Assembly (NCBI RefSeq): GCF_947501785.1
Contig: NZ_CANMXB010000001.1
Span: forward strand, 2,608,501 to 2,672,500
Reading direction: 5' to 3'
DNA from: an uncultured Litoreibacter sp.
GTDB lineage: Bacteria; Pseudomonadota; Alphaproteobacteria; Rhodobacterales; Rhodobacteraceae
Length of the DNA: 64,000 nt
Shown here: positions 1-64,000 of the stretch, in pieces
Numbering within the stretch: the first letter of the stretch is position 1
How the letters are laid out: the number at the start of each line of letters is the position of its first letter
Translations under genes and position numbers: made by a program
Notes under the pieces: generated by a model
Databases searched by the model: none
Seen by the model: only the letters and a program-made list of their open reading frames with translations
Told to the model about the DNA's origin: nothing

Positions 1-3000
1 GTCAGATTGCTGTCGAGGGTGCCGTTGACATTCAACGTGCCGCCGCTCTCGTTGGTGGTGCCCGCATCCGCCGTCAGCTCCTGGCCTGCGTTCACGGTCA
101 GGGTGCCGTCATTGGTCACCGCGCCGCCGACAGTGGCATTGCCGGTAACAACAGCGGTGCCGGAGTTGTCCAGAATGCCGGTGATGCTGCCCGCCACATT
201 GGCGTTGCCGCCCAGATCGTTGATCAGGTCGCCGGTCAGCGTACCGGTGGTTGTCACCGTACCGCCGCTCTGGTTGGTGATGTTGGTGGTCATCGTGCCA
301 AGGTTTGTCAGCACGCCGCCATTTTCGTTGGTCACAGCATTCGCGGTCGCGGAACCACCTGCGGCAACGTCAAAAGTGCCCGAGTTGGTAATTTGGTCGA
401 CCCCCAAAAGGGTGCCTGTGGCGGTCACATCCATATCGGCATTGTTGTCCAGATCATTGCCGGCGCCGTAGGTCACCACAGCCTCGTAGGTGACGATGTT
501 TTCGTTCTGCAACCCGCCGTCCAGCGTGATGTCGGAAATGTAATTGATGACGCCAAAGTTGATCGCACTACCAACAAGTCGAACGGAACCGTTGTTGAAG
601 TTTGATCCGGCTTGAATAATGATCGAGCTCGCCATGATGGTAAACCGGCCGCCGCCGCCAATGCGGTTGATGTCACCATTGCTGGTGAAGGTGCCCGAGA
701 CGTTCAGCGTCGTGCCGCCCTGCCCGTTCAGCTCGTCGTTATTGACCAGATTGCCGGTCACCGTGCCGCCATTGTTGGCGGTGAATATGCCGTCATTGGT
801 AAAGTTGTTCCCGAACGTACCACCGTTCGAAATGATGGTGGCCCCTGCAGCGTTCGTGACCGCGCCGGTCACAATGCTGGTCCCCTGCACCGTCGTGGTG
901 CCCGCGTTGTTGATCAACTGGCCGCCGATATTTCCGACAAGTGTCGCGGTGTTGGAATTGGTCAGGTTGCCTTGAATCTGGCCACCCGACGCAACGGTCA
1001 GTTGGCCGGTATTGGTGGCGTTGCCCTGAACCGTGCCGCCAAGGGACACGGTCCCGGCATTGGTCAGGTTGTTCTGGAAGACGCTGTTCGCACCTTGGGT
1101 CAGGTTGCCGCCCGCATTGTTGGTCACAGCACCTTGCACCAGACCGTTGATCGTCGCGGTCGCTGTTGCACCGGCCGACCCATTGGTCAGCGTGCCGGTG
1201 ATCGAGCCGCCCTCGGCCAGCGTCACCGTCGTGTTCGCCGCCGGATCACCGCTGGTGACATTCCCCGCAACACTACCGGTCGCGGCAATATCCAGCGTGT
1301 CGGTGTTTGTGACGTTGCCGGTCAGTGTGCCGTTCACGTCCAGATCGTTGTTATTCGTCACACCGCCATTGGCCGTCAGCGCATTGCCACTTGCGACCAC
1401 CATCGTGCCGTCATTGGTGATCAGCCCGGTGACGGTCGATGTCCCGTCAAACGTCAGCGCGTTGGTGTTGCCAATCGTCCCGGTCACATTGCCCGCAATC
1501 GTGGCAATCCCGGCATTGGTCACGTTGCCGGTGATCTGCGCCAAGGCCGCCACGTCCAGATTGCCGGTGGCAGAGTTCGTCACCGTACCAATCAGCGTGC
1601 CGTTCACATCCAGATCGTCGTTATTCGTAACACCGCCATTGGCTGTCAGCGTGTTGCCACTTGCGACCTCCATTGTGCTGCCATTGGTGATCAGCCCGGT
1701 CACGGTTGAAGTCCCGTCAAACGTCAGCGAGTTGGTGTTGCCAATCGTCCCGGTCACATTGCCCGCAATCGTCGCAATCCCGGCATTGGTCACGTTGCCG
1801 GTGATTTGCCCGAGGGCAGCCACGTCCAGATTGCCGGTGGCAGAGTTCGTCACCGCACCCGCCAGCGTGCCGTTCACATCCAGATCGTCGTTATTCGTAA
1901 CACCACCATTGGCTGTCAGCGTGTTCCCCGCAGCCACTTCCATCGTACCGTCATTGGTGATCAGCCCGGTCACGGTCGAAGTCCCGTCAAACGTCAGCGA
2001 ATTAGTGTTGCCAATCGTCCCGGTCACATTGCCCGCAATCGTGGCAACCCCGGCATTGGTCAGGTTGCCGGTGATCTGCCCGAGGGCCGCCACATCCAGA
2101 TTAGCTCCGGCGTTGTTCGTTACCGCACCCGCCAGCGTGCCGTTCACATCCAGATCATCGTTGTTGGTGATCCCGCTCAGCGCCGTCAACGTATTGCCGG
2201 CGTTGACGTCCACCGTGCCGCCCACATTGTTGGTGATCAGCCCGTTCACGGTGGCGTTGCCCACCACATCCAGCGTTGACGAGTTGGTGATAGTCCCGGT
2301 GATCGTCCCCGCAATATCCGCGTCGCCCGAGTTGGTCAGGTCGCCCTGAATCTGCCCGGTCGTGGCCATGGTCAACGTGCCCACGTTGTTGAGCGACCCG
2401 GTCAGCGTGCCGTTCACGTTCATCACCGCCGTGACAAGGTTCTGCACCAGCGAGGTCGAGAACAGGAAGGTCCCGGTATTGATCGTGAGCACGCCGCTGC
2501 TCTGATTGGTGACGCTGAACGCCGACAGCGTGCCTGTCTCCACTGTCAGATTGGCGCCGCTCTGGTTGGTCAAAGCGCTGACGCCTGTAAGGTTGCCGGT
2601 CACGTCCACGTCGCCGCCCAGCTGGTTGGTCAGGTTGCCGTTGATCGTACCCTCAAGGTCGGCCATGCCCTCATTGACGACAGCGCCGGTTATGGCCCCG
2701 GTCACCGTCAGCGTGCGGGTGGCGTTGTTGGTCAGGGTCGGGGTGATCACTAGGCCCGAGACGGTCATGGTGCCGTTGTTGGCCAAAGACGTCCCTACGG
2801 TGTTCAACGCGCCGCCCAGCAGAACATCCAACGTGCCGTTCTGGGTGACGCCGGATTGCGCGGTCAACGTGGCCCCGCCGTTGACGGTCAGGGTGGCGTC
2901 ATTGGTGATCAGCCCTGAGACGGACACGTCGTCGGTCACGGTCAGGGTGCCGGCGGTGTTGTTGATCGCGCCGGTCACCGACCCCGCGATGCTCGCAGTC

Positions 3001-3695
3001 AAAGAGTTGCTCAGCGTGCCGGTCAGCGACCCGGTGGAGCTCATCACCAAAGTGCCCGCATTGGTCAACCCGCCGCTCAGCGACCCGTCCAGGTTCAGCG
3101 TGCCGCCGCCCCCGACCTGCGTGGCCGAGGTGGTGGTCAACGCCGCGCCGTTGGAAATGGTGACGGTCGGGCCGGTGATGGTGAACCCTTCCAAAGCGGC
3201 GGAGTTCCCCGATAGGATCACTGCGCCGTCGCCGGTAAACGCAAAACCTCCTATCAATTCATTGGACAGAGTCGTCTGAACACCAGTCGCTACCGAAAAC
3301 GAAACCGTGCCACCTGCTCCGCCAATGCTAGCGCCGGTGAAGGTATAACCGTTGCTCTGCACATCGATGCTGCCTGGAACAATAGCGGTACCGACGGTGA
3401 TCGTTACTGTCGGGTCCGTACCATCGATATTTGTTGGGAAGATGACGTCGTCACCATCCGCGTATGTTTCGGCAACAACGACATTCAACCAAACATCGCT
3501 GGTGAAATCCCAAGTGCCAGAAATCGGGTCAGCCCCAACATTGGCCGGATCTGAGCCATTCCAGGTAATTGTTTGCGCGATGAGCGCTTGGGGCACACCT
3601 GCGCTAAAGGACGCCACAGCCACAAGAGCCGCGGTCCGGCGAAGAGCGCCAAAGGTCAGTCCAGTTCCAGCACGTACCAGAAGATCACCAAGCAT
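1..3695 (-). CDS. Very large repetitive secreted adhesin / autotransporter-like protein (3' end outside window)
   Basis: The minus frame is open from the ATG at 3695 to the window edge (1231 codons seen, no stop). The first ~41 residues look like a long signal peptide: a basic N-region, a hydrophobic stretch rich in Ala and Val, and a likely cleavage after ALIA. The mature part opens with TITWNGSDP and then consists almost entirely of short repeats such as GxLTNAGT, GNVTGTIGN and TNNDDLDVNGTL, rich in Asn, Thr, Gly and Val and without Cys. This is typical of right-handed beta-helix passengers of autotransporters or filamentous-haemagglutinin-like adhesins. A 90-residue unit repeats three times (see the repeat entry). 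The C-terminus, which would show a beta-barrel or another anchor, is not visible, so the secretion type is open. Upstream on the minus strand lies an AT-rich stretch with TAGAAT/TATTAT, a plausible promoter. Family call by composition only. Confidence 0.75.
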   Translation of the reverse strand, partial: MLGDLLVRAGTGLTFGALRRTAALVAVASFSAGVPQALIAQTITWNGSDPANVGADPISGTWDFTSDVWLNVVVAETYADGDDVIFPTNIDGTDPTVTITVGTAIVPGSIDVQSNGYTFTGASIGGAGGTVSFSVATGVQTTLSNELIGGFAFTGDGAVILSGNSAALEGFTITGPTVTISNGAALTTTSATQVGGGGTLNLDGSLSGGLTNAGTLVMSSTGSLTGTLSNSLTASIAGSVTGAINNTAGTLTVTDDVSVSGLITNDATLTVNGGATLTAQSGVTQNGTLDVLLGGALNTVGTSLANNGTMTVSGLVITPTLTNNATRTLTVTGAITGAVVNEGMADLEGTINGNLTNQLGGDVDVTGNLTGVSALTNQSGANLTVETGTLSAFSVTNQSSGVLTINTGTFLFSTSLVQNLVTAVMNVNGTLTGSLNNVGTLTMATTGQIQGDLTNSGDADIAGTITGTITNSSTLDVVGNATVNGLITNNVGGTVDVNAGNTLTALSGITNNDDLDVNGTLAGAVTNNAGANLDVAALGQITGNLTNAGVATIAGNVTGTIGNTNSLTFDGTSTVTGLITNDGTMEVAAGNTLTANGGVTNNDDLDVNGTLAGAVTNSATGNLDVAALGQITGNVTNAGIATIAGNVTGTIGNTNSLTFDGTSTVTGLITNGSTMEVASGNTLTANGGVTNNDDLDVNGTLIGTVTNSATGNLDVAALAQITGNVTNAGIATIAGNVTGTIGNTNALTFDGTSTVTGLITNDGTMVVASGNALTANGGVTNNNDLDVNGTLTGNVTNTDTLDIAATGSVAGNVTSGDPAANTTVTLAEGGSITGTLTNGSAGATATATINGLVQGAVTNNAGGNLTQGANSVFQNNLTNAGTVSLGGTVQGNATNTGQLTVASGGQIQGNLTNSNTATLVGNIGGQLINNAGTTTVQGTSIVTGAVTNAAGATIISNGGTFGNNFTNDGIFTANNGGTVTGNLVNNDELNGQGGTTLNVSGTFTSNGDINRIGGGGRFTIMASSIIIQAGSNFNNGSVRLVGSAINFGVINYISDITLDGGLQNENIVTYEAVVTYGAGNDLDNNADMDVTATGTLLGVDQITNSGTFDVAAGGSATANAVTNENGGVLTNLGTMTTNITNQSGGTVTTTGTLTGDLINDLGGNANVAGSITGILDNSGTAVVTGNATVGGAVTNDGTLTVNAGQELTADAGTTNESGGTLNVNGTLDSNL
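1331..2150 (-). repeat. 270-bp tandem repeats inside the adhesin gene
   Basis: The phrase CGTTCACRTCCAGATC recurs at 1331, 1601, 1871 and 2141, exactly 270 bp apart. This gives three full in-frame units of 90 residues each. Within a unit the order on the coding strand is DVNGTL, VTNSATGNLDVAALGQITGN, VTNAGIATIAG, VTGTIGNTNSLTFDGTSTVTG and LITNDGTMEVA. The units are nearly identical in DNA, including silent positions, which suggests recent duplication or gene conversion. Repeat number may therefore vary between strains. Confidence 0.9.
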
Positions 3696-4615
3696 AACGA
3701 ACCCCAAAAAATAATATTCTAAAAACTGATTCCGTTCCCATTAACCAGAATCGGGGCAGCACCGTTGATAAGCAAGGAAAAAATGCAGTTTTTTGTGCAG
3801 TGCGGCATGCCCGCAGTGTCCAATGTTGCAGGTTTCGCACCATTGTAGAAACGCGCCCGGGCAGGTCCAATACTTCAAGGTGTCAGAGCACCCCAAATGC
3901 GCCGGACCCAAACGCATCCCCGCCGCGCCTTCGCATCTGCGCTTGTCTCAGATTTGGGCGTCATAGGGTGGCCCCGTACGCGTCGCGCAACGCGACCATT
4001 AGGTTGCCGATCATGCTCACCCCGCTGCCCTGCACCACATGCCGTCCGCAGGTGTGGTCAAAAAATTGGACATCTCGTCCACCTCTGCAAAGACCGATTT
4101 GGCTATGTCGCAGTAAAGGCGCAATCGATGACGCCCATCCAGCGGTGAAGTAATTAAAATTACAAAATCAATACCTTACATATTCCAGCATAATGCCAAA
4201 CGTAAGGCAGCACAGCGGCTGAGTTGGTATTGCGCCGCTGTATCAGGGGTCCGGATGCTCGATGCTATCGCTATGGACATGCAGACACGCATCCAAGGAA
4301 TGACGGACGTTCCACGTTGAGCGCTGACAACAAACAGATAGGCAAAAACCAAAATTTAACGCCGGAAAACGCAATTGAAGCAACCGGGTGGGCAATTCGG
4401 CGATGAGCAAACCAATGAGATTGCGAGCGCGTGTTGGGGAAGATGCCGCAATATTAAGTCGCATATTGACAGGTGGATGTAGATGACCCAACGGAATTGG
4501 AGCAACGGATTGTCTAGCTCTGCGGCGTATCCGGCGGTTTTGAGCTCTAAGTGGCCCAACGCTGCTCATGCTTTCAATTTCATTCGGTTAGTGCGCCGGT
4601 ACAACCTTAGTGAAA
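3696..4615. other. Non-coding stretch between adhesin gene and hemE
   Basis: These 920 bp hold only short open frames without recognisable domains or good ribosome sites, and they overlap one another on both strands. The part next to 3695 is AT-rich and probably carries the adhesin promoter. The part near 4150-4200 is also AT-rich. I see no tRNA, no IS ends and no convincing terminator. Fragments on the minus strand around 3990-4150 could be remnants of an old gene, but I cannot name it. Confidence 0.5.
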
Positions 4616-5650
4616 TCAGCCGCCACGCACCGTGTCGATCATCAACTGTACGTTCTCCGGGTCCGCATCAGGGGTGATGCCGTGGCCGAGGTTGAAGATG
4701 TGAGGACCGCCTTTAAGCGCATCCACAATCCGCTTTGTTTCCGACACCAGAGTATCGCCGCCGGTCACCATGTGGGTCGACTTCAGGTTGCCCTGAACGC
4801 AGCCGCCGGTTTGCACATTGGCCGCAACCCAGTCAGCCTCGACGCCATCATCGACCGCAATGCAGTCCGCGCCTATGGCAGCATGTGCGCCTATGTATTT
4901 TTCTCCGGCGCCGCGCGGGAAGGCAATCACAGGAATGCCGGGGTGTTTCTCTTTCAAAGCCTGTGTGATCCGCTGCATCGGCTTGATGGAGTATTGTGCG
5001 AAGTCGTCGCCTTGAAGCGATCCGGCCCAGCTGTCGAAGATTTTGACCACCTCGGCCCCGGCCTCGATTTGGGCGGACATGTAAGAAATGGTGGCCTCGG
5101 TGATGCGCTCCATCAGCCCGTCAAACACCGCACGGTTGTCAGCCTTCAGCGCGTGGGCGGGTCCCTGATCCGGCGTGCCTTGGCCCGCGATCATGTATGT
5201 GGCGACGGTCCAGGGCGCGCCTGCGAAACCGATCAAGGTGGTCTCCTCTGGTAGCTCTTTGGACAGGATGTTGACGGTCTCATAGACCGGCGACAGGTGT
5301 TCGTGGATGTCGTCGGCGGGCTTCAGTTTGGCCAGCTCATCAGCGGTAGTGATGGTGGACAGGCGCGGGCCCTCGCCGGTGACGAACCACAGGTCCGCGC
5401 CCAGCGCTTGGGGGACCAGCAAGATGTCCGCGAAGAGGATCGCCGCGTCAAACCCATAGCGGCGGATGGGTTGCAACGTGACCTCGGCGGCCAGTTCGGA
5501 ATTGTAGCAGAGCGACAGGAAGTCCCCGGCCTCGGCGCGCGTGGCACGGTATTCTGGCAGGTAGCGGCCGGCTTGTCGCATCATCCAGATCGGAGGGGTC
5601 GGAAGGGTCTCGCCAGCGAGAGCCCGAAGGATGGTTTTGTCTTTGCTCAT
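4616..5650 (-). CDS. hemE: Uroporphyrinogen decarboxylase
   Basis: HemE decarboxylates the four acetate side chains of uroporphyrinogen III to give coproporphyrinogen III in the cytoplasm, a step shared by haem and bacteriochlorophyll synthesis. The 344-residue protein has normal family length. The signature [17 protein letters not shown] lies at about residues 19-35, with the substrate-binding Arg and the following [21 protein letters not shown] motif, and [12 protein letters not shown] further on. The start ATG at 5650 gives the usual N-terminus. It diverges from hemC with 100 bp between the starts, and a PpsR-type operator lies there. The call is firm. Confidence 0.96.
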
Positions 5651-5715
5651 AGCGGCGTGCTTCCTGCTGACTTCTTCGCCGCATCATGCTTTTTCAGGGC
5701 ACAGGATACAAGAGT

Positions 5716-5733
5716 TGTCAGGCAGAGTTTACA
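5716..5733. promoter_or_regulatory. PpsR/CrtJ-type operator between hemE and hemC
   Basis: The 18 bp TGTCAGGCAGAGTTTACA fit TGT-N12-ACA, the target of the photosynthesis repressor PpsR/CrtJ. The site lies 17 bp upstream of the hemC ATG and 65 bp upstream of hemE. It is suited to couple tetrapyrrole supply to the repressor gene present at 23111. Found by eye; binding is inferred. Confidence 0.6.
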
Positions 5734-5750
5734 CCTTTAACACTGTGGTC

Positions 5751-6698
5751 ATGAGCTATGAATTACCCAGCCCCGCCAAGCCTTTAAACATCGGCACCCG
5801 CGGGTCGCCGCTCGCCTTGGCGCAGGCCTATGAGACGCGCGAAAGGCTTTCAAAGGCCTTTGATCTGCCGCTTGAGGCGTTCGCAATTGTGGTGATTAAG
5901 ACAACTGGCGACAAGATCATCGACCGGCCGCTGAAAGAGATCGGCGGCAAGGGGCTTTTTACCCGCGAGATCGAGGATGACATGTTGTCCGGCAAGATCG
6001 ACATTGCGGTGCATTCGATGAAGGACATGCCGACGGCGCAGCCTGATGGGCTGCTGCTGGACACCTATCTGCCGCGCGAAGACGTGCGGGATGCGTTCAT
6101 CTCGCCACGCGCATCCGGCTTGGCCGATTTGGCCGCTGGAACGGTGGTTGGCACCTCATCCTTGCGCCGCAAAGCGCAGTTGAAACTGCGGCGTCCGGAT
6201 CTGGAAGTGGTGGAGTTTCGTGGCAATTTGCAGACCCGGCTGAAGAAACTGGATGACGGCGTGGCGGAAGCGACGTTCCTGGCGATGGCGGGGCTGATCC
6301 GGCTGAAGATGGATGAGGTCCCGAAGTCCGCGATTGAGGTGGAGGATATGCTGCCGGCCGTCGCGCAAGGCGCGATAGGGATTGAACGGCGCGCGGATGA
6401 TATGCGGGCTGCAGACATGCTGGCGGCTATTCATGACGGGCCGACGGGGCAGCGACTGGCAGCGGAGCGCAGCTTCCTGGCGAAACTGGACGGGTCCTGC
6501 GAAACGCCGATTGCGGGGCTGTCCGAGTTGGACGGCAACACCATGCGTCTGCGCGGGGAGGTCCTGCGGCCTGACGGGTCAGAAGCGATAGGCGATGACG
6601 TGACCTGCGCCATTGAAGACGGCGCGGCGGCGGGTCGGGCTATGGCTGAAAAACTGTTGTCCCAGGCGGGCCCTGCCTTCTTCGACTGGCGTCAGTAA
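5751..6698 (+). CDS. hemC: Hydroxymethylbilane synthase (porphobilinogen deaminase)
   Basis: HemC joins four porphobilinogens into hydroxymethylbilane, upstream of HemE. The frame is open further upstream, but the ATG at 5751 gives the normal N-terminus with the conserved LNIGTRGSPLALAQ at residues 12-25. It yields 315 residues, the usual length. Other landmarks are the GGKGLFTREIEDDMLSG block (66-81), HSMKDMP (88-94), GTSSLRRKAQL (134-144) and Cys250 in LDGSCETPIAG, the attachment site of the dipyrromethane cofactor. The gene is divergent from hemE, convergent with hemA, and ends just before a double palindrome. Confidence 0.96.
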   Translation: MSYELPSPAKPLNIGTRGSPLALAQAYETRERLSKAFDLPLEAFAIVVIKTTGDKIIDRPLKEIGGKGLFTREIEDDMLSGKIDIAVHSMKDMPTAQPDGLLLDTYLPREDVRDAFISPRASGLADLAAGTVVGTSSLRRKAQLKLRRPDLEVVEFRGNLQTRLKKLDDGVAEATFLAMAGLIRLKMDEVPKSAIEVEDMLPAVAQGAIGIERRADDMRAADMLAAIHDGPTGQRLAAERSFLAKLDGSCETPIAGLSELDGNTMRLRGEVLRPDGSEAIGDDVTCAIEDGAAAGRAMAEKLLSQAGPAFFDWRQ

Positions 6699-6700
6699 GG

Positions 6701-6755
6701 GGCGCCAATTCCTCGAGGAGGAATTGGATCCAAACTCTCCTCGAGAGTTTGGCGC
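6701..6755. terminator. Double palindrome between convergent hemC and hemA (possible bidirectional terminator or REP-like element)
   Basis: Two perfect 10-bp stems with 3-nt loops stand side by side. The first is 6705-6714 with 6718-6727 (CCAATTCCTC / GAGGAATTGG). The second is 6730-6739 with 6743-6752 (CCAAACTCTC / GAGAGTTTGG). GCGCCA at 6702-6707 can also pair with TGGCGC at 6750-6755, which would close a three-way junction. The element fills the 58-bp gap between the hemC stop and the hemA stop. It has no T-tract, so factor-independent termination is uncertain. Confidence 0.6.
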
Positions 6756-6756
6756 G

Positions 6757-7971
6757 TCAGGCGACCGCATGCGCGATTGCGCATTGTTTCCACAGAGTTG
6801 TAAGTGCCCTCAGCAGGTGGGCGATGTCTTCGTCCGAATGCAGCGGAGACGGCGTGAAGCGCAGACGCTCGGTGCCTTTGGGCACTGTGGGATAATTGAT
6901 CGGCTGCACATAGATGCCCCATTCATCCATCAGGTAGTCGGCCAACATCTTGGTTTTGACCGGATCCTTGATCATCACCGGCACGATGTGGCTGTCATTC
7001 ATCATATGCGGGATGCCCGCGCGGTCGAGCCCGTCGCGGAGTTTCTTGACCTGCTCCCGCTGCTTCATACGTTCCGTATCGGATTGCTTGAGATGCGCGA
7101 TGGAGGTTTTCGCCGCCGCCGCCACGGCGGGTGGCAGCGCGGTAGTGAAGATGAAGCCAGAGGCAAAGCTGCGGATGAAATCGCACAATGCCGCCGAGCC
7201 GGTGATGTAACCACCGACGACGCCAAAGGCTTTGCCGAGCGTGCCCTCGATCAGTGTGATGCGGTCCATCAGGCCTTCTTGTTCAGCCACGCCGCCGCCA
7301 CGCGGGCCATAGAGCCCGACGCCGTGAACCTCGTCCAGATAGGTCATGGCGCCGAATTTCTCTGCGACCTCAACGATTTCGAGGATGGGGGCGATGTCTC
7401 CATCCATGGAATAGACAGACTCGAATGCCACGATCTTTGGAACGTTGGCGGGAAGGGCTTGCAGCTTGGCCTCCAGGTCCTCGACGTCGTTGTGCTTCCA
7501 CAGCACCTTGTCGGCGCGGGAGTGGCGGATGCCTTCGATCATTGACGCGTGGTTGCCAGCGTCAGAAAGGATTACGCAATTTTCCAATCGGCTGCCTAGT
7601 GTGGACAATGCCGCCCAGTTGGACACGTAGCCGGAGGTGAACAGCAGCGCCGCTTCCTTGTTATGCAGATCGGCCAGTTCCGCCTCCAGCAACAAGTGAT
7701 CGTGGTTCGTGCCGGAGATGTTCCGGGTGCCTCCTGCGCCGGTACCGGTGCGCTTGACCGCCTCGCACATGGCGTCGATCACCATTTGGTTCTGCCCCAT
7801 ACCAAGGTAATCGTTAGAGCACCATACAGTGACGTCGCGCTGCTCCCCATCGACGTGGTTTGAACACAAAGGGAACTTACCGCATTTTCGCTCCAGTTCC
7901 GCGAAGTAGCGGTAATTGCCCTCTTCCTTAAGGGCGTCGAGCTGGGCGTTGAAAAGCGCGTCAAAGTTCAT
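6757..7971 (-). CDS. hemA: 5-Aminolevulinate synthase
   Basis: HemA condenses glycine and succinyl-CoA to 5-aminolevulinate, the first step of the alphaproteobacterial C4 (Shemin) pathway; it is PLP-dependent and cytoplasmic. The 404 residues match the family. Visible are [12 protein letters not shown] near residue 49, [17 protein letters not shown] near 76-92, the [17 protein letters not shown] block, and the PLP lysine in [14 protein letters not shown]. It is the last gene of the bch/puh superoperon. Its start overlaps the end of puhE by 11 bp, so the two are probably translationally coupled. Confidence 0.96.
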
Positions 7972-8758
7972 TGGATTTTCCTTCGGTCGTGCTGGCGGCG
8001 GGAAGCATCCAGCGCCATAGTTTTGCGTCGGGCAATGGGATGACCATCAGCCAGTGTTCGATCGTGGCGAGTGTCGCCAAGGCGGTGAGAAGCGCGAAGC
8101 CCGCAATGGACGGGCCGGCACTGGAAAAGAGACGTTCGGCGAAGCAGGCGGCAGTGATGGACAGGAAGGTCACCCCGATAGGGAAAGCCGCAGTGATTTG
8201 GCGCTGACGGAAGTAGGATTTGATGTGCTGCAGCGGCTGCGGCACAAATTCGGTGTTGATGCGCGGAACTCCGAAATAGAGGTTCAGCTTGGCGGAGATG
8301 CGCGCGACAAAGAGGATGACATAGGCCCATAGGCCAAAGGTATTTTCGGCGCCGGTGGTGATGGTGATGACAGCGAGGAGCGCACCGAAAAGCAGCAATT
8401 CGTGATGGGCGACCGTGTTCCAGGCGCGGATGAAACGGTCTTTACCCACAAGGCCCGGCGGGCATTCGCGGCGTTCGGGGCCGGTAATGATGCCTGATAG
8501 GAACGCCAGCTCAATCCAGCCCCAGATCAGCAGGACCGACAAGAAGGAAATGTAGACGTTTTGCAACGTCAGCGCCGCCGAAGACACGATCAGTCCGGCG
8601 AAGCCAAGAGCTGCGAGCGGGATCGACAAGAACACCGCGCGACCATGGGCGACGGCCTCCCCCGCGTCGGATTTGCGCACGATCAGCAGGATCGCCCCGG
8701 TGAAAAACCACCAGGCGAACACTGCAAAAATCGCGGCTATCCAAGGGGAGGACATCAT
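7961..8758 (-). CDS. puhE: Photosynthetic complex assembly protein PuhE
   Basis: A 265-residue integral membrane protein with about seven hydrophobic segments, for example [19 protein letters not shown] (residues 8-26) and a run of others up to ~245. Length, topology and position between acsF and hemA match PuhE (orf274 of Rhodobacter capsulatus), which affects reaction centre and antenna assembly in the inner membrane. Its start overlaps the acsF stop by one base (TAATG); a second ATG follows immediately at 8755. The biochemical function of the family is not established. Confidence 0.9.
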
Positions 8759-9885
8759 TAGTAGGCGGGCTCCATCACTGAGGATTCAGGAACGTCGTTG
8801 TGAATAACCGGGATGGTGAAGATCGCGATGAACGCGGTCGCCGCTTTGGCCATACCAACAATGCGGGACACCGTTCCGACGATGCCACCCTTTTCCTTGC
8901 CGTTGGCGACTTGGATGGAAGCACGCTCCATCCTGTCCAGATTTGGCCGCCAGCGTGGGTGGTCAATGTCCAACGTAAACGGGAACACCTGTTTCGAGAT
9001 TTCTGACGTCTTGCGGTAGACCTCTTGCCCGTACCACGTCACATCCACGCCAAGCGCTTCGTGAAACAGCGGGCGCTGGTGATCGCGCACCCACATTGTG
9101 GAATAGACCGCTGTGAGGAAGAACTTGATCCACATTTTGTTGACGCGGCTTGTCGTAAGCGTGGGGTCGGTTTTCATCAACAACGCGAAGGCCTCACCGT
9201 GTGAAAACTCGTCGTTGCACCATTCGCGGAACCACTGAAAAATCGGGTGGAAGCGCTTGTCGGGGTGTTGTTCGAGGTGGCGGAAGATCGTGATGTAGCG
9301 CGCGTAGCCGATCTTTTCCGACAGGTAGGTCGCGTAGTAGATGAATTTCGGACGGAAGTAGGTGTACTTCTTCTGCTGCGTCAGGAAGCCCAGATTGACC
9401 CGAATGCCCGCTTCACGAAGGGTGTCATTGATAAACCCCGCATGGCGGGCCTCATCGCGTGCCATGAGCTGGAATAACGTCGTGATGTCGGTGTTTGAGC
9501 CACGGCGCTTCATTTCTTTGTAGAGAACACAGCCGGAAAACTCGGCGGTGCAGGAAGAGATCAGGAAGTCGATAAACTCGGCTTTCAACGCCGGGTCCAT
9601 GCCTTCCCAATTGGCGTCCCATTCGTCGTTCTTCTTGAAGTGACCCTTGTTAGGGTCGGACTTCATCCGGCCAATCAGCGCGTCCCATTCTTCGCGAACG
9701 GGGGAGACGTCAATTGCGTCCATCTCATCAAAATCGGTGGTGTAGAAGCGCGGCGTCAGAAGTGTGTTCTGCATGGCTACTTCGGTGGCCATCTCCGATG
9801 TCATCTCGGGGCCATCAAGCGCGTCTTGCGCGGCAATGGCTTCTTCGGCGGTGTTTGCAAAAGCGGAGTGGGTTGGCTTGTTCAT
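8758..9885 (-). CDS. acsF: Mg-protoporphyrin IX monomethyl ester oxidative cyclase (aerobic)
   Basis: AcsF uses O2 and a diiron centre to form ring E of bacteriochlorophyll, giving protochlorophyllide. The 375-residue protein shows the diiron ligand motifs EFSGCVLYKE (from E115), DEARH (144-148) and NDEFSHGE (224-231). Its presence fits an aerobic phototroph; the anaerobic cyclase BchE is not in this window. A strong ribosome site (GAGGAGG) precedes the ATG at 9885, which overlaps the stop of the upstream small gene by 4 bp (ATGA). Confidence 0.96.
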   Translation of the reverse strand: MNKPTHSAFANTAEEAIAAQDALDGPEMTSEMATEVAMQNTLLTPRFYTTDFDEMDAIDVSPVREEWDALIGRMKSDPNKGHFKKNDEWDANWEGMDPALKAEFIDFLISSCTAEFSGCVLYKEMKRRGSNTDITTLFQLMARDEARHAGFINDTLREAGIRVNLGFLTQQKKYTYFRPKFIYYATYLSEKIGYARYITIFRHLEQHPDKRFHPIFQWFREWCNDEFSHGEAFALLMKTDPTLTTSRVNKMWIKFFLTAVYSTMWVRDHQRPLFHEALGVDVTWYGQEVYRKTSEISKQVFPFTLDIDHPRWRPNLDRMERASIQVANGKEKGGIVGTVSRIVGMAKAATAFIAIFTIPVIHNDVPESSVMEPAY

Positions 9886-10178
9886 GACAGCACCTCCTCG
9901 CTAAACGAAAACTCGCAAAGCTCCATAAATTCGAAATCACCGGTCCAGCGGGTCCACTGCCGTTCAACCCAAGACGCGCGGGTGATGGTGGCGGTGCGGT
10001 CTTCTTCGACCAGCTCGCCATAGGGGGCCATAATCTCCGCCCCATGTACCAGCACAGAGTCACCGGGGTTCACAACCGCCCCATTGGTAAATTTGACATG
10101 TGCGGAAAGCTCCTCGAACCGGTGAGAGATTGTCACCGTACAAGGAGCCGTTTCTTTCGTTCGTGTCAGAAATCCCAT
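9882..10178 (-). CDS. Conserved small protein of unknown function between puhC and acsF
   Basis: A 98-residue soluble protein, acidic at its C-terminus, without membrane segments or signal peptide. The middle reads like a small beta domain: FTNGAVVNPGDSVLVHGAEIMAPYGE at about residues 30-55. The C-terminus is Trp- and Phe-rich (WVERQWTRWTGDFEFMELCEFSF). The gene is in the same operon as puhABC and is coupled to acsF by an ATGA overlap, so a role with the cyclase or in photocomplex assembly is likely. I recall a similar small gene at this position in related photosynthesis clusters but cannot assign a function; R. capsulatus orf55 (puhD) at this point is shorter and may not be homologous. Confidence 0.8.
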   Translation of the reverse strand: MGFLTRTKETAPCTVTISHRFEELSAHVKFTNGAVVNPGDSVLVHGAEIMAPYGELVEEDRTATITRASWVERQWTRWTGDFEFMELCEFSFSEEVLS

Positions 10179-10199
10179 TTGCTTTGTCCCTTATAAAAT

Positions 10200-10670
10200 T
10201 CAGTCGATCAGCCTGGCGAAAGCCGCAACATTATCCACGCCATAACCGACAAGCTCGATCTTCCAGTCGGTGGCGGGGTCGATAACGGCCACATGGCCAT
10301 TTTCCCGGCGGACCAGCCGCAGGGGTTCATTCGTAGTGATACCATTTACAAGACGTTCGCGCCCGATAGAGACGGCGATAACGTCAATGAAACCATTCTT
10401 GGCCTCTTTCGAATGCGCGATTTGGGTGCCGTCCTCGGTCAAAACGGCAAAGCCTTCAGACCTTGCGCCGGCCAGCGTAATGAGGCGTTCGTTGATCACC
10501 GGGCTGTCAGGCGCGACGCCGGTCAATTCCATATCAGTCAGGCGCGCATATCCCACTAAAGCGACGGAGGCGGCCATTAGCGAAAACATGGCGATAACCA
10601 GAAACCGAGGCACCATTTCGCGGTCGCGGTGCTTCATCTGGTTGGCGAGAGAGGCGGTTTGGTTCTGCAT
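10200..10670 (-). CDS. puhC: Photosynthetic complex assembly protein PuhC
   Basis: PuhC is an inner-membrane-anchored protein needed for normal light-harvesting 1/reaction-centre assembly. The open frame extends upstream to 10844, but that part lies inside puhB. The ATG at 10670, preceded by GGAG in the puhB tail, gives 156 residues, close to orf162 of R. capsulatus. One membrane segment follows a basic N-terminus (PRFLVIAMFSLMAASVALVG, about residues 20-39). The periplasmic part holds the typical RLVNGI...LRLVRRENGHVAVIDP region. It lies 4 nt after the puhB stop. Confidence 0.9.
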   Translation of the reverse strand: MQNQTASLANQMKHRDREMVPRFLVIAMFSLMAASVALVGYARLTDMELTGVAPDSPVINERLITLAGARSEGFAVLTEDGTQIAHSKEAKNGFIDVIAVSIGRERLVNGITTNEPLRLVRRENGHVAVIDPATDWKIELVGYGVDNVAAFARLID

Positions 10671-10674
10671 CTGC

Positions 10675-11319
10675 CTACTCCGCCGCAACGACGCCTGAAG
10701 CGCCTTGATTTGTATCAATACGGGTGACAACGGGCTGAGAAACGCGTTTTTCCGCCGCCTCCGCGAAGATTTGTGCAACACGGGCCGCATCAGGGATCGC
10801 GCGGAACGCGGGCTGGGTCCGGCGGATGTACCACGGGCGCACATGCGGCCACGTCATCAGATAGGACAGCCGCGTTTCCCCGGTCAGGTCAAACGTGATG
10901 GTTCCGATGCCCGACTTGCGCACCGCTGCACTAGCGTTGCCGATACAAACATAAGGCAGGTTCAACGTCATGGTCAGGGCCGCCCCGATGCGCATGGCGA
11001 CGCGTTTGTTGGTCAGGGTGTATACGGTCGACTTGGCCTGAACCCGCGCGATCACCAAGATGATCAGCACCGCCGCAGCGCCCGCAATCAGGAACGGGAT
11101 GCCGTGGCCCATGGCCTCGGTCAGCGGCACTGTGGTGGAAGACGCAGCAACCCGGCCAAAGGCCAGCAGGACGAAATACCCGATCACCCAATTCAGACCC
11201 CAAGCGTCCTTGGCCAATCGCACCGGGTCGGGACTGCCCTGCCACAAGATATGCTCGTCCGCAGGCAACGCCTCCGGCAGGCCGCGCACAGGTTCAAACT
11301 TGAAGTCGTCGTGATGCAT
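10675..11319 (-). CDS. puhB: Photosynthetic complex assembly protein PuhB
   Basis: It is 214 residues, exactly the length of R. capsulatus orf214 (PuhB), a membrane protein that helps assemble reaction centres. The N-terminus has EXLPADEHILWQGSPDP, as in bacterial PH-domain proteins of the YdbT type. Two or three hydrophobic segments follow between residues ~40 and 93. A YTLTNKRVAMRIG stretch, characteristic of the PH-like domain, follows them. It lies between puhA and puhC in the conserved order. Confidence 0.93.
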   Translation of the reverse strand: MHHDDFKFEPVRGLPEALPADEHILWQGSPDPVRLAKDAWGLNWVIGYFVLLAFGRVAASSTTVPLTEAMGHGIPFLIAGAAAVLIILVIARVQAKSTVYTLTNKRVAMRIGAALTMTLNLPYVCIGNASAAVRKSGIGTITFDLTGETRLSYLMTWPHVRPWYIRRTQPAFRAIPDAARVAQIFAEAAEKRVSQPVVTRIDTNQGASGVVAAE

Positions 11320-11373
11320 CTCTTTCGTCCCTTACGTTCGGGGCCGGACCTGGCTAGGGCTCGGCCTGTTGCC

Positions 11374-12147
11374 TTAGATTTGTGGTTCAAGCCGCGCGGG
11401 ATCCGCATAAAGCGTGCCGCCGCCAAAATATGCCATGATCTTTTCCTCTTCGAGCAAGGTGATCTGGTCATCGGATTTGATGCCCGGAATGCCCGCAAAG
11501 TTATGCGCATAGAGCGACCGCACATTGACGCGGTTGGCCTTGATCTTGGTGAAATTGATCGGGATCAGGCGCGTCTGGCCGGAGCCTTCGGGGTTCAGAT
11601 CCACCACCAAGAAACGCACCAGCGCCTCAGGGATATCGACCCACATGTCGATAATGCGGCCAATGACCTCGTCATCACCGGACACGACCGCCTTGCCACG
11701 CGGGTCGATGCCAGCAGAGACGTGGAAGTCGGGCAATTGGGAGATCGGCTTGATCTTGACATGACCGTGCGCGTCCAGTTCCGGATGATCCTTGCGTGGC
11801 GCCCAGGATGCAGGGCCGACACCGTCAACCATGGGATCACCGGTTGGCACGTAGGGCGAGCCGGCCGCGACGGCGGTGCGCTGCAGCGCCAGCTTGGCAC
11901 GGTCGCCGCGCTGCCCCGATGGCACCGTCAGCTTGCCGCGCCCGTCGCGCAGCAGGAATGTTTTGTCGCCGGGGACCGGAAACGGGCCCTGGTTCAACGC
12001 CTCCCCACCATCATCGTCTTGCAACGGGTAGCCTTCGCGCATGTTCTCGGTCTGCAGGTAGAAAATCAGCAGCGCGAAAAACAGCCAGAACATCCAGATC
12101 GCGGCACTTGCCAGATCGAAATTCCCGAAAAAATCTACATCAACCAT
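11374..12147 (-). CDS. puhA: Photosynthetic reaction centre subunit H
   Basis: The H subunit caps the L/M core of the type II reaction centre on the cytoplasmic side and guides proton uptake to QB. The 257-residue protein has the expected single N-terminal membrane helix (AAIWMFWLFFALLIFYLQTE, residues 15-34), followed by REGYPLQ. The cytoplasmic beta-barrel PRC domain follows, with FHVSAGIDPRGKAVVSGDDEVIGRI and LRF-like VVDLNPEGSGQTRLIP. The genes for L and M (puf) are not in the window. Confidence 0.97.
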   Translation of the reverse strand: MVDVDFFGNFDLASAAIWMFWLFFALLIFYLQTENMREGYPLQDDDGGEALNQGPFPVPGDKTFLLRDGRGKLTVPSGQRGDRAKLALQRTAVAAGSPYVPTGDPMVDGVGPASWAPRKDHPELDAHGHVKIKPISQLPDFHVSAGIDPRGKAVVSGDDEVIGRIIDMWVDIPEALVRFLVVDLNPEGSGQTRLIPINFTKIKANRVNVRSLYAHNFAGIPGIKSDDQITLLEEEKIMAYFGGGTLYADPARLEPQI

Positions 12148-12180
12148 GGTGGTGTCCTCCGTCGTATTTTCTTGTGCGGG

Positions 12181-13611
12181 TCATGTTGGGAAATCGGCCA
12201 GCCCAACGGGCCCCGCCTTTGCTTGGCTCACCGGCCGGACCTTGACCAAGGGGCCGAGCGCGATGAGCGTGATGAACAGGAACCCGATCTCGACGTGATA
12301 AACCACGGAGTATCCGGTTGCGTTTGAGGTAAGCGCCTCGCCAAGGCTGCCATTGGTGGCGGCGGCGTTGACTACATCGCGGATGGCGCCGCCCGCAAAG
12401 ATGGAAACGCCCGCGGCTGTCGCCTGCGCCGCGCCCCATGCGCCAAGCGCGAGGCCTTTGCCAGCCGCGCCTTGAGTGTTGAGCGTCATGGCTGCGGTGA
12501 GCGTGGCGACGGAGAATAGACCGCCGCCAAGGCCGATGCCGAAGGAGCCCGCGAAGAACATAGTGGTGCTGTTCATCGGTGCCGCGAAGATCACAGCGCA
12601 GAAGGCGATCAGACCGAACAGGATGCCGCGCGCGGCCATACGGTAGGGGTCGACTTGGGACTTCAGCCATTTCGCCGCGAGGCCGAAACCGAGCAATGCG
12701 CCGCCCGCCCAAAGGGCGGTGAGCAGCGTGGTGGCGGAGACGGATAGGCCGAGCACCTCGCCGCCGTAGGGCTCCAGCAACACGTCCTGCATGTTGAAGG
12801 CGATGGTGCCCAAGAAGACGACGACCAACAGGCGGCCAGCAACGCCGCCGGCTTTCAGGTCAGCCCATGCGTCGCGGAAAAGCGGGCGGCGTGCTTCGCG
12901 TTCCGCTTTGGTCATCGGGTTGACCTTCTCCTGCTTCCAGAGCGCGGTGATGTTCAGCAGCAACGTGACGACCGCGGTGCCTTGCACCACCTGCACCAAA
13001 CGCAAGTCCGAGAAGTTTTGCAGCAACGCGCCGACGATGATCGCCGACACGCCCATTCCGATGAGGAACATGACATAGAGCAGCGCCACCACTTGCGGAC
13101 GGGTCTCCTCCGTCGCGCGGTCGGCGGCGAGCGCGAGGCCTGCGGTCTGGGTCATATGCATGCCAAGGCCGGTCAGCAGGAAAGCAAGCGCCGCGCCAAC
13201 CTCCCCCGCCCATGCGGGGCCTGTGACTTGGTCGCCAGACAACACAAGCAGACCCATCGGCATGATGGCCAGACCGCCGAACTGCCAGAGGGATCCGAAC
13301 CATAGATACGGAATGCGCTTCCAACCAATGGCGGAGCGATAGGTGTCAGAACGGAAGCCCAGTAGCGCGCGGAAAGGTGCGACCAGAACCGGGATTGCGA
13401 TCATCATGGCGACGAGCCAAGCGGCAACGCCAAGTTCCACGATCATCACCCGGTTAAGGGTGCCGAGCAGCATGACAGCCGCCATGCCAACGGAGATTTG
13501 GAACAAGGAAAGCCGCAGCAATTGGCCCAGTGGCAGTTGCTCACTGACAGCGTCCGAGAACGGCAATGCGCGCATTGTCAGGGTCTTGAATGTGTTGCGA
13601 CCAATGATCAT
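12181..13611 (-). CDS. lhaA: LhaA/PucC-family light-harvesting 1 assembly transporter-like protein
   Basis: A 476-residue polytopic membrane protein (about 12 helices) of the major-facilitator-like BCD/PucC family. LhaA supports light-harvesting 1 assembly, perhaps by delivering bacteriochlorophyll. The family motif ALLGFRSDTYRSAIGWKRIPYLWFG lies near residues 82-106. Its position between bchM and puhA is the conserved location of lhaA (orf477), and the length matches. The start at 13611 overlaps the bchM stop (ATGA). The in-frame ATG 12 codons downstream (MRALPFSDAV) is an alternative start. Confidence 0.93.
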   Translation of the reverse strand: MIIGRNTFKTLTMRALPFSDAVSEQLPLGQLLRLSLFQISVGMAAVMLLGTLNRVMIVELGVAAWLVAMMIAIPVLVAPFRALLGFRSDTYRSAIGWKRIPYLWFGSLWQFGGLAIMPMGLLVLSGDQVTGPAWAGEVGAALAFLLTGLGMHMTQTAGLALAADRATEETRPQVVALLYVMFLIGMGVSAIIVGALLQNFSDLRLVQVVQGTAVVTLLLNITALWKQEKVNPMTKAEREARRPLFRDAWADLKAGGVAGRLLVVVFLGTIAFNMQDVLLEPYGGEVLGLSVSATTLLTALWAGGALLGFGLAAKWLKSQVDPYRMAARGILFGLIAFCAVIFAAPMNSTTMFFAGSFGIGLGGGLFSVATLTAAMTLNTQGAAGKGLALGAWGAAQATAAGVSIFAGGAIRDVVNAAATNGSLGEALTSNATGYSVVYHVEIGFLFITLIALGPLVKVRPVSQAKAGPVGLADFPT

Positions 13612-14276
13612 GCGCGGAACTCCAGGGCGTTGGAGATGTAGAATCCGGATGTCACGCGCTCGACATTTCGGAGCGTGCCGGAGGTGACTTTCGCAGCCAG
13701 CTTTTCAGGGCTGTGCGGCACCATTGTGGGCGAGCGATCAGAACGAGGGAACAGTTTGCCCACGCGCCACATCGCCATCAGCAGCGGTGTACGCGGGGCC
13801 ACGGTGAACACCATGTTTTGATAAAGACGCGGCGCGATGCCTTCGAGGATGCGGGCAATGTCGTCAGCGGAATAGTAGATCATCGAGTCCATCGCCACGA
13901 TATGATCGAACGGCCCAAGCCCAGCATCGAGCATGTCGCCCGCGCTGAAGCTGAGAGAGCCACGCAGATCATCGGGCGTTCGCTTTTCAGCGATATCGAT
14001 CAATTGCGGGGAGATATCGACACCCACAACATCCGCGCCACGTGCCGCCAGCTCAAACGCCAAAGCACCAGTGCCACAACCAGCATCCAGAATGCGCGCG
14101 CCGTGTAAATCGTCTGGCAGTTGCGCGATCAACAGATCCCGCATCCTGTCCCGGCCAGCACGCACAGTTGCCCTGATACCAGAAACGGGCGCGTCTGATG
14201 TCAGACGCTCCCATGTCTTGGTCGCTGTGCGGTCGAAATAGGTTTCGACGTTGTTGCGTGTGGCCTCGTAGGTCAT
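13608..14276 (-). CDS. bchM: Magnesium-protoporphyrin IX methyltransferase
   Basis: BchM methylates the ring C propionate of Mg-protoporphyrin IX with S-adenosylmethionine, making the AcsF substrate. The 222-residue protein is a class I methyltransferase: motif I ILDAGCGTGALAFELAARGADVVGVDIS at about residues 63-90, then DHIVAMDSMIYYS in the region after the acidic loop. The start follows the bchL stop without a gap (TAAATG), and the end overlaps lhaA. Length and operon position match the family. Confidence 0.95.
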   Translation of the reverse strand: MTYEATRNNVETYFDRTATKTWERLTSDAPVSGIRATVRAGRDRMRDLLIAQLPDDLHGARILDAGCGTGALAFELAARGADVVGVDISPQLIDIAEKRTPDDLRGSLSFSAGDMLDAGLGPFDHIVAMDSMIYYSADDIARILEGIAPRLYQNMVFTVAPRTPLLMAMWRVGKLFPRSDRSPTMVPHSPEKLAAKVTSGTLRNVERVTSGFYISNALEFRA

Positions 14277-22022
<7,746 letters not shown>

Positions 22023-22074
22023 GCTGTCCCCCGAAGATTGCTTGTACAGAAAATCTGTCAGGTGGCGCGCAATG

Positions 22075-22092
22075 TGTCAACTTTGATTTACA
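22075..22092. promoter_or_regulatory. PpsR/CrtJ-type operator upstream of bchF
   Basis: TGTCAACTTTGATTTACA fits TGT-N12-ACA. On the minus strand its right half reads TTGACA (22080-22075), a good -35 element for bchF, so bound PpsR would block the promoter of the whole superoperon. The -10 element is less clear. Confidence 0.7.
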
Positions 22093-22171
22093 GTATCGCA
22101 ACTTGAGTGACAGCCAAACATGACAGTTTATTTTGTTTTAAATCAGTTTGTTCTCAAGACGAATTCCGAAG

Positions 22172-22189
22172 TGTCAATATAATTTGACA
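22172..22189. promoter_or_regulatory. PpsR/CrtJ-type operator upstream of ppaA/ppsR
   Basis: TGTCAATATAATTTGACA is the most symmetric of the four sites (TGTCAA...TTGACA). It contains a perfect TATAAT at 22178-22183 on the plus strand, so a repressor here would cover the -10 region of ppaA. It lies 97 bp from the bchF-side site, a spacing that would allow cooperative or looped binding. This predicts autoregulation of the ppaA-ppsR operon. Confidence 0.75.
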
Positions 22190-22278
22190 TATAGTAGTCA
22201 GTAAACGACCATGTCGCCCAAATGTCGCAACTACTCTTCGCCGGCCCGTGAAATACGAGCGCTTGCAACCCGAGGCTG

Positions 22279-23073
22279 ATGGCCATGCCAAAAGCGAACT
22301 ACACATGTGAAGAAGGCGCGACCCCTGATGTAGTTGAGTTTGCATTGCGGGCACTCTCAAGACTAGCGGAAGACCAGCGTATGTTTGGCCACTCAGATAA
22401 GGGCGTGTTCGAGCTGTTTGCCAGTGAGCTTTACAATGCCGTATCTGATCCTGATCGCACTCAAATCGGCATTGTAAAAGACAAAATGCTGCAGGCGGGC
22501 ATAAGCACCTACGACATGGCTGACAACTACATCCCGCATGTCGCGCGACGGCTGGGCGAGGCTTGGTGTGCCGACAATATCGACTTCGCAGTCACCACGA
22601 TCGGGTCCGCTAGGTTGCAAGGGTTGCTCCGCTCACTTGGTCCGGAATGGTGCGCTGATGACAGCTGCACTGCCGCGTCAGCGCCTAAATGTTTGGTTGT
22701 TGTCCCCGAGGGCGCGCAACACACTTTGGGTGCCACGATCCTGGCGGGACAGCTTCGCCGCGCGGGCATATCCGTCTCGCTGGAGGTGGGCATCGGCCTT
22801 GCCCAACTTGAAGGAATTTTGACCTATTCGAAGGTGGACGCCGTGATGGTGTCTGCGTCTTCACGGGAAAGTCTTGAAGTTATTCGCCAAATTGTGCGAA
22901 AGGTGCGCGCAACCGGGCGGGACGTTCCGGTGATCGTTGGGGGAAATGTGCTGTCCCAGAATGAAGATGTTGCACGCGTGACCGGTGCAGACTTTGCCAC
23001 GAGCAGTGTGTTGGAAGCCATTGGCTTCTGCGGATTTAATGCACGTATGCTGCGGGTGGTATCGAAGTCGTGA
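22279..23073 (+). CDS. ppaA: PpaA/AerR-family cobalamin-binding photosynthesis regulator
   Basis: AerR/PpaA proteins bind cobalamin and act on CrtJ/PpsR to adjust photosystem gene expression to light and oxygen. The 264-residue protein has a helical domain (residues ~15-125) with RRLGEAWCADNIDF. A Rossmann-like B12-binding domain (~137-255) follows, with VVPEGAQHTLGA; His148 is in the position of the cobalamin-binding His of AerR. The usual WxxxEH of CarH-type sensors is absent, as in AerR. An ATG two codons downstream (22285) is an alternative start. ppsR follows after 37 bp, probably in the same transcript. Confidence 0.88.
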   Translation: MAMPKANYTCEEGATPDVVEFALRALSRLAEDQRMFGHSDKGVFELFASELYNAVSDPDRTQIGIVKDKMLQAGISTYDMADNYIPHVARRLGEAWCADNIDFAVTTIGSARLQGLLRSLGPEWCADDSCTAASAPKCLVVVPEGAQHTLGATILAGQLRRAGISVSLEVGIGLAQLEGILTYSKVDAVMVSASSRESLEVIRQIVRKVRATGRDVPVIVGGNVLSQNEDVARVTGADFATSSVLEAIGFCGFNARMLRVVSKS

Positions 23074-23110
23074 CCATGTGTTATCCCCACATAGAGCTAG
23101 TGTGTCAGCC

Positions 23111-24514
23111 ATGAAACCTCATGCCGAGAAAACCTGGACAAGTGGCCTGATCCCGATGATCGAGCCTGAGGTCGTGACCGAGATCATTTCCGGCATTGCC
23201 GATCTTGCGCTGATTATCTCTCAATCCGGTCAAGTGATGGGTGTCATGGGCAGCCCCAATTTCATGCCCAGTGCCGATCTTGGTGGCTGGGCTGGGCAAC
23301 CCTTGATCGACGAGTTGAACGTCGAGAGCATTCCGAAGTTCGAAAGCCGCCTGGCGGAATTTGTCGGCAGCGACAATGCGGTCTTGCCAGTAGAGCTGAA
23401 CCACTCCAGCACAGACAGCTACCCCGAATTTCCGATGCGGTATAGCTTCCACCGGATCGGCAGTGACGGTGCGATCCTGATGCTGGGCCATGACCTGCGG
23501 CCCATTGCGGAGATGCAGCAGCAACTTGTCGCCGCACAGATTGCCTTGGAAAAGGACTACGAGTCGCAACGGGAATATGACACTCGCTTCCGCGTCTTGA
23601 TGACCTCCAGCAGCGAAGTGACGTTGTTCGTGTCCGTTAGCACCGGCAAAGTCACGGATTGCAACAAGGCGGCGATCACCTTCTTCGGTGAGTCTCGCGG
23701 CGGCCTGATAGGCGCTGACTTTGTTTCGCAATTTGATGCCAAATCCGGGTCAAATCTGATCGCGACCCTTGTGGCAGCCGCCTCTGAGCAAACGCCCTCC
23801 TCTGTTAACGCGCAGTTGGCAAAGTCCAGCCGCATGCTTGTAGTTCATCCAACTTTGTTCCGCTCTGGCGGCGAGCAGGTCTTGTTGTGTCGCATCTCAA
23901 ACACCGATGGCGCCTCCATACAGGCCAATGCATTGCAGGATAATTTGCGCAGCCTTTACAATGATGGTGTTGATGCAATGGTATTCGTTACCCAGGCTGG
24001 CAACATCCTCAGCGCGAACGAAGCCTTCCTGAACCTGTCAGACGTAACCCACGCGCAGGCGGTGAAGGGCCGTTCGATTGCCGACTTCCTTGGTCGGGGC
24101 AGCGTCGATCTGAATGTGATGTTGGAAAATGCAGGTCGGACCGGGTCTATGCGCCTGTATGCGACCCGACTTATCAGCGAGCACGGAACAGAACGGCCGA
24201 TCGAAATTTCCACCAGTGGTCTGGACACTGGGGGTGACGCCGTCTTTGCACTCGTATTGCGGGATGCCAGCCGGGCGGAGGCGATTCGCACGTCCACCCC
24301 GCAAACGTCAGACGCCGATATGCGGTCGGTGATCGAACTTATCGGCAGTCAAACGCTCAAGGACATTGTCGCCAAAACAACCGATGTCGTTGAAAAAATG
24401 TGCATCGAAACCGCCGTCGAACTGACATCGAACAACCGCGTTGCCGCGGCAGAAATGTTAGGCCTTTCAAGGCAATCGCTCTACGTCAAGCTGCGCAAAT
24501 ATGGGTTGTTGTAG
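23111..24514 (+). CDS. ppsR: Photosynthesis gene repressor PpsR (CrtJ)
   Basis: PpsR represses bch, crt, puc and hem genes by binding TGT-N12-ACA sites. The ATG at 23111 gives 467 residues (464 in R. sphaeroides); the frame runs upstream into ppaA. The domain order is an N-terminal domain, a Gln-rich coiled linker (EMQQQLVAAQIALEKDY, 134-150), and two PAS domains (~160-265 and ~285-385). A C-terminal Fis-type helix-turn-helix ends it (NNRVAAAEMLGLSRQSLYVKLRKYGLL). Cys260 and Cys431 correspond by position to the redox-active cysteines of R. sphaeroides PpsR; Cys184 is extra. Its operators occur at 5716, 22075, 22172 and 24584. Confidence 0.95.
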   Translation: MKPHAEKTWTSGLIPMIEPEVVTEIISGIADLALIISQSGQVMGVMGSPNFMPSADLGGWAGQPLIDELNVESIPKFESRLAEFVGSDNAVLPVELNHSSTDSYPEFPMRYSFHRIGSDGAILMLGHDLRPIAEMQQQLVAAQIALEKDYESQREYDTRFRVLMTSSSEVTLFVSVSTGKVTDCNKAAITFFGESRGGLIGADFVSQFDAKSGSNLIATLVAAASEQTPSSVNAQLAKSSRMLVVHPTLFRSGGEQVLLCRISNTDGASIQANALQDNLRSLYNDGVDAMVFVTQAGNILSANEAFLNLSDVTHAQAVKGRSIADFLGRGSVDLNVMLENAGRTGSMRLYATRLISEHGTERPIEISTSGLDTGGDAVFALVLRDASRAEAIRTSTPQTSDADMRSVIELIGSQTLKDIVAKTTDVVEKMCIETAVELTSNNRVAAAEMLGLSRQSLYVKLRKYGLL

Positions 24515-24583
24515 CTCCGCTTTCCTGCCTTCCGATGTCACAACGCGTCCACCGCGAAGCCCCGAATTCTACAGCCCCCAAAC

Positions 24584-24601
24584 TGTAAATGTTGCCTTAC
24601 A
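24584..24601. promoter_or_regulatory. PpsR/CrtJ-type operator and promoter of the second cobalamin-domain gene
   Basis: TGTAAATGTTGCCTTACA fits TGT-N12-ACA. It overlaps a plausible -35 TTGCCT (24592-24597), followed after 16 bp by TAAAAT (24614-24619). The layout predicts PpsR repression of the gene starting at 24678. Confidence 0.6.
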
Positions 24602-24677
24602 GATTTCTCGCGCTAAAATCTAAGGACGTCTCGTAGCCAAAGAGAGTCGAGGATGGCCAAACCATCCAAGGGGGACC

Positions 24678-25520
24678 ATGTCCGCGTCTGACAATGCCAA
24701 ACACCTGTTTCGACAGGACGTATACGAACGAACTTTTTCCGAGATCCGCACGTTGAAGCGGAACTTGCCTGAAGACGTCGTTGTTTCCTTGGCAAAGGAA
24801 GTGGTCGCTCGGCTGTCTGCGCATTTTGACGGCGAAAGCGACGTCGCAGCAGCAATCACTGATGAGCAGGTGGAAGAACTTGCACATGCACTCATATCTT
24901 CTGACAAGAATGCTGCAGCCAATCTGGTAACCACAAAACGGATGACCGGTGCCTCGATCAAGACCCTGTATCTGTCATATCTGGGGGCCGCAGCGCGGCG
25001 CTTGGGCGAATGGTGGGAAACGGATCAAGTCACCTTCATCCAGGTGCTGACCGGAACTGGCCGCATCTATGCAATCATGCGCGGCCTTAAGCCGCTCTTT
25101 GCCGATAACGACGTTACGTTGCCGTCCAAGTCAGCCCTGTTCATCGCTGTACCCGGCGAAGAACATGTGCTTGGCGTACAGATGGCGGCAGATCTGATCC
25201 GCGCAGAGGGATGGTCAGTTGATCTGGACATTTCGCAGAGCCATGACAGCTTGATAGAGCTGATCTCACATTCAGATCATCGCTATATCGGTCTCTCCGC
25301 CGCGGGAATTCATTCTGTTGCCCACCTCGCAAAACTCATCGTCGCCATTAGGCTATGGGCCCCACATGCGTTGATACTCGTCAGCGGCAACATTGTGGCC
25401 ACCGCCGAAGACACTGTGAGGTTGATGGGACCAGACGCCATGGCGACCGAATTCGATTCCGCGCGGGACGCGCTGGAGCGGCTTTGGGCTGAGGACGCCG
25501 CCGCCGCCAGGTCTTCTTAA
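24678..25520 (+). CDS. Second cobalamin/SCHIC-type B12-binding-domain protein
   Basis: A 280-residue soluble protein with the same architecture as PpaA. A helical segment (~60-140) contains AARRLGEWWETDQVTF. A B12-binding-like Rossmann domain (~152-270) contains VPGEEHVLGVQMAADLIRAEGW, with His163 where AerR has its cobalamin ligand. No BLUF domain is fused, so it is not a full AppA, but the C-terminal part resembles the SCHIC domain of AppA. It follows ppsR after a gap with its own PpsR operator and promoter. A role as antirepressor or co-regulator of PpsR is inferred, not shown. The frame ends 57 bp before the convergent cytochrome gene. Confidence 0.8.
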   Translation: MSASDNAKHLFRQDVYERTFSEIRTLKRNLPEDVVVSLAKEVVARLSAHFDGESDVAAAITDEQVEELAHALISSDKNAAANLVTTKRMTGASIKTLYLSYLGAAARRLGEWWETDQVTFIQVLTGTGRIYAIMRGLKPLFADNDVTLPSKSALFIAVPGEEHVLGVQMAADLIRAEGWSVDLDISQSHDSLIELISHSDHRYIGLSAAGIHSVAHLAKLIVAIRLWAPHALILVSGNIVATAEDTVRLMGPDAMATEFDSARDALERLWAEDAAAARSS

Positions 25521-25556
25521 ACAAAGAAACGGCGGCCCACTGCAGGGACCGCCGCC
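25521..25556 (-). terminator. Terminator of the cytochrome c2 gene
   Basis: On the minus strand, downstream of the cytochrome stop, CGGCGGTCCC and GGGCCGCCG form a 9-bp stem with one bulged base around TGCAGT, followed by TTTCTTTGT. It also sits immediately after the stop of the convergent plus-strand gene. Confidence 0.65.
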
Positions 25557-25577
25557 AAATTCCAATCTGGTTTTCTC

Positions 25578-26024
25578 TTACTCGGCAGGGCCGACGGAAA
25601 CGAGATACGCCCAGACATTCGCCGCATCCTCAGCGTCCTTCAGCTTGAACGACATTTTCGACTTCGCTTTCGAGTCGTCGAGAATTTCTTTCAGCCAGGC
25701 TTTCGGGTCTGCAACGTAAGACACAAACTGTTCTTCGTTCCATCCGTCCGGCATCACATCGTTTTCGGCGATGGATTTGATCGAGTTACCATATTTGAAG
25801 CCTTCCACGGACCCTGGAACACGCTGGTACACGCCGTACAGGTTCGGGCCTGTCTTGCCGCCCTTTTGGATCACGGTCTCGTCGTCAGCGACGATCATGT
25901 GGCAAGATTTGCACTTCTTGAAAACCTTTTCGCCTTCAGCTGCGTCGCCGCTGGCGTGGCCATCCGCGAAAGCGGGTGCCGCGATCAAAGACAAACCAAG
26001 AGTGGCTATTGATAGAAATTTCAT
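25578..26024 (-). CDS. cycA: Cytochrome c2 (periplasmic electron carrier)
   Basis: Soluble cytochrome c2 carries electrons from the bc1 complex to the photo-oxidised reaction centre and to oxidases. The ATG at 26024 follows GGAGGA by 9 nt; the ATG at 26048 would put that ribosome site inside the gene and is rejected. The 148-residue precursor has a signal peptide (cleavage near AFA-DG, residue 20), haem motif CKSCH (38-42) and the axial Met124 in KSKMSFKLKD. The insert and overall length fit the larger c2 type. Gene symbol by analogy to Rhodobacter. Confidence 0.92.
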   Translation of the reverse strand: MKFLSIATLGLSLIAAPAFADGHASGDAAEGEKVFKKCKSCHMIVADDETVIQKGGKTGPNLYGVYQRVPGSVEGFKYGNSIKSIAENDVMPDGWNEEQFVSYVADPKAWLKEILDDSKAKSKMSFKLKDAEDAANVWAYLVSVGPAE

Positions 26025-26189
26025 TCGAATCGCTCCTCCGATATTCATTCACAAAGTTAGTGCAGTCTGGCGAATCGTAAAGGCCAACTTGGGCATTTAA
26101 ACTGATTGTGACCCCAAAAAAATCTATTCAGACCAGCACTTTTCCGCTCTAAAGCCCGTCAGGATACCAAGATTGGGGGATTCGGCGAG

Positions 26190-26726
26190 ATGGACAATCA
26201 ACTGATGATACCCGCCTGGGACGATGGCAAATTGCGGCCCGTTGAAAAGCTGGAGGTGCACAAACGTGGACTGCGCCACAAAGCCGTATCCGTCTTTGTC
26301 ATGCACGGAGACAAGGTGCTTATTCAGCAGCGCGCGATGAGCAAGTATCACACCCCCGGCCTTTGGGCGAATACCTGCTGCACCCATCCCAATTGGGAAG
26401 AAACCGCTGAAAACTGCGCCATACGGCGTCTTGACGACGAATTGGGCATTGCCGGTTTGAAACCCGAATATCGCGGCCAGGTCGAATACCGGGCCGATGT
26501 TGGCGGCGGCCTGATAGAGCATGAACTTGTGGACATGTTCCGCGCCGACGCCCCTGCCGATTTGGCGTTTGTGCCCAACCCCGATGAGGTTATGGCGACC
26601 CGCTGGATCAGCGCATTCGATCTCACCCGGGAAGTGGCGGAAACACCTGAACTGTTCACAGCATGGCTTCGGATTTACCTTGCCGAGCATCAGGACCGCA
26701 TTTTTGGCACGCTCACGCTGACCTGA
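26190..26726 (+). CDS. idi: Isopentenyl-diphosphate delta-isomerase, type I
   Basis: Idi interconverts isopentenyl and dimethylallyl diphosphate and so supplies precursors for carotenoids, phytol and quinones. The 178-residue Nudix-fold protein has HKAVSVFVMH, the catalytic-Cys motif ANTCCTHPNWEE (about residues 61-72), an ARRLxDELGI-like Nudix helix (AIRRLDDELGI) and VEYRADVGGGLIEHELVDMF with the metal-binding glutamates. Type I Idi is commonly found near photosynthesis clusters of this group. It is divergent from the cytochrome gene. Two near ATGs (26190, 26205) exist; the first is chosen. Confidence 0.93.
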   Translation: MDNQLMIPAWDDGKLRPVEKLEVHKRGLRHKAVSVFVMHGDKVLIQQRAMSKYHTPGLWANTCCTHPNWEETAENCAIRRLDDELGIAGLKPEYRGQVEYRADVGGGLIEHELVDMFRADAPADLAFVPNPDEVMATRWISAFDLTREVAETPELFTAWLRIYLAEHQDRIFGTLTLT

Positions 26727-26728
26727 CG

Positions 26729-26758
26729 TCGCTGTCCGTTGAGAAGCCCGGACAGCGA
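26729..26758 (+). terminator. Hairpin downstream of idi
   Basis: TCGCTGTCCG (26729-26738) pairs perfectly with CGGACAGCGA (26749-26758) across a 10-nt loop, three bases after the idi stop. No T-run follows, so it may end transcription weakly or protect the 3' end. Confidence 0.5.
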
Positions 26759-26825
26759 TGCTAAAGTGACACAAATTCCCAGCGTCGGGGTCATGGCGAC
26801 GCAACTTTTTTCGGAGGTTTGAGCG

Positions 26826-27224
26826 CTGTCTCAACAAACTGACGCGGGTACCGTTTCTGCCCCAAAACCAACCGTCACCAGCGAAGAGCTGCTGGCTTGG
26901 ATCTTAACCTCTCTTGATGAAGACAAGGCCGAAGACATCGTGCAGATTGATCTGCGCGGACGGTCCGAGATTGCCGATTACATGGTGGTCTGCTCTGGCC
27001 GGTCGACCCGCCAGGTCACCGCGCTGGCCGACAAAATTTCGTCCCGCCTCAAAGAAGAATTTGATCGTTTTGCCAAGATCGAAGGCAAGGCGGCAGGCGA
27101 CTGGGTCCTGCTCGACACCGGCGATGTCGTGATCCACATTTTCCGCCCCGAGGTCCGCGAGTTCTACCAGCTCGAAAAAATGTGGATGCCCGGTGCCGCG
27201 GATGCTGACGCGACAACCAGCTGA
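26826..27224 (+). CDS. rsfS: Ribosomal silencing factor RsfS
   Basis: RsfS binds ribosomal protein L14 and blocks subunit joining in starvation. The conserved core TSEELLAWIL...DEDKAEDIVQIDLRGRSEIADYMVVCSGRSTRQV continues in frame well upstream of the first ordinary start codon (GTG 26940), which would cut off the conserved N-terminal helix. An in-frame TGA at 26820 limits the region. The only candidate with a ribosome site is CTG at 26826, 8 nt after GGAGG. With that start the protein is 132 residues, the normal length. The stop overlaps rlmH by one base (TGATG), the usual pairing of these two genes. Confidence 0.85.
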   Translation: MSQQTDAGTVSAPKPTVTSEELLAWILTSLDEDKAEDIVQIDLRGRSEIADYMVVCSGRSTRQVTALADKISSRLKEEFDRFAKIEGKAAGDWVLLDTGDVVIHIFRPEVREFYQLEKMWMPGAADADATTS

Positions 27225-27694
27225 TGCGTATCCATGTCTGCGCCGTCGGCCGCCTGCGGGCGGGGCCGGAACAGACAATGATAGACGACTATCTCAAACG
27301 GTTTGACCGCACCGGCCGCGCGCAGGGCCTTGGCCCCGCCAGCGTGACCGAAGTCGAGGACAAGAAAGGCGGCGGCCAGCAAGCAGAAGCCGACCTGTTG
27401 CGGCGCGCCGTGCCGAAGGGGGCCTTGATTTGCGGATTGGACGAACGCGGTACAGTTATGAGCAGTCAGGACTTTGCGAAGCTGCTGGCCAGATGGCGTG
27501 ACAATGGCAGGCAAGACGTGGCGCTTGTCATCGGCGGTGCAGACGGTATCGACCCGGCCTTAAGGGCCGAGGCAGATCAGTTGCTGTCCTTTGGCAAGAT
27601 GGTTTGGCCACATATGCTGGCCCGCGTCATGCTCACCGAACAGCTTTACCGCGCGGCCTCTATTCTGGCCGGTGCACCTTACCACCGGGCCTGA
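27224..27694 (+). CDS. rlmH: 23S rRNA (pseudouridine-1915-N3)-methyltransferase RlmH
   Basis: RlmH methylates pseudouridine 1915 of 23S rRNA in assembled 70S ribosomes using S-adenosylmethionine; it is a SPOUT (trefoil knot) enzyme. The 156 residues match the family. Visible are the N-terminal MRIHVCAVGRL, the LDERGTVMSSQDFA block, the knot motif ALVIGGADGID and the C-terminal LTEQLYRAASILAGAPYHRA. It is coupled to rsfS by a one-base overlap. Confidence 0.95.
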   Translation: MRIHVCAVGRLRAGPEQTMIDDYLKRFDRTGRAQGLGPASVTEVEDKKGGGQQAEADLLRRAVPKGALICGLDERGTVMSSQDFAKLLARWRDNGRQDVALVIGGADGIDPALRAEADQLLSFGKMVWPHMLARVMLTEQLYRAASILAGAPYHRA

Positions 27695-27696
27695 CA

Positions 27697-28491
27697 ATGA
27701 ACGTATTGATCCTTGGCAGCGGGGGACGGCTTGGCACCCTTTTGCAGGCCGCTTGGCCACAAGACGGTCAGACCAATCCAACCTGGTACAATCGCACAGC
27801 ACTTGATGTTTTGCGAGACCGCCAAGGGTTGGAGGACGCCTGCGCGGGCACTGACAGAATCATACTTCTGGCGGGGGTAACCGCCAATGCCCGTGGAAAA
27901 TCCTTTGATGACAACATTAAGTTGGCCGAGGCGACACTGGATGCCGCGTTGGGCAAACCGGTCTTCCTGTCATCGACCGCGGCCGTCTATGGGGCCCTGC
28001 CCAGTCCTCTTCATGAAAGTCACGCGGGGGCGCCTGTCTCGGACTACGGCCGTTCAAAGCAGCTGATGGAAGAAGTCGCCTCAAAACACCCCAACGCCAC
28101 CTGCCTGCGCATTGGCAATGTCGTGGGGGGGGACGCCTTGCTGGGCGTCAACCGACCCCACTACACCGTGCACCAGTTTCCGAGCGGCGAATATGTGAGC
28201 CGAAGCTACATCGGGCCTTCGATGCTGGCACATGTCCTTGCAGCCCTCTGCATTGAACGAAATGCCCTTCCGCCCATACTGAACGTGGCGACATCAAAGG
28301 CCGTTGCAATGAATGAGCTGTTGGATGCGGCTGGCAAGAGTTGGTCCGCGGAACCCGCCCCAGCCTCGGCAATGGAACGGGTTGAACTGGATACCACGTT
28401 GTTGCGCTCCATCGTCCCAATTGGCGCGGGGCAATCCACCGCGGAAGCGTTGGTCAACGACTGGCAATCGGTGATCGGACATCAAGGATGA
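27697..28491 (+). CDS. NAD-dependent epimerase/dehydratase-family sugar reductase
   Basis: The ATG at 27697 (2 nt after the rlmH stop) gives 264 residues; the longer frame lies inside rlmH. An extended SDR fold is seen: GSGGRLG at 7-13, SSTAAVYG with the catalytic Ser and DYGRSK with Tyr and Lys. The next two genes encode a small sugar-phosphate transferase and a 4,6-dehydratase. The set resembles wreQ-wreU-wreV of Rhizobium etli, where the reductase makes QuiNAc from the 4-keto sugar. That substrate is inferred from context only. The stop overlaps the next gene (ATGA). Confidence 0.75.
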   Translation: MNVLILGSGGRLGTLLQAAWPQDGQTNPTWYNRTALDVLRDRQGLEDACAGTDRIILLAGVTANARGKSFDDNIKLAEATLDAALGKPVFLSSTAAVYGALPSPLHESHAGAPVSDYGRSKQLMEEVASKHPNATCLRIGNVVGGDALLGVNRPHYTVHQFPSGEYVSRSYIGPSMLAHVLAALCIERNALPPILNVATSKAVAMNELLDAAGKSWSAEPAPASAMERVELDTTLLRSIVPIGAGQSTAEALVNDWQSVIGHQG

Positions 28492-29111
28492 CCTGGGGAA
28501 AACGTATATTCGACCTGGCCTGCGCGTTTACGTTGACGCTGCTGATTTTCCCCTTTTTCGGATGGATCTGCCTACGCATCTGGTGGGAGGGCGACGGCCC
28601 CATATTCTATGTCTCAGAGCGGATGCACGCGCCGAACAAGCCCTTTGGCCTCATCAAATTCCGCACCATGTCGGTGGCGCACGACGGGGACCAAGGCGTC
28701 ACAGGTGGCAGCAAAATGCAGCGTATCACCCCGTTGGGGGCCGCGCTGCGCAAACGGCGGTTCGACGAGTTGCCGCAGCTTTGGAACATATTCAAGGGTG
28801 ACATCACGGTGGTCGGCCCGCGCCCACCGCTACGGGAATATGTGGAACGGTATCCGGACGTCTACGATCAGGTCCTCAAAAGCCGCCCCGGCGTCACCGG
28901 TTTGGCGTCCCTAATTTTCCATCGGCGTGAAGCGGAGCTGCTGGAAAACTGCGTCGATCCGCAAGAGACGGACGATGTCTACTGTCGCATCTGTATCCCC
29001 GCCAAGGCCAAGCTCGACCTGATGTATCAGCGCAATGCCAATCTCTGCCTCGACACCTGGATTTTGTACCGCACGCTGCGTCAAATGCTGGCGCGCAAAG
29101 GGCCGCGCTAA
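28488..29111 (+). CDS. Polyprenyl-phosphate sugar-1-phosphate transferase (initiating, small PglC-like type)
   Basis: This family puts the first sugar phosphate on undecaprenyl phosphate at the inner membrane. The 207-residue protein has one N-terminal membrane segment (residues 7-32) with no extra transmembrane domain, as in PglC and ExoY cores. Motifs are KFRTM, LRKRRFDELPQLWNIFKGDITVVGPRP and RPGVTGLASL. An unusual cysteine-containing insert (NCVDPQETDDVYCRICIP) follows RRE in place of the standard ending. It is coupled to the upstream reductase and probably starts a glycan with the sugar made by the neighbouring enzymes. Confidence 0.88.
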   Translation: MTWGKRIFDLACAFTLTLLIFPFFGWICLRIWWEGDGPIFYVSERMHAPNKPFGLIKFRTMSVAHDGDQGVTGGSKMQRITPLGAALRKRRFDELPQLWNIFKGDITVVGPRPPLREYVERYPDVYDQVLKSRPGVTGLASLIFHRREAELLENCVDPQETDDVYCRICIPAKAKLDLMYQRNANLCLDTWILYRTLRQMLARKGPR

Positions 29112-29333
29112 AACCTGGCCAAAGCCGCTGTAACAGTCTGAAAGGTTAAATTTTTTGGTAATTATCAAGAATCAGACTATGGATGGCTCTCTTGGGGTGT
29201 TTGGCGATCAGCACGCAAATGGCGGATTTCTGCACTAAAGTCATGAGTATATGGGGTTGGCTGGATTTACGCTGCAAAGCAGCATAGGCTAGCGAGTAAG
29301 GCCAGAAGGCCGCGAACGGGGTTTGTACTTTAG

Positions 29334-31199
29334 ATGATGACGAGGCTGCTGAACCTGACGCGGACGCAAAAGCGCGCGATGCTTTTCGCAATCGACATCT
29401 GCCTTGTCCCGGTCGCGCTTCTCACCGCCATTTTTCTGCAATTCGGCCAGGTGCAGGTGCTGGAATGGTTCGTCAACGAATGGGCGTTTTGCATAACGTT
29501 GATGATGATTGCAGCAGGGGCATCAACCGCCTTGGGCATATTCCGCATTCGGTTGAAGTCCTTTGATCGCAGCGCTGTTGGCAAGATCATGGTGTTTTCG
29601 GCGCTGATGGGGCTCGCCTCGCTGACATTGGCTAGCCTTGCAGGCATTTGGATGCCAATGCGGTTCCATCTGACATTTGCCATGGCGTTCTTCATGCTCT
29701 GCGCGGGCAGCCGGTTTGTGATGCTGGAAATTTTGCTGGCCGCCTACCGCAAGAACGGACACGTGTCGTCAGTCCTGATTTACGGGGCCGGGAAGACGGG
29801 AATGCAGTTGGCCAGCGCTCTGAAGTCGCACCCGGACATCATTCCAATCGGATTTGTCGATGACAACGCGGCCCTCAAGGACCAGATCATCGCGGGGCTA
29901 CCGGTCTATCACGGCGGACAATTAGACGAGGCAATCGCGGAAACGCGACCTGACCGGGTGGTTATTGCCATGCCGTCAGCGCCGCGCCAGTCGGTCGCCA
30001 AAATCGAACGCCGGTTGGAACAAACCAATACCAATGTCCATGTGCTGCCCTCTTTCGCGCAATTGGTTGGCCAGGAGCAAATCAAGGATCCGCTGGACGT
30101 CGCGCATGGCGTCTTCCTGGGGCGGGAAGATTTGCGCAGCAACATCGATATTGGGTGTGACGAATACGCCAATCGGGTTGTCATGGTGTCCGGCGCGGGT
30201 GGCTCAATCGGGTCCGAGCTTAGCCGCCAGATCATTCGCTGCGCGCCGTCAAAGATCGTTCTGTTCGAACAAAGCGAACTTGCGCTTTACGACATTGAAC
30301 TTGAGCTCGCCGAAAGTGCCGCTCGCAATGGCATTACGCTTGTGCCGGTGCTCGGCTCTGTTGTCGAACCCGAACTGGTGCGGGGCGTGCTGACCGAACA
30401 TAAGGTCGACGTCATCCTACATGCCGCCGCCTACAAACATGTCCCGTTGGTCGAGAAGAACCCCATCGCGGGTCTGTCCAATAACGTACTGGGGACGCAA
30501 AATCTTGCGGTGCAGGCACGCGAAGCAGGTGTCGGTCGGTTCGTGCTCGTCTCAACCGACAAGGCGGTTCGCCCGGCGAACATCATGGGCGCATCCAAAC
30601 GGTTTGCCGAGATGCTTATTCAGGATCAGGCAAGCCGAGCCACCCAAACGGTGTTCTCCATCGTGCGGTTCGGCAATGTGCTGGGCTCGTCGGGTTCGGT
30701 TGTTCCACTTTTCCAGGATCAGGTTGCGCGCGGCGGACCGGTTACACTGACCCATGACAGCGTTACGCGCTATTTCATGACAGTCCAGGAGGCCGCGCAG
30801 CTGGTGTTGACCGCCGGCAGCTTGGCGGAAGGCGGAGAGGTTTTTGTGCTCGACATGGGCAAACCGGTGCCTGTGCGCAAATTGGCCGAGCAGGTGATTG
30901 AGGCGTCAGGCTACACCGTCCGCAACCACCAAAACCCGGAAGGCGATATCGAGATTGTCATCACCGGGTTGCGGGCTGGCGAAAAAATGCACGAAGAGCT
31001 GACGATCAGCGCGGGCCGCACCACAACGAAACACGAAAAGATTTTCAGCGCGCGCGAAGACTGCTTGTCCGAGATAGAACTGGCCAGCGCGCTAAGAGCA
31101 ATGCGCGACGCCATTGCTGCCAATGACGTGGAAGCCGCCGAAGAAACCGTGCACCGTTGGATCGATGGCTACAAACCTCGCATCAAGAACGTGCAGTAA
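29334..31199 (+). CDS. Membrane-bound UDP-sugar 4,6-dehydratase (FlaA1/CapD/WbpM family)
   Basis: A 621-residue protein with four N-terminal membrane segments (residues ~15-125), a first nucleotide-binding domain (YGAGKTGMQLASAL near 146), and a catalytic SDR domain (SGAGGSIGSELSRQI near 285). The family version of the active site, VSTDKAVRPANIMGASKR, has Met where ordinary SDRs have Tyr. Such enzymes convert UDP-GlcNAc to the 4-keto-6-deoxy sugar. It is in the same direction as the reductase and transferase upstream, with 222 bp between, and probably supplies them. Two consecutive ATGs occur at the start. Confidence 0.9.
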   Translation: MMTRLLNLTRTQKRAMLFAIDICLVPVALLTAIFLQFGQVQVLEWFVNEWAFCITLMMIAAGASTALGIFRIRLKSFDRSAVGKIMVFSALMGLASLTLASLAGIWMPMRFHLTFAMAFFMLCAGSRFVMLEILLAAYRKNGHVSSVLIYGAGKTGMQLASALKSHPDIIPIGFVDDNAALKDQIIAGLPVYHGGQLDEAIAETRPDRVVIAMPSAPRQSVAKIERRLEQTNTNVHVLPSFAQLVGQEQIKDPLDVAHGVFLGREDLRSNIDIGCDEYANRVVMVSGAGGSIGSELSRQIIRCAPSKIVLFEQSELALYDIELELAESAARNGITLVPVLGSVVEPELVRGVLTEHKVDVILHAAAYKHVPLVEKNPIAGLSNNVLGTQNLAVQAREAGVGRFVLVSTDKAVRPANIMGASKRFAEMLIQDQASRATQTVFSIVRFGNVLGSSGSVVPLFQDQVARGGPVTLTHDSVTRYFMTVQEAAQLVLTAGSLAEGGEVFVLDMGKPVPVRKLAEQVIEASGYTVRNHQNPEGDIEIVITGLRAGEKMHEELTISAGRTTTKHEKIFSAREDCLSEIELASALRAMRDAIAANDVEAAEETVHRWIDGYKPRIKNVQ

Positions 31200-31334
31200 C
31201 GGACCAAGCTGCGAACGCACCGGTTCGAGTTTCTTAACATTTGCCTGACAAAACCTGCCCGCGTGGTGAGACCCGCCACGACGACGTTTCGCGCCCATGA
31301 CCCGGCGCATCACTCAAGATATGGCAGGATTTCA

Positions 31335-31595
31335 ATGGATAAGTTTGCAAATTTCCCAACAACGCCGATTTCTCCGGCGCGAGGCGGCGCACAGGTGACA
31401 CCTGATGACGCAACGCCGCTCACTCAGGTCAGCCGCGCACTGTATGTGGGCCAGGGTGGCGACATCGCCGCAACTCTTGCGGATGGAGACACGGTCACAT
31501 TCGAAGCGGTTCCCTCAGGCGCCATTCTCCCCATCCGCGCGGCATCGGTTTCAGCGACAGGCACTACAGCAGAGGCCATTGTCGCCCTGTGGTAG
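31335..31595 (+). CDS. Gene transfer agent head spike base protein (Rcc01079/GhsA family)
   Basis: An 86-residue protein with the pattern I know for the spike base family: N-terminal FPTTPISPARGGAQVTPDDATPL, then TQVSRALYVGQGGDIAATLADGDTVTFEAVPSGAILPI and the ending ATGTTAEAIVALW. In R. capsulatus this protein (Rcc01079) forms the base of the GTA head spikes, which bind the capsule of recipient cells. The ATG at 31335 is chosen because similarity begins there; the frame extends upstream to 31263. No other GTA capsid or tail genes are visible. A terminator follows. The match is from memory of the family, not a search. Confidence 0.78.
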   Translation: MDKFANFPTTPISPARGGAQVTPDDATPLTQVSRALYVGQGGDIAATLADGDTVTFEAVPSGAILPIRAASVSATGTTAEAIVALW

Positions 31596-31604
31596 TCGCT
31601 TGAA

Positions 31605-32816
31605 CTAAGCGCTCTTCATCAAGCCCGCCGCGCTTCGCGTGGCGGGTTTTTTCTGGCGCATCGCAAGCCTTGCTATGATGTCCGACAGGGCAAGATCGTA
31701 TGTCTCCAACCGTTGGCGGCCAAGAGCAGTTGCCGCCGCCGCTTCCGCCGCAAGCATGTCTCGGTTTTCAAATCCGTTTAACACCTTCCGCAGCAGCGCC
31801 TCGTGAAGATGCGTTCGCGCGTCAGCGACGTGCCGGTACCCCAGGGCATCAAACAGTCCCGCGAATTTTCTGCTATAGGCAAACGGCACAACCGCCACGC
31901 CGCTGGACAGTGCTGCGATGCAGCTGTGCATTCGGGCGCCGGTGAAGAATGACAAATCGGCAATGTAGCCTTTGGCCTGTGACGGCGTTTGAAAGGCCGG
32001 AGCCACAACTGTCCCGGGGAATTCCATTTGCAACGCCGCGCAGGCGGCCATGTCGTCTTCGACAGGTGCATCGGGGCTTATGACATGCGGGACGAGGTGC
32101 ACCTCCGGCCGGTCCGGATGTGACAAAAACATCCTGATCAGCGCGCGAATAAATGCGGGGTAGTCGACGCTCAATCCGAACTGGTTTGATTTTGCATAAC
32201 CACCGGCCATCAGCAATCCAGAGACATTTATCCCAACGGTTGGGCGCGCGCTTTGGTGACCTGAAGGCGCGCCCTCAAGTCGCAAGGCAACGTCTGAGGC
32301 AACCGTCACATCCTTGGCCAGCCCGATGTCCCGCAGATGCGCCACTGACGCCTCGTCCCGAGAACAAATCAAGGCAGAACGCCCAATCGTCGCGCGGGCC
32401 AGAATCTTCGACACAGGGTGACGGAATGGCCCAATCGTCTGCGGTGCCAGCACCAATGGTCGGCGTGCCAAATGGGTCAGGAACTTCAACCAAAAGATGC
32501 GGCGCAGACGCTTGCCGCCATAGGTGTCTGCAAAGCTGTCACCAGCGCCGATATCCACCACCAAATCCGCCTTGCGCAAATGCCGCCAAACCCCCGTCGG
32601 AGACAGGAAGTCGCGCCCGGCAATTGGCACGATGGAGATGTCATCACCGGACACGCAGGCTGGGCCGCTGTCGCGCCAATCAAGCAAAGTCATATGGATC
32701 GGAATTCGCAGCTTACGGGACAGGTCTCGAAGCAAAGCGACCTGTGCCACAGTCAACGCGCCAACTCCAAGGTTGGGCGATCGCGACGCGTGCAGGATAA
32801 GGCAGACATGCAACAT
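31605..32816 (-). CDS. Polysaccharide pyruvyl transferase family protein
   Basis: Members transfer pyruvate from phosphoenolpyruvate to sugars of exopolysaccharides (CsaB/WcaK type). The ATG at 32816 is chosen because the family N-terminus (LHVCLILHASRSPNLGVGALTVAQV) starts there, giving 403 residues. Landmarks are VVDIGAGDSFADTYG near 88-102, PLVLAPQTIGPF, ARATIGRSALICSRDEASVAHL, VGINVSGLL and the C-terminal TGARMHSCIAALSSGVAVVPFAYSRKFAGL. It lies 34 bp downstream of the FrhB-like gene, a common pairing in surface polysaccharide loci. Confidence 0.88.
   Translation of the reverse strand: MLHVCLILHASRSPNLGVGALTVAQVALLRDLSRKLRIPIHMTLLDWRDSGPACVSGDDISIVPIAGRDFLSPTGVWRHLRKADLVVDIGAGDSFADTYGGKRLRRIFWLKFLTHLARRPLVLAPQTIGPFRHPVSKILARATIGRSALICSRDEASVAHLRDIGLAKDVTVASDVALRLEGAPSGHQSARPTVGINVSGLLMAGGYAKSNQFGLSVDYPAFIRALIRMFLSHPDRPEVHLVPHVISPDAPVEDDMAACAALQMEFPGTVVAPAFQTPSQAKGYIADLSFFTGARMHSCIAALSSGVAVVPFAYSRKFAGLFDALGYRHVADARTHLHEALLRKVLNGFENRDMLAAEAAAATALGRQRLETYDLALSDIIARLAMRQKKPATRSAAGLMKSA
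31624..31652 (+). terminator. Rho-independent terminator of the spike base gene
   Basis: CCCGCCGCG and GCGTGGCGGG form a GC-rich stem around a CTTC loop, directly followed by six T residues. It sits 29 bp after the spike-gene stop and inside the 3' coding end of the convergent pyruvyl transferase gene. Confidence 0.8.
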
Positions 32817-32850
32817 GCCCAACCATGTTCGCCTGGTGGTTAATGGAAGG

Positions 32851-34074
32851 TTACGATTGCTGACGTCGACGCAGAAAGCACCGTCGCGCCATGCCCAACG
32901 CGGCTCTAACGCTTTGCCACAGGCCCGCGCGTCGCGCACAATTCCAAATGCCCATGGCGCGATAAGCGGGGATCGGCGTCCCGCTGATGACGCGACCAGC
33001 GAGCCTGCCGAGCAGCTCCCTGCGCCTGCGCACTTGCCCGGGTTGCATCGCCTCCAGCACGGCGATCGGGACAGGTTGTGTTTGCAACATCCCGTGTTCA
33101 ACGGCCTCTTTAACCAGCCCTGCCCCCCGCGCAGTCCGCGCAAGAATGAGGCTGACCCCGTCGCCTTCCTCGAACAATGGATACCCGCTCTCGTCAGTTT
33201 GCCATGCGTCGCCAAATGCGATGTCGGCGGCAATGCCGGTCCCATCTGCACAAACCCGGCAACGTGGCTGTACATGGCTCGACAAAACGTCGCCCCAACT
33301 CTCCTGATAGCTCATGGAACGCTCCGCGCCGTTTTGTTCAACGACGGTGGCACGCCCGGGCCAGCCCTGCCCGCGGTAGCGGAACTGCGCCACGTTGGCG
33401 GCCGCAACGCTCAGTTTGTTGATGATCACGTTGGCCCCGTTTTCAGACGGCACCCCCGCACAGAAGAACGAAAGCATCACCGGAAATACTTGATCCACCC
33501 GCGCGTCTAATCGCGCGAGGTTGCGCAACGCCGCAACGTCGCATGGCTTGCCGACAAAGGCATAGCGCCTACCGGTTGCCAACAGCTCCGGCACCGCTGT
33601 TATGGGGGCGGACGGGGCATATCTTGATGCGCTTGCCGCCAGAATGTCGGCTTTCGAGGTGCTGATGGTGTTCCTGTTTCCGGTGGGGTTTCCGGGGTCC
33701 GCCGCAATGTGCAACGCCCCGTCCACTTGCCCGCTTTCGATTAACCAAAGCAAAACGCCCGACAACGCGCCGCCGGAAGCCGCGGCATGGCGCAGCGCAA
33801 TGTCGGTGGCCCAGCCTTTGGTCACATCATGATAACCGCCCCAAAGCGGGTGGGTATTCACGCCGCCAATGGTGCCGCGCTGCCGACCTCCGGGGCACAC
33901 AGCATAGATGTCATGTGCTTGTTTGCGGGGCAACTTGGTCGCTGAGGGTCGTAAAAAGCCGTCATCCGTTTTGGTCATCGTGACATGGTCCGGGGCGACA
34001 ACGGCGCAGGCGCCGCAGCCGGCGCATAAATCAGCCGCAACAATGCGGTCAGTCACGTCCAATCTTCTGGCCAC
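32851..34074 (-). CDS. F420 hydrogenase/dehydrogenase beta-subunit (FrhB)-like iron-sulfur protein
   Basis: The 407-residue protein starts, by my choice, at GTG 34074 after GGAAG; the open frame runs on to 34245, but that would overlap the divergent flippase. An N-terminal ferredoxin motif CAGCGACAVV with CPGG further on is present. It is followed by FrhB-type regions HAAASGGALSGVLLWLIESG, GKPCDVAALRNL, FFCAGVPS, and a cysteine pair in RCRVCADGTGIAADIAFGDAW. FrhB-like proteins in polysaccharide loci have no known cofactor or reaction; F420 use is not implied. The neighbour downstream is a pyruvyl transferase, suggesting a joint sugar modification. Confidence 0.82.
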   Translation of the reverse strand: MARRLDVTDRIVAADLCAGCGACAVVAPDHVTMTKTDDGFLRPSATKLPRKQAHDIYAVCPGGRQRGTIGGVNTHPLWGGYHDVTKGWATDIALRHAAASGGALSGVLLWLIESGQVDGALHIAADPGNPTGNRNTISTSKADILAASASRYAPSAPITAVPELLATGRRYAFVGKPCDVAALRNLARLDARVDQVFPVMLSFFCAGVPSENGANVIINKLSVAAANVAQFRYRGQGWPGRATVVEQNGAERSMSYQESWGDVLSSHVQPRCRVCADGTGIAADIAFGDAWQTDESGYPLFEEGDGVSLILARTARGAGLVKEAVEHGMLQTQPVPIAVLEAMQPGQVRRRRELLGRLAGRVISGTPIPAYRAMGIWNCARRAGLWQSVRAALGMARRCFLRRRQQS

Positions 34075-34135
34075 AATGGTCTTCCGTTTCGCCTCTTTAC
34101 GCGATGTTAAGGTCAGATTGGTTAAGTCCGTGTAA

Positions 34136-35377
34136 ATGATTGCGAACTTGACCCTTTCTGCGCCCCGCCGATCGGCACATCCGTTTCTGGTGTTGCTGTC
34201 GGGGCATGGCGGCGTGGCGGCGTTGACCCTGCTGCGCAACATCATTGTTGCGCGCCTTATTGGTGTTGAAAACTTTGGGATCGCCGCAACTTTCGCAATT
34301 CTGGTGTCAGCCGTCGAAATGGTGACAACACTCGGCGCGCAGCAAATGATCGTGCAGGACGCGGATGGCGAAGATGTCGACTTCCAATCCTCGCTTCACT
34401 GCGTGCAGCTGGGGCGTGGCATCGTGGGGGCGGCGGTAATCTATGCAATCGCAAACCCCGTCGCCGCCTTCTTTGGGACGCCTGACCTGGCATGGGCGTA
34501 CCGGACCCTCGCGTTGGTGCCGCTGCTCACCGGCCTGTCACATCTTGATGCCTGGCGCTACCACCGCAACAAGCGGTTTGGCCCGTCAATTTGGGTGCAG
34601 CTTGGCCCGGCATTTCTGTCGTTGATGTTGGTCTGGCCGCTGATGACCAAGTTTGGGGATTTCCGCGTTCTTCTGGTCGCCATCATCACGCAATACACAG
34701 GCATGGCAATGATGTCCCATCTGGTTGCGGAGCGGAGGTATCTTGCCGGTTTCTGCGCAGACCACCTGCGGCGCGCATTTCGCTTTGGCTGGCCAATTGC
34801 CCTGAACGGCTTGTTGCTATTGGCGGTGTTCCATGGAGAGAAGCTAATCGTCGGCCATCTGCGTGGCTCGGAATCGCTCGCTCTGCTGGCGATGGGGTTT
34901 TCGCTGACGTTGACACCGGCGCTCATTGTTGGGCGCAGCCTTCAAAGCTACCTCCTTCCGCAGCTGACCAGTGTCCGCAATAACCCCGGAAGGTTTCATG
35001 ATCTGGCCGCGTCCGTGCTGCGTTTTTGCCTGTTGGCGGGCTGCACGCTTGGTATCGTTCTGGCCATTGCCTCCCCAACTGTGCCGTGGATTTTGGGGCG
35101 CGACTTTGTGCCACTTATGACGCTGTTTCCGATCCTGGCGGCGCTGCACGGAATCCGCGTTGTAAAGAGCGGCGTCACGGTAATAGCCCTTGCGCAAGGC
35201 GCCACCACGAACGCGACCCTGGGAAATTTGCCCCGCGTCGCTGCGCTGCCCGTGATTTACGCCAGTTTGAACTCTGGCGGGTCATTGGAAACCGCCCTTT
35301 GGATTGCAACCGCGGCGGAGGGTGTGGGGCTGGTCATAGCCTACGCACTTCTCCGCCACGTGTTACCCGCCCGCTAG
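34136..35377 (+). CDS. Polysaccharide flippase (Wzx-like, PST/MOP family)
   Basis: A 413-residue integral membrane protein with about 12 predicted helices. It has the MOP-family N-terminus GGVAALTLLRNIIVARLIGVENFGIAATFAILVSAVEMV and a conserved Pro/Gly pattern. It should flip undecaprenyl-linked repeat units to the periplasmic face. It is divergent from the FrhB-like gene (61 bp between the starts) and convergent with the fibre-like gene, with a 4-bp stop overlap. No neighbour-specific substrate can be deduced. Confidence 0.85.
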   Translation: MIANLTLSAPRRSAHPFLVLLSGHGGVAALTLLRNIIVARLIGVENFGIAATFAILVSAVEMVTTLGAQQMIVQDADGEDVDFQSSLHCVQLGRGIVGAAVIYAIANPVAAFFGTPDLAWAYRTLALVPLLTGLSHLDAWRYHRNKRFGPSIWVQLGPAFLSLMLVWPLMTKFGDFRVLLVAIITQYTGMAMMSHLVAERRYLAGFCADHLRRAFRFGWPIALNGLLLLAVFHGEKLIVGHLRGSESLALLAMGFSLTLTPALIVGRSLQSYLLPQLTSVRNNPGRFHDLAASVLRFCLLAGCTLGIVLAIASPTVPWILGRDFVPLMTLFPILAALHGIRVVKSGVTVIALAQGATTNATLGNLPRVAALPVIYASLNSGGSLETALWIATAAEGVGLVIAYALLRHVLPAR

Positions 35378-37602
35378 GTTGCGGCGGTACCGTTCCTCCA
35401 AGGATCCGCGTTGACCACGGCCGCCGGACCGATGAAGTCCTTGTACGGCGTGGCGGCAGGCAAGCTTCCGTCCGATGTCGCCGTTTTCCAGATTGCCAGC
35501 CTCGATACGGCACCTTCGACCTGATATGCACCGGTATTGCTCGCCAGGAGCAGCAACGCGCGGTTCGACGGCAAAGTTGGCGTGGCAGACGAAAAACTTT
35601 CGTCAATCACCAACGCGTCATTGACCCAAACCCGGGCAAATCCGGCTGGCAGGTCAACGCCAAATCTAATGTCGGCCTGGACGTTGTCGGCCAAAACGGC
35701 GCCACTTTGCACGTTATCCACATGAACCACACCGCCGCTATCCCGCACGCGCAGGCGCACTTTGCCGTTGGGCAGGATCTCCAACCGCAAATAGTTGCCG
35801 GTTGTTGTCAGCAGGTTTTTGGATCCGGAACTGGACACAACAGGCGCCAGGTCCATCTGCGCAAAGAGCTCAGAGACTCCAGCGCCCAGGGTGGCAGGAT
35901 CATAGAAGAACGGCCCGGTCGGCCCGGTGCTGAAACCGCCGGCTGGTGGTGTTAAGGTGTTGGCCAGCATGCTTGCATCTGGCAACGGCCGCACTGGGAT
36001 GCCGTCCACGCCGGCGAGGCCAAGATCGACAACCGGCAGGTTCTTATAGGTCCCGGCGATGTGGTCTTCGGGGAACTTCGCCATACCGGTGGCCCCGCCC
36101 TCGCCAAAACGGATCACGTCAGTAGAGACGAAGTTTCCGACGTTCGGATAAATCCGCACGCGGCCATTTTCAAGCTCGGCCCGATGCGCGGGCAATCCGT
36201 TGATCTGCCAACCAAACACGTCGGTCCAATGCGGCTGACTGTTGTCCAGTTCAGGCTCGCCGCGCAGGGCTCTCGTCGTGGTGACTGGCCCGGCGCTGGA
36301 CCACACATCAACATAAGCGCCTGAAGGCTCCCATTCCGCCATGTCGAATACGGGCACTGACCAGTTGGTCAGCCCGCTCGATTGCAAAATTGCATGCGCC
36401 ACAAGTCGGGCGAACATCGGGGCGCCATCGTCGGTGTCGGATGACGGGTGGCTTTGGTCGGTCCAGCCACCCGACCCATCGCTGACACCGTTTTGGTAGG
36501 TCGTCGGCTCCAATCCAAGAGGCAGGAAAATGCCATCAGCATGGGGGTTGTCCATCAGTGCTCGCCAGCTGACGCGGGCCTGCTCTTTGTTCTGCAGGTT
36601 GTTCTGTATGGCCCCGCCTGCAAGCACCGTGGCGCTTTGCATGTCCGCATCAATGTCAAACCGGTGCGGGCCGAAAGCGACCCATTTGGTTTGGGCCGGG
36701 TCATAAAGCTCGCCAAACCAGTGGTCAGCCTGATAGCTGCCCCCGCTCCCAAACGAGATTTGCGCAGGGAAGGTCACGTCTGCGCCGCTGGTGGTCTTAC
36801 CCGCAAACAGCGGCAGCAGCGCCTCCTCGTAATGTTCCGCCAGCGAACCCGGCGAAGCGAACCAGGACACGGACGGCAACCCGACATGCTGGCCATCCGC
36901 CGTGGCGAACGCATGCACCGCCGCGTCTTCTGACCAGTTGCGGCTGGTGTCGCTGTCATCAACTAGCGCCCGGAACCCGGTGCCGGACACAGCCTGAAAC
37001 ACCAGTGCGACCTTGTCATCAGGTCGCTCAGCCAGAAAAACATTGGCCATCGCGGCAAGTGCCGCGGTATGCGGGTCGGCGTCGGTCAGATGTTTCACCA
37101 CCGGCGCGCCATCAAACCAGATCGCTTGCACAGCGTCATCGGCCAGCAGCGGCTCTGGGGTCAGGTTGTTATATGCCGTGGACCTTATCCTTACGATTTC
37201 GGATTGCCCCCATAGCGCCACCACGTGGCCAACTCCAAACCGGTTTGCTGTCGTTGCCCGGGTCACCGGTTCGGACTTGTTGCGCACCTCGATCCGGCTC
37301 CAACCTGCGCCACGAGCGGCAGAGACTGAACCCGTCCAATCGCCGTTCCCGTCCGCCATGGTGAGGTCGCTCCACGCCGTGGCGGGGCCGCCCTCCGTCA
37401 ACACCCGCACCTGAACCGTTTCGCCGGCGGTCGCAGTGCCGCCAATCGGTACGGTCGCTTCATTTCGGCCAAACGCGGCGCCGCTGTCGAACAACGTTTT
37501 GTCACGCGAGAAGTCCGCAATGGAAATGGAGGTAACCGGCTCCGGCGTTTCGGTTGTGTTAGACGTCGGGGCGGCCAATCCAAGGCCAAGCAAAGTGATC
37601 AT
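35374..37602 (-). CDS. Large GQSE/LamG-like protein, candidate GTA head-spike fibre (Rcc01080/GhsB-like)
   Basis: A 742-residue protein beginning MITLLGLGLAAP, not a convincing signal peptide. Residues ~48-118 look like an Ig-type domain (GGTATAGETVQVRVLTEGG). A sialate O-acetylesterase/SGNH-like block GQSE is at 132-135, with VALVFQAVSGTGF further on. The C-terminus (~564-742) looks like a LamG/concanavalin-type carbohydrate-binding fold ending YKDFIGPAAVVNADPW. Such C-termini occur, as I recall, in Rhodobacterales proteins paired with the spike base protein. AAGG precedes the ATG at 37602. It could instead be a secreted polysaccharide esterase; the link to GTA rests on the spike base gene 4 kb away. 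Confidence 0.55.
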   Translation of the reverse strand: MITLLGLGLAAPTSNTTETPEPVTSISIADFSRDKTLFDSGAAFGRNEATVPIGGTATAGETVQVRVLTEGGPATAWSDLTMADGNGDWTGSVSAARGAGWSRIEVRNKSEPVTRATTANRFGVGHVVALWGQSEIVRIRSTAYNNLTPEPLLADDAVQAIWFDGAPVVKHLTDADPHTAALAAMANVFLAERPDDKVALVFQAVSGTGFRALVDDSDTSRNWSEDAAVHAFATADGQHVGLPSVSWFASPGSLAEHYEEALLPLFAGKTTSGADVTFPAQISFGSGGSYQADHWFGELYDPAQTKWVAFGPHRFDIDADMQSATVLAGGAIQNNLQNKEQARVSWRALMDNPHADGIFLPLGLEPTTYQNGVSDGSGGWTDQSHPSSDTDDGAPMFARLVAHAILQSSGLTNWSVPVFDMAEWEPSGAYVDVWSSAGPVTTTRALRGEPELDNSQPHWTDVFGWQINGLPAHRAELENGRVRIYPNVGNFVSTDVIRFGEGGATGMAKFPEDHIAGTYKNLPVVDLGLAGVDGIPVRPLPDASMLANTLTPPAGGFSTGPTGPFFYDPATLGAGVSELFAQMDLAPVVSSSGSKNLLTTTGNYLRLEILPNGKVRLRVRDSGGVVHVDNVQSGAVLADNVQADIRFGVDLPAGFARVWVNDALVIDESFSSATPTLPSNRALLLLASNTGAYQVEGAVSRLAIWKTATSDGSLPAATPYKDFIGPAAVVNADPWRNGTAAT

Positions 37603-37786
37603 AGAACGTACCTTTGATTTGGGGCAGCCGAAGAGGACGCTCTGATGGCGTGGCCAACTCGATCTTCGGGCGCAGCATGTCTCTGGATGGGAATGGCAGG
37701 CGAACGGGCCGCTTGACGGACGGGGCGTATCACGGCCCGGAATGCCGTTGCCGCAAACTCTGGTCAGGCGGACGGATGGTTAAGGA

Positions 37787-38305
37787 TTAGGTCAGACCTG
37801 TGACGGCGAGACAATGCTCCTGCCGGTCAGCCGTCGGCAAACGGCCATAGGGACCGGCGTCAATACCCTGCCGAATGACCCGCGCCGGGTTGCCAGCAAC
37901 AATGCAGTCGTCGGGAACATCGCGGGTAACGACCGCCCCCGCTGCGACAATGCTGCCATCGCCCACCTTTACTCCGGGCAGAATAATGCTGCGCGCGCCA
38001 ATGAAACAGTTTTCGCCAATGCGTGTGTGCAAATACAGACCGCGCGTCCGGTCGTGGGTCAACACCACCGCCCCGAACGCGATGTAGCTGTTCGCCCCCA
38101 CATGCACTCCAATTGGAAAGGTTCGATCCAGATTTGCCGACAGCGATAGCTCGGCACTGGGCGCGAGATCCATACCCAACAACTGCACCAAATATGCGCG
38201 ACGCATATTTACCAACCCGCGCCGCAGCCATTTCAGCCGGTTCAATCCACGGCGGCGCGCTTTGGCCGGCGGCTCAGCAAAATTCGGCAATGCAGTCACG
38301 GTCAT
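37787..38305 (-). CDS. Hexapeptide-repeat (left-handed beta-helix) acyltransferase
   Basis: A protein of 172 residues from the ATG at 38305; a TTG at 38350 would add 15. The left-handed beta-helix hexads run from about residue 60 to 140 (IGVHVGANSYIAFGAVVLTHD, IGENCFIGARSIILPGVKVGDGSIVAAGAVVTRDVPD), ending with the classic GNPARVIR. Such enzymes O- or N-acetylate sugars of surface polysaccharides; acetyl-CoA is the likely donor. It is divergent from the polymerase gene. Confidence 0.85.
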   Translation of the reverse strand: MTVTALPNFAEPPAKARRRGLNRLKWLRRGLVNMRRAYLVQLLGMDLAPSAELSLSANLDRTFPIGVHVGANSYIAFGAVVLTHDRTRGLYLHTRIGENCFIGARSIILPGVKVGDGSIVAAGAVVTRDVPDDCIVAGNPARVIRQGIDAGPYGRLPTADRQEHCLAVTGLT

Positions 38306-38361
38306 CCGTTCAGGTAATGAAATGGTATCAACGGAACCGTAGCTGCTCAAATCTTTACAGA

Positions 38362-39675
38362 ATGATAACGGTTAACAGTCAGTTTACCGAAATGATCCGC
38401 AACCCCGCCCGCAAGAAACCGACGCTCCCCTGGCCCGTCATTCTTTATCTGGCCTGCGTCGTCACCCCCGTAAGGTTCATGGCCGGACCGCTGCAGATGA
38501 CGGGTTTGCGGGTATTTCTGCTGGCCATGCTGCCGTTCGTTCTGATCCGCATGTTCAGGGTCAAATGGATTGCGCCAGACATCTTGCTGCTGCTTTTCGT
38601 CGCTTGGGTCTTTGTCGCGATGCAGGTCAACACGCCAGGTCAAGCACTGGAACACGCGGGCATCACCCTGTTGGAAATGTTCGGCGGCTATGCGCTCGCG
38701 CGCGTCTACGTGCAGACCCACGACCAGTTCAAATCTCTGATCAAGGCGGTGCTGTTGTTGGTGCTGCTCTGCATGCCATTGGCAATTTCCGAAACAGTAA
38801 CCGGCGATCCGCTGGTCGTCCAGTTGATCCGGGCAATCCCCGGCATAACCAGCGTTGACGTCGTCACCATCGCCCCGCGCCTCGGGCTGGAAAGGGTGCA
38901 GGCCATCTTTGCCCATCCCATCCATTTTGGGTTGTTTTGTTCGTCCGCAATATCGCTGGTCTATATCGGTTTGTCGCAAAACATGCCGCACCCGACCCGA
39001 ATGGTTGCAAGCGTGCTGATCGTCGGGACGACTTTCCTCGCCCTGTCCAGCGGCGCATTCATTTCCGTTCTCATCCAGCTGTTCCTGATTGGTTGGGCCC
39101 TGGTGTTCGCGCAGGTGCGGCACAAATGGGTATGGCTCCTCGTCGCCTGCGTGGTTAGCTACATCTTCGTCGACCTCGTCTCCAACCGGACGCCGCTTCG
39201 GGTGTTCTTCAGCTACGCTACATTTTCGCCTCACAACGCGTATTGGCGCGGGCTTATCTTCGAATGGGGGATGCATAACGTCTGGGCAAACCCCGTGTTC
39301 GGCCTGGGCTTCAACGATTGGGTGCGCCCTCATTTCATGAACTCCGGCAGCATGGATAACTTCTGGCTTGTGGCCGCTGTCAGGTACGGGTTGCCCGGTT
39401 TTGTCCTGCTGACTTGTGCCTGGGTCACGGGCTTGATCAGGGTAGCGAAGGCACCTCAATCTTCGCTCAAGACGGCCTGGATGTTTTGCATGGTCGGACT
39501 GACCTTCACGCTGTGCACAGTCCATGTCTGGACGGCGGTCTACTCCTACGTGTTCTTCCTGTTCGGAGCCGGGCAGTCTCTGGCCGTCGCTGCACCTGCC
39601 GCGGCCAAGTCCGTTCCACAGAAACCCGCGTTTCGTCGCCCGTTCCAACCAGAATTTACACGAGCCGCATCATGA
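38362..39675 (+). CDS. O-antigen/exopolysaccharide polymerase (Wzy/O-antigen ligase-like membrane protein)
   Basis: From the ATG at 38362 it is 437 residues; ATG 38392 is an alternative. About ten membrane helices are visible, with a large periplasmic loop containing ATFSPHNAYWRGLIFEWGMHNVWANPVFGLGFNDWVRP, as in the Wzy_C/O-antigen ligase family (His and Asn of the HNxYW-like motif). It should polymerise or ligate undecaprenyl-linked units in the periplasm. The stop overlaps the glycosyltransferase start (ATGA). Confidence 0.82.
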   Translation: MITVNSQFTEMIRNPARKKPTLPWPVILYLACVVTPVRFMAGPLQMTGLRVFLLAMLPFVLIRMFRVKWIAPDILLLLFVAWVFVAMQVNTPGQALEHAGITLLEMFGGYALARVYVQTHDQFKSLIKAVLLLVLLCMPLAISETVTGDPLVVQLIRAIPGITSVDVVTIAPRLGLERVQAIFAHPIHFGLFCSSAISLVYIGLSQNMPHPTRMVASVLIVGTTFLALSSGAFISVLIQLFLIGWALVFAQVRHKWVWLLVACVVSYIFVDLVSNRTPLRVFFSYATFSPHNAYWRGLIFEWGMHNVWANPVFGLGFNDWVRPHFMNSGSMDNFWLVAAVRYGLPGFVLLTCAWVTGLIRVAKAPQSSLKTAWMFCMVGLTFTLCTVHVWTAVYSYVFFLFGAGQSLAVAAPAAAKSVPQKPAFRRPFQPEFTRAAS

Positions 39676-40652
39676 GCCGCCTTGGCGTCATCATCGTCAC
39701 CTACAACTCCGCAGATGTGATCAGGGATTGCCTTGAGACGCTGCTGTCGTCGGCCGCAAAGATGGCGGTCGTCGTGGTCGACAACGCGTCTACCGACAGC
39801 ACGGTGAGCACAATAACCGATTGGGCCAGCGGCAAGGACGGCTATACCCCGCCTCGTGATGCGCCATTTCCGGTATGGCCAGTCACAAAGCCCGTCACCC
39901 GCATATCTCTGCTTCAGTCGCCATCAAACGGAGGGTTCGCGGCGGGGGTCAATATCGGCCTCAAACACCTGCTGAAGAAACCGGATATCGACCGGTTTTG
40001 GGTACTAAACCCAGACACGTTGGTTCCTCCCGAAACGCCCGAAAAGCTGGCGGACGCTCCGGACGGGTTTGCGCTGATGGGCAACCGGCTGCTTTATGCA
40101 GACCCTCCGCATCACGTCCAGTTGGATGCCGGCACGATCAATTGGACCACCGGAGTGACCGGCAACCTGAACCTTGGGCAGGCGCGCAATACCGCTATTG
40201 CCGACGCCGGTCAGGCCGCGTTCATATCCGGCGCCAGCATGGTCGCATCCCGCGCCTTTGTGGAAGCTGCGGGCCTGATGTCGGAGGATTACTTTCTCTA
40301 CTATGAAGAGGTGGATTGGGCACTCCGCCGCGGCGGGCTGCCACTCGCGATCTGTCCAGATGCGACCGTGTACCATCGCGCCGGAACGGCCATTGGGTCA
40401 CCGACACTCACGACCGCCGCATCACCGTTTTCTACCTATTACAAACACCGCGCGCGCATGAAGTTTCTTCGCAGGCACAAGCCGCTCAGTTTGCTGGGCG
40501 GGTATGTGTACGGCCTCGCAAAGGCCGGGCAAATGGTACGTCTCGGCCAGACACCCCAGGCAGTTGCAGTGTTGCGGGCGTTACACGGGTTGCCTATTTC
40601 ATCCAATAAAGCTGCGCAGCCGAGAAACGAGATCGTCCAGCGTCGGATTTGA
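39672..40652 (+). CDS. Family 2 glycosyltransferase (rhamnosyltransferase-like)
   Basis: A 326-residue GT-A enzyme from the ATG at 39672; the longer frame is inside the polymerase gene. It has VIIVTYNSADVIRDCLETLL, VVVDNASTDSTVS, SNGGFAAGVNIGLKH, VLNPDTLVPPE (DxD-like metal site) and GLMSEDYFLYYEEVDWALRRGG, the pattern of WbbL/rhamnosyltransferase-like GT2 proteins. The sugar transferred cannot be read from sequence. The last 54 bp overlap the 3' end of the convergent PssE-like gene. Confidence 0.88.
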   Translation: MSRLGVIIVTYNSADVIRDCLETLLSSAAKMAVVVVDNASTDSTVSTITDWASGKDGYTPPRDAPFPVWPVTKPVTRISLLQSPSNGGFAAGVNIGLKHLLKKPDIDRFWVLNPDTLVPPETPEKLADAPDGFALMGNRLLYADPPHHVQLDAGTINWTTGVTGNLNLGQARNTAIADAGQAAFISGASMVASRAFVEAAGLMSEDYFLYYEEVDWALRRGGLPLAICPDATVYHRAGTAIGSPTLTTAASPFSTYYKHRARMKFLRRHKPLSLLGGYVYGLAKAGQMVRLGQTPQAVAVLRALHGLPISSNKAAQPRNEIVQRRI

Positions 40653-41060
40653 CGGCTGATCCAGCAGGTCAACTGGTTGGGCAATTGCCTCGCCCAGCCG
40701 ATCTGTATTCCAAATTGGCGTAATCCCACTTCTCCCCACCAGCTCCCTCACGGTACTCATCTGGTGGTCGTTCCGGTGCTCGCCCAGCTCCGCGCGACGC
40801 GGCACCAATACAACTGGCGTTCCGACGTCGCGGGCAGCCAGCACTGTACCAATCCCGGCATGCGAAACCACCAAACGCGCCCGCGAAACAACGCGGCCGT
40901 ACCGCTCTGCGGGGATCATTGGCTCGACAATTAGGTTTCGGCATTTATGCGCATCAAAGGTTTGCGCCACGACCGGTTCCAGCAATTGCCCGGCAATCTT
41001 GTCCATCGCGTCCACAAGTCTCGGAAACGGCAGCTGGGTTCCGACGGTAACAAAAATCAT
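40599..41060 (-). CDS. PssE/Alg13-like glycosyltransferase subunit (UDP-sugar-binding half)
   Basis: A 153-residue protein equal to the C-terminal half of GT28-type transferases: MIFVTVGTQLPFPRLVDAMD at the start, VVSRARLVVSHAGIGTVLAARDVGTPVVLVPRRAELGEHRNDHQ in the middle. This His/Gly-rich motif binds the nucleotide sugar. Together with the Alg14-like partner encoded directly upstream (ATGA overlap) it forms a two-part enzyme, as PssD/PssE in Rhizobium or EpsE/F-type pairs. The partner anchors it to the membrane. Confidence 0.88.
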   Translation of the reverse strand: MIFVTVGTQLPFPRLVDAMDKIAGQLLEPVVAQTFDAHKCRNLIVEPMIPAERYGRVVSRARLVVSHAGIGTVLAARDVGTPVVLVPRRAELGEHRNDHQMSTVRELVGRSGITPIWNTDRLGEAIAQPVDLLDQPSNPTLDDLVSRLRSFIG

Positions 41061-41494
41061 AGCACCGAACCTGCATATTCTGCTCCAGTTTCAGCAGACA
41101 CTTTCGGCCACTGGGTCAACCACAGCCCCGCGAACGGCCGGCACAGCCGTCCCGATAATGACATCCGCTCCGTGTTTGCCACCGAATCGATCCAAATTGT
41201 GCGGGCCCCGAAAGCGCGCGCCACGATCAGTGACAACAGTCCCGGCAGTGCGCCGGTCGAGACAACCACGTCGGGCCGATACCGCCCAATAATCCATGCC
41301 AGCTGGACAGCTGTTATGAAACCCAACCACCATTTCGATCGGCTGCAGTCGCGCACGCAGTAATCGCCCAGCTCAGGCGAGGTCGAAACAAAGCGGCAGA
41401 TATGCCCCTCAAATGCCCCGGCTAATGCCGATAACTGCCGCCAGTGCCCGCCCTGCGAAGCCACGGCCAAAACGCGTTTTACCCCGCCGCTCAA
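41057..41494 (-). CDS. PssD/Alg14-like glycosyltransferase subunit (membrane-anchoring, acceptor half)
   Basis: A 145-residue protein with VLAVASQGGHWRQLSAL at the N-terminus, PDVVVSTGALPGLLSLIVARAFGARTIWIDSVANTERMSLSGRL and a hydrophobic helix around FITAVQLAWIIG. This is the Alg14 half, which recruits the catalytic subunit to the lipid-linked acceptor. Its start overlaps the barrel-protein stop and its end overlaps the PssE-like start, so four genes from Wza onward are translationally chained. Confidence 0.88.
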   Translation of the reverse strand: MSGGVKRVLAVASQGGHWRQLSALAGAFEGHICRFVSTSPELGDYCVRDCSRSKWWLGFITAVQLAWIIGRYRPDVVVSTGALPGLLSLIVARAFGARTIWIDSVANTERMSLSGRLCRPFAGLWLTQWPKVSAETGAEYAGSVL

Positions 41495-42819
41495 TGCAGG
41501 GCCTCAAATTGGGTCTCAAGGGTCAAAAACATGGATCGCGACGATACTTTCGGCCCGGCGCCGTCTTGCCGCACCCGGTATCGCAGCGCGACCTGAACGC
41601 CCCAATCCGACCTCAATGCATGACGATACACCGCCTTCGCACCTGCACCCTGTCGGGCAGGGCCAGCCGCTGTCGCTCCAACCCTCACATAATCTGCACG
41701 CAGATTAAGCGAACCGTTGGCGCTCAGTTGCGACTGCCAGTTCAGCCCAAGGCGATCCGTAATACGCGAATCTTCGCTGCTTGCGTCAATGCCGACAGTT
41801 CGGTCCATCACAATTTCAACTTTCCCGGTGTCGTTCTGCTGCACGTAGGACAAGCCGCCGATCAAATCAGATTGGCCACCGGAAAAATGGGTCGCACCGA
41901 TCCACGCAGACAGTTTCGCCGCCTTGCCGGCGCGTTCGTACCCTATGCGGGCAGTTGCGCGTTTGCCGATAACCTGTTGCCGGACGCTGACATCTGCGTA
42001 AAGCCGCCGGTCGCGCATTTCCCGCTGCAACCCGAAGGTCAACTCCGCGCCGGATCGCGCTAGCTGCCGACCACTCCGGTCTCCGCGAATGCGGCGATGC
42101 CCCAATCCGAATGACAGGCTCGTTGACCGATCAATCTGATGGCGGAGGCCCACTTGCGCATATGTATTACGCAAGGACTGGGAAAACGGCGCCGCGGTCT
42201 CAGATAGCGATTGGCCTATCTCAACGCGCCCTTCTGTCAGTTGGGAAAACCGCAACACTAATGCGGCCTGCGCTTCTGACCGGTCCACATTTCCATTCTG
42301 CCCCTGGTCAGAGAACCGCCGAATGCCGTGACGCAAATCCAGTTCATATCCAACAGATCGCTGCAATCCGTCCTGAAAGGTCAGCCAAGCTGCGCCGTTG
42401 GTCATGTCGCTGCCCCGCGGGGCAATTGCGACCAGGTCAGCCGGTTGCTCATCGACGGCCGTCTCAAGGGTGCCTTCAAAACCACCGCTCGACAGCCTGT
42501 CCAGCTCCAATCCGGCAGTCAGCTTGGATTGGGAAGACGCAATGCTGTAGATCAGCGCCGCTTTACCTTTTTCAACAGTGCCTCCCCGCAGATCCAGTGC
42601 ACCGTTGGCTTCGAAACTCTGGCGGCGCGTTTCGCTGGTTAGCCCGAAGCGTAGCTCGACGAACGGATCAACGCTGCTATCCGGCACGGTTTGAAAGTCC
42701 GGATTATCGTCCATGACAAAGCCGCCACCAATGACCAGCGAGCTGCGCAGCCCGCCCGGCTCCTCTGCAAATGTCGGGCCGATAATGATTGGACAAAGTG
42801 CGAGGGCCCACCATTTCAT
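41491..42819 (-). CDS. Outer-membrane beta-barrel protein of the polysaccharide locus
   Basis: A 442-residue protein with a signal peptide (MKWWALALCPIIIGPTFA) and, after residue ~30, alternating amphipathic strands rich in Gly, Arg, Ser and aromatic residues (RSVGYELDLRHGIRRF, TSLSFGLGHRRIRG, ATARIGYERAG). About 16-18 strands are plausible. It ends MFLTLETQFEALH, near the usual terminal Phe. Barrel proteins of this kind are found beside Wza genes in Rhodobacterales EPS loci; a role in export or anchoring is inferred. It is translationally coupled on both sides. Confidence 0.78.
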   Translation of the reverse strand: MKWWALALCPIIIGPTFAEEPGGLRSSLVIGGGFVMDDNPDFQTVPDSSVDPFVELRFGLTSETRRQSFEANGALDLRGGTVEKGKAALIYSIASSQSKLTAGLELDRLSSGGFEGTLETAVDEQPADLVAIAPRGSDMTNGAAWLTFQDGLQRSVGYELDLRHGIRRFSDQGQNGNVDRSEAQAALVLRFSQLTEGRVEIGQSLSETAAPFSQSLRNTYAQVGLRHQIDRSTSLSFGLGHRRIRGDRSGRQLARSGAELTFGLQREMRDRRLYADVSVRQQVIGKRATARIGYERAGKAAKLSAWIGATHFSGGQSDLIGGLSYVQQNDTGKVEIVMDRTVGIDASSEDSRITDRLGLNWQSQLSANGSLNLRADYVRVGATAAGPARQGAGAKAVYRHALRSDWGVQVALRYRVRQDGAGPKVSSRSMFLTLETQFEALH

Positions 42820-43448
42820 TCAAACAGTTTTCTTTCCGGCACGACGATCACGTCTCCGCTGATCAGGACGACGCTGTCAGAAGCGCCAGACATCATCTTC
42901 TTGGCGTTGAGCCGATACGCAACCTGTTGGCCCGTTTTAGGGTCTGTTCTTCTCAAGATGACCCGCTTTGAGGCGGCAAACCTGGTAAAGCCCCCCGCTT
43001 GCGCCAGAAACTGCAAAATGTTGGTTCCGGCCGGCACGTCCAGCTTTCCAGGCTTCGCCAGCTCACCCATCGCAAATACCGTAATCACGGGGGCAACAGA
43101 TGCGGCGCGGGCGACTTTGCGCGTCGGCGCGTTGACCCGCGCCCGTTCCTGCCGTTTCGGTTTCGCAAGGCTGGCAACGGAAACTGTCAGATGCGGCAAT
43201 GTCACGTAATTCGGCGCAATCGCGTCCAGGATCATGTTTTCAATCTCCGGCACGGTCAGACCGGCGGCCACCATGGTCCCCGCCAATGGCAAGGACACGG
43301 TGCCGTCCGGCAAGACCAGAACCGATCGCCGCATGTCAGGGTCTTCCATGACTTCCAGATGCAGCGTATCGCCAGGTTGCACGCGGTACTCTGCCGCCTG
43401 CGCGGCACTGGTCCAAGCGATCATGGCAATCAGAAATACTCTCAACAT
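42816..43448 (-). CDS. Wza-like polysaccharide export outer-membrane protein
   Basis: A 210-residue periplasmic/outer-membrane protein with signal peptide (cleavage near AQA-AE, residue 19). The poly-export domain is EYRVQPGDTLHLEVMEDPDMRRSVLVLPDGTVSLPLAGTMVAAGLTVPEIENMI, followed by an SLBB-like domain (VITVFAMGELAKPGKLDVPAGTNILQFLAQAGG). No lipobox cysteine is present, so it is not a typical Wza lipoprotein. The C-terminal amphipathic helix of Wza is also missing. It lies 17 bp after the ExoY-like gene. Confidence 0.88.
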   Translation of the reverse strand: MLRVFLIAMIAWTSAAQAAEYRVQPGDTLHLEVMEDPDMRRSVLVLPDGTVSLPLAGTMVAAGLTVPEIENMILDAIAPNYVTLPHLTVSVASLAKPKRQERARVNAPTRKVARAASVAPVITVFAMGELAKPGKLDVPAGTNILQFLAQAGGFTRFAASKRVILRRTDPKTGQQVAYRLNAKKMMSGASDSVVLISGDVIVVPERKLFE

Positions 43449-43465
43449 TCTGGGCTCCTATCTCG

Positions 43466-44143
43466 TCAATACCCCGTGCCGCGCAGCACGACGCCGACAG
43501 TGCGCAGCATGAGGAATAGGTCGAAAAGAAAACTCTGTTTCGCGGCATAGGTCGCATCAAACTGAGCGCGCGCCTCGAAGGTCGAGCTGTTGCGGGCAGA
43601 GACTTGCCACAACCCGGTCATGCCCGGGCGAAGGGTGAAATAGTCGGTGCCTTGGTATCGGCTCATCTGCTCGACCATCATTGGGCGAGGCCCGACCAAA
43701 GACATGTCTCCTCGCAGCACATTCCACAGCTGCGGCAGCTCATCGAGCGATGTTTTTCTGAGCAGTCTCCCAACAATCGTCACACGGGGGTCTGTGCGCA
43801 ACTTTTGCGACAGCTGCCATTCGCGCGCGCAGGTTGGGCTCCGGCTAAGTTGCTCACTCAACAAAGCCTCCGCGCCGATCCGCATGGTGCGCAATTTCCA
43901 CATCCGAAACTGGCGGCCGCCCCGACCAATACGGCGTTGAACATAGAAAGGTGACGCGCCGTCCAGTGAGATCAAAAGTGCCGCAAGAAGTATGAACGGG
44001 ACTGTGACAATCGCCGTGCTTAGCACCAGGGTCACATCGACCGCCCGCTTGAAATGAGCAGAATAGATTTGATCGGATGGCCTAGGTCGAAGATCAGTAT
44101 GGACGCGTTCATCAACATTAAAATTCCTAATCGGCGCAGTCAT
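43466..44143 (-). CDS. ExoY-like undecaprenyl-phosphate sugar-phosphate transferase (second initiating enzyme)
   Basis: The ATG at 44143, preceded by GGAGAGG, gives 225 residues; other ATGs upstream lie in leader sequence. One membrane segment (VTLVLSTAIVTVPFILLAALLI) follows FKRAVD. The core has PFYVQRRIGRGGRQFRMWKLRTM, LRKTSLDELPQLWNVLRGDMSLVGPRPMM and the full C-terminal RPGMTGLWQVSARNSSTFEARAQFDATYA. It is the galactose/glucose-1-phosphate type, distinct from the transferase at 28488. It heads the minus-strand operon with Wza, barrel protein, PssD and PssE. Confidence 0.92.
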   Translation of the reverse strand: MTAPIRNFNVDERVHTDLRPRPSDQIYSAHFKRAVDVTLVLSTAIVTVPFILLAALLISLDGASPFYVQRRIGRGGRQFRMWKLRTMRIGAEALLSEQLSRSPTCAREWQLSQKLRTDPRVTIVGRLLRKTSLDELPQLWNVLRGDMSLVGPRPMMVEQMSRYQGTDYFTLRPGMTGLWQVSARNSSTFEARAQFDATYAAKQSFLFDLFLMLRTVGVVLRGTGY

Positions 44144-44299
44144 CGCGGCCCTCTCCATCCGGGGTTTGCGGTGCGCCTGTAGACCGCAATATCTATGCCG
44201 CACGCCCCGCTGCCCTAAGGTTGGGTCTCTTCGGTTCATGCAACTCACTAAAAATGAATCGATTAGGATTAATTATGTCTTAAGTTTTCAAAGCTCTGA

Positions 44300-44313
44300 T
44301 TTGACGGGTCAAA
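44300..44313. promoter_or_regulatory. Inverted repeat in the divergent EPS promoter region
   Basis: TTTGACGGGTCAAA is a perfect 6-bp inverted repeat with a 2-bp centre. It lies 22 bp before the small gene at 44336 and 156 bp before the ExoY-like start, in an AT-rich 192-bp divergent promoter region. The regulator is unknown. Confidence 0.4.
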
Positions 44314-44335
44314 CAACCGTCTGAGAGAACCTCAA

Positions 44336-44503
44336 ATGCCCCCACCTGTGAACGACCCGTCTTACTCCGTAGGTCCAAGGCCATTGGATCGCCGCACCCC
44401 AGCCAAGTCGCCCAATAGGGGCAAAAGCAAACGCAACGTCCTGAAACTCATCGGCGCTCTCAAGGAGATCTTGGTTAACCCAAAGATGAACCGCCCGAGG
44501 TGA
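44336..44503 (+). CDS. Small basic protein (55 aa) coupled to the Wzc-like gene
   Basis: An open frame of 55 codons from the ATG at 44336. The product is Pro- and Lys/Arg-rich in its first half (MPPPVNDPSY, RRTPAKSPNRGKSKR) and ends with a short amphipathic helix (VLKLIGALKEILVNP). Its TGA overlaps the GTG start of the next gene (GTGA), and GAGAGAA lies upstream. The overlap and the lack of any other start close by support expression. I do not recognise the family; it could also be a leader peptide controlling the Wzc-like gene. Confidence 0.5.
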   Translation: MPPPVNDPSYSVGPRPLDRRTPAKSPNRGKSKRNVLKLIGALKEILVNPKMNRPR

Positions 44504-45699
44504 CATCCGATCTGGCATATCTTCGGTGGGCCATCCTACGGCAGCTTCCGATTGGGTTGGCAACCGCGACACTTGTGCTGGCTTTGACCGTAGCCGCCCT
44601 TACGGTTTTACCCGCTCGCTACACGGCAACCGCGCGGTTATTGGTCGAGGCAAGCTCGGTCTCTGCGAATGCGCGCGCGGTCGCGGATACGCAGACTGAC
44701 GCGGCGCATCTGCAAAACATTGAAAACCGGTTGATGACCCAGTCGCGGCTGGCCCGGCTCACCCGCGACTTGAGCCTGACCATCTCTGCCGAAGAGCTGC
44801 GGGAGGCCGCTCTTTTCGAGGTCATCAGCGGGCGTGGCAAAGCCACAACTCTTACAATCAGCGTGACAAATGCGGACGCCGATTTGGCGACGGTCGCAAC
44901 CAACGGTTTGGCAGATGAGGTGCTGAAGGAAAATCGCATCATCCGAACAGAACGGGCCGAGGACGCGCTTGGCTTTTTCCGGCAAGAGGTCACCAACCGT
45001 AAGCTCCGCCTTGATGTGCAGTTCGAAAAACTGTTGGCGTTCAAAGACGCACATGCCGGTTCCTTGCCCGAAGACGCGGCACGCCACATTGACCGGCGCA
45101 AGGACCTGCTTGCCCAACAGACCGCGGTGCCCACACGACCCGCCATGACACCAGATCAAAGACGCCTAATGTCCGAGATTTCTGCCGCGCGCTCCGTCTA
45201 TTCTGACCAACATCCCAAGGTGAAACTGTTGGTCGCGCGGCTTGGATCGGTCGCCACAGGCCAGGCGTCCAGAACCGCTGAAAACCCGCTCATTGCAGAC
45301 GCACTGTCGCGTGTCGACGCGCAGCTTGCCGCCATCCCGTCCAACGGGCTGGCGTTGAAGGCGCTCACCCGGGACCATGACCTGGCCGAAAATCAATACA
45401 AACAGGCCGTCTCGAGACTGGAGGCGGCGGCCATCGAAGAACGCATTGCCCTGCGAACCAACGGCGACAGGTTGTCGATTGTCGAACGCGCCGCTTTGCC
45501 GGACTCGCCGGCGGGCCCGCGGCAGAAAGTGCTGCTCGCCGGTGGCATCGGTTTGGCGTTCCTTTTGGCAATCGCCGCGGCGGTTCTTCGGGCGCGGGGT
45601 GATCCGCATTTAAGACGGTCTAGGGACCTCGAAGTCGGGCTGGGGCTACGGCCCTACGCTGTGATTCCAAACATGCAGACAACATCAACGGGCAATTAG
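44500..45699 (+). CDS. Wzc-type chain-length determinant (polysaccharide co-polymerase, membrane part)
   Basis: A 399-residue inner-membrane protein with a GTG start overlapping the small gene upstream. A first membrane helix (PIGLATATLVLALTVAALTVL, about 17-37) is followed by the Wzz domain (ARYTATARLLVEASS), long coiled-coil periplasmic helices (~110-340) and a second membrane helix (KVLLAGGIGLAFLLAIAAAVL). It sets polymer length and couples synthesis to the Wza-type exporter. The kinase part is a separate protein one base downstream, as in Gram-positive and some alphaproteobacterial systems. Confidence 0.88.
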   Translation: MTSDLAYLRWAILRQLPIGLATATLVLALTVAALTVLPARYTATARLLVEASSVSANARAVADTQTDAAHLQNIENRLMTQSRLARLTRDLSLTISAEELREAALFEVISGRGKATTLTISVTNADADLATVATNGLADEVLKENRIIRTERAEDALGFFRQEVTNRKLRLDVQFEKLLAFKDAHAGSLPEDAARHIDRRKDLLAQQTAVPTRPAMTPDQRRLMSEISAARSVYSDQHPKVKLLVARLGSVATGQASRTAENPLIADALSRVDAQLAAIPSNGLALKALTRDHDLAENQYKQAVSRLEAAAIEERIALRTNGDRLSIVERAALPDSPAGPRQKVLLAGGIGLAFLLAIAAAVLRARGDPHLRRSRDLEVGLGLRPYAVIPNMQTTSTGN

Positions 45700-45700
45700 A

Positions 45701-46498
45701 ATGGAACAATTGACCAACACAAAGGCCTTACTCGACGGTACGCGACCAACCGAAACGCCGGTTCGCGACGTAGGCATTTTGCCAATAAAATCTGACCCGG
45801 CGCGCGCTTGGTTAAGGCTAAACGAGGTTTCGATCCCCTCATTGGCGCCGGTGAAGACAAAGGTGACGCCGAACGCAGCGGCCGCATTTGACCTGTTGCG
45901 CAGCCGCGTTTTGCGGCAGGCGCGCAAGGACGGAATTCGTAGGCTCGCAATCACGTCCCCAACGCCCGGCTGCGGCGCTACAACCGTGACTGCGGCGCTT
46001 GCACTCAGTCTTGCTCGCCAGATTGACCTGAAAATCATGGTCTTTGATCTGAACCTGCGCAGCCCGGGATTGTCGGCGGAATTCGCGCTGTCAGAATCGG
46101 TCTCCCGCGTTTCCGCGCTGGGGCGCGTTCGGCGCGAATTCGACAGTAGCGCTTTGCGGATTGGTCACAATTTGGCACTCAGCTTGATCACCGATCCAGA
46201 GCCTAATCCTGCCGAACTGTTGGGAACCGTTCGATCTAAGGAGTTCTTGAAGCAGATTGAGCATGAATTTGAGCCAGACCTGATCTTGATAGATCTTCCG
46301 CCGGTCCTGCCGCATGACGACTTTGTCGCCGCCGCCGATCTATTTGACGCAGCTTTGATGATTGCCCGCGCAGACCACTCGACAGTCGATCAAATCGACC
46401 GCTCGGAACGTCTTATGTCGGAACAGAAGCCCTGCCTTGGCGTGGTCATGAACGCCTGCCGTTTCTCAAATCATCCTGAACTTGGAACGCAGGACTAG
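45701..46498 (+). CDS. BY-kinase-like P-loop protein with altered Walker motifs
   Basis: A 265-residue cytoplasmic ATPase-like partner of the co-polymerase. The fold motifs are clear: [25 protein letters not shown] (84-106), [12 protein letters not shown] (112-123) and LILIDLPPV. However, the Walker A lysine is replaced (GCGATT, Ala93 where Lys is expected), and Walker A' is DLNLR instead of DxDxR. There is also no C-terminal tyrosine cluster. Kinase activity is therefore doubtful; a regulatory or scaffolding role is more likely. The stop overlaps the convergent fcl gene by 4 bp. Confidence 0.82.
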
Positions 46499-47454
46499 AC
46501 AGCGCGGAAACTGTCCTGGTGGTTTAGAAACCATTGGTATGTTTCCGCCAGTCCGTCGCGCAATCCGGTCTTGGCAGACCAACCCAGCGCGTTCAATTTG
46601 CTGACATCCATCAGCTTACGCATGGTGCCATCCGGTTTGGATCGGTCCAGTACAATCTGACCGTCAAAACCCGTAACCTCCGCCACCATCTGCGCCACTT
46701 CAAGAATTGAGATGTCTTCGCCAGTGCCAACATTCACATGGCTGAGCCGTTCAGGCACAATGGATGCATACTGATCAGCCCCCATATCAAAGACGTAAAG
46801 GGAGGCGTCCGCCATGTCATCCACATGCAAAAACTCTCGTCGGGGTGTTCCGCTGCCCCACAATGTGACCTCGGGTTTCCCGTCCTGAACGGCCTCGTGA
46901 AACCGCCGGATGAGGCCCGGAATCACATGGCTGTTTTCGGGGTGAAAGTTGTCACCGGGGCCATACAAATTGGTCGGCATCACGCTGCGGTAGTCGCGGC
47001 CATATTGCCGGTTGTAGCTTTCGCACATCTTGATTCCGGCGATCTTGGCGACGGCATAGGGTTCATTTGTAGGCTCTAACACACCTGTTAGCAGCGAATC
47101 TTCCCGCATTGGCTGATCAGCCTCGCGCGGGTAGATGCACGAACTGCCCAGAAACAGAAGCTTTCCAACATCAGCCATATGCGCCGCGTGGATGATATTG
47201 TTCTGCAATGTCAGGTTTTCGTAGATGAAGTCGGCCGGATAAGTGTCATTGGCCATGATCCCGCCAACTTTGGCCGCCGCCAGGATCACCGCATCTGGTT
47301 GTTCTGCGGCCATGAAGTCAAAAACCGCCGCCTGGTCCACCAGATCCAATTCGCCCCGCGTTCGGGTGATCAGTTCAACGTCATGGCGTTGCTCCAGCGC
47401 CCGCGCGATTGCACCGCCCACCATCCCGCGATGCCCTGCCACAAAAATGCGCAT
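46495..47454 (-). CDS. fcl: GDP-L-fucose synthase
   Basis: Fcl (WcaG) epimerises and reduces GDP-4-keto-6-deoxymannose to GDP-L-fucose with NADPH. The ATG at 47454 gives 319 residues. Landmarks are [14 protein letters not shown] (GxxGxxG), [15 protein letters not shown] with the catalytic Ser and Cys, [22 protein letters not shown] (Tyr and Lys), [25 protein letters not shown], and [16 protein letters not shown]. The start overlaps the gmd stop by one base (TGATG). Confidence 0.95.
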
Positions 47455-48566
47455 CAGTCGCCCCGTGCTTCCGGCACGCCCATCTGGTGAGCACTCAACA
47501 ATTTGCGCCGACGGGCCTCTTTCAAGTCGTGCTGAACCATTTCGACACACATCTCCTGCGCCGTGATCTTTGGCACCCAGCTCAGCTTTTCTTTGGCCTT
47601 TGACGGGTCGCCCAACAGCGTCTCCACCTCAGCCGGTCGGAAATAGCGCGGGTCGATCCGCAGCACGGTATCACCGACATTGACCTCCAGGTCGCCGTCA
47701 ACCGCGTCGACAATCCCAACCTCGTCCACGCCGTCGCCCTCAAATCGCAAGGTCAGGCCAATCTCTGCCGCGGTCCATGTGATGAAATCACGGACAGAGT
47801 ACTGTTTGCCCGTCGCAATCACAAAATCATCCGGCGCGTCTTGTTGCAGCATCATCCACTGCATTTCGACGTAATCCTTGGCGTGACCCCAGTCGCGCAG
47901 CGCATCGATATTGCCCATATATAGACACTGTTCCAGCCCAAGAGCGATATTTGACAACCCCCGAGTGATCTTGCGCGTGACGAATGTTTCGCCGCGGCGC
48001 GGGCTCTCGTGATTGAACAGAATGCCGTTACAGGCGTACATCCCGTAGGCTTCCCGGTAGTTGACCGCAATCCAGTAGGAATAAAGCTTCGCAACGGCAT
48101 AGGGCGATCGGGGGTGAAACGGGGTCGTCTCGCGCTGCGGCGTTTCCTGAACCAAGCCATACAATTCCGATGTCGAGGCCTGGTAAAACCGCGTCTTCTT
48201 CTCAAGTCCCAGAAATCGGATCGCTTCCAACAGCCGCAGCGTGCCCATCGCGTCCACGTCGGCCGTGTATTCGGGCGAGTCAAAACTGACCGCAACATGG
48301 CTCTGCGCCCCCAGATTATAGACTTCGTCCGGCTCAATGGTTGAAATGATCCGGGTCAGGTTCGAACTGTCCGTCAGGTCGCCGTAATGCAGGTGCAGGT
48401 TGCGGTTATGCTCGTGCAGGTCTTCGACAATGTGGTCGATGCGCTGCGTGTTAAACGACGAGGCCCGGCGTTTGATGCCATGCACCTCGTACCCTTTTTC
48501 CAGCAGCAGCTCCGCCAGATAGGATCCGTCCTGCCCCGTAATCCCTGTAATCAGTGCCTTTTTCAA
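47454..48566 (-). CDS. gmd: GDP-mannose 4,6-dehydratase
   Basis: Gmd converts GDP-D-mannose to GDP-4-keto-6-deoxymannose, the Fcl substrate. The 370-residue SDR enzyme begins with [41 protein letters not shown] and contains [60 protein letters not shown] and [14 protein letters not shown]-like [16 protein letters not shown]. The gene pair implies L-fucose (or a related 6-deoxyhexose) in the polysaccharide. Confidence 0.97.
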
Positions 48567-48702
48567 CGGTCTCGCCTTTTGGTCGTTGGTCTTTGGTCCG
48601 TCTTACCGCGCCACAACGCCCAAGAACACCCGTTTTGCCAACCGCGCGGTTGTGGGCAGGCGCGGCACGCCCTAAAATGCGTGCAAAACAGGACAGGCAG
48701 TC

Positions 48703-50220
48703 ATGGCGACCCCAAAACCCGTAGTTCTATGTATTCTTGACGGCTGGGGGCTGTCCGAGACCAAGGAGGGCAACGCGCCCGTCTTGGCGGAAACCCCGAA
48801 TTTTGACCAACTGATGGCGGATTGCCCCAACGCAACGCTGACCACCTTCGGCCCGGATGCCGGGCTGCCCAAGGGACAGATGGGGAATTCCGAAGTCGGC
48901 CACACCAATATCGGTGCCGGCCGCGTGGTCGCGATGGACCTCGGCCAGATTGATCTGGCCATCGAAGACGGCAGCTTCTTCACGCGCGATGCGCTGTTGG
49001 ACTTTATCGAAACGCTCAAAAAATCCGGCGGCACGGCGCATTTGATCGGCGTCGTCTCTGATGGCGGGGTTCATGGCCACACGGACCACATGATTGCGGC
49101 CGCCAAAGCGATTACCGACGCCGGTGTGCCGGTTGCCATTCACGCCATCACTGACGGTCGCGACGTCGGGCCAAAAACCGCAAAGGGCTACCTGAAGACC
49201 CTGAAATCAGCATTGCCAGAGGGCGCAAACATCGTCTCTGTGACCGGCCGTTATTTTGCAATGGACCGCGATAATCGCTGGGATAGGGTCGAAAAAGCGT
49301 ATCAGGCGATGGTGCACGCCAAAGGCCCGGACTACGCCGATCCGCAATCAGTGGTCCGTGATTCCTACGCCCGCGGCAAGACGGATGAATTCATCGAACC
49401 AACTGTGATCACAGGCTACAAGGGCATGGAAGATAGCGACGGCATCTTCTGCCTGAACTTCCGCGCCGACCGCGCGCGTGAGATTCTGCAAGCGCTTGGC
49501 GACATCCGGTTCGAGGGGTTTTCGACCGCCAAGCTGCCCAAACTCGCCGCGCGGCTGGGCATGGTCGATTATTCGACCGCGCATAACGACTACATGACCA
49601 CCGTATTCCCAAAGCAGAAAATCAAAAATACGCTGGGCGCCTGGGTCGCGCAGCAAGGCCTGCGCCAGTTCCGGCTAGCCGAGACCGAGAAATACCCACA
49701 TGTCACCTTCTTCCTAAACGGCGGCAAAGAAGACCCCGAAGAGGGCGAAACCCGCTATATGGCTCCGTCCCCCAAGGTCGCCACCTACGATCTGCAGCCC
49801 GAAATGTCCGCCGCCGAAGTGACGGAGCAATTGGTTAACGCCATCTACGAGCGCTACGACCTGATCGTGGTGAATTACGCAAACCCTGACATGGTTGGTC
49901 ATACCGGCGATATCGAGGCCGCCAAAAAGGCATGCGAGGCGGTTGATCAGGGCCTTGGCCGCGCGCTGAAAGCACTGGACGTCACGGGCGGTGCGATGAT
50001 CGTTACGGCGGATCACGGAAATTGCGACATGATGATCGATCCTGACACCGGCGGACCGCATACCGCACACACGCTAAACCCGGTGCCGGTCATCTTGGTT
50101 GGCAGCCCCGAGGGCGCAAAACTGACCGATGGGCGGCTTGCGGATTTGGCCCCCAGCGTGTTGCAGTTGATGGGCATAGACAAGCCCAAGGAAATGACCG
50201 GAAAGACCCTCATCTCATGA
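48703..50220 (+). CDS. gpmI: 2,3-Bisphosphoglycerate-independent phosphoglycerate mutase
   Basis: GpmI interconverts 3- and 2-phosphoglycerate in glycolysis and gluconeogenesis with two metal ions. The 505 residues fit the family. Visible are VLCILDGWGL (metal Asp13), the phosphorylated Ser63 in GQMGNSEVGHTNIGAGR, SDGGVHGHTDH, ITDGRDVGP, NFRADRAREI, NYANPDMVGHTGD and ITADHGN-like IVTADHGNCDMM. It is the first gene of an operon; the stop overlaps the envC start (ATGA). Confidence 0.97.
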   Translation: MATPKPVVLCILDGWGLSETKEGNAPVLAETPNFDQLMADCPNATLTTFGPDAGLPKGQMGNSEVGHTNIGAGRVVAMDLGQIDLAIEDGSFFTRDALLDFIETLKKSGGTAHLIGVVSDGGVHGHTDHMIAAAKAITDAGVPVAIHAITDGRDVGPKTAKGYLKTLKSALPEGANIVSVTGRYFAMDRDNRWDRVEKAYQAMVHAKGPDYADPQSVVRDSYARGKTDEFIEPTVITGYKGMEDSDGIFCLNFRADRAREILQALGDIRFEGFSTAKLPKLAARLGMVDYSTAHNDYMTTVFPKQKIKNTLGAWVAQQGLRQFRLAETEKYPHVTFFLNGGKEDPEEGETRYMAPSPKVATYDLQPEMSAAEVTEQLVNAIYERYDLIVVNYANPDMVGHTGDIEAAKKACEAVDQGLGRALKALDVTGGAMIVTADHGNCDMMIDPDTGGPHTAHTLNPVPVILVGSPEGAKLTDGRLADLAPSVLQLMGIDKPKEMTGKTLIS

Positions 50221-51347
50221 GGGTTTTTTTGACAATACAGGCTCTATTCCTGCTCACTTTGGCCAATATGGCCCATGCACAGTCGGACCCCATTACCACC
50301 GCCAAACGCGCTGCGCAGATGCTGGACGCCGCCGCGACCCAGCTGTCAGAGGCGCAAAAATCATCTGACCGTGTTGCTGCCCTCACCTCTACAGTCCGCG
50401 CGTATGAAGAAGGCCTCAGTGCGCTCCGCGAAGGTCTGCGCCGTGTCGCGATCCGCGAACGCGCGATCAACATCGAATTCGAGGCCAAGGAGGACCGGCT
50501 GTCCCGCCTGCTTGGCGTGTTGCAAACCATCGGCCGCTCCCCCGCGCCGCTGTTGATGATGCACCCTTCCGGTGCCATCGGCACTGCGCGGTCGGGCATG
50601 ATCTTGTCAGATGTCACCCCCGCGCTGCAAAGCGAGGCTTTGCAGCTGAAGACCCAGCTTGAAGAAGTGTCGGTTCTGCGGTCGTTGCAAGAAAGTGCCG
50701 CCGCCCAACTGGTTACTGCCTTGGAAAATATCCAAACCGCCCGCGCCACGTTGGCGCAAGCCGTCGCCGATCGCACTGACCTGCCGGACCGCGTTATCAC
50801 CGATCTGGCCCAAATGGCTGCGTTGATCGACAGCGCCGACACGTTGCAAGGCTTCGCTGATGGCCTGACTGAACTCAGCAGCGGCTCTGCCAACCCGGCG
50901 GATTTTGAAACAGCAAAGGGCAAGCTGCCGCTGCCCGCAAATGGGATCATTCTTCAGGGCTTCAACGAAGTGAATGCGCAGGGCACCAAACGCCCCGGCC
51001 TAACTGTCGCGTTGCAGTCCCAATCGCTGGTAACGGCCCCCTGGCCTGCCACTGTGCGCTATGCGGGACCGTTGCTGGACTACGGCTCGGTCGTCATTCT
51101 TGAGCCCGGCAAGGGGTATCTGCTGATTCTCGCGGGCCTCGGCGCACCGCTGGTGAAGGAAGGTCAGATCGTCTCGGACGGTGAGGCGCTTGCCATGATG
51201 GGCGGAAATTTACTGGATGCTGACGCTTTTTTGATCAATGCGGCCAAAGGTGGTGGCGGCAATCGGCAAGAGTCGCTTTATATAGAGCTAAGACAGGGCG
51301 ACACGCCCACTAATCCCGCGGACTGGTTCGTGGTGGACAGGGAATGA
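50217..51347 (+). CDS. envC: Murein hydrolase activator EnvC-like (degenerate M23/LytM domain)
   Basis: A 376-residue periplasmic protein with signal peptide (cleavage after AHA, residue ~21), long coiled-coil segments (residues ~25-220) and a C-terminal LytM domain (~235-370). The peptidase metal ligands are missing: GTKRPGLTVAL stands where HxGxD is expected and YLLILAGL where the YxHL(x)HxS region is expected. Thus it should activate amidases rather than cut peptidoglycan, as EnvC does in cell division. It sits between gpmI and ctpA, a common order in Rhodobacterales. Confidence 0.88.
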   Translation: MRVFLTIQALFLLTLANMAHAQSDPITTAKRAAQMLDAAATQLSEAQKSSDRVAALTSTVRAYEEGLSALREGLRRVAIRERAINIEFEAKEDRLSRLLGVLQTIGRSPAPLLMMHPSGAIGTARSGMILSDVTPALQSEALQLKTQLEEVSVLRSLQESAAAQLVTALENIQTARATLAQAVADRTDLPDRVITDLAQMAALIDSADTLQGFADGLTELSSGSANPADFETAKGKLPLPANGIILQGFNEVNAQGTKRPGLTVALQSQSLVTAPWPATVRYAGPLLDYGSVVILEPGKGYLLILAGLGAPLVKEGQIVSDGEALAMMGGNLLDADAFLINAAKGGGGNRQESLYIELRQGDTPTNPADWFVVDRE

Positions 51348-51351
51348 TGAA

Positions 51352-52695
51352 ATGAAAAAGTTTATGTTGGCCGCACTGCTGGGCACCGCCGCTGGCGTTT
51401 TGGTAACGACGCAGGTCACCGGGCCATTGCTGGCGCAAGAGTCGGTCAAGAAATCCAACGTCTATGAGCAGCTCGACCTGTTCGGCGACATTTTCGAACG
51501 CATCCGCGCGCAATATGTCGAGGAGGTCGAAGAATCCGAGCTGATCGAAGCCGCTATCAACGGCATGCTCACCTCGCTCGATCCGCACTCCTCCTACCTC
51601 GCCCCCGAGGATTTCGAGGACATGCGCACACAAACCTCCGGCGAATTCGGCGGCCTCGGCATCGAGGTGACGCAGGAAGAGGGCTACGTCAAAGTGGTCA
51701 CCCCAATGGATGACACCCCCGCCGACAAGGCCGGCATGGAATCGGGCGACTTCATCACCGGTGTCGACGGCAAGTCGATCCTCGGCTTCACCCTAGAGGA
51801 GGCCGTTGATCTGATGCGCGGCCCGGTGGGCTCCGAAATCATTCTGACCGTCGTGCGCGAAGGCGTCGACGAGCCATTCGACGTCTCCATCATCCGCGAC
51901 ACGATCAAGCTGACCGCCGTGCGCGCCCGCACCGAAGGCGACAGCGTGGTGCTGCGCGTCTCCACCTTCAACCGTCAGACCTACCCCAACCTCGAAGCCG
52001 GGCTGAAAAAGCAGGTCGAGGAACTGGGTGGTGAAGAGAACGTAAACGGCATCGTGCTGGATCTGCGCAACAACCCCGGCGGCCTGCTGAACCAAGCGAT
52101 TGCCGTATCTGACGCGTTCCTGAACCAGGGTGAAATCGTCTCTACTCGTGGCCGCAACCCGCGCGACAGCGAACGCTACAATGCGCAAGATGGCGACTTG
52201 ACCAATGGCAAACCCATCGTGGTGCTGATCAACGGCGGCTCCGCCTCCGCGTCAGAAATCGTCGCGGGCGCCCTGCAAGACCATGGCCGCGCTGTTGTCA
52301 TCGGCGAAAAGAGCTTCGGCAAAGGGTCCGTGCAAACCGTGGTCCCCGTGCGCGGCGACGGCGCGATGCGCCTGACCACGTCGCGCTACTATACGCCATC
52401 TGGTCGTTCCATTCAGGCGCTGGGTGTGGCCCCTGACATCATCGTCAAACAGCCCCCGCGCAAACCCGTGGATGAAACGGCTGACGAAGAAGAGAGCAAC
52501 CGCCCAAGCCGGTCGGAGGCCGACCTGAGAGGCTCACTTCAAAACGACGACGTGTCTGAAGCAGACCGCGCCATCATCGAAGCCGAACAAGAGAAGGCCG
52601 AAAAGGCCGCCGAGCTGCGCGAGGAAGATTACCAACTCGCCTATGCGCTCGACATTCTCAAAGGCCTGTCCGCAATCAACGCAGCGGCAAAGTGA
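51352..52695 (+). CDS. ctpA: Carboxy-terminal processing protease (S41 family)
   Basis: A 447-residue periplasmic serine protease. An uncleaved or cleavable N-terminal membrane signal ([17 protein letters not shown]) is followed by a PDZ domain (~97-170: [35 protein letters not shown]). The catalytic core has [12 protein letters not shown], Ser299 in [16 protein letters not shown] and Lys324 in [12 protein letters not shown]. An acidic tail region follows (~385-425). It begins 4 nt after envC; such proteases often process cell-wall enzymes or their regulators. Confidence 0.95.
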
Positions 52696-53180
52696 GCCCT
52701 GAGGACATCGCGAAACTGCCCTACCGCCCCTGCGTCGGCCTGATGGTCGTCAACGGGAAGGGTAAGGTGTTCGCCGCCCAGCGCCTCGACTTCCCGACAC
52801 CTGCCTGGCAAATGCCGCAAGGTGGGGTCGACAAGGGCGAGGATGCGCGCGACGCCGCCCTGCGGGAGCTGGAAGAAGAAACCGGGCTGACCCCCGACAA
52901 GGTCACCGTTATTGCCGAAACGCCCGAGTGGCTGCCCTACGATCTGCCCCATGATCTGGTGCCCAAACTCTGGAAGGGCAAGTACCGCGGGCAGGAGCAG
53001 AAATATTTCCTGCTCCGCTTCCATGGCGAAGACAGTGACATCAATATCGAGACCGAAATCCCCGAATTCTCCCGCTGGCAGTGGATGGACATGGACGCGC
53101 TCTTGGACAACATCGTGCCCTTCAAGCGCGACAGCTACGCCAAGGTCATTGCGCAGTTCAAGCCGCTGGTTGGCGCGTAG
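52692..53180 (+). CDS. rppH: RNA pyrophosphohydrolase
   Basis: RppH removes pyrophosphate from the 5' end of mRNA (or cleaves dinucleoside polyphosphates) and triggers decay. The 162-residue protein begins [12 protein letters not shown], followed by [13 protein letters not shown]. The full Nudix box is G44-x5-E50-x7-R58-E59-x-x-E62-E63-x-G65. The C-terminal [28 protein letters not shown] is typical. The GTG start overlaps the ctpA stop (GTGA), so the two are coupled. Confidence 0.94.
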
Positions 53181-53276
53181 CCTGCGTTACATCTGCGTGA
53201 CCACCGTCGGCAACCTCCCGCCGCCGCCACGCAGACGTGAGTTGAGAAACCGCGCCCAATGCGCGCATAAAGCCAT

Positions 53277-53747
53277 ATGAAAAATATCATCCTCGCCGCC
53301 ACGCTTGTGGCCGTCTCCGCCAGCCAAGCGTCCGCGCTGTCCTGCATCAGGCCCGATGTCGCGACCGCGTTCAAGGACGCGTCAGATTCTGACCGCAACT
53401 ACGTCGTGCTGAAAGGGACCTTTGAATTCACACCGCCCGCCAAGACGGACAAGCCTCAGGCGGAAACTGTAGACTCGCAATTCCGGGGCCGATTGCTGAC
53501 CGGCGGCGGTTTCACCCAGACCGTCAGTGCCCCGGTGGAAATTGACATGACCTGCGCGGGCGAATGGTGCGCGCAAGTCGATCCCAATGTCGAATACATC
53601 GCCTTCGTCGAAAACATCGACAACGAACGGCTGATATTCGAAGTCGGCCCCTGTTACGGCTTCGCGTTCAAAGAGCCTGTGCAAGAAGCGGTCAAGCGCC
53701 TCGAAAACTGTGCGCAGGGCGGGGCTTGCGAACCGGCGACGGAATAG
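53277..53747 (+). CDS. Small secreted protein of unknown function
   Basis: A 156-residue protein with a clear signal peptide (MKNIILAATLVAVSASQASA, cleavage near residue 20). The mature part has five cysteines (LSCIRPD, MTCAGEWC, GPCYGF, ENCAQGGACEP), which suggest disulfides in the periplasm. A segment FTQTVSAPVEIDMTCAGEWCAQVDPNVEYIAFVE reads like beta strands. The Shine-Dalgarno region is weak. I do not recognise a named domain; similar small secreted proteins follow rppH in related genomes as far as I recall. Confidence 0.75.
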   Translation: MKNIILAATLVAVSASQASALSCIRPDVATAFKDASDSDRNYVVLKGTFEFTPPAKTDKPQAETVDSQFRGRLLTGGGFTQTVSAPVEIDMTCAGEWCAQVDPNVEYIAFVENIDNERLIFEVGPCYGFAFKEPVQEAVKRLENCAQGGACEPATE

Positions 53748-53756
53748 ACGCCCGCG

Positions 53757-56315
53757 TCACGGTAGGAAACTTGCCAGGGCCACCACCTGCGTCACGAACA
53801 TGGGCAGGCACATCACCAACAACGCAATGGCAGGCCAGCCAAACGCCGAGTTGCGCGTCACGTATTTTCCGTTGGCAGCATTCTTGCGCAACACCTCTCG
53901 CGACATCGGGACAAAGATCAAAATGGCGGCGAAACCAAACCAGCTGGTGAATTCAGTCCCGATGCCCGGCGTATCAGCAGAATAGTCGGCGACGCTGAAG
54001 ATCATATATATGATCGCGTAGATTGGGGCCAACACGGGCAACGGGAAGGACGCGGCGGGCGCTTCTTTCACGATCCGGGGGAACAAGCTGAAATTGGTGA
54101 AGTTCATGAAGACCGCGCGCCAGAATGGCCAGATGCGTTCGCCCTTCACGTCCCGTATCCAGACCCAGTTCTTGTACACCCAATAGGCCTGATACAGCCC
54201 AAGGCTGACCAAGGACAACACCACGAACTTGAAGGTCCCTACGGGGTATAGCAGCTGGTGTTTCCGGTCGTCGGCATCCTTATTGCGATGCAAGGTCGCG
54301 ACCAGCAAAGACCCCAGGATCGCCAGCGCAAAAAGAAAAAGCGGGGCCTCTTCCGCTGTTGTGCCCCAAATTGCGGCGGCCGGGCGGGTGTAGCTGCGCC
54401 AAATCTCTTCATCCACGGTTTCCACCAGTTGCATGTGCTGTGGTACATCCACGGCGGCGATCTGGCTTCGGGTGACGCGGTAGGTGAATTCATGTTCATA
54501 CCGGCCGCCATTGAGGAAGAGACTGTTTCTGAAGGCTAGCCCGGGAACGGTCTGCAGATCAGAGGTCTTACCATATCCAAAATCGTCTTCGGTGATCAGC
54601 ACCAGCTTTTGCCGGATCGCTGTAGGGTATGCCAAAGCGTAGGGCCCGCTACGCTCAGAACGTTCGATCGTCGGGGTGGCAGATCCAATTTCGTCAGCGG
54701 TAAAGTCAAACGTTTCCTCCCCGCTGTCTTCGTCAAGCTGCCAATAGTCGGGAATGCGGTACGACGCGGTGACCGTCACCGTGCCGGCATCCTGATCAAC
54801 CTCCAGGGCCAGCGGCCCATCGCGTTCTATGCTTGGATAGCTACGCTGATAGAATTTGAAATACCCGTCATCTATTTCCCGCAACCCGTTGCGGTCGCGC
54901 CGCGACAACATGCGGTCGGCAGCTTCCGTGCGGAAGACATTCGTGGTGGTGAAAGTCGCGACCTCCGGGTCGGTCAAATCGTATTTGTCGACGATGTCCT
55001 TCTGCCAACCTGTCGTTGGCGCGATCGCCTTGATCATTCCTGGCCCGTCAGCCGCAATCACCACACCTCTGCCAAAATCGGCCTGTTGCAGGTTCTGCAG
55101 GTCGCCCAATTGCGGGCCACGCGTCGGGTCAAGGAAATAGGATTTGCCATTCAGCTTCGCCAACGCCACCACATGGTCAAACGCCGCATAGGAGGGGATT
55201 TGCTCAGCAACCTGCTCGCGGTAATCGAAATCCACCAATAGCGGGTAAGCCTCAATATTCAGGGCCTTCAAAATGGCCGTCAGCAGCACCACCATGTCCT
55301 TGCAGTCGCCAAAGCGACGGTCCAGCACCAGATCGGGATCGCGTGGAATATAGCCGCCCGGCCCCAGTTCGATCCCCAGATAGCGCACCTCTTGTTGGAC
55401 ATAATCCAACGCCGCGCGCAGCTGTTCGGATCGGTCGGCGGTGGACGCCCTGATCTCCGCCGCCACCGCCAACACCTTGTCGGTCTGGAACTGGCCCGCA
55501 TCGTAGAACGGGTGGAAGTAAGCGCCCACCTCAGCCCAGTCAGCGAAGCTGGAATACTCGGTCAGGGAATATCGCTCGTAGCCTTCAGGCAGATTAGAGT
55601 CTGTTTCTTTGCCTTCAACGTTGTTCAGATCCCATGTGTGGATTGCATATCCGTCAACGCTGGACGTCACCGGCGGAACCGGGCTGTGATAGGTCTTCAC
55701 AGACACGTCGGTGCCTTCCGGGTGCGAATAACGTTGGTACAGCTTTTGCACCGGCACACCATATTGGTGCCGGAAGCCGCCAAAGAAGTGCGGACCTATC
55801 GCCGGGTTCCGGCCGTTCACGGTATACGCGTATTCCAGCACGTCACCCACCCGAACACCCGGCACCACAAAGGCCATCTGCAAACGTCCGTTATAGATCA
55901 GCTTTTCGCGGTCCGTTTCTTCGCGATAAATGTCAAACGCCGACAGGTCCAGCAGGTCGATGACCTCGCCGTCTCGGCGAATTTGAACACGGTGCAGCAC
56001 CACGCTTTGATAGGCCGGGTCCAGGTTGATGGTGATGGTAGAGTTGTTCTCGACAGCACGCGCGCTCGGCAACCTGTCGGCGTAATGGCGGTAATACGCG
56101 CTGCTGGTCGACGACACCCGCCGTTGCTGATCCACCAGCAGGTATTGCACATTGGTCTCGTCAGCCAGGTCGAAAGGCGCGCTGGGGACTTCATTGACGA
56201 TCACCCAAGCGGCAGGCGGCCCGCTGGTGGCGTGGTCTGATACGTTTTGTGAAAGCGCCGGGCCGCAAAGGCCCGCCATGGCGAGAAATGCCATGAAAAA
56301 CTTAAGAAATTTCAA
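53757..56315 (-). CDS. DUF3857/transglutaminase-like protein with C-terminal membrane domain
   Basis: The best start seems to be TTG at 56315 after GAGGC, giving a signal peptide MKFLKFFMAFLAMAGLCGPALS and 852 residues; an ATG-type start at 56369 would put extra residues in front. A DUF3857 region (~45-250, with INLDPAYQSVVLHRVQIRRDG and VGDVLEYAYTVNG) precedes a transglutaminase-like core with the triad RFGDCKDM, YAAFDHVVAL and YFLDPTRGP. The C-terminal third has a helix at ~640 and a multi-pass domain (~675-850), as in DUF4234-type membrane regions. Substrate unknown. It is convergent with the preceding small gene, 9 bp apart. Confidence 0.82.
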   Translation of the reverse strand: MKFLKFFMAFLAMAGLCGPALSQNVSDHATSGPPAAWVIVNEVPSAPFDLADETNVQYLLVDQQRRVSSTSSAYYRHYADRLPSARAVENNSTITINLDPAYQSVVLHRVQIRRDGEVIDLLDLSAFDIYREETDREKLIYNGRLQMAFVVPGVRVGDVLEYAYTVNGRNPAIGPHFFGGFRHQYGVPVQKLYQRYSHPEGTDVSVKTYHSPVPPVTSSVDGYAIHTWDLNNVEGKETDSNLPEGYERYSLTEYSSFADWAEVGAYFHPFYDAGQFQTDKVLAVAAEIRASTADRSEQLRAALDYVQQEVRYLGIELGPGGYIPRDPDLVLDRRFGDCKDMVVLLTAILKALNIEAYPLLVDFDYREQVAEQIPSYAAFDHVVALAKLNGKSYFLDPTRGPQLGDLQNLQQADFGRGVVIAADGPGMIKAIAPTTGWQKDIVDKYDLTDPEVATFTTTNVFRTEAADRMLSRRDRNGLREIDDGYFKFYQRSYPSIERDGPLALEVDQDAGTVTVTASYRIPDYWQLDEDSGEETFDFTADEIGSATPTIERSERSGPYALAYPTAIRQKLVLITEDDFGYGKTSDLQTVPGLAFRNSLFLNGGRYEHEFTYRVTRSQIAAVDVPQHMQLVETVDEEIWRSYTRPAAAIWGTTAEEAPLFLFALAILGSLLVATLHRNKDADDRKHQLLYPVGTFKFVVLSLVSLGLYQAYWVYKNWVWIRDVKGERIWPFWRAVFMNFTNFSLFPRIVKEAPAASFPLPVLAPIYAIIYMIFSVADYSADTPGIGTEFTSWFGFAAILIFVPMSREVLRKNAANGKYVTRNSAFGWPAIALLVMCLPMFVTQVVALASFLP

Positions 56316-56432
56316 AACTGCCTCATTTACCTCTGAACAATGAGTAACCATCGGGATGATCCACATCAATCCGTTACGTCAGGTTTCGTTCAAAGAACTG
56401 GTGCGCTCCAACCATCCAAAGGCGGCCGCACC

Positions 56433-56461
56433 AAAAAAACGCCGCGTTTTTCAACGCGGCG
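56433..56461 (-). terminator. Rho-independent terminator of gltB
   Basis: On the minus strand CGCCGCGTT and AACGCGGCG form a perfect 9-bp stem with a 4-nt loop (GAAA), followed by seven T residues. It lies 52 bp after the gltB stop. Confidence 0.9.
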
Positions 56462-56512
56462 CTCATTTGTTTTTCGGTAGCCTGGGAATTCCCCGCTATG
56501 CGGGGCCCGCAC

Positions 56513-59500
56513 CTATTCGGCCGGAATAGCCTCATCCTCGATCCCCAGCGGGGCAGGAATGTGTTTCAGCATTTCAATTGGGCAAATCTGCACGAACTTG
56601 GATTTCTCCAGATCCCAATCCTGCAAAATCTGACCAGCTTTCACGCTTCCTGTCTCCGCCAGGTGTTCCTCGATCAGGCCTTTCAGTTGGTCGTGCCAGT
56701 GATCGACCGTCACCGGGCAGGTCACCAAGGTTTCCATATTGATCAGGTCGGCGGCTTGGCCCTCAGCGTCGTACAGATAGGCCATACCGCCCGTCATGCC
56801 CGCCCCGAAGTTGGCCCCGATTGAGCCCAGGATCACCGCAACACCACCCGTCATGTATTCACACCCGTTGGTCCCGCATCCCTCAATCACCACCGAGGCG
56901 CCGGAGTTGCGAACGGCGAACCGCTCACCGGCCCGACCAGCAGCAAACAGATGCCCCGCCGTCGCGCCGTACAGCACGGTATTGCCGATGATCGTGTTGT
57001 CAGCAGCCACCAACGGGCTTTCCTGCGCAGGCCGCACAACGATGCGCCCGCCCGACAGACCTTTGCCCACGTAGTCATTGGCGTCGCCAAACACTTCCAG
57101 CTTCAGCCCCGGCGCGGCGAATGCCCCCAAGGCCTGCCCGGCCGATCCGGTCAATTTGATCGTCAGGTGATCGTGCTGCAGCGTGTTGCGCATGCCAAAC
57201 CGCTCGACAATGTGGCTGGAGACGCGGGTGCCTATCGTGCGCAGAGTGTTCTGCACCGCATAAGACAGCTGCATCTTCTCGCCTTCCTTCAGGAAGGGTT
57301 GGGCGTCCTTGACGATTTCAGCATCCAGCGTGTCCGGCACCGCGTTGCGCGGCTTGTTGCGGTCATACTCGATCTCATGCGCGCCATCGACGGTGATCAG
57401 CAACGGGTTCAGATCAAGATCATCCAGATGCGCCGAACCACGCGACACCTGCGTCAGCAAGTCGGCCCGCCCAATGACGTCATCAAGTGACGTCGCGCCG
57501 ATGGACGCCAGGATTTCCCGCACTTCCTGCGCGTAGAATGTGATCAGGTTTACCACCTTGTCAGCGTTGCCGGTGAACTTCTCCCGCAGGTCTTCGTCCT
57601 GCGTACACACGCCCACCGGGCAGGTGTTCGACTGGCACTGACGCACCATGATGCAGCCCATCGCGATCAGCGCGGCGGTGCCGATGCCGTATTCCTCGGC
57701 CCCCATCATCGCGGCCATGACAATGTCACGCCCGGTGCGCAAACCACCATCGGTCCGCAACGTAATCCGTTCGCGCAGGTTGTTCATCGCCAAGACCTGA
57801 TGCGCCTCGGTCAGACCCATTTCCCATGGCAGACCCGCGTATTTGATCGACGTCGCAGGCGACGCCCCGGTCCCGCCATTGTGCCCCGAAATCAGGATCA
57901 CATCGGCCTTCGCCTTTGCAACACCAGCCGCAATCGTGCCAACGCCCGAGGCCGCAACCAGCTTCACGGTCACCTTACAGCGCGGGTTGATCTGCTTGAG
58001 GTCGTAGATCAGCTGCGCCAGATCCTCGATCGAATAGATGTCGTGATGCGGCGGGGGCGAAATCAGCGTCACCCCCTTGGTCGAATGCCGCAGCCGCGCA
58101 ATCAGGTCGGTGACCTTCATGCCGGGCAGCTGCCCGCCCTCACCGGGCTTGGCACCTTGGGCGACTTTGATCTCAAGCTCTTCGCAATGGTTCAGATACT
58201 CGGCGGTGACCCCAAAGCGGCCAGAGGCCACCTGTTTGATCTTCGCCGACGGATTGTCGCCATTCGGCTCCGGCACGAAATGCGCGGGGTCTTCCCCGCC
58301 CTCGCCAGAATCCGACTTCGCCCCAATCCGGTTCATCGCGACGTTTAGGGTCTTATGCGCCTCCGGGCTTAGTGCACCCAAAGACATCCCCGGCGTGACA
58401 AACCGTTTCCGGATCGAGGTGATCGATTCCACCTCCTCAATCGAAATGGGCTCGCCCATCGGTTTGATGTCCAACAGGTCGCGCAAATGAATGGGCGGGT
58501 TCGACTTCATGGTCTGCGAATACTGCTTCCACATGTCATAGCTGGCCCGCGCACAAGCCGCCTGCAGCATATGCATGGTCTGCGCTTCCCACGCGTGTTT
58601 TTCGCCCGACCGGCGCGCTTTGTAGAAACCGCCAATGGGCAGCACGTCTTGGCCACCTTGCCAGCCCAACCGATGCACTTCTTCTACCTTGGTCTGAATG
58701 CCGCTGACGCCGATGCCGGAAATCCGGGACTGCATGCCGGGGAAGAATTCGTTGACCATCGCGCGCGAAAGCCCGACCGCCTCGAAGTTCAAACCGCCGC
58801 GATACGACGAGATCACCGATATCCCCATCTTCGCCATGATCTTCAGCAGGCCTTGGTCGATCGCATTGCGGTAGCGGGCCACGGCCTCGGTCAAATTAGT
58901 GTCTAACAAACCGCGATCAATGCGATCCGCCAGCGAATCTTCTGCCAGATACGCGTTCACGGTGGTCGCCCCGCAGCCGATCAGAACCGCAAAGTAGTGC
59001 GGGTCAACGCATTCGGCCGACCGGACATTCAACGAGGTGAAGGTCCTGAGACCCTTCGCCGTCAACCAGGCATGGACCGCCGAGGTTGCAAGGATCATAG
59101 GCATGCCAACTTTTTCGCTGCCCTGATCCTGATCAGTAAGGACAATATGCCCCGCGCCCGACCGAACCGCATCTTCTGCCTCGTTGCGAATGCGGTTCAA
59201 CGCCTCGCGCAGAGATCCCCCATCCACGGGAAAGGTACAATCAATGCTGACCATGTCCGCGTTGAATTGCTCCACCAATTTCTGGAATTGCGCGTTGCCT
59301 ACAAAGGGGCTGTCCAAAACCAAAATCTCGGTCTGGCTCGAATCCTCATCCAGCACGTTCTTAAGATTGCCAAACCGGGTCTTGAGGCTCATCACGCGGT
59401 ACTCGCGCAAGCTGTCAATCGGCGGGTTGGTGACCTGACTGAAATTCTGGCGGAAGAAATGGCTCAAGGGGCGGTACTTTTTGGACAAGACCGCGCTTGG

Positions 59501-61039
59501 TGTGTCGTCACCCATCGACGCCAACGTCTCTTTGCCGTCCTCGGCCATCGGGGCCAAAATCTGCTCCAATTCCTCAATGGAATATCCGGCGGCGATCTGT
59601 CGTTTGCGCAGCTCGGCACCCGAAAACAGAGCCTGTTCCTGCACATCAAGCGTCACGTCATCCAGATGGGTGATTTTCGACACCCATTCGCCAAATGGCA
59701 GGGCGGCGGACATTTTGTCCTTCAGCTCTTCGTCATGGAACAGCTGGCCCTTGCCCATATGAACGCCGATCATCTGGCCCGGGCCAAGTGCGCCTTTCTC
59801 TCGAACGGTCGCCTCGTCGGTCGGCACCATCCCGGCCTCCGACCCCGCGATCATCAGCCCGTCACCGGTCACGACGTAGCGCATCGGGCGCAGGCCGTTG
59901 CGGTCCAAACCAGCCACAACCCAACGGCCATCCGTCATCGCCAATGCGGCGGGGCCGTCCCACGGCTCCATGACGGAGTTGCAGTAAGAATACATGTCCT
60001 GCCACTTCTTCGGCATCTCGACCGCCTGCTGTGACCAGGCTTCCGGCACCAGCATGGTTTTGGCCATCGGCGCGCTGCGCCCTGCCCGCACAAGGACCTC
60101 GAAAACAGAGTCTAATGCAGCGGAATCCGAAGAACCGGCGGCGACGATGGGTTTGATATCGTCGGCCATGTCCCCGAACGCGCCAGAGGCCATGCGGATC
60201 TCGTGGCTCTTCATCCAGTTCAGGTTGCCCTTCAGCGTGTTGATCTCGCCGTTATGGGCCAGCATGCGGAATGGCTGCGCCAGCCACCATTGCGGGAAGG
60301 TGTTGGTCGAATAGCGCTGGTGGTAAATCGCGAACGCGCTTTCGAACCGTTCATCCATCAAATCGGGATAAAAATCCGCCACCTGTTCGGCCAGCATCAT
60401 GCCTTTGTAAATGATCGACCTGCAGGACAACGAACAAATGTAGAGGTCCTTCATCGTCGCGGCAGCTTTTTCGATGCGGCGCCGGATGACATAGAGCTCC
60501 CGCTCGAACTCTTCTTCCTCTGCCCCTTTGGAATTGGAAATCAGGATTTGTTCAATTTCGGGGCGGGTCGCGTTCGCCTTCTCCCCCAGGCAGCCCACGT
60601 TTACGGGCACGTGCCGCCATCCGTAAATCCGGTACCCCATGCGCAGCACTTCGGTTTCGACAATCGTCCGGCACGCTTCTTGTGCGCCAAAGTCGGTGCG
60701 GGGCAGGAACACCTGCCCGACAGCGATCATCTCTTCCTTATTTGGCCGATGGCCGGTGCGTTCAATTTGGTCGTAGAAAAACGGTACGGGGATTTGAACG
60801 TGGATACCCGCGCCATCGCCGGTCTTGCCATCCGCGTCAACCGCGCCGCGGTGCCAGACGGCCTTCAACGCGTTGATCCCGTTCTCAACCACTTTCCGAG
60901 ACTTCTTGCCGTCAATCGAAACGACCAGACCAACGCCGCAAGACGCGTGTTCGTCCTCATTGCGATAGAGGCTGTTTTCCGCCATCCAGTCGCGTTTCGT
61001 TTCTTCCTGAGCCACCCAGCTTTCGTCAAACTTGGTCAT
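56513..61039 (-). CDS. gltB: Glutamate synthase (NADPH), large subunit
   Basis: GltB takes the amide of glutamine and 2-oxoglutarate to form two glutamates. The ATG at 61039 follows GAGGAG by 8 nt, giving 1508 residues; GTG 61045 is an alternative. The N-terminal glutaminase Cys34 lies in HASCGVGLV behind a propeptide of normal length. The FMN/central region has [23 protein letters not shown] and the 3Fe-4S cysteines are in [21 protein letters not shown]. The C-terminal GXGXG beta-helix domain follows ([23 protein letters not shown]). It is downstream of gltD and a hydrolase gene. Confidence 0.96.
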   Translation of the reverse strand: [1508 protein letters not shown]

Positions 61040-61145
61040 GGTCACTTCTCCTCATCGGGTCCGGGCGTTAACCCGGCGTTTAGTCTCTGTCTCGGTTCGG
61101 TCAGCAGGGCTGACCATTCGTTTTTCAAGCGTGTGGCGCGTGTCG

Positions 61146-61182
61146 GTACAGGGTGTGTACGGAGTGTGTACAGGGTGTGTAC
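61146..61182. repeat. 11-bp direct repeats upstream of gltB
   Basis: GTACAGGGTGT, GTACGGAGTGT, GTACAGGGTGT and a partial GTAC follow one another with an 11-bp period between the hydrolase stop and the gltB start (108-144 bp before the ATG). The period is close to one helical turn, so the copies face the same side of the DNA. Confidence 0.8.
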
Positions 61183-61222
61183 GCCGCTATTGCCCGTTCA
61201 GTCCTGCCGGTTTCGCCACCTT

Positions 61223-61996
61223 TCAGCGTTCGGCGAAGTGGCGCACTGCCCCTTCGAAATGGTCGTAATCGGCGCGCTCCATCCCTGAGGCTGAGCGGAC
61301 GATTTCGTCCATCCGCTGCGCGTCGTCCCGGATTGCCGAGATCATGATTTTCGGCAGCAGGTTCTCGGATTTCAGTTGCCGCACGAAGTTGTGGTCCCGG
61401 CCTGCAAAAATGTAATGCCTGAGATTCGGAGCTGTGGGGAATTGCCGCCAATGATGCTGCTCGTCCCGGCTGTCGCCGTGGAACATATAGATCTTGGCAG
61501 GCCGTTTGGGCAGCTTGTCCAGTGCCCGGTATCGCCAGTCGGTAATCTGATTGCGGAAGAAGGTCCACCGGGTCTCCTCCGGCACAATGTCGGGATGTAC
61601 TGAGAATTGCGGCGCGAAGGCGATCACCCGCTGCACCGGCATCAGCCGCCCGAAGACGAGCGCGTTGAACGCGCCCATCGACACGCCCAGCGTCATGATG
61701 TTCCGTACCTCGTGCTGGGCGACATAGTCCGCCACAAGACGCAGAATGGTCTGGTCCATGCCGGTGTGGTTCATCCAGCAGCGGCTTTTGTCGGTGATGC
61801 AGATCAGATGGTTGCGCCCGTCCTGCGAGGCTTGCTTGACGAACTCCTTCGGCGGCCACTGGTCGCGCTCCGTCCCGACGCTCGTGAAGCTGACCATCAG
61901 TCGCCCCGACCGGCCCGGCGCCACTTCTACGCGCAGCCGGTCGTCCTGATGCATCAGCTGAAAGTCCAGCTGGCCTGAAAGAGGCGCGGCGTTCAC
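61223..61996 (-). CDS. Alpha/beta-hydrolase-fold protein between gltD and gltB
   Basis: A 257-residue cytoplasmic protein with a GTG start directly after the gltD stop (TGAGTG). The nucleophile elbow GVSMGAFNAL (Ser at about residue 106), an acidic residue in MFHGDSRDEQHH and the His in FAGRDHNFVRQL form a plausible triad. The first part has LMVSFTSVGTERDQWPPKEF. No substrate can be named. The operon position with glutamate synthase genes gives no clear hint; it may be a passenger conserved in close relatives. Confidence 0.8.
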   Translation of the reverse strand: MNAAPLSGQLDFQLMHQDDRLRVEVAPGRSGRLMVSFTSVGTERDQWPPKEFVKQASQDGRNHLICITDKSRCWMNHTGMDQTILRLVADYVAQHEVRNIMTLGVSMGAFNALVFGRLMPVQRVIAFAPQFSVHPDIVPEETRWTFFRNQITDWRYRALDKLPKRPAKIYMFHGDSRDEQHHWRQFPTAPNLRHYIFAGRDHNFVRQLKSENLLPKIMISAIRDDAQRMDEIVRSASGMERADYDHFEGAVRHFAER

Positions 61997-63430
61997 TCAC
62001 TCGGCCGCCACTGCAGATGCCGCGTTGAATTGGGTCAACATCGCATCTGCCGCTTCACGCCCATCGCGAATGGCCCAGACAACAAGGCTGGCGCCGCGCT
62101 GAATGTCACCACACGCATAAACGCCCGGCAGGCTGGTTTCATGCGTCTGGAAGTCTGCCTTGACCGTGCCCCAACGGGTTACCGCAAGCTCTGGCACATC
62201 CCACAATGTCGGGATGTCCTCGGGCTCGAACCCAAGGGCCTTGATGACCAGGTCCGCATCTTCGACATAGTCAGCACCATCAATGATTTCAGGGGCTTGG
62301 CGCCCTGTGGCGTCCGGCGCGCCAAGGCGCATCTTGCTCACCATCACGCCTTCGACCGCATCGCCCGTGTAGCCTTTGGGCGCGGTCAGCCACACAAATT
62401 CTACACCTTCTTCCTCGGCGTTTGCCACTTCGCGTTGCGAGCCGGGCATGTTGGCGCGGTCCCTGCGATAGAGGCATTTGACCGACGTCGCGCCCTGCCT
62501 GATGGCGGTGCGCACACAATCCATCGCGGTGTCGCCGCCACCGATGACGACGACGCGTTTGCCTTCGGCATTCAGCTCACCTGAATCAAATTCAGGCACC
62601 GCGTCGCCAAAGCTTTTGCGGTTGCTGGCGGTCAGAAAATCAATCGCCCGAACGATGCCTTTGGCACCCGCTCCGGGCCCCGACAGGTCGCGCGATTTAT
62701 ACACGCCGGTGGCAATGAGAATAGCGTCATGCGCTTTCTGCAAATCAGCAAAGGAGATGTCCTCGCCGACGTTACAATTCTGCTTAAAGGTGACGCCACT
62801 TTGTGCCAGCTGGTCGATGCGTTTCATCACAACATCTTTCTCCAGCTTGAAGCCGGGAATGCCGTAAGTCAGCAGTCCGCCCGCGCGATCATAACGGTCA
62901 TAAACCGTCACCTGCACGCCTTGGCGGCGCAGCCGGTCAGCCGCCGCCAAGCCACCGGGACCTGCGCCAATGATGCCGACGCTTTCCTTGCGCTCCATCG
63001 ACGGGACGGCCGGTTTCACCCAGCCGTTTTCCCACGCGGTGTCGGTGATGTATTTCTCGACCGAGCCAATTGTGACCGTGCCGTGGCCGGACTGCTCGAT
63101 CACGCAATTGCCTTCGCACAGCCGGTCCTGCGGACAAATGCGGCCGCAGATTTCGGGGAATGTGTTCGTCGCCTGGCTGACCTCATAAGCCTCTTGCAAG
63201 CGGCCCTGCGCGGTCAACCGAAGCCAATCGGGAATGTTGTTGTGCAGCGGGCAATGCGACTGGCAATAGGGCACGCCGCACTGGCTGCATCGGCTGGACT
63301 GCTCTTCTGCTTTTGCCTCAGCGTACTCAGCGTAAATTTCCTGGAAATCATTTGCCCGTAGGTTAGGTGGCCGCTTCTCCGGCATGTCCCGTTCTACCGA
63401 CACGAATTTTAGCATTGGCTCTTTCGCCAT
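61997..63430 (-). CDS. gltD: Glutamate synthase (NADPH), small subunit
   Basis: GltD passes electrons from NADPH through FAD and 4Fe-4S clusters to GltB. The 477 residues match. The N-terminal clusters are in CSQCGVPYCQSHCPLHNNIPDW and CGRICPQDRLCEGNC. The FAD site is VGIIGAGPGGLAAADRLR (near 151-168), the NADPH site VVVIGGGDTAMDCVRTAIRQGA, and the C-terminal GVYACGDIQRGASLVVWAIRDGREAA completes the FAD fold. It is the first gene of the gltD-hydrolase-gltB operon; its AT-rich upstream region is shared with uppP. Confidence 0.96.
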   Translation of the reverse strand: MAKEPMLKFVSVERDMPEKRPPNLRANDFQEIYAEYAEAKAEEQSSRCSQCGVPYCQSHCPLHNNIPDWLRLTAQGRLQEAYEVSQATNTFPEICGRICPQDRLCEGNCVIEQSGHGTVTIGSVEKYITDTAWENGWVKPAVPSMERKESVGIIGAGPGGLAAADRLRRQGVQVTVYDRYDRAGGLLTYGIPGFKLEKDVVMKRIDQLAQSGVTFKQNCNVGEDISFADLQKAHDAILIATGVYKSRDLSGPGAGAKGIVRAIDFLTASNRKSFGDAVPEFDSGELNAEGKRVVVIGGGDTAMDCVRTAIRQGATSVKCLYRRDRANMPGSQREVANAEEEGVEFVWLTAPKGYTGDAVEGVMVSKMRLGAPDATGRQAPEIIDGADYVEDADLVIKALGFEPEDIPTLWDVPELAVTRWGTVKADFQTHETSLPGVYACGDIQRGASLVVWAIRDGREAADAMLTQFNAASAVAAE

Positions 63431-63643
63431 GGTACACTCCCATTTCCGAAGGTTTTCACTACTTCGGACAATATTGGAATAAAAGTAAGTTATGCTGACC
63501 TATATGACGATTTATTGCGTCAAAGTAAGGAAAATTTCACCTTGGAAGTAATTTTTAGGTATCAAATCGGACCTAAATAGGTTCTTTCCTTTTGATTCCA
63601 GTCCTCTAGGTTGGCGGCCACTCTTCAAAGGTTCGCACGCGAA

Positions 63644-64000
63644 ATGTCGCTCTTTCACCTCATATTGGTTGCTTTGATTCAGGGGATTACGGAATTCCTG
63701 CCGGTCAGCTCCTCCGGGCACCTGATTCTGTTGCCCGCTCTGACGGGAATGGATGATCAGGGCCAGATGATCGACATAGCCGTGCATGTCGGAACGCTCT
63801 TTGCGGTGATGCTGTATTTTCGGGCTGACGTAGGCGTTGCAGCAAACGGATTGCCCCGGCTGATCCGTGGAAAGGTCGATACCCAAGGCGCTTGGCTTGC
63901 CCTGCTGCTGATCGTTTCAACGATCCCAGTTCTGCTATTTGGGCTGGTCCTCAAAGTGACGGGGTTCGACGCTCATTTGCGATCCGTTGCGCTTATCGGT
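63644..64000 (+). CDS. uppP: Undecaprenyl-diphosphate phosphatase (3' end outside window)
   Basis: UppP (BacA) recycles undecaprenyl diphosphate to the monophosphate carrier used for peptidoglycan and for surface polysaccharides such as those encoded at 27.7-48.6 kb. The first 119 codons are visible from the ATG at 63644: MSLFHLILVALIQGITEFLPVSSSGHL with the catalytic (E/Q)-rich motif EFLPVSSSGHL, then DIAVHVGTLFAVMLYF and further membrane segments. The frame runs to the window end without a stop. Confidence 0.94.
   Translation, partial: MSLFHLILVALIQGITEFLPVSSSGHLILLPALTGMDDQGQMIDIAVHVGTLFAVMLYFRADVGVAANGLPRLIRGKVDTQGAWLALLLIVSTIPVLLFGLVLKVTGFDAHLRSVALIG

What the first reader, a model, noticed from the sequence alone, without database searches (positions are those of the whole stretch)
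31335..31595. GTA head-spike base gene embedded in a capsule/exopolysaccharide locus
The 86-residue product (ALYVGQGGD..., ending TGTTAEAIVALW) fits the Rcc01079 spike base family of Rhodobacterales gene transfer agents. It lies between a 4,6-dehydratase gene and a pyruvyl transferase gene, with its own terminator and far from any visible GTA structural cluster. RcGTA head spikes bind the recipient capsule, so a receptor-binding particle gene sits among the genes that make the probable receptor. I recall that in R. capsulatus the spike genes also border capsule genes, so this could be a conserved receptor-ligand linkage that keeps GTA host range and capsule type together.
Basis: partly seen in the sequence, partly recalled or inferred. 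Interest (0 to 1): 0.8.

Follow-up and report, generated by a model that had tools for sequence, protein, structure and literature searches.

The report
Gene-transfer particle spike among capsule genes
A marine bacterium keeps the head-spike genes of its virus-like gene-transfer particle inside the gene cluster that builds its own surface sugar coat, a pairing that recurs in many relatives and may decide which cells the particle can reach.

Summary
Window 31335-31595 (+) encodes an 86-aa GTA head-spike base (NF048002, E 1.4e-31; solved Rcc01079, E 1e-10), single-copy, inside a polysaccharide cluster, 2.16 Mb from the GTA structural cluster. Its relatives lie near a base in 37 of 44 loci, keep GQS and DxxH motifs suggesting an SGNH esterase, and follow a hexapeptide acetyltransferase gene in 32 of 44. 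Across the order, bases lie within 10 kb of an initiating sugar transferase in 21 of 38 genomes against 0.5 expected; genes directly behind the base form 26 families in 68 loci, mostly with a similar anchor. Eight of ten plasmid copies opened are in polysaccharide clusters. The linkage was known in R. capsulatus; its breadth, the split layout and the esterase-like fibre look new. Function is inferred: no fold prediction was possible, no profile confirms the esterase, and base presence does not track GTA presence (P 0.32).

The parts
31335..31595 (+). GTA head-spike base gene (Rcc01079/GhsA family), 86 aa
   Evidence: NF048002 E 1.4e-31; PDB 6tb9_E3 Rcc01079 E 1e-10; one match in the genome
31234..31238 (+). 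TTAAC upstream of the base gene; a TTAA lies 55-104 bp before the start in 14 of 14 Litoreibacter upstream regions, a candidate CtrA half-site
   Evidence: PMC9638019 passage reports putative CtrA half-sites in the promoter of rcc01079/80; binding not tested; found after looking, no control set
31621..31652 (+). terminator-like hairpin between the convergent base and pyruvyl transferase genes
   Evidence: fold z -3.51; terminator scan
35374..37602 (-). candidate GTA head-spike fibre, 742 aa: N-terminal anchor, SGNH-esterase-like middle by motif (GQS134E ... D382xxH385), weak LamG-like C-terminus
   Evidence: anchor and family; motifs invariant in 36 of 36 aligned; LamG PF13385 in 14 of 36; base gene nearby in 37 of 44 homologous loci
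37570..37602 (-). anchor peptide MITLLGLGLAA (residues 1-11 of the fibre)
   Evidence: RcGTA fibre residues 2-10, IALGLGLGL, bind the base pentamer (PMC7296036 passage)
37787..38350 (-). hexapeptide-repeat acetyltransferase-like gene, 184 bp upstream of the fibre on the same strand; proposed partner
   Evidence: PF14602 E 3.3e-15, PF00132 E 1.4e-13; such a gene on the same strand within 1.1 kb upstream of the fibre in 32 of 44 loci
28488..29111 (+). initiating sugar transferase
   Evidence: PF02397 E 7.1e-47
29334..31199 (+). nucleotide-sugar dehydratase of the PF02719 kind
   Evidence: PF02719 E 1.5e-111
31605..32816 (-). polysaccharide pyruvyl transferase (likely start 32816; the open frame runs on to 33275)
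   Evidence: PF04230 E 7.4e-26; start by homologues
32851..34245 (-). FrhB/FdhB-like protein (start uncertain)
   Evidence: PF04432 E 1.4e-32
34136..35377 (+). Wzx-type flippase, lying between base and fibre
   Evidence: PF13440 E 1e-37
38392..39675 (+). O-antigen ligase/Wzy-like protein (start uncertain)
   Evidence: PF04932 E 2e-08
39672..40652 (+). family 2 glycosyltransferase (start uncertain)
   Evidence: PF00535 E 3e-13
40599..41494 (-). Alg13/Alg14-like glycosyltransferase pair (41057-41494 and 40599-41060)
   Evidence: PF08660 E 4.8e-07 and PF04101 E 4.2e-09
42816..44248 (-). polysaccharide export protein (42816-43448) and second PF02397 sugar transferase (43466-44248), on the far side of the cluster
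   Evidence: PF02563 E 1e-19, PF02397 E 2.1e-58

Best explanation
The window holds both structural genes of a gene transfer agent head spike, the base (31335-31595) and a candidate fibre (35374-37602), split apart and interleaved with genes that make a surface polysaccharide. Proposed working: the base forms pentamers on the capsid vertices of GTA particles made from the main cluster elsewhere. One fibre is pinned in each pentamer by its short leucine/glycine N-terminus. The rest of the fibre, an SGNH-esterase-like domain with a lectin-like C-terminus, binds and probably trims ester (most likely O-acetyl) groups on the polysaccharide that the surrounding genes make and that the neighbouring hexapeptide acetyltransferase may decorate. 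Keeping receptor-making and receptor-reading genes in one locus lets both be inherited or exchanged together, so that particles are aimed at cells with the producer's own coat. Shown here: family membership of the base, recurrence of the fibre beside base genes, the anchor pattern, the linkage to polysaccharide loci, purifying selection, the acetyltransferase pairing. Inferred: that the fibre sits on this GTA, that its domain is an active esterase, its substrate, and the aiming effect.
For: Base family. GTA cluster present. Fibre family: 44 loci found, a base in the held DNA of 37; in 2 of the other 7 the contig ends within 80 bp of the gene. Base-fibre distance is 3.8-4.8 kb in 13 Litoreibacter loci and 18-341 bp in the other 24; in Limimaricola (L113/L198) the fibre directly follows the base and starts MMIGVGIGVG. 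Anchor: genes that directly follow the base carry an alternating hydrophobic N-terminus in 46 of 68 against 45 of 354 coupled control genes, P 6e-20; a stricter pattern gives 37 of 68 against 13 of 354. One adjacent fibre is an Rcc01080 homologue (L122 against 6tb9_F3, E 5.7e-8), so that position is the fibre position. Linkage. Plasmids: base among annotated polysaccharide genes on 8 of 10 opened, of 25 with a match. Esterase theme: GQS and D382/H385 invariant in 36 of 36 aligned; 3 of 14 SASA (PF03629) places, in 149 genomes searched, are in the gene that follows a base on the same strand (two of the three with an anchor-like start); on a Thioclava plasmid the gene behind the base is annotated sialate O-acetylesterase. 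Acetyltransferase pairing in 32 of 44. Median dN/dS 0.17 for base and 0.12 for fibre in 14 Litoreibacter sequences.
Against: No convincing family or structure match for the esterase-like part of the fibre, and profile comparison with SASA-type proteins is not significant. P0002 has no detectable similarity to Rcc01080 beyond the short anchor. Base presence is independent of GTA presence (163 of 373 against 5 of 17, P 0.32), and five genomes with a base have no match to GTA_TIM or to this genome's GTA capsid. Glu12, which helps fix the R. capsulatus base to the capsid, is Ile here and is Glu in only 20 of 100 bases. TTAA, present before the base in 14 of 14, lies within 150 bp of the fibre start in only 4 of 14. 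17 of 100 base loci had no hit to my polysaccharide models. 22 of 68 genes that directly follow a base lack the anchor pattern. No structure could be predicted.
Confidence: 0.62

Rival explanations
1. The base and fibre belong to, or are left over from, a tailed prophage rather than the GTA; such genes ended up in the polysaccharide island because islands collect foreign DNA.
For: Related base genes occur in phages (88 records, each under 60% identity), and one base locus (L078) has GTA-like tail genes beside it. Base presence does not track GTA presence.
Against: Only 1 of 101 sources searched (window plus 100 loci) has matches to ten GTA structural proteins at E 1e-6; unrelated phage structural genes were not sought. 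The 742-aa fibre has no match at E up to 0.1 in 50,697 phage records. Base and fibre are kept under purifying selection in 14 Litoreibacter sequences, and the order base, pyruvyl transferase, flippase, fibre, acetyltransferase is the same in 13 Litoreibacter loci besides the window.
Confidence: 0.17
2. The linkage is passive: spike genes and polysaccharide genes are both exchanged often and sit in the same variable islands, with no functional link between this fibre and this polysaccharide.
For: Genomic islands and plasmids of roseobacters often carry surface genes (PMC3141670 passages). Base loci in different genera have mostly different neighbour gene families (mean Jaccard 0.02-0.08).
Against: Loci with the same fibre family in different genera share more neighbour families (0.077 against 0.022; 0 of 1000 label shuffles; relatedness between genera not controlled). 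The acetyltransferase-fibre gene pair is kept in 32 of 44 loci, including 4 of the 7 without a detected base. In R. capsulatus the neighbouring genes do make the receptor (PMC10218006 passages).
Confidence: 0.17
3. The 742-aa protein is a cellular polysaccharide-modifying or adhesive enzyme, not a particle fibre; the leucine-rich start is a short membrane or sorting signal.
For: It is coded beside an acetyltransferase and, in one Defluviimonas locus (L049), behind a GDSL acylhydrolase; it is 3.8 kb from the base in the window. Four loci with the acetyltransferase pair have no base in the held DNA (two of these contigs end within 80 bp of the gene).
Against: The start lacks the charged and long hydrophobic parts of a signal peptide (sequence, my judgement, no predictor run). 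A homologue is coupled to the base in L113/L198, and base and fibre are near each other in 37 of 44 loci. The start resembles the published base-binding peptide and the starts of other fibres.
Confidence: 0.12

Closest known systems
RcGTA head spike GhsA/GhsB (Rcc01079/Rcc01080) beside capsule genes rcc01081-01086 of Rhodobacter capsulatus
   Same: Base of the same family; fibre start of the same type; genes outside the main GTA cluster and next to polysaccharide genes (PMC7296036 and PMC10218006, passages seen).
   Different: The fibre here is 742 aa against 325 aa, with no detectable similarity beyond the anchor, and with esterase-like and lectin-like parts. Base and fibre are split by pyruvyl transferase, FrhB-like and flippase genes. 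Base residue 12 is Ile, not Glu.
TspA (Rcc02623), detachable RcGTA tailspike that degrades biofilm
   Same: A GTA-borne protein reported to act on biofilm polysaccharide (PMC13420450, passages).
   Different: TspA is loosely associated with baseplate and tail tube and coded in a different module; the fibre here is proposed to be anchored to the head base and is esterase-like by motif only.
SASA-type (sialate O-acetylesterase) domains in proteins behind spike bases
   Same: GQS motif; three SASA-domain genes directly downstream of spike bases in this order.
   Different: No significant sequence or profile similarity of P0002 to them.
Cell-envelope plasmids of roseobacters such as pRLO149_63 (rfb genes)
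   Same: Carry a spike base inside a polysaccharide cluster (PMC3141670 passages).
   Different: Plasmid-borne, with other neighbour genes; here the locus is on the 3.85-Mb contig.

Membership tests
Spike base protein, Rcc01079 family (NF048002) | Score over the curated cut-off, full-length match | tested here: met
   108.6 bits against 28; residues 2-86 on profile 1-85 of 85
Spike base protein, Rcc01079 family (NF048002) | Similarity to the solved head-spike base | tested here: met
   6tb9_E3, E 1e-10
Spike base protein, Rcc01079 family (NF048002) | Glu12 that coordinates a cation with the capsid | tested here: not met
   Ile12 in the window; Glu in 20 of 100 bases. A detail of the R. capsulatus structure, not a requirement of the family model, and most relatives lack it too.
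Spike base protein, Rcc01079 family (NF048002) | Pentamer on GTA capsid vertices | not testable with these tools
   no particle data
RcGTA head fibre (Rcc01080/GhsB) | N-terminal leucine/glycine anchor that binds the base pentamer | tested here: met
   MITLLGLGL by sequence; published IALGLGLGL. Pattern only; binding not tested.
RcGTA head fibre (Rcc01080/GhsB) | Sequence similarity to Rcc01080 | tested here: not met
   P0002 does not list 6tb9_F3 at E up to 10, whereas the adjacent fibre of L122 does at 5.7e-8
RcGTA head fibre (Rcc01080/GhsB) | Gene next to the base gene | tested here: inconclusive
   3.8 kb apart in the window; 18-341 bp in 24 of 44 homologous loci
SGNH/SASA carbohydrate esterase | Catalytic Ser block and DxxH block | tested here: met
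   G132 Q133 S134 E135, D382, H385 invariant in 36 of 36 (window plus 35 of the 44 loci). Among the nine loci left out is the decaying L193, which has lost the DxxH block.
SGNH/SASA carbohydrate esterase | Family profile or fold match | tested here: inconclusive
   No SGNH or SASA Pfam hit in any of 36 members and no useful PDB hit; hhalign not significant; fold prediction not available

The most novel reading that the evidence does not exclude
Across Rhodobacterales the GTA head spike is a swappable self-recognition cassette: a conserved base and a short shared anchor carry many unrelated fibres, each coded with the polysaccharide that it reads, on chromosome or plasmid. In the Litoreibacter/Defluviimonas branch the cassette pairs an acetyl-adding enzyme with an acetyl-removing particle fibre. 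Exchanging the cassette changes a cell's coat and the target of its particles in one step, a route by which costly particle production can be aimed at kin.
Probability: 0.33. Interest if true: 0.87.

Novelty: new variant of a known kind. Interest (0 to 1): 0.65.

Why it matters
Why GTA production, which kills the producer, is kept is an open question. If particles are aimed at cells with the producer's own coat by genetic linkage of ligand and receptor, the benefit can be confined to kin, and that can be tested by deleting or swapping the cassette in laboratory strains. The anchor also offers a simple way to find head fibres that share no sequence with Rcc01080, and the fibres are candidate polysaccharide esterases.

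Tried and rejected
Profile comparison of the fibre family with SASA-type proteins found nothing significant, and the PDB profile search only an unconvincing outer surface protein B match at E 0.79.

GTA presence as a predictor of the base was tested and is uninformative. A CtrA-like site before the fibre gene was sought and is not a conserved element (TTAA within 150 bp in 4 of 14). A GCAAC-like block with TA 15-18 bp further on stands 137-193 bp before the fibre start in 28 of 28 upstream regions that I aligned (pattern drawn up after seeing the alignments); it could be a promoter, but I could not assign it.

My polysaccharide models were built from genes near bases and so favour the result (at least 3 hits in 66 of 100 base loci and 0 of 18 controls; at least 1 in 83 of 100 and 3 of 18). 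I therefore rely on the PF02397 test, for which 40 genomes were searched and 2 (G132, G141) dropped because their base position was not listed. For G177, with two bases, only the one far from PF02397 was counted. The acetyltransferase model used is also one of those self-built models; Pfam confirms it for the window gene and for L103.

The 100 relative loci were chosen by hand down the listing (168 genomes with a base of 390; only the best places are listed), mostly skipping places close to contig starts. In one (L129) my search did not recover the base, so base-centred counts are for 99 relatives plus the window. Genes in these loci are my own greedy ORF picks, and some control genes may be spurious. 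Papers PMC5026251 and PMC3641046 are not held, so what they say on spike distribution is unknown to me.

Full report
1. The observation. Window 31335-31595 (+) is an 86-aa gene. It matches NF048002, 'spike base protein, RCAP_Rcc01079 family', at E 1.4e-31 over the full profile, PHROG 12296 (tail fiber protein) at 8.8e-23, and the solved RcGTA head-spike base 6tb9_E3 at E 1e-10. It is the only match in the genome. The GTA structural cluster, marked by GTA_TIM, is at C1:479624 of the same contig, 2.16 Mb away along the contig; Pfam finds large terminase, prohead protease, capsid, connector, head completion, hub, NlpC and megatron proteins there (8 frames scanned). Upstream of the base is a PF02719 dehydratase, downstream and convergent a PF04230 pyruvyl transferase, with a terminator-like hairpin between.

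2. The surroundings. From about 27.6 to 47.6 kb the window holds a polysaccharide cluster: two PF02397 sugar transferases, dehydratase, pyruvyl transferase, FrhB-like protein, flippase, Wzy-like ligase, glycosyltransferases, export protein and epimerases. The organism is a Litoreibacter by its closest relatives (inference: nearest fibre match 77%, uncultured Litoreibacter sp.).

3. The missed fibre. The 742-aa gene at 35374-37602 (-) starts MITLLGLGLAAP. [quoted passage not shown] A scan of genome contigs found 44 loci with relatives of this protein; the titles name Litoreibacter (13), Defluviimonas, Frigidibacter, Albidovulum, Limimaricola and others, with several MAGs named only to family, class or phylum. 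A base gene lies in the held DNA of 37 of the 44. Of the 7 without, two contigs end within 80 bp of the gene (L169, L172) and five show none (L168, L192, L196, L197, L199). In 13 Litoreibacter loci the distance is 3.8-4.8 kb with pyruvyl transferase and flippase between; in the other 24 it is 18-341 bp; in Limimaricola the fibre directly follows the base. Within the genus, of six genomes searched, four have a full or near-full homologue together with the base. G096 has the base and a 1476-residue open frame beginning about 9 kb away, with a partial match in its middle and a possible start MEISLSTSLSG. G059 has neither base nor match.

4. The anchor generalises. In 100 base loci (window plus 99 relatives, 58 genera), 68 have a same-strand gene of 150 aa or more that starts within 10 bp before to 4 bp after the end of the base gene. 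An alternating hydrophobic start is found in 46 of 68, against 45 of 354 similarly coupled control genes from the same loci (Fisher P 6e-20); a strict form in 37 of 68 against 13 of 354. The 68 genes fall into 26 families of 176 to 1224 aa. One of them, L122, is an Rcc01080 homologue (6tb9_F3, E 5.7e-8); three other adjacent fibres searched the same way (L056, L066, L126) gave no such match. L056 matches a PHROG of virion structural proteins, category head and packaging, at 4.1e-9; three further fibres in that call (L064, L113, L114) match no PHROG.

5. The linkage to polysaccharide genes. NF048002 is over its cut-off in 168 of 390 genomes drawn from the order. In 38 genomes with a listed base position the base lies within 10 kb of a PF02397 gene in 21, covering 12 of 20 genera; 0.52 expected, at most 5 in 20000 random placements. 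A wider set of models built from the neighbours themselves finds at least three polysaccharide genes in 66 of 100 base loci and in 0 of 18 control loci, and none in 17 of the 100 (biased by construction). Only L078 of the 101 sources searched has GTA-type structural genes nearby. On plasmids, 25 records carry a base. I opened the ten best: eight lie among annotated polysaccharide genes, one (Thioclava) has YjbF/YjbH genes and a base followed by a 'sialate O-acetylesterase', and one (S. faviae W_1866) has none listed, its left side being cut at the record start. pRLO149_63 is described as carrying an rfb cluster and as important for cell envelope biosynthesis (PMC3141670, passages).

6. What the fibre may do. 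In 36 aligned relatives (the window plus 35 of the 44 loci) G132-Q133-S134-E135, D382 and H385 are invariant, the order of Ser and Asp-x-x-His blocks in SGNH esterases (recalled knowledge). Nine loci were left out of that alignment; one of them, L193, is decaying and has lost the second block. No profile confirms the assignment: Pfam gives LamG in 14 of 36 and no esterase family, PDB nothing useful, and hhalign against SASA-type proteins is not significant. Indirect support: SASA domains are rare in the order (13 of 149 genomes), yet 3 of the 14 places lie in the gene that follows a base on the same strand; two of these three start with an anchor-like peptide, the third (L072) does not. A hexapeptide acetyltransferase gene lies on the same strand within 1.1 kb upstream of the fibre in 32 of 44 loci, 184 bp away in the window. 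In the 100-locus set such a gene is within 10 kb in 7 of 8 loci with this fibre family against 17 of 92 others (P 0.00015; the 8 are not independent, being few genera). In one Defluviimonas locus a GDSL acylhydrolase stands between the two (L049).

7. Selection and co-variation. In 14 Litoreibacter sequences median dN/dS, over pairs with dS under 2, is 0.17 for base (48 of 91 pairs), 0.12 for fibre (16), 0.16 for acetyltransferase (46), 0.21 for the FrhB-like gene (8), 0.24 for pyruvyl transferase (25), 0.25 for the Wzy-like gene (29) and 0.31 for flippase (17). So base and fibre are under purifying selection and are not faster than their neighbours. Loci in different genera with the same fibre family share more neighbour families (mean Jaccard 0.077 against 0.022; 0 of 1000 label shuffles; host relatedness not controlled).

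8. Regulation. TTAA lies 55-104 bp before the base start in 14 of 14 Litoreibacter upstream regions. PMC9638019 (passage) reports putative CtrA half-sites in the rcc01079/80 promoter. The fibre gene has TTAA within 150 bp in only 4 of 14; it has instead a different shared element (28 of 28 upstream regions, pattern drawn up afterwards).

9. Against. Base presence is not tied to GTA presence: GTA_TIM is in 373 of 390 genomes, and the base is in 163 of 373 with and 5 of 17 without (P 0.32). Those five genomes also give no match to the window genome's GTA capsid; among them is Litoreibacter arenae, whose fibre has an in-frame gap. Glu12 of the RcGTA base is Ile here. The esterase assignment is by motif.

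10. Known and new. Adjacency and co-regulation of head-spike and capsule genes in R. capsulatus is published (PMC10218006, passages), and matches of rcc01079 and rcc01080 to phages RcapNL and RcapMu too (PMC8601537, passage). In the passages that I saw of nine other papers (PMC7296036, PMC10883770, PMC13420450, PMC8601537, PMC6209664, PMC9638019, PMC6854486, PMC9552610 and PMC3141670), and in the titles and abstract starts listed by the searches, I saw no report of order-wide linkage, of plasmid carriage of the spike base, or of esterase-like head fibres. Two likely relevant papers are not held, so this is not proof of novelty. The base is a member of a known family. The fibre resembles Rcc01080 by position in relatives and by anchor but fails the sequence test for membership. 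I rate the finding a new variant of a known kind.

Noticed in passing
L036 / L166 (Litoreibacter arenae DSM 19593, G219): Base and fibre are kept although GTA_TIM and GTA capsid give no match in the genome; the fibre lacks about 38 residues in frame. Possible recent GTA loss, or another use of the spike.
   Followed up: partly
L073 / L193 (Frigidibacter sp. RF13): The fibre homologue is decaying: in-frame stop and loss of the DxxH block.
   Followed up: partly
L231, G096:C1:302376-306803 (-): A 1476-residue open frame beginning about 9 kb from the base, with the fibre-family domain in its middle and a possible anchor start MEISLSTSLSG.
   Followed up: partly
L078 (G365:C60): A spike base about 6 kb from GTA-like tail genes (hub, NlpC and megatron matches), apparently a prophage or a second cluster.
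   Followed up: no
L206 (G066:C7): A 934-residue open frame with a start MKIGLGLGITG and a SASA domain: an anchor-bearing esterase-like protein away from the listed base of that genome.
   Followed up: no
L216, L217, L219, L221, L223 (roseobacter plasmids): The spike base lies directly behind ParA/ParB-type partition genes on five of the ten plasmids opened.
   Followed up: no
window 37747-37751 (-) and upstream of the fibre in homologues: A GCAAC-like block with TA 15-18 bp further on, 137-193 bp before the fibre start in 28 of 28 upstream regions from several genera; perhaps an unrecognised promoter.
   Followed up: partly
window 45701-46498: Product matches phrog_19408 (unknown function) at 3e-13, no Pfam match at 1e-5.
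   Followed up: no
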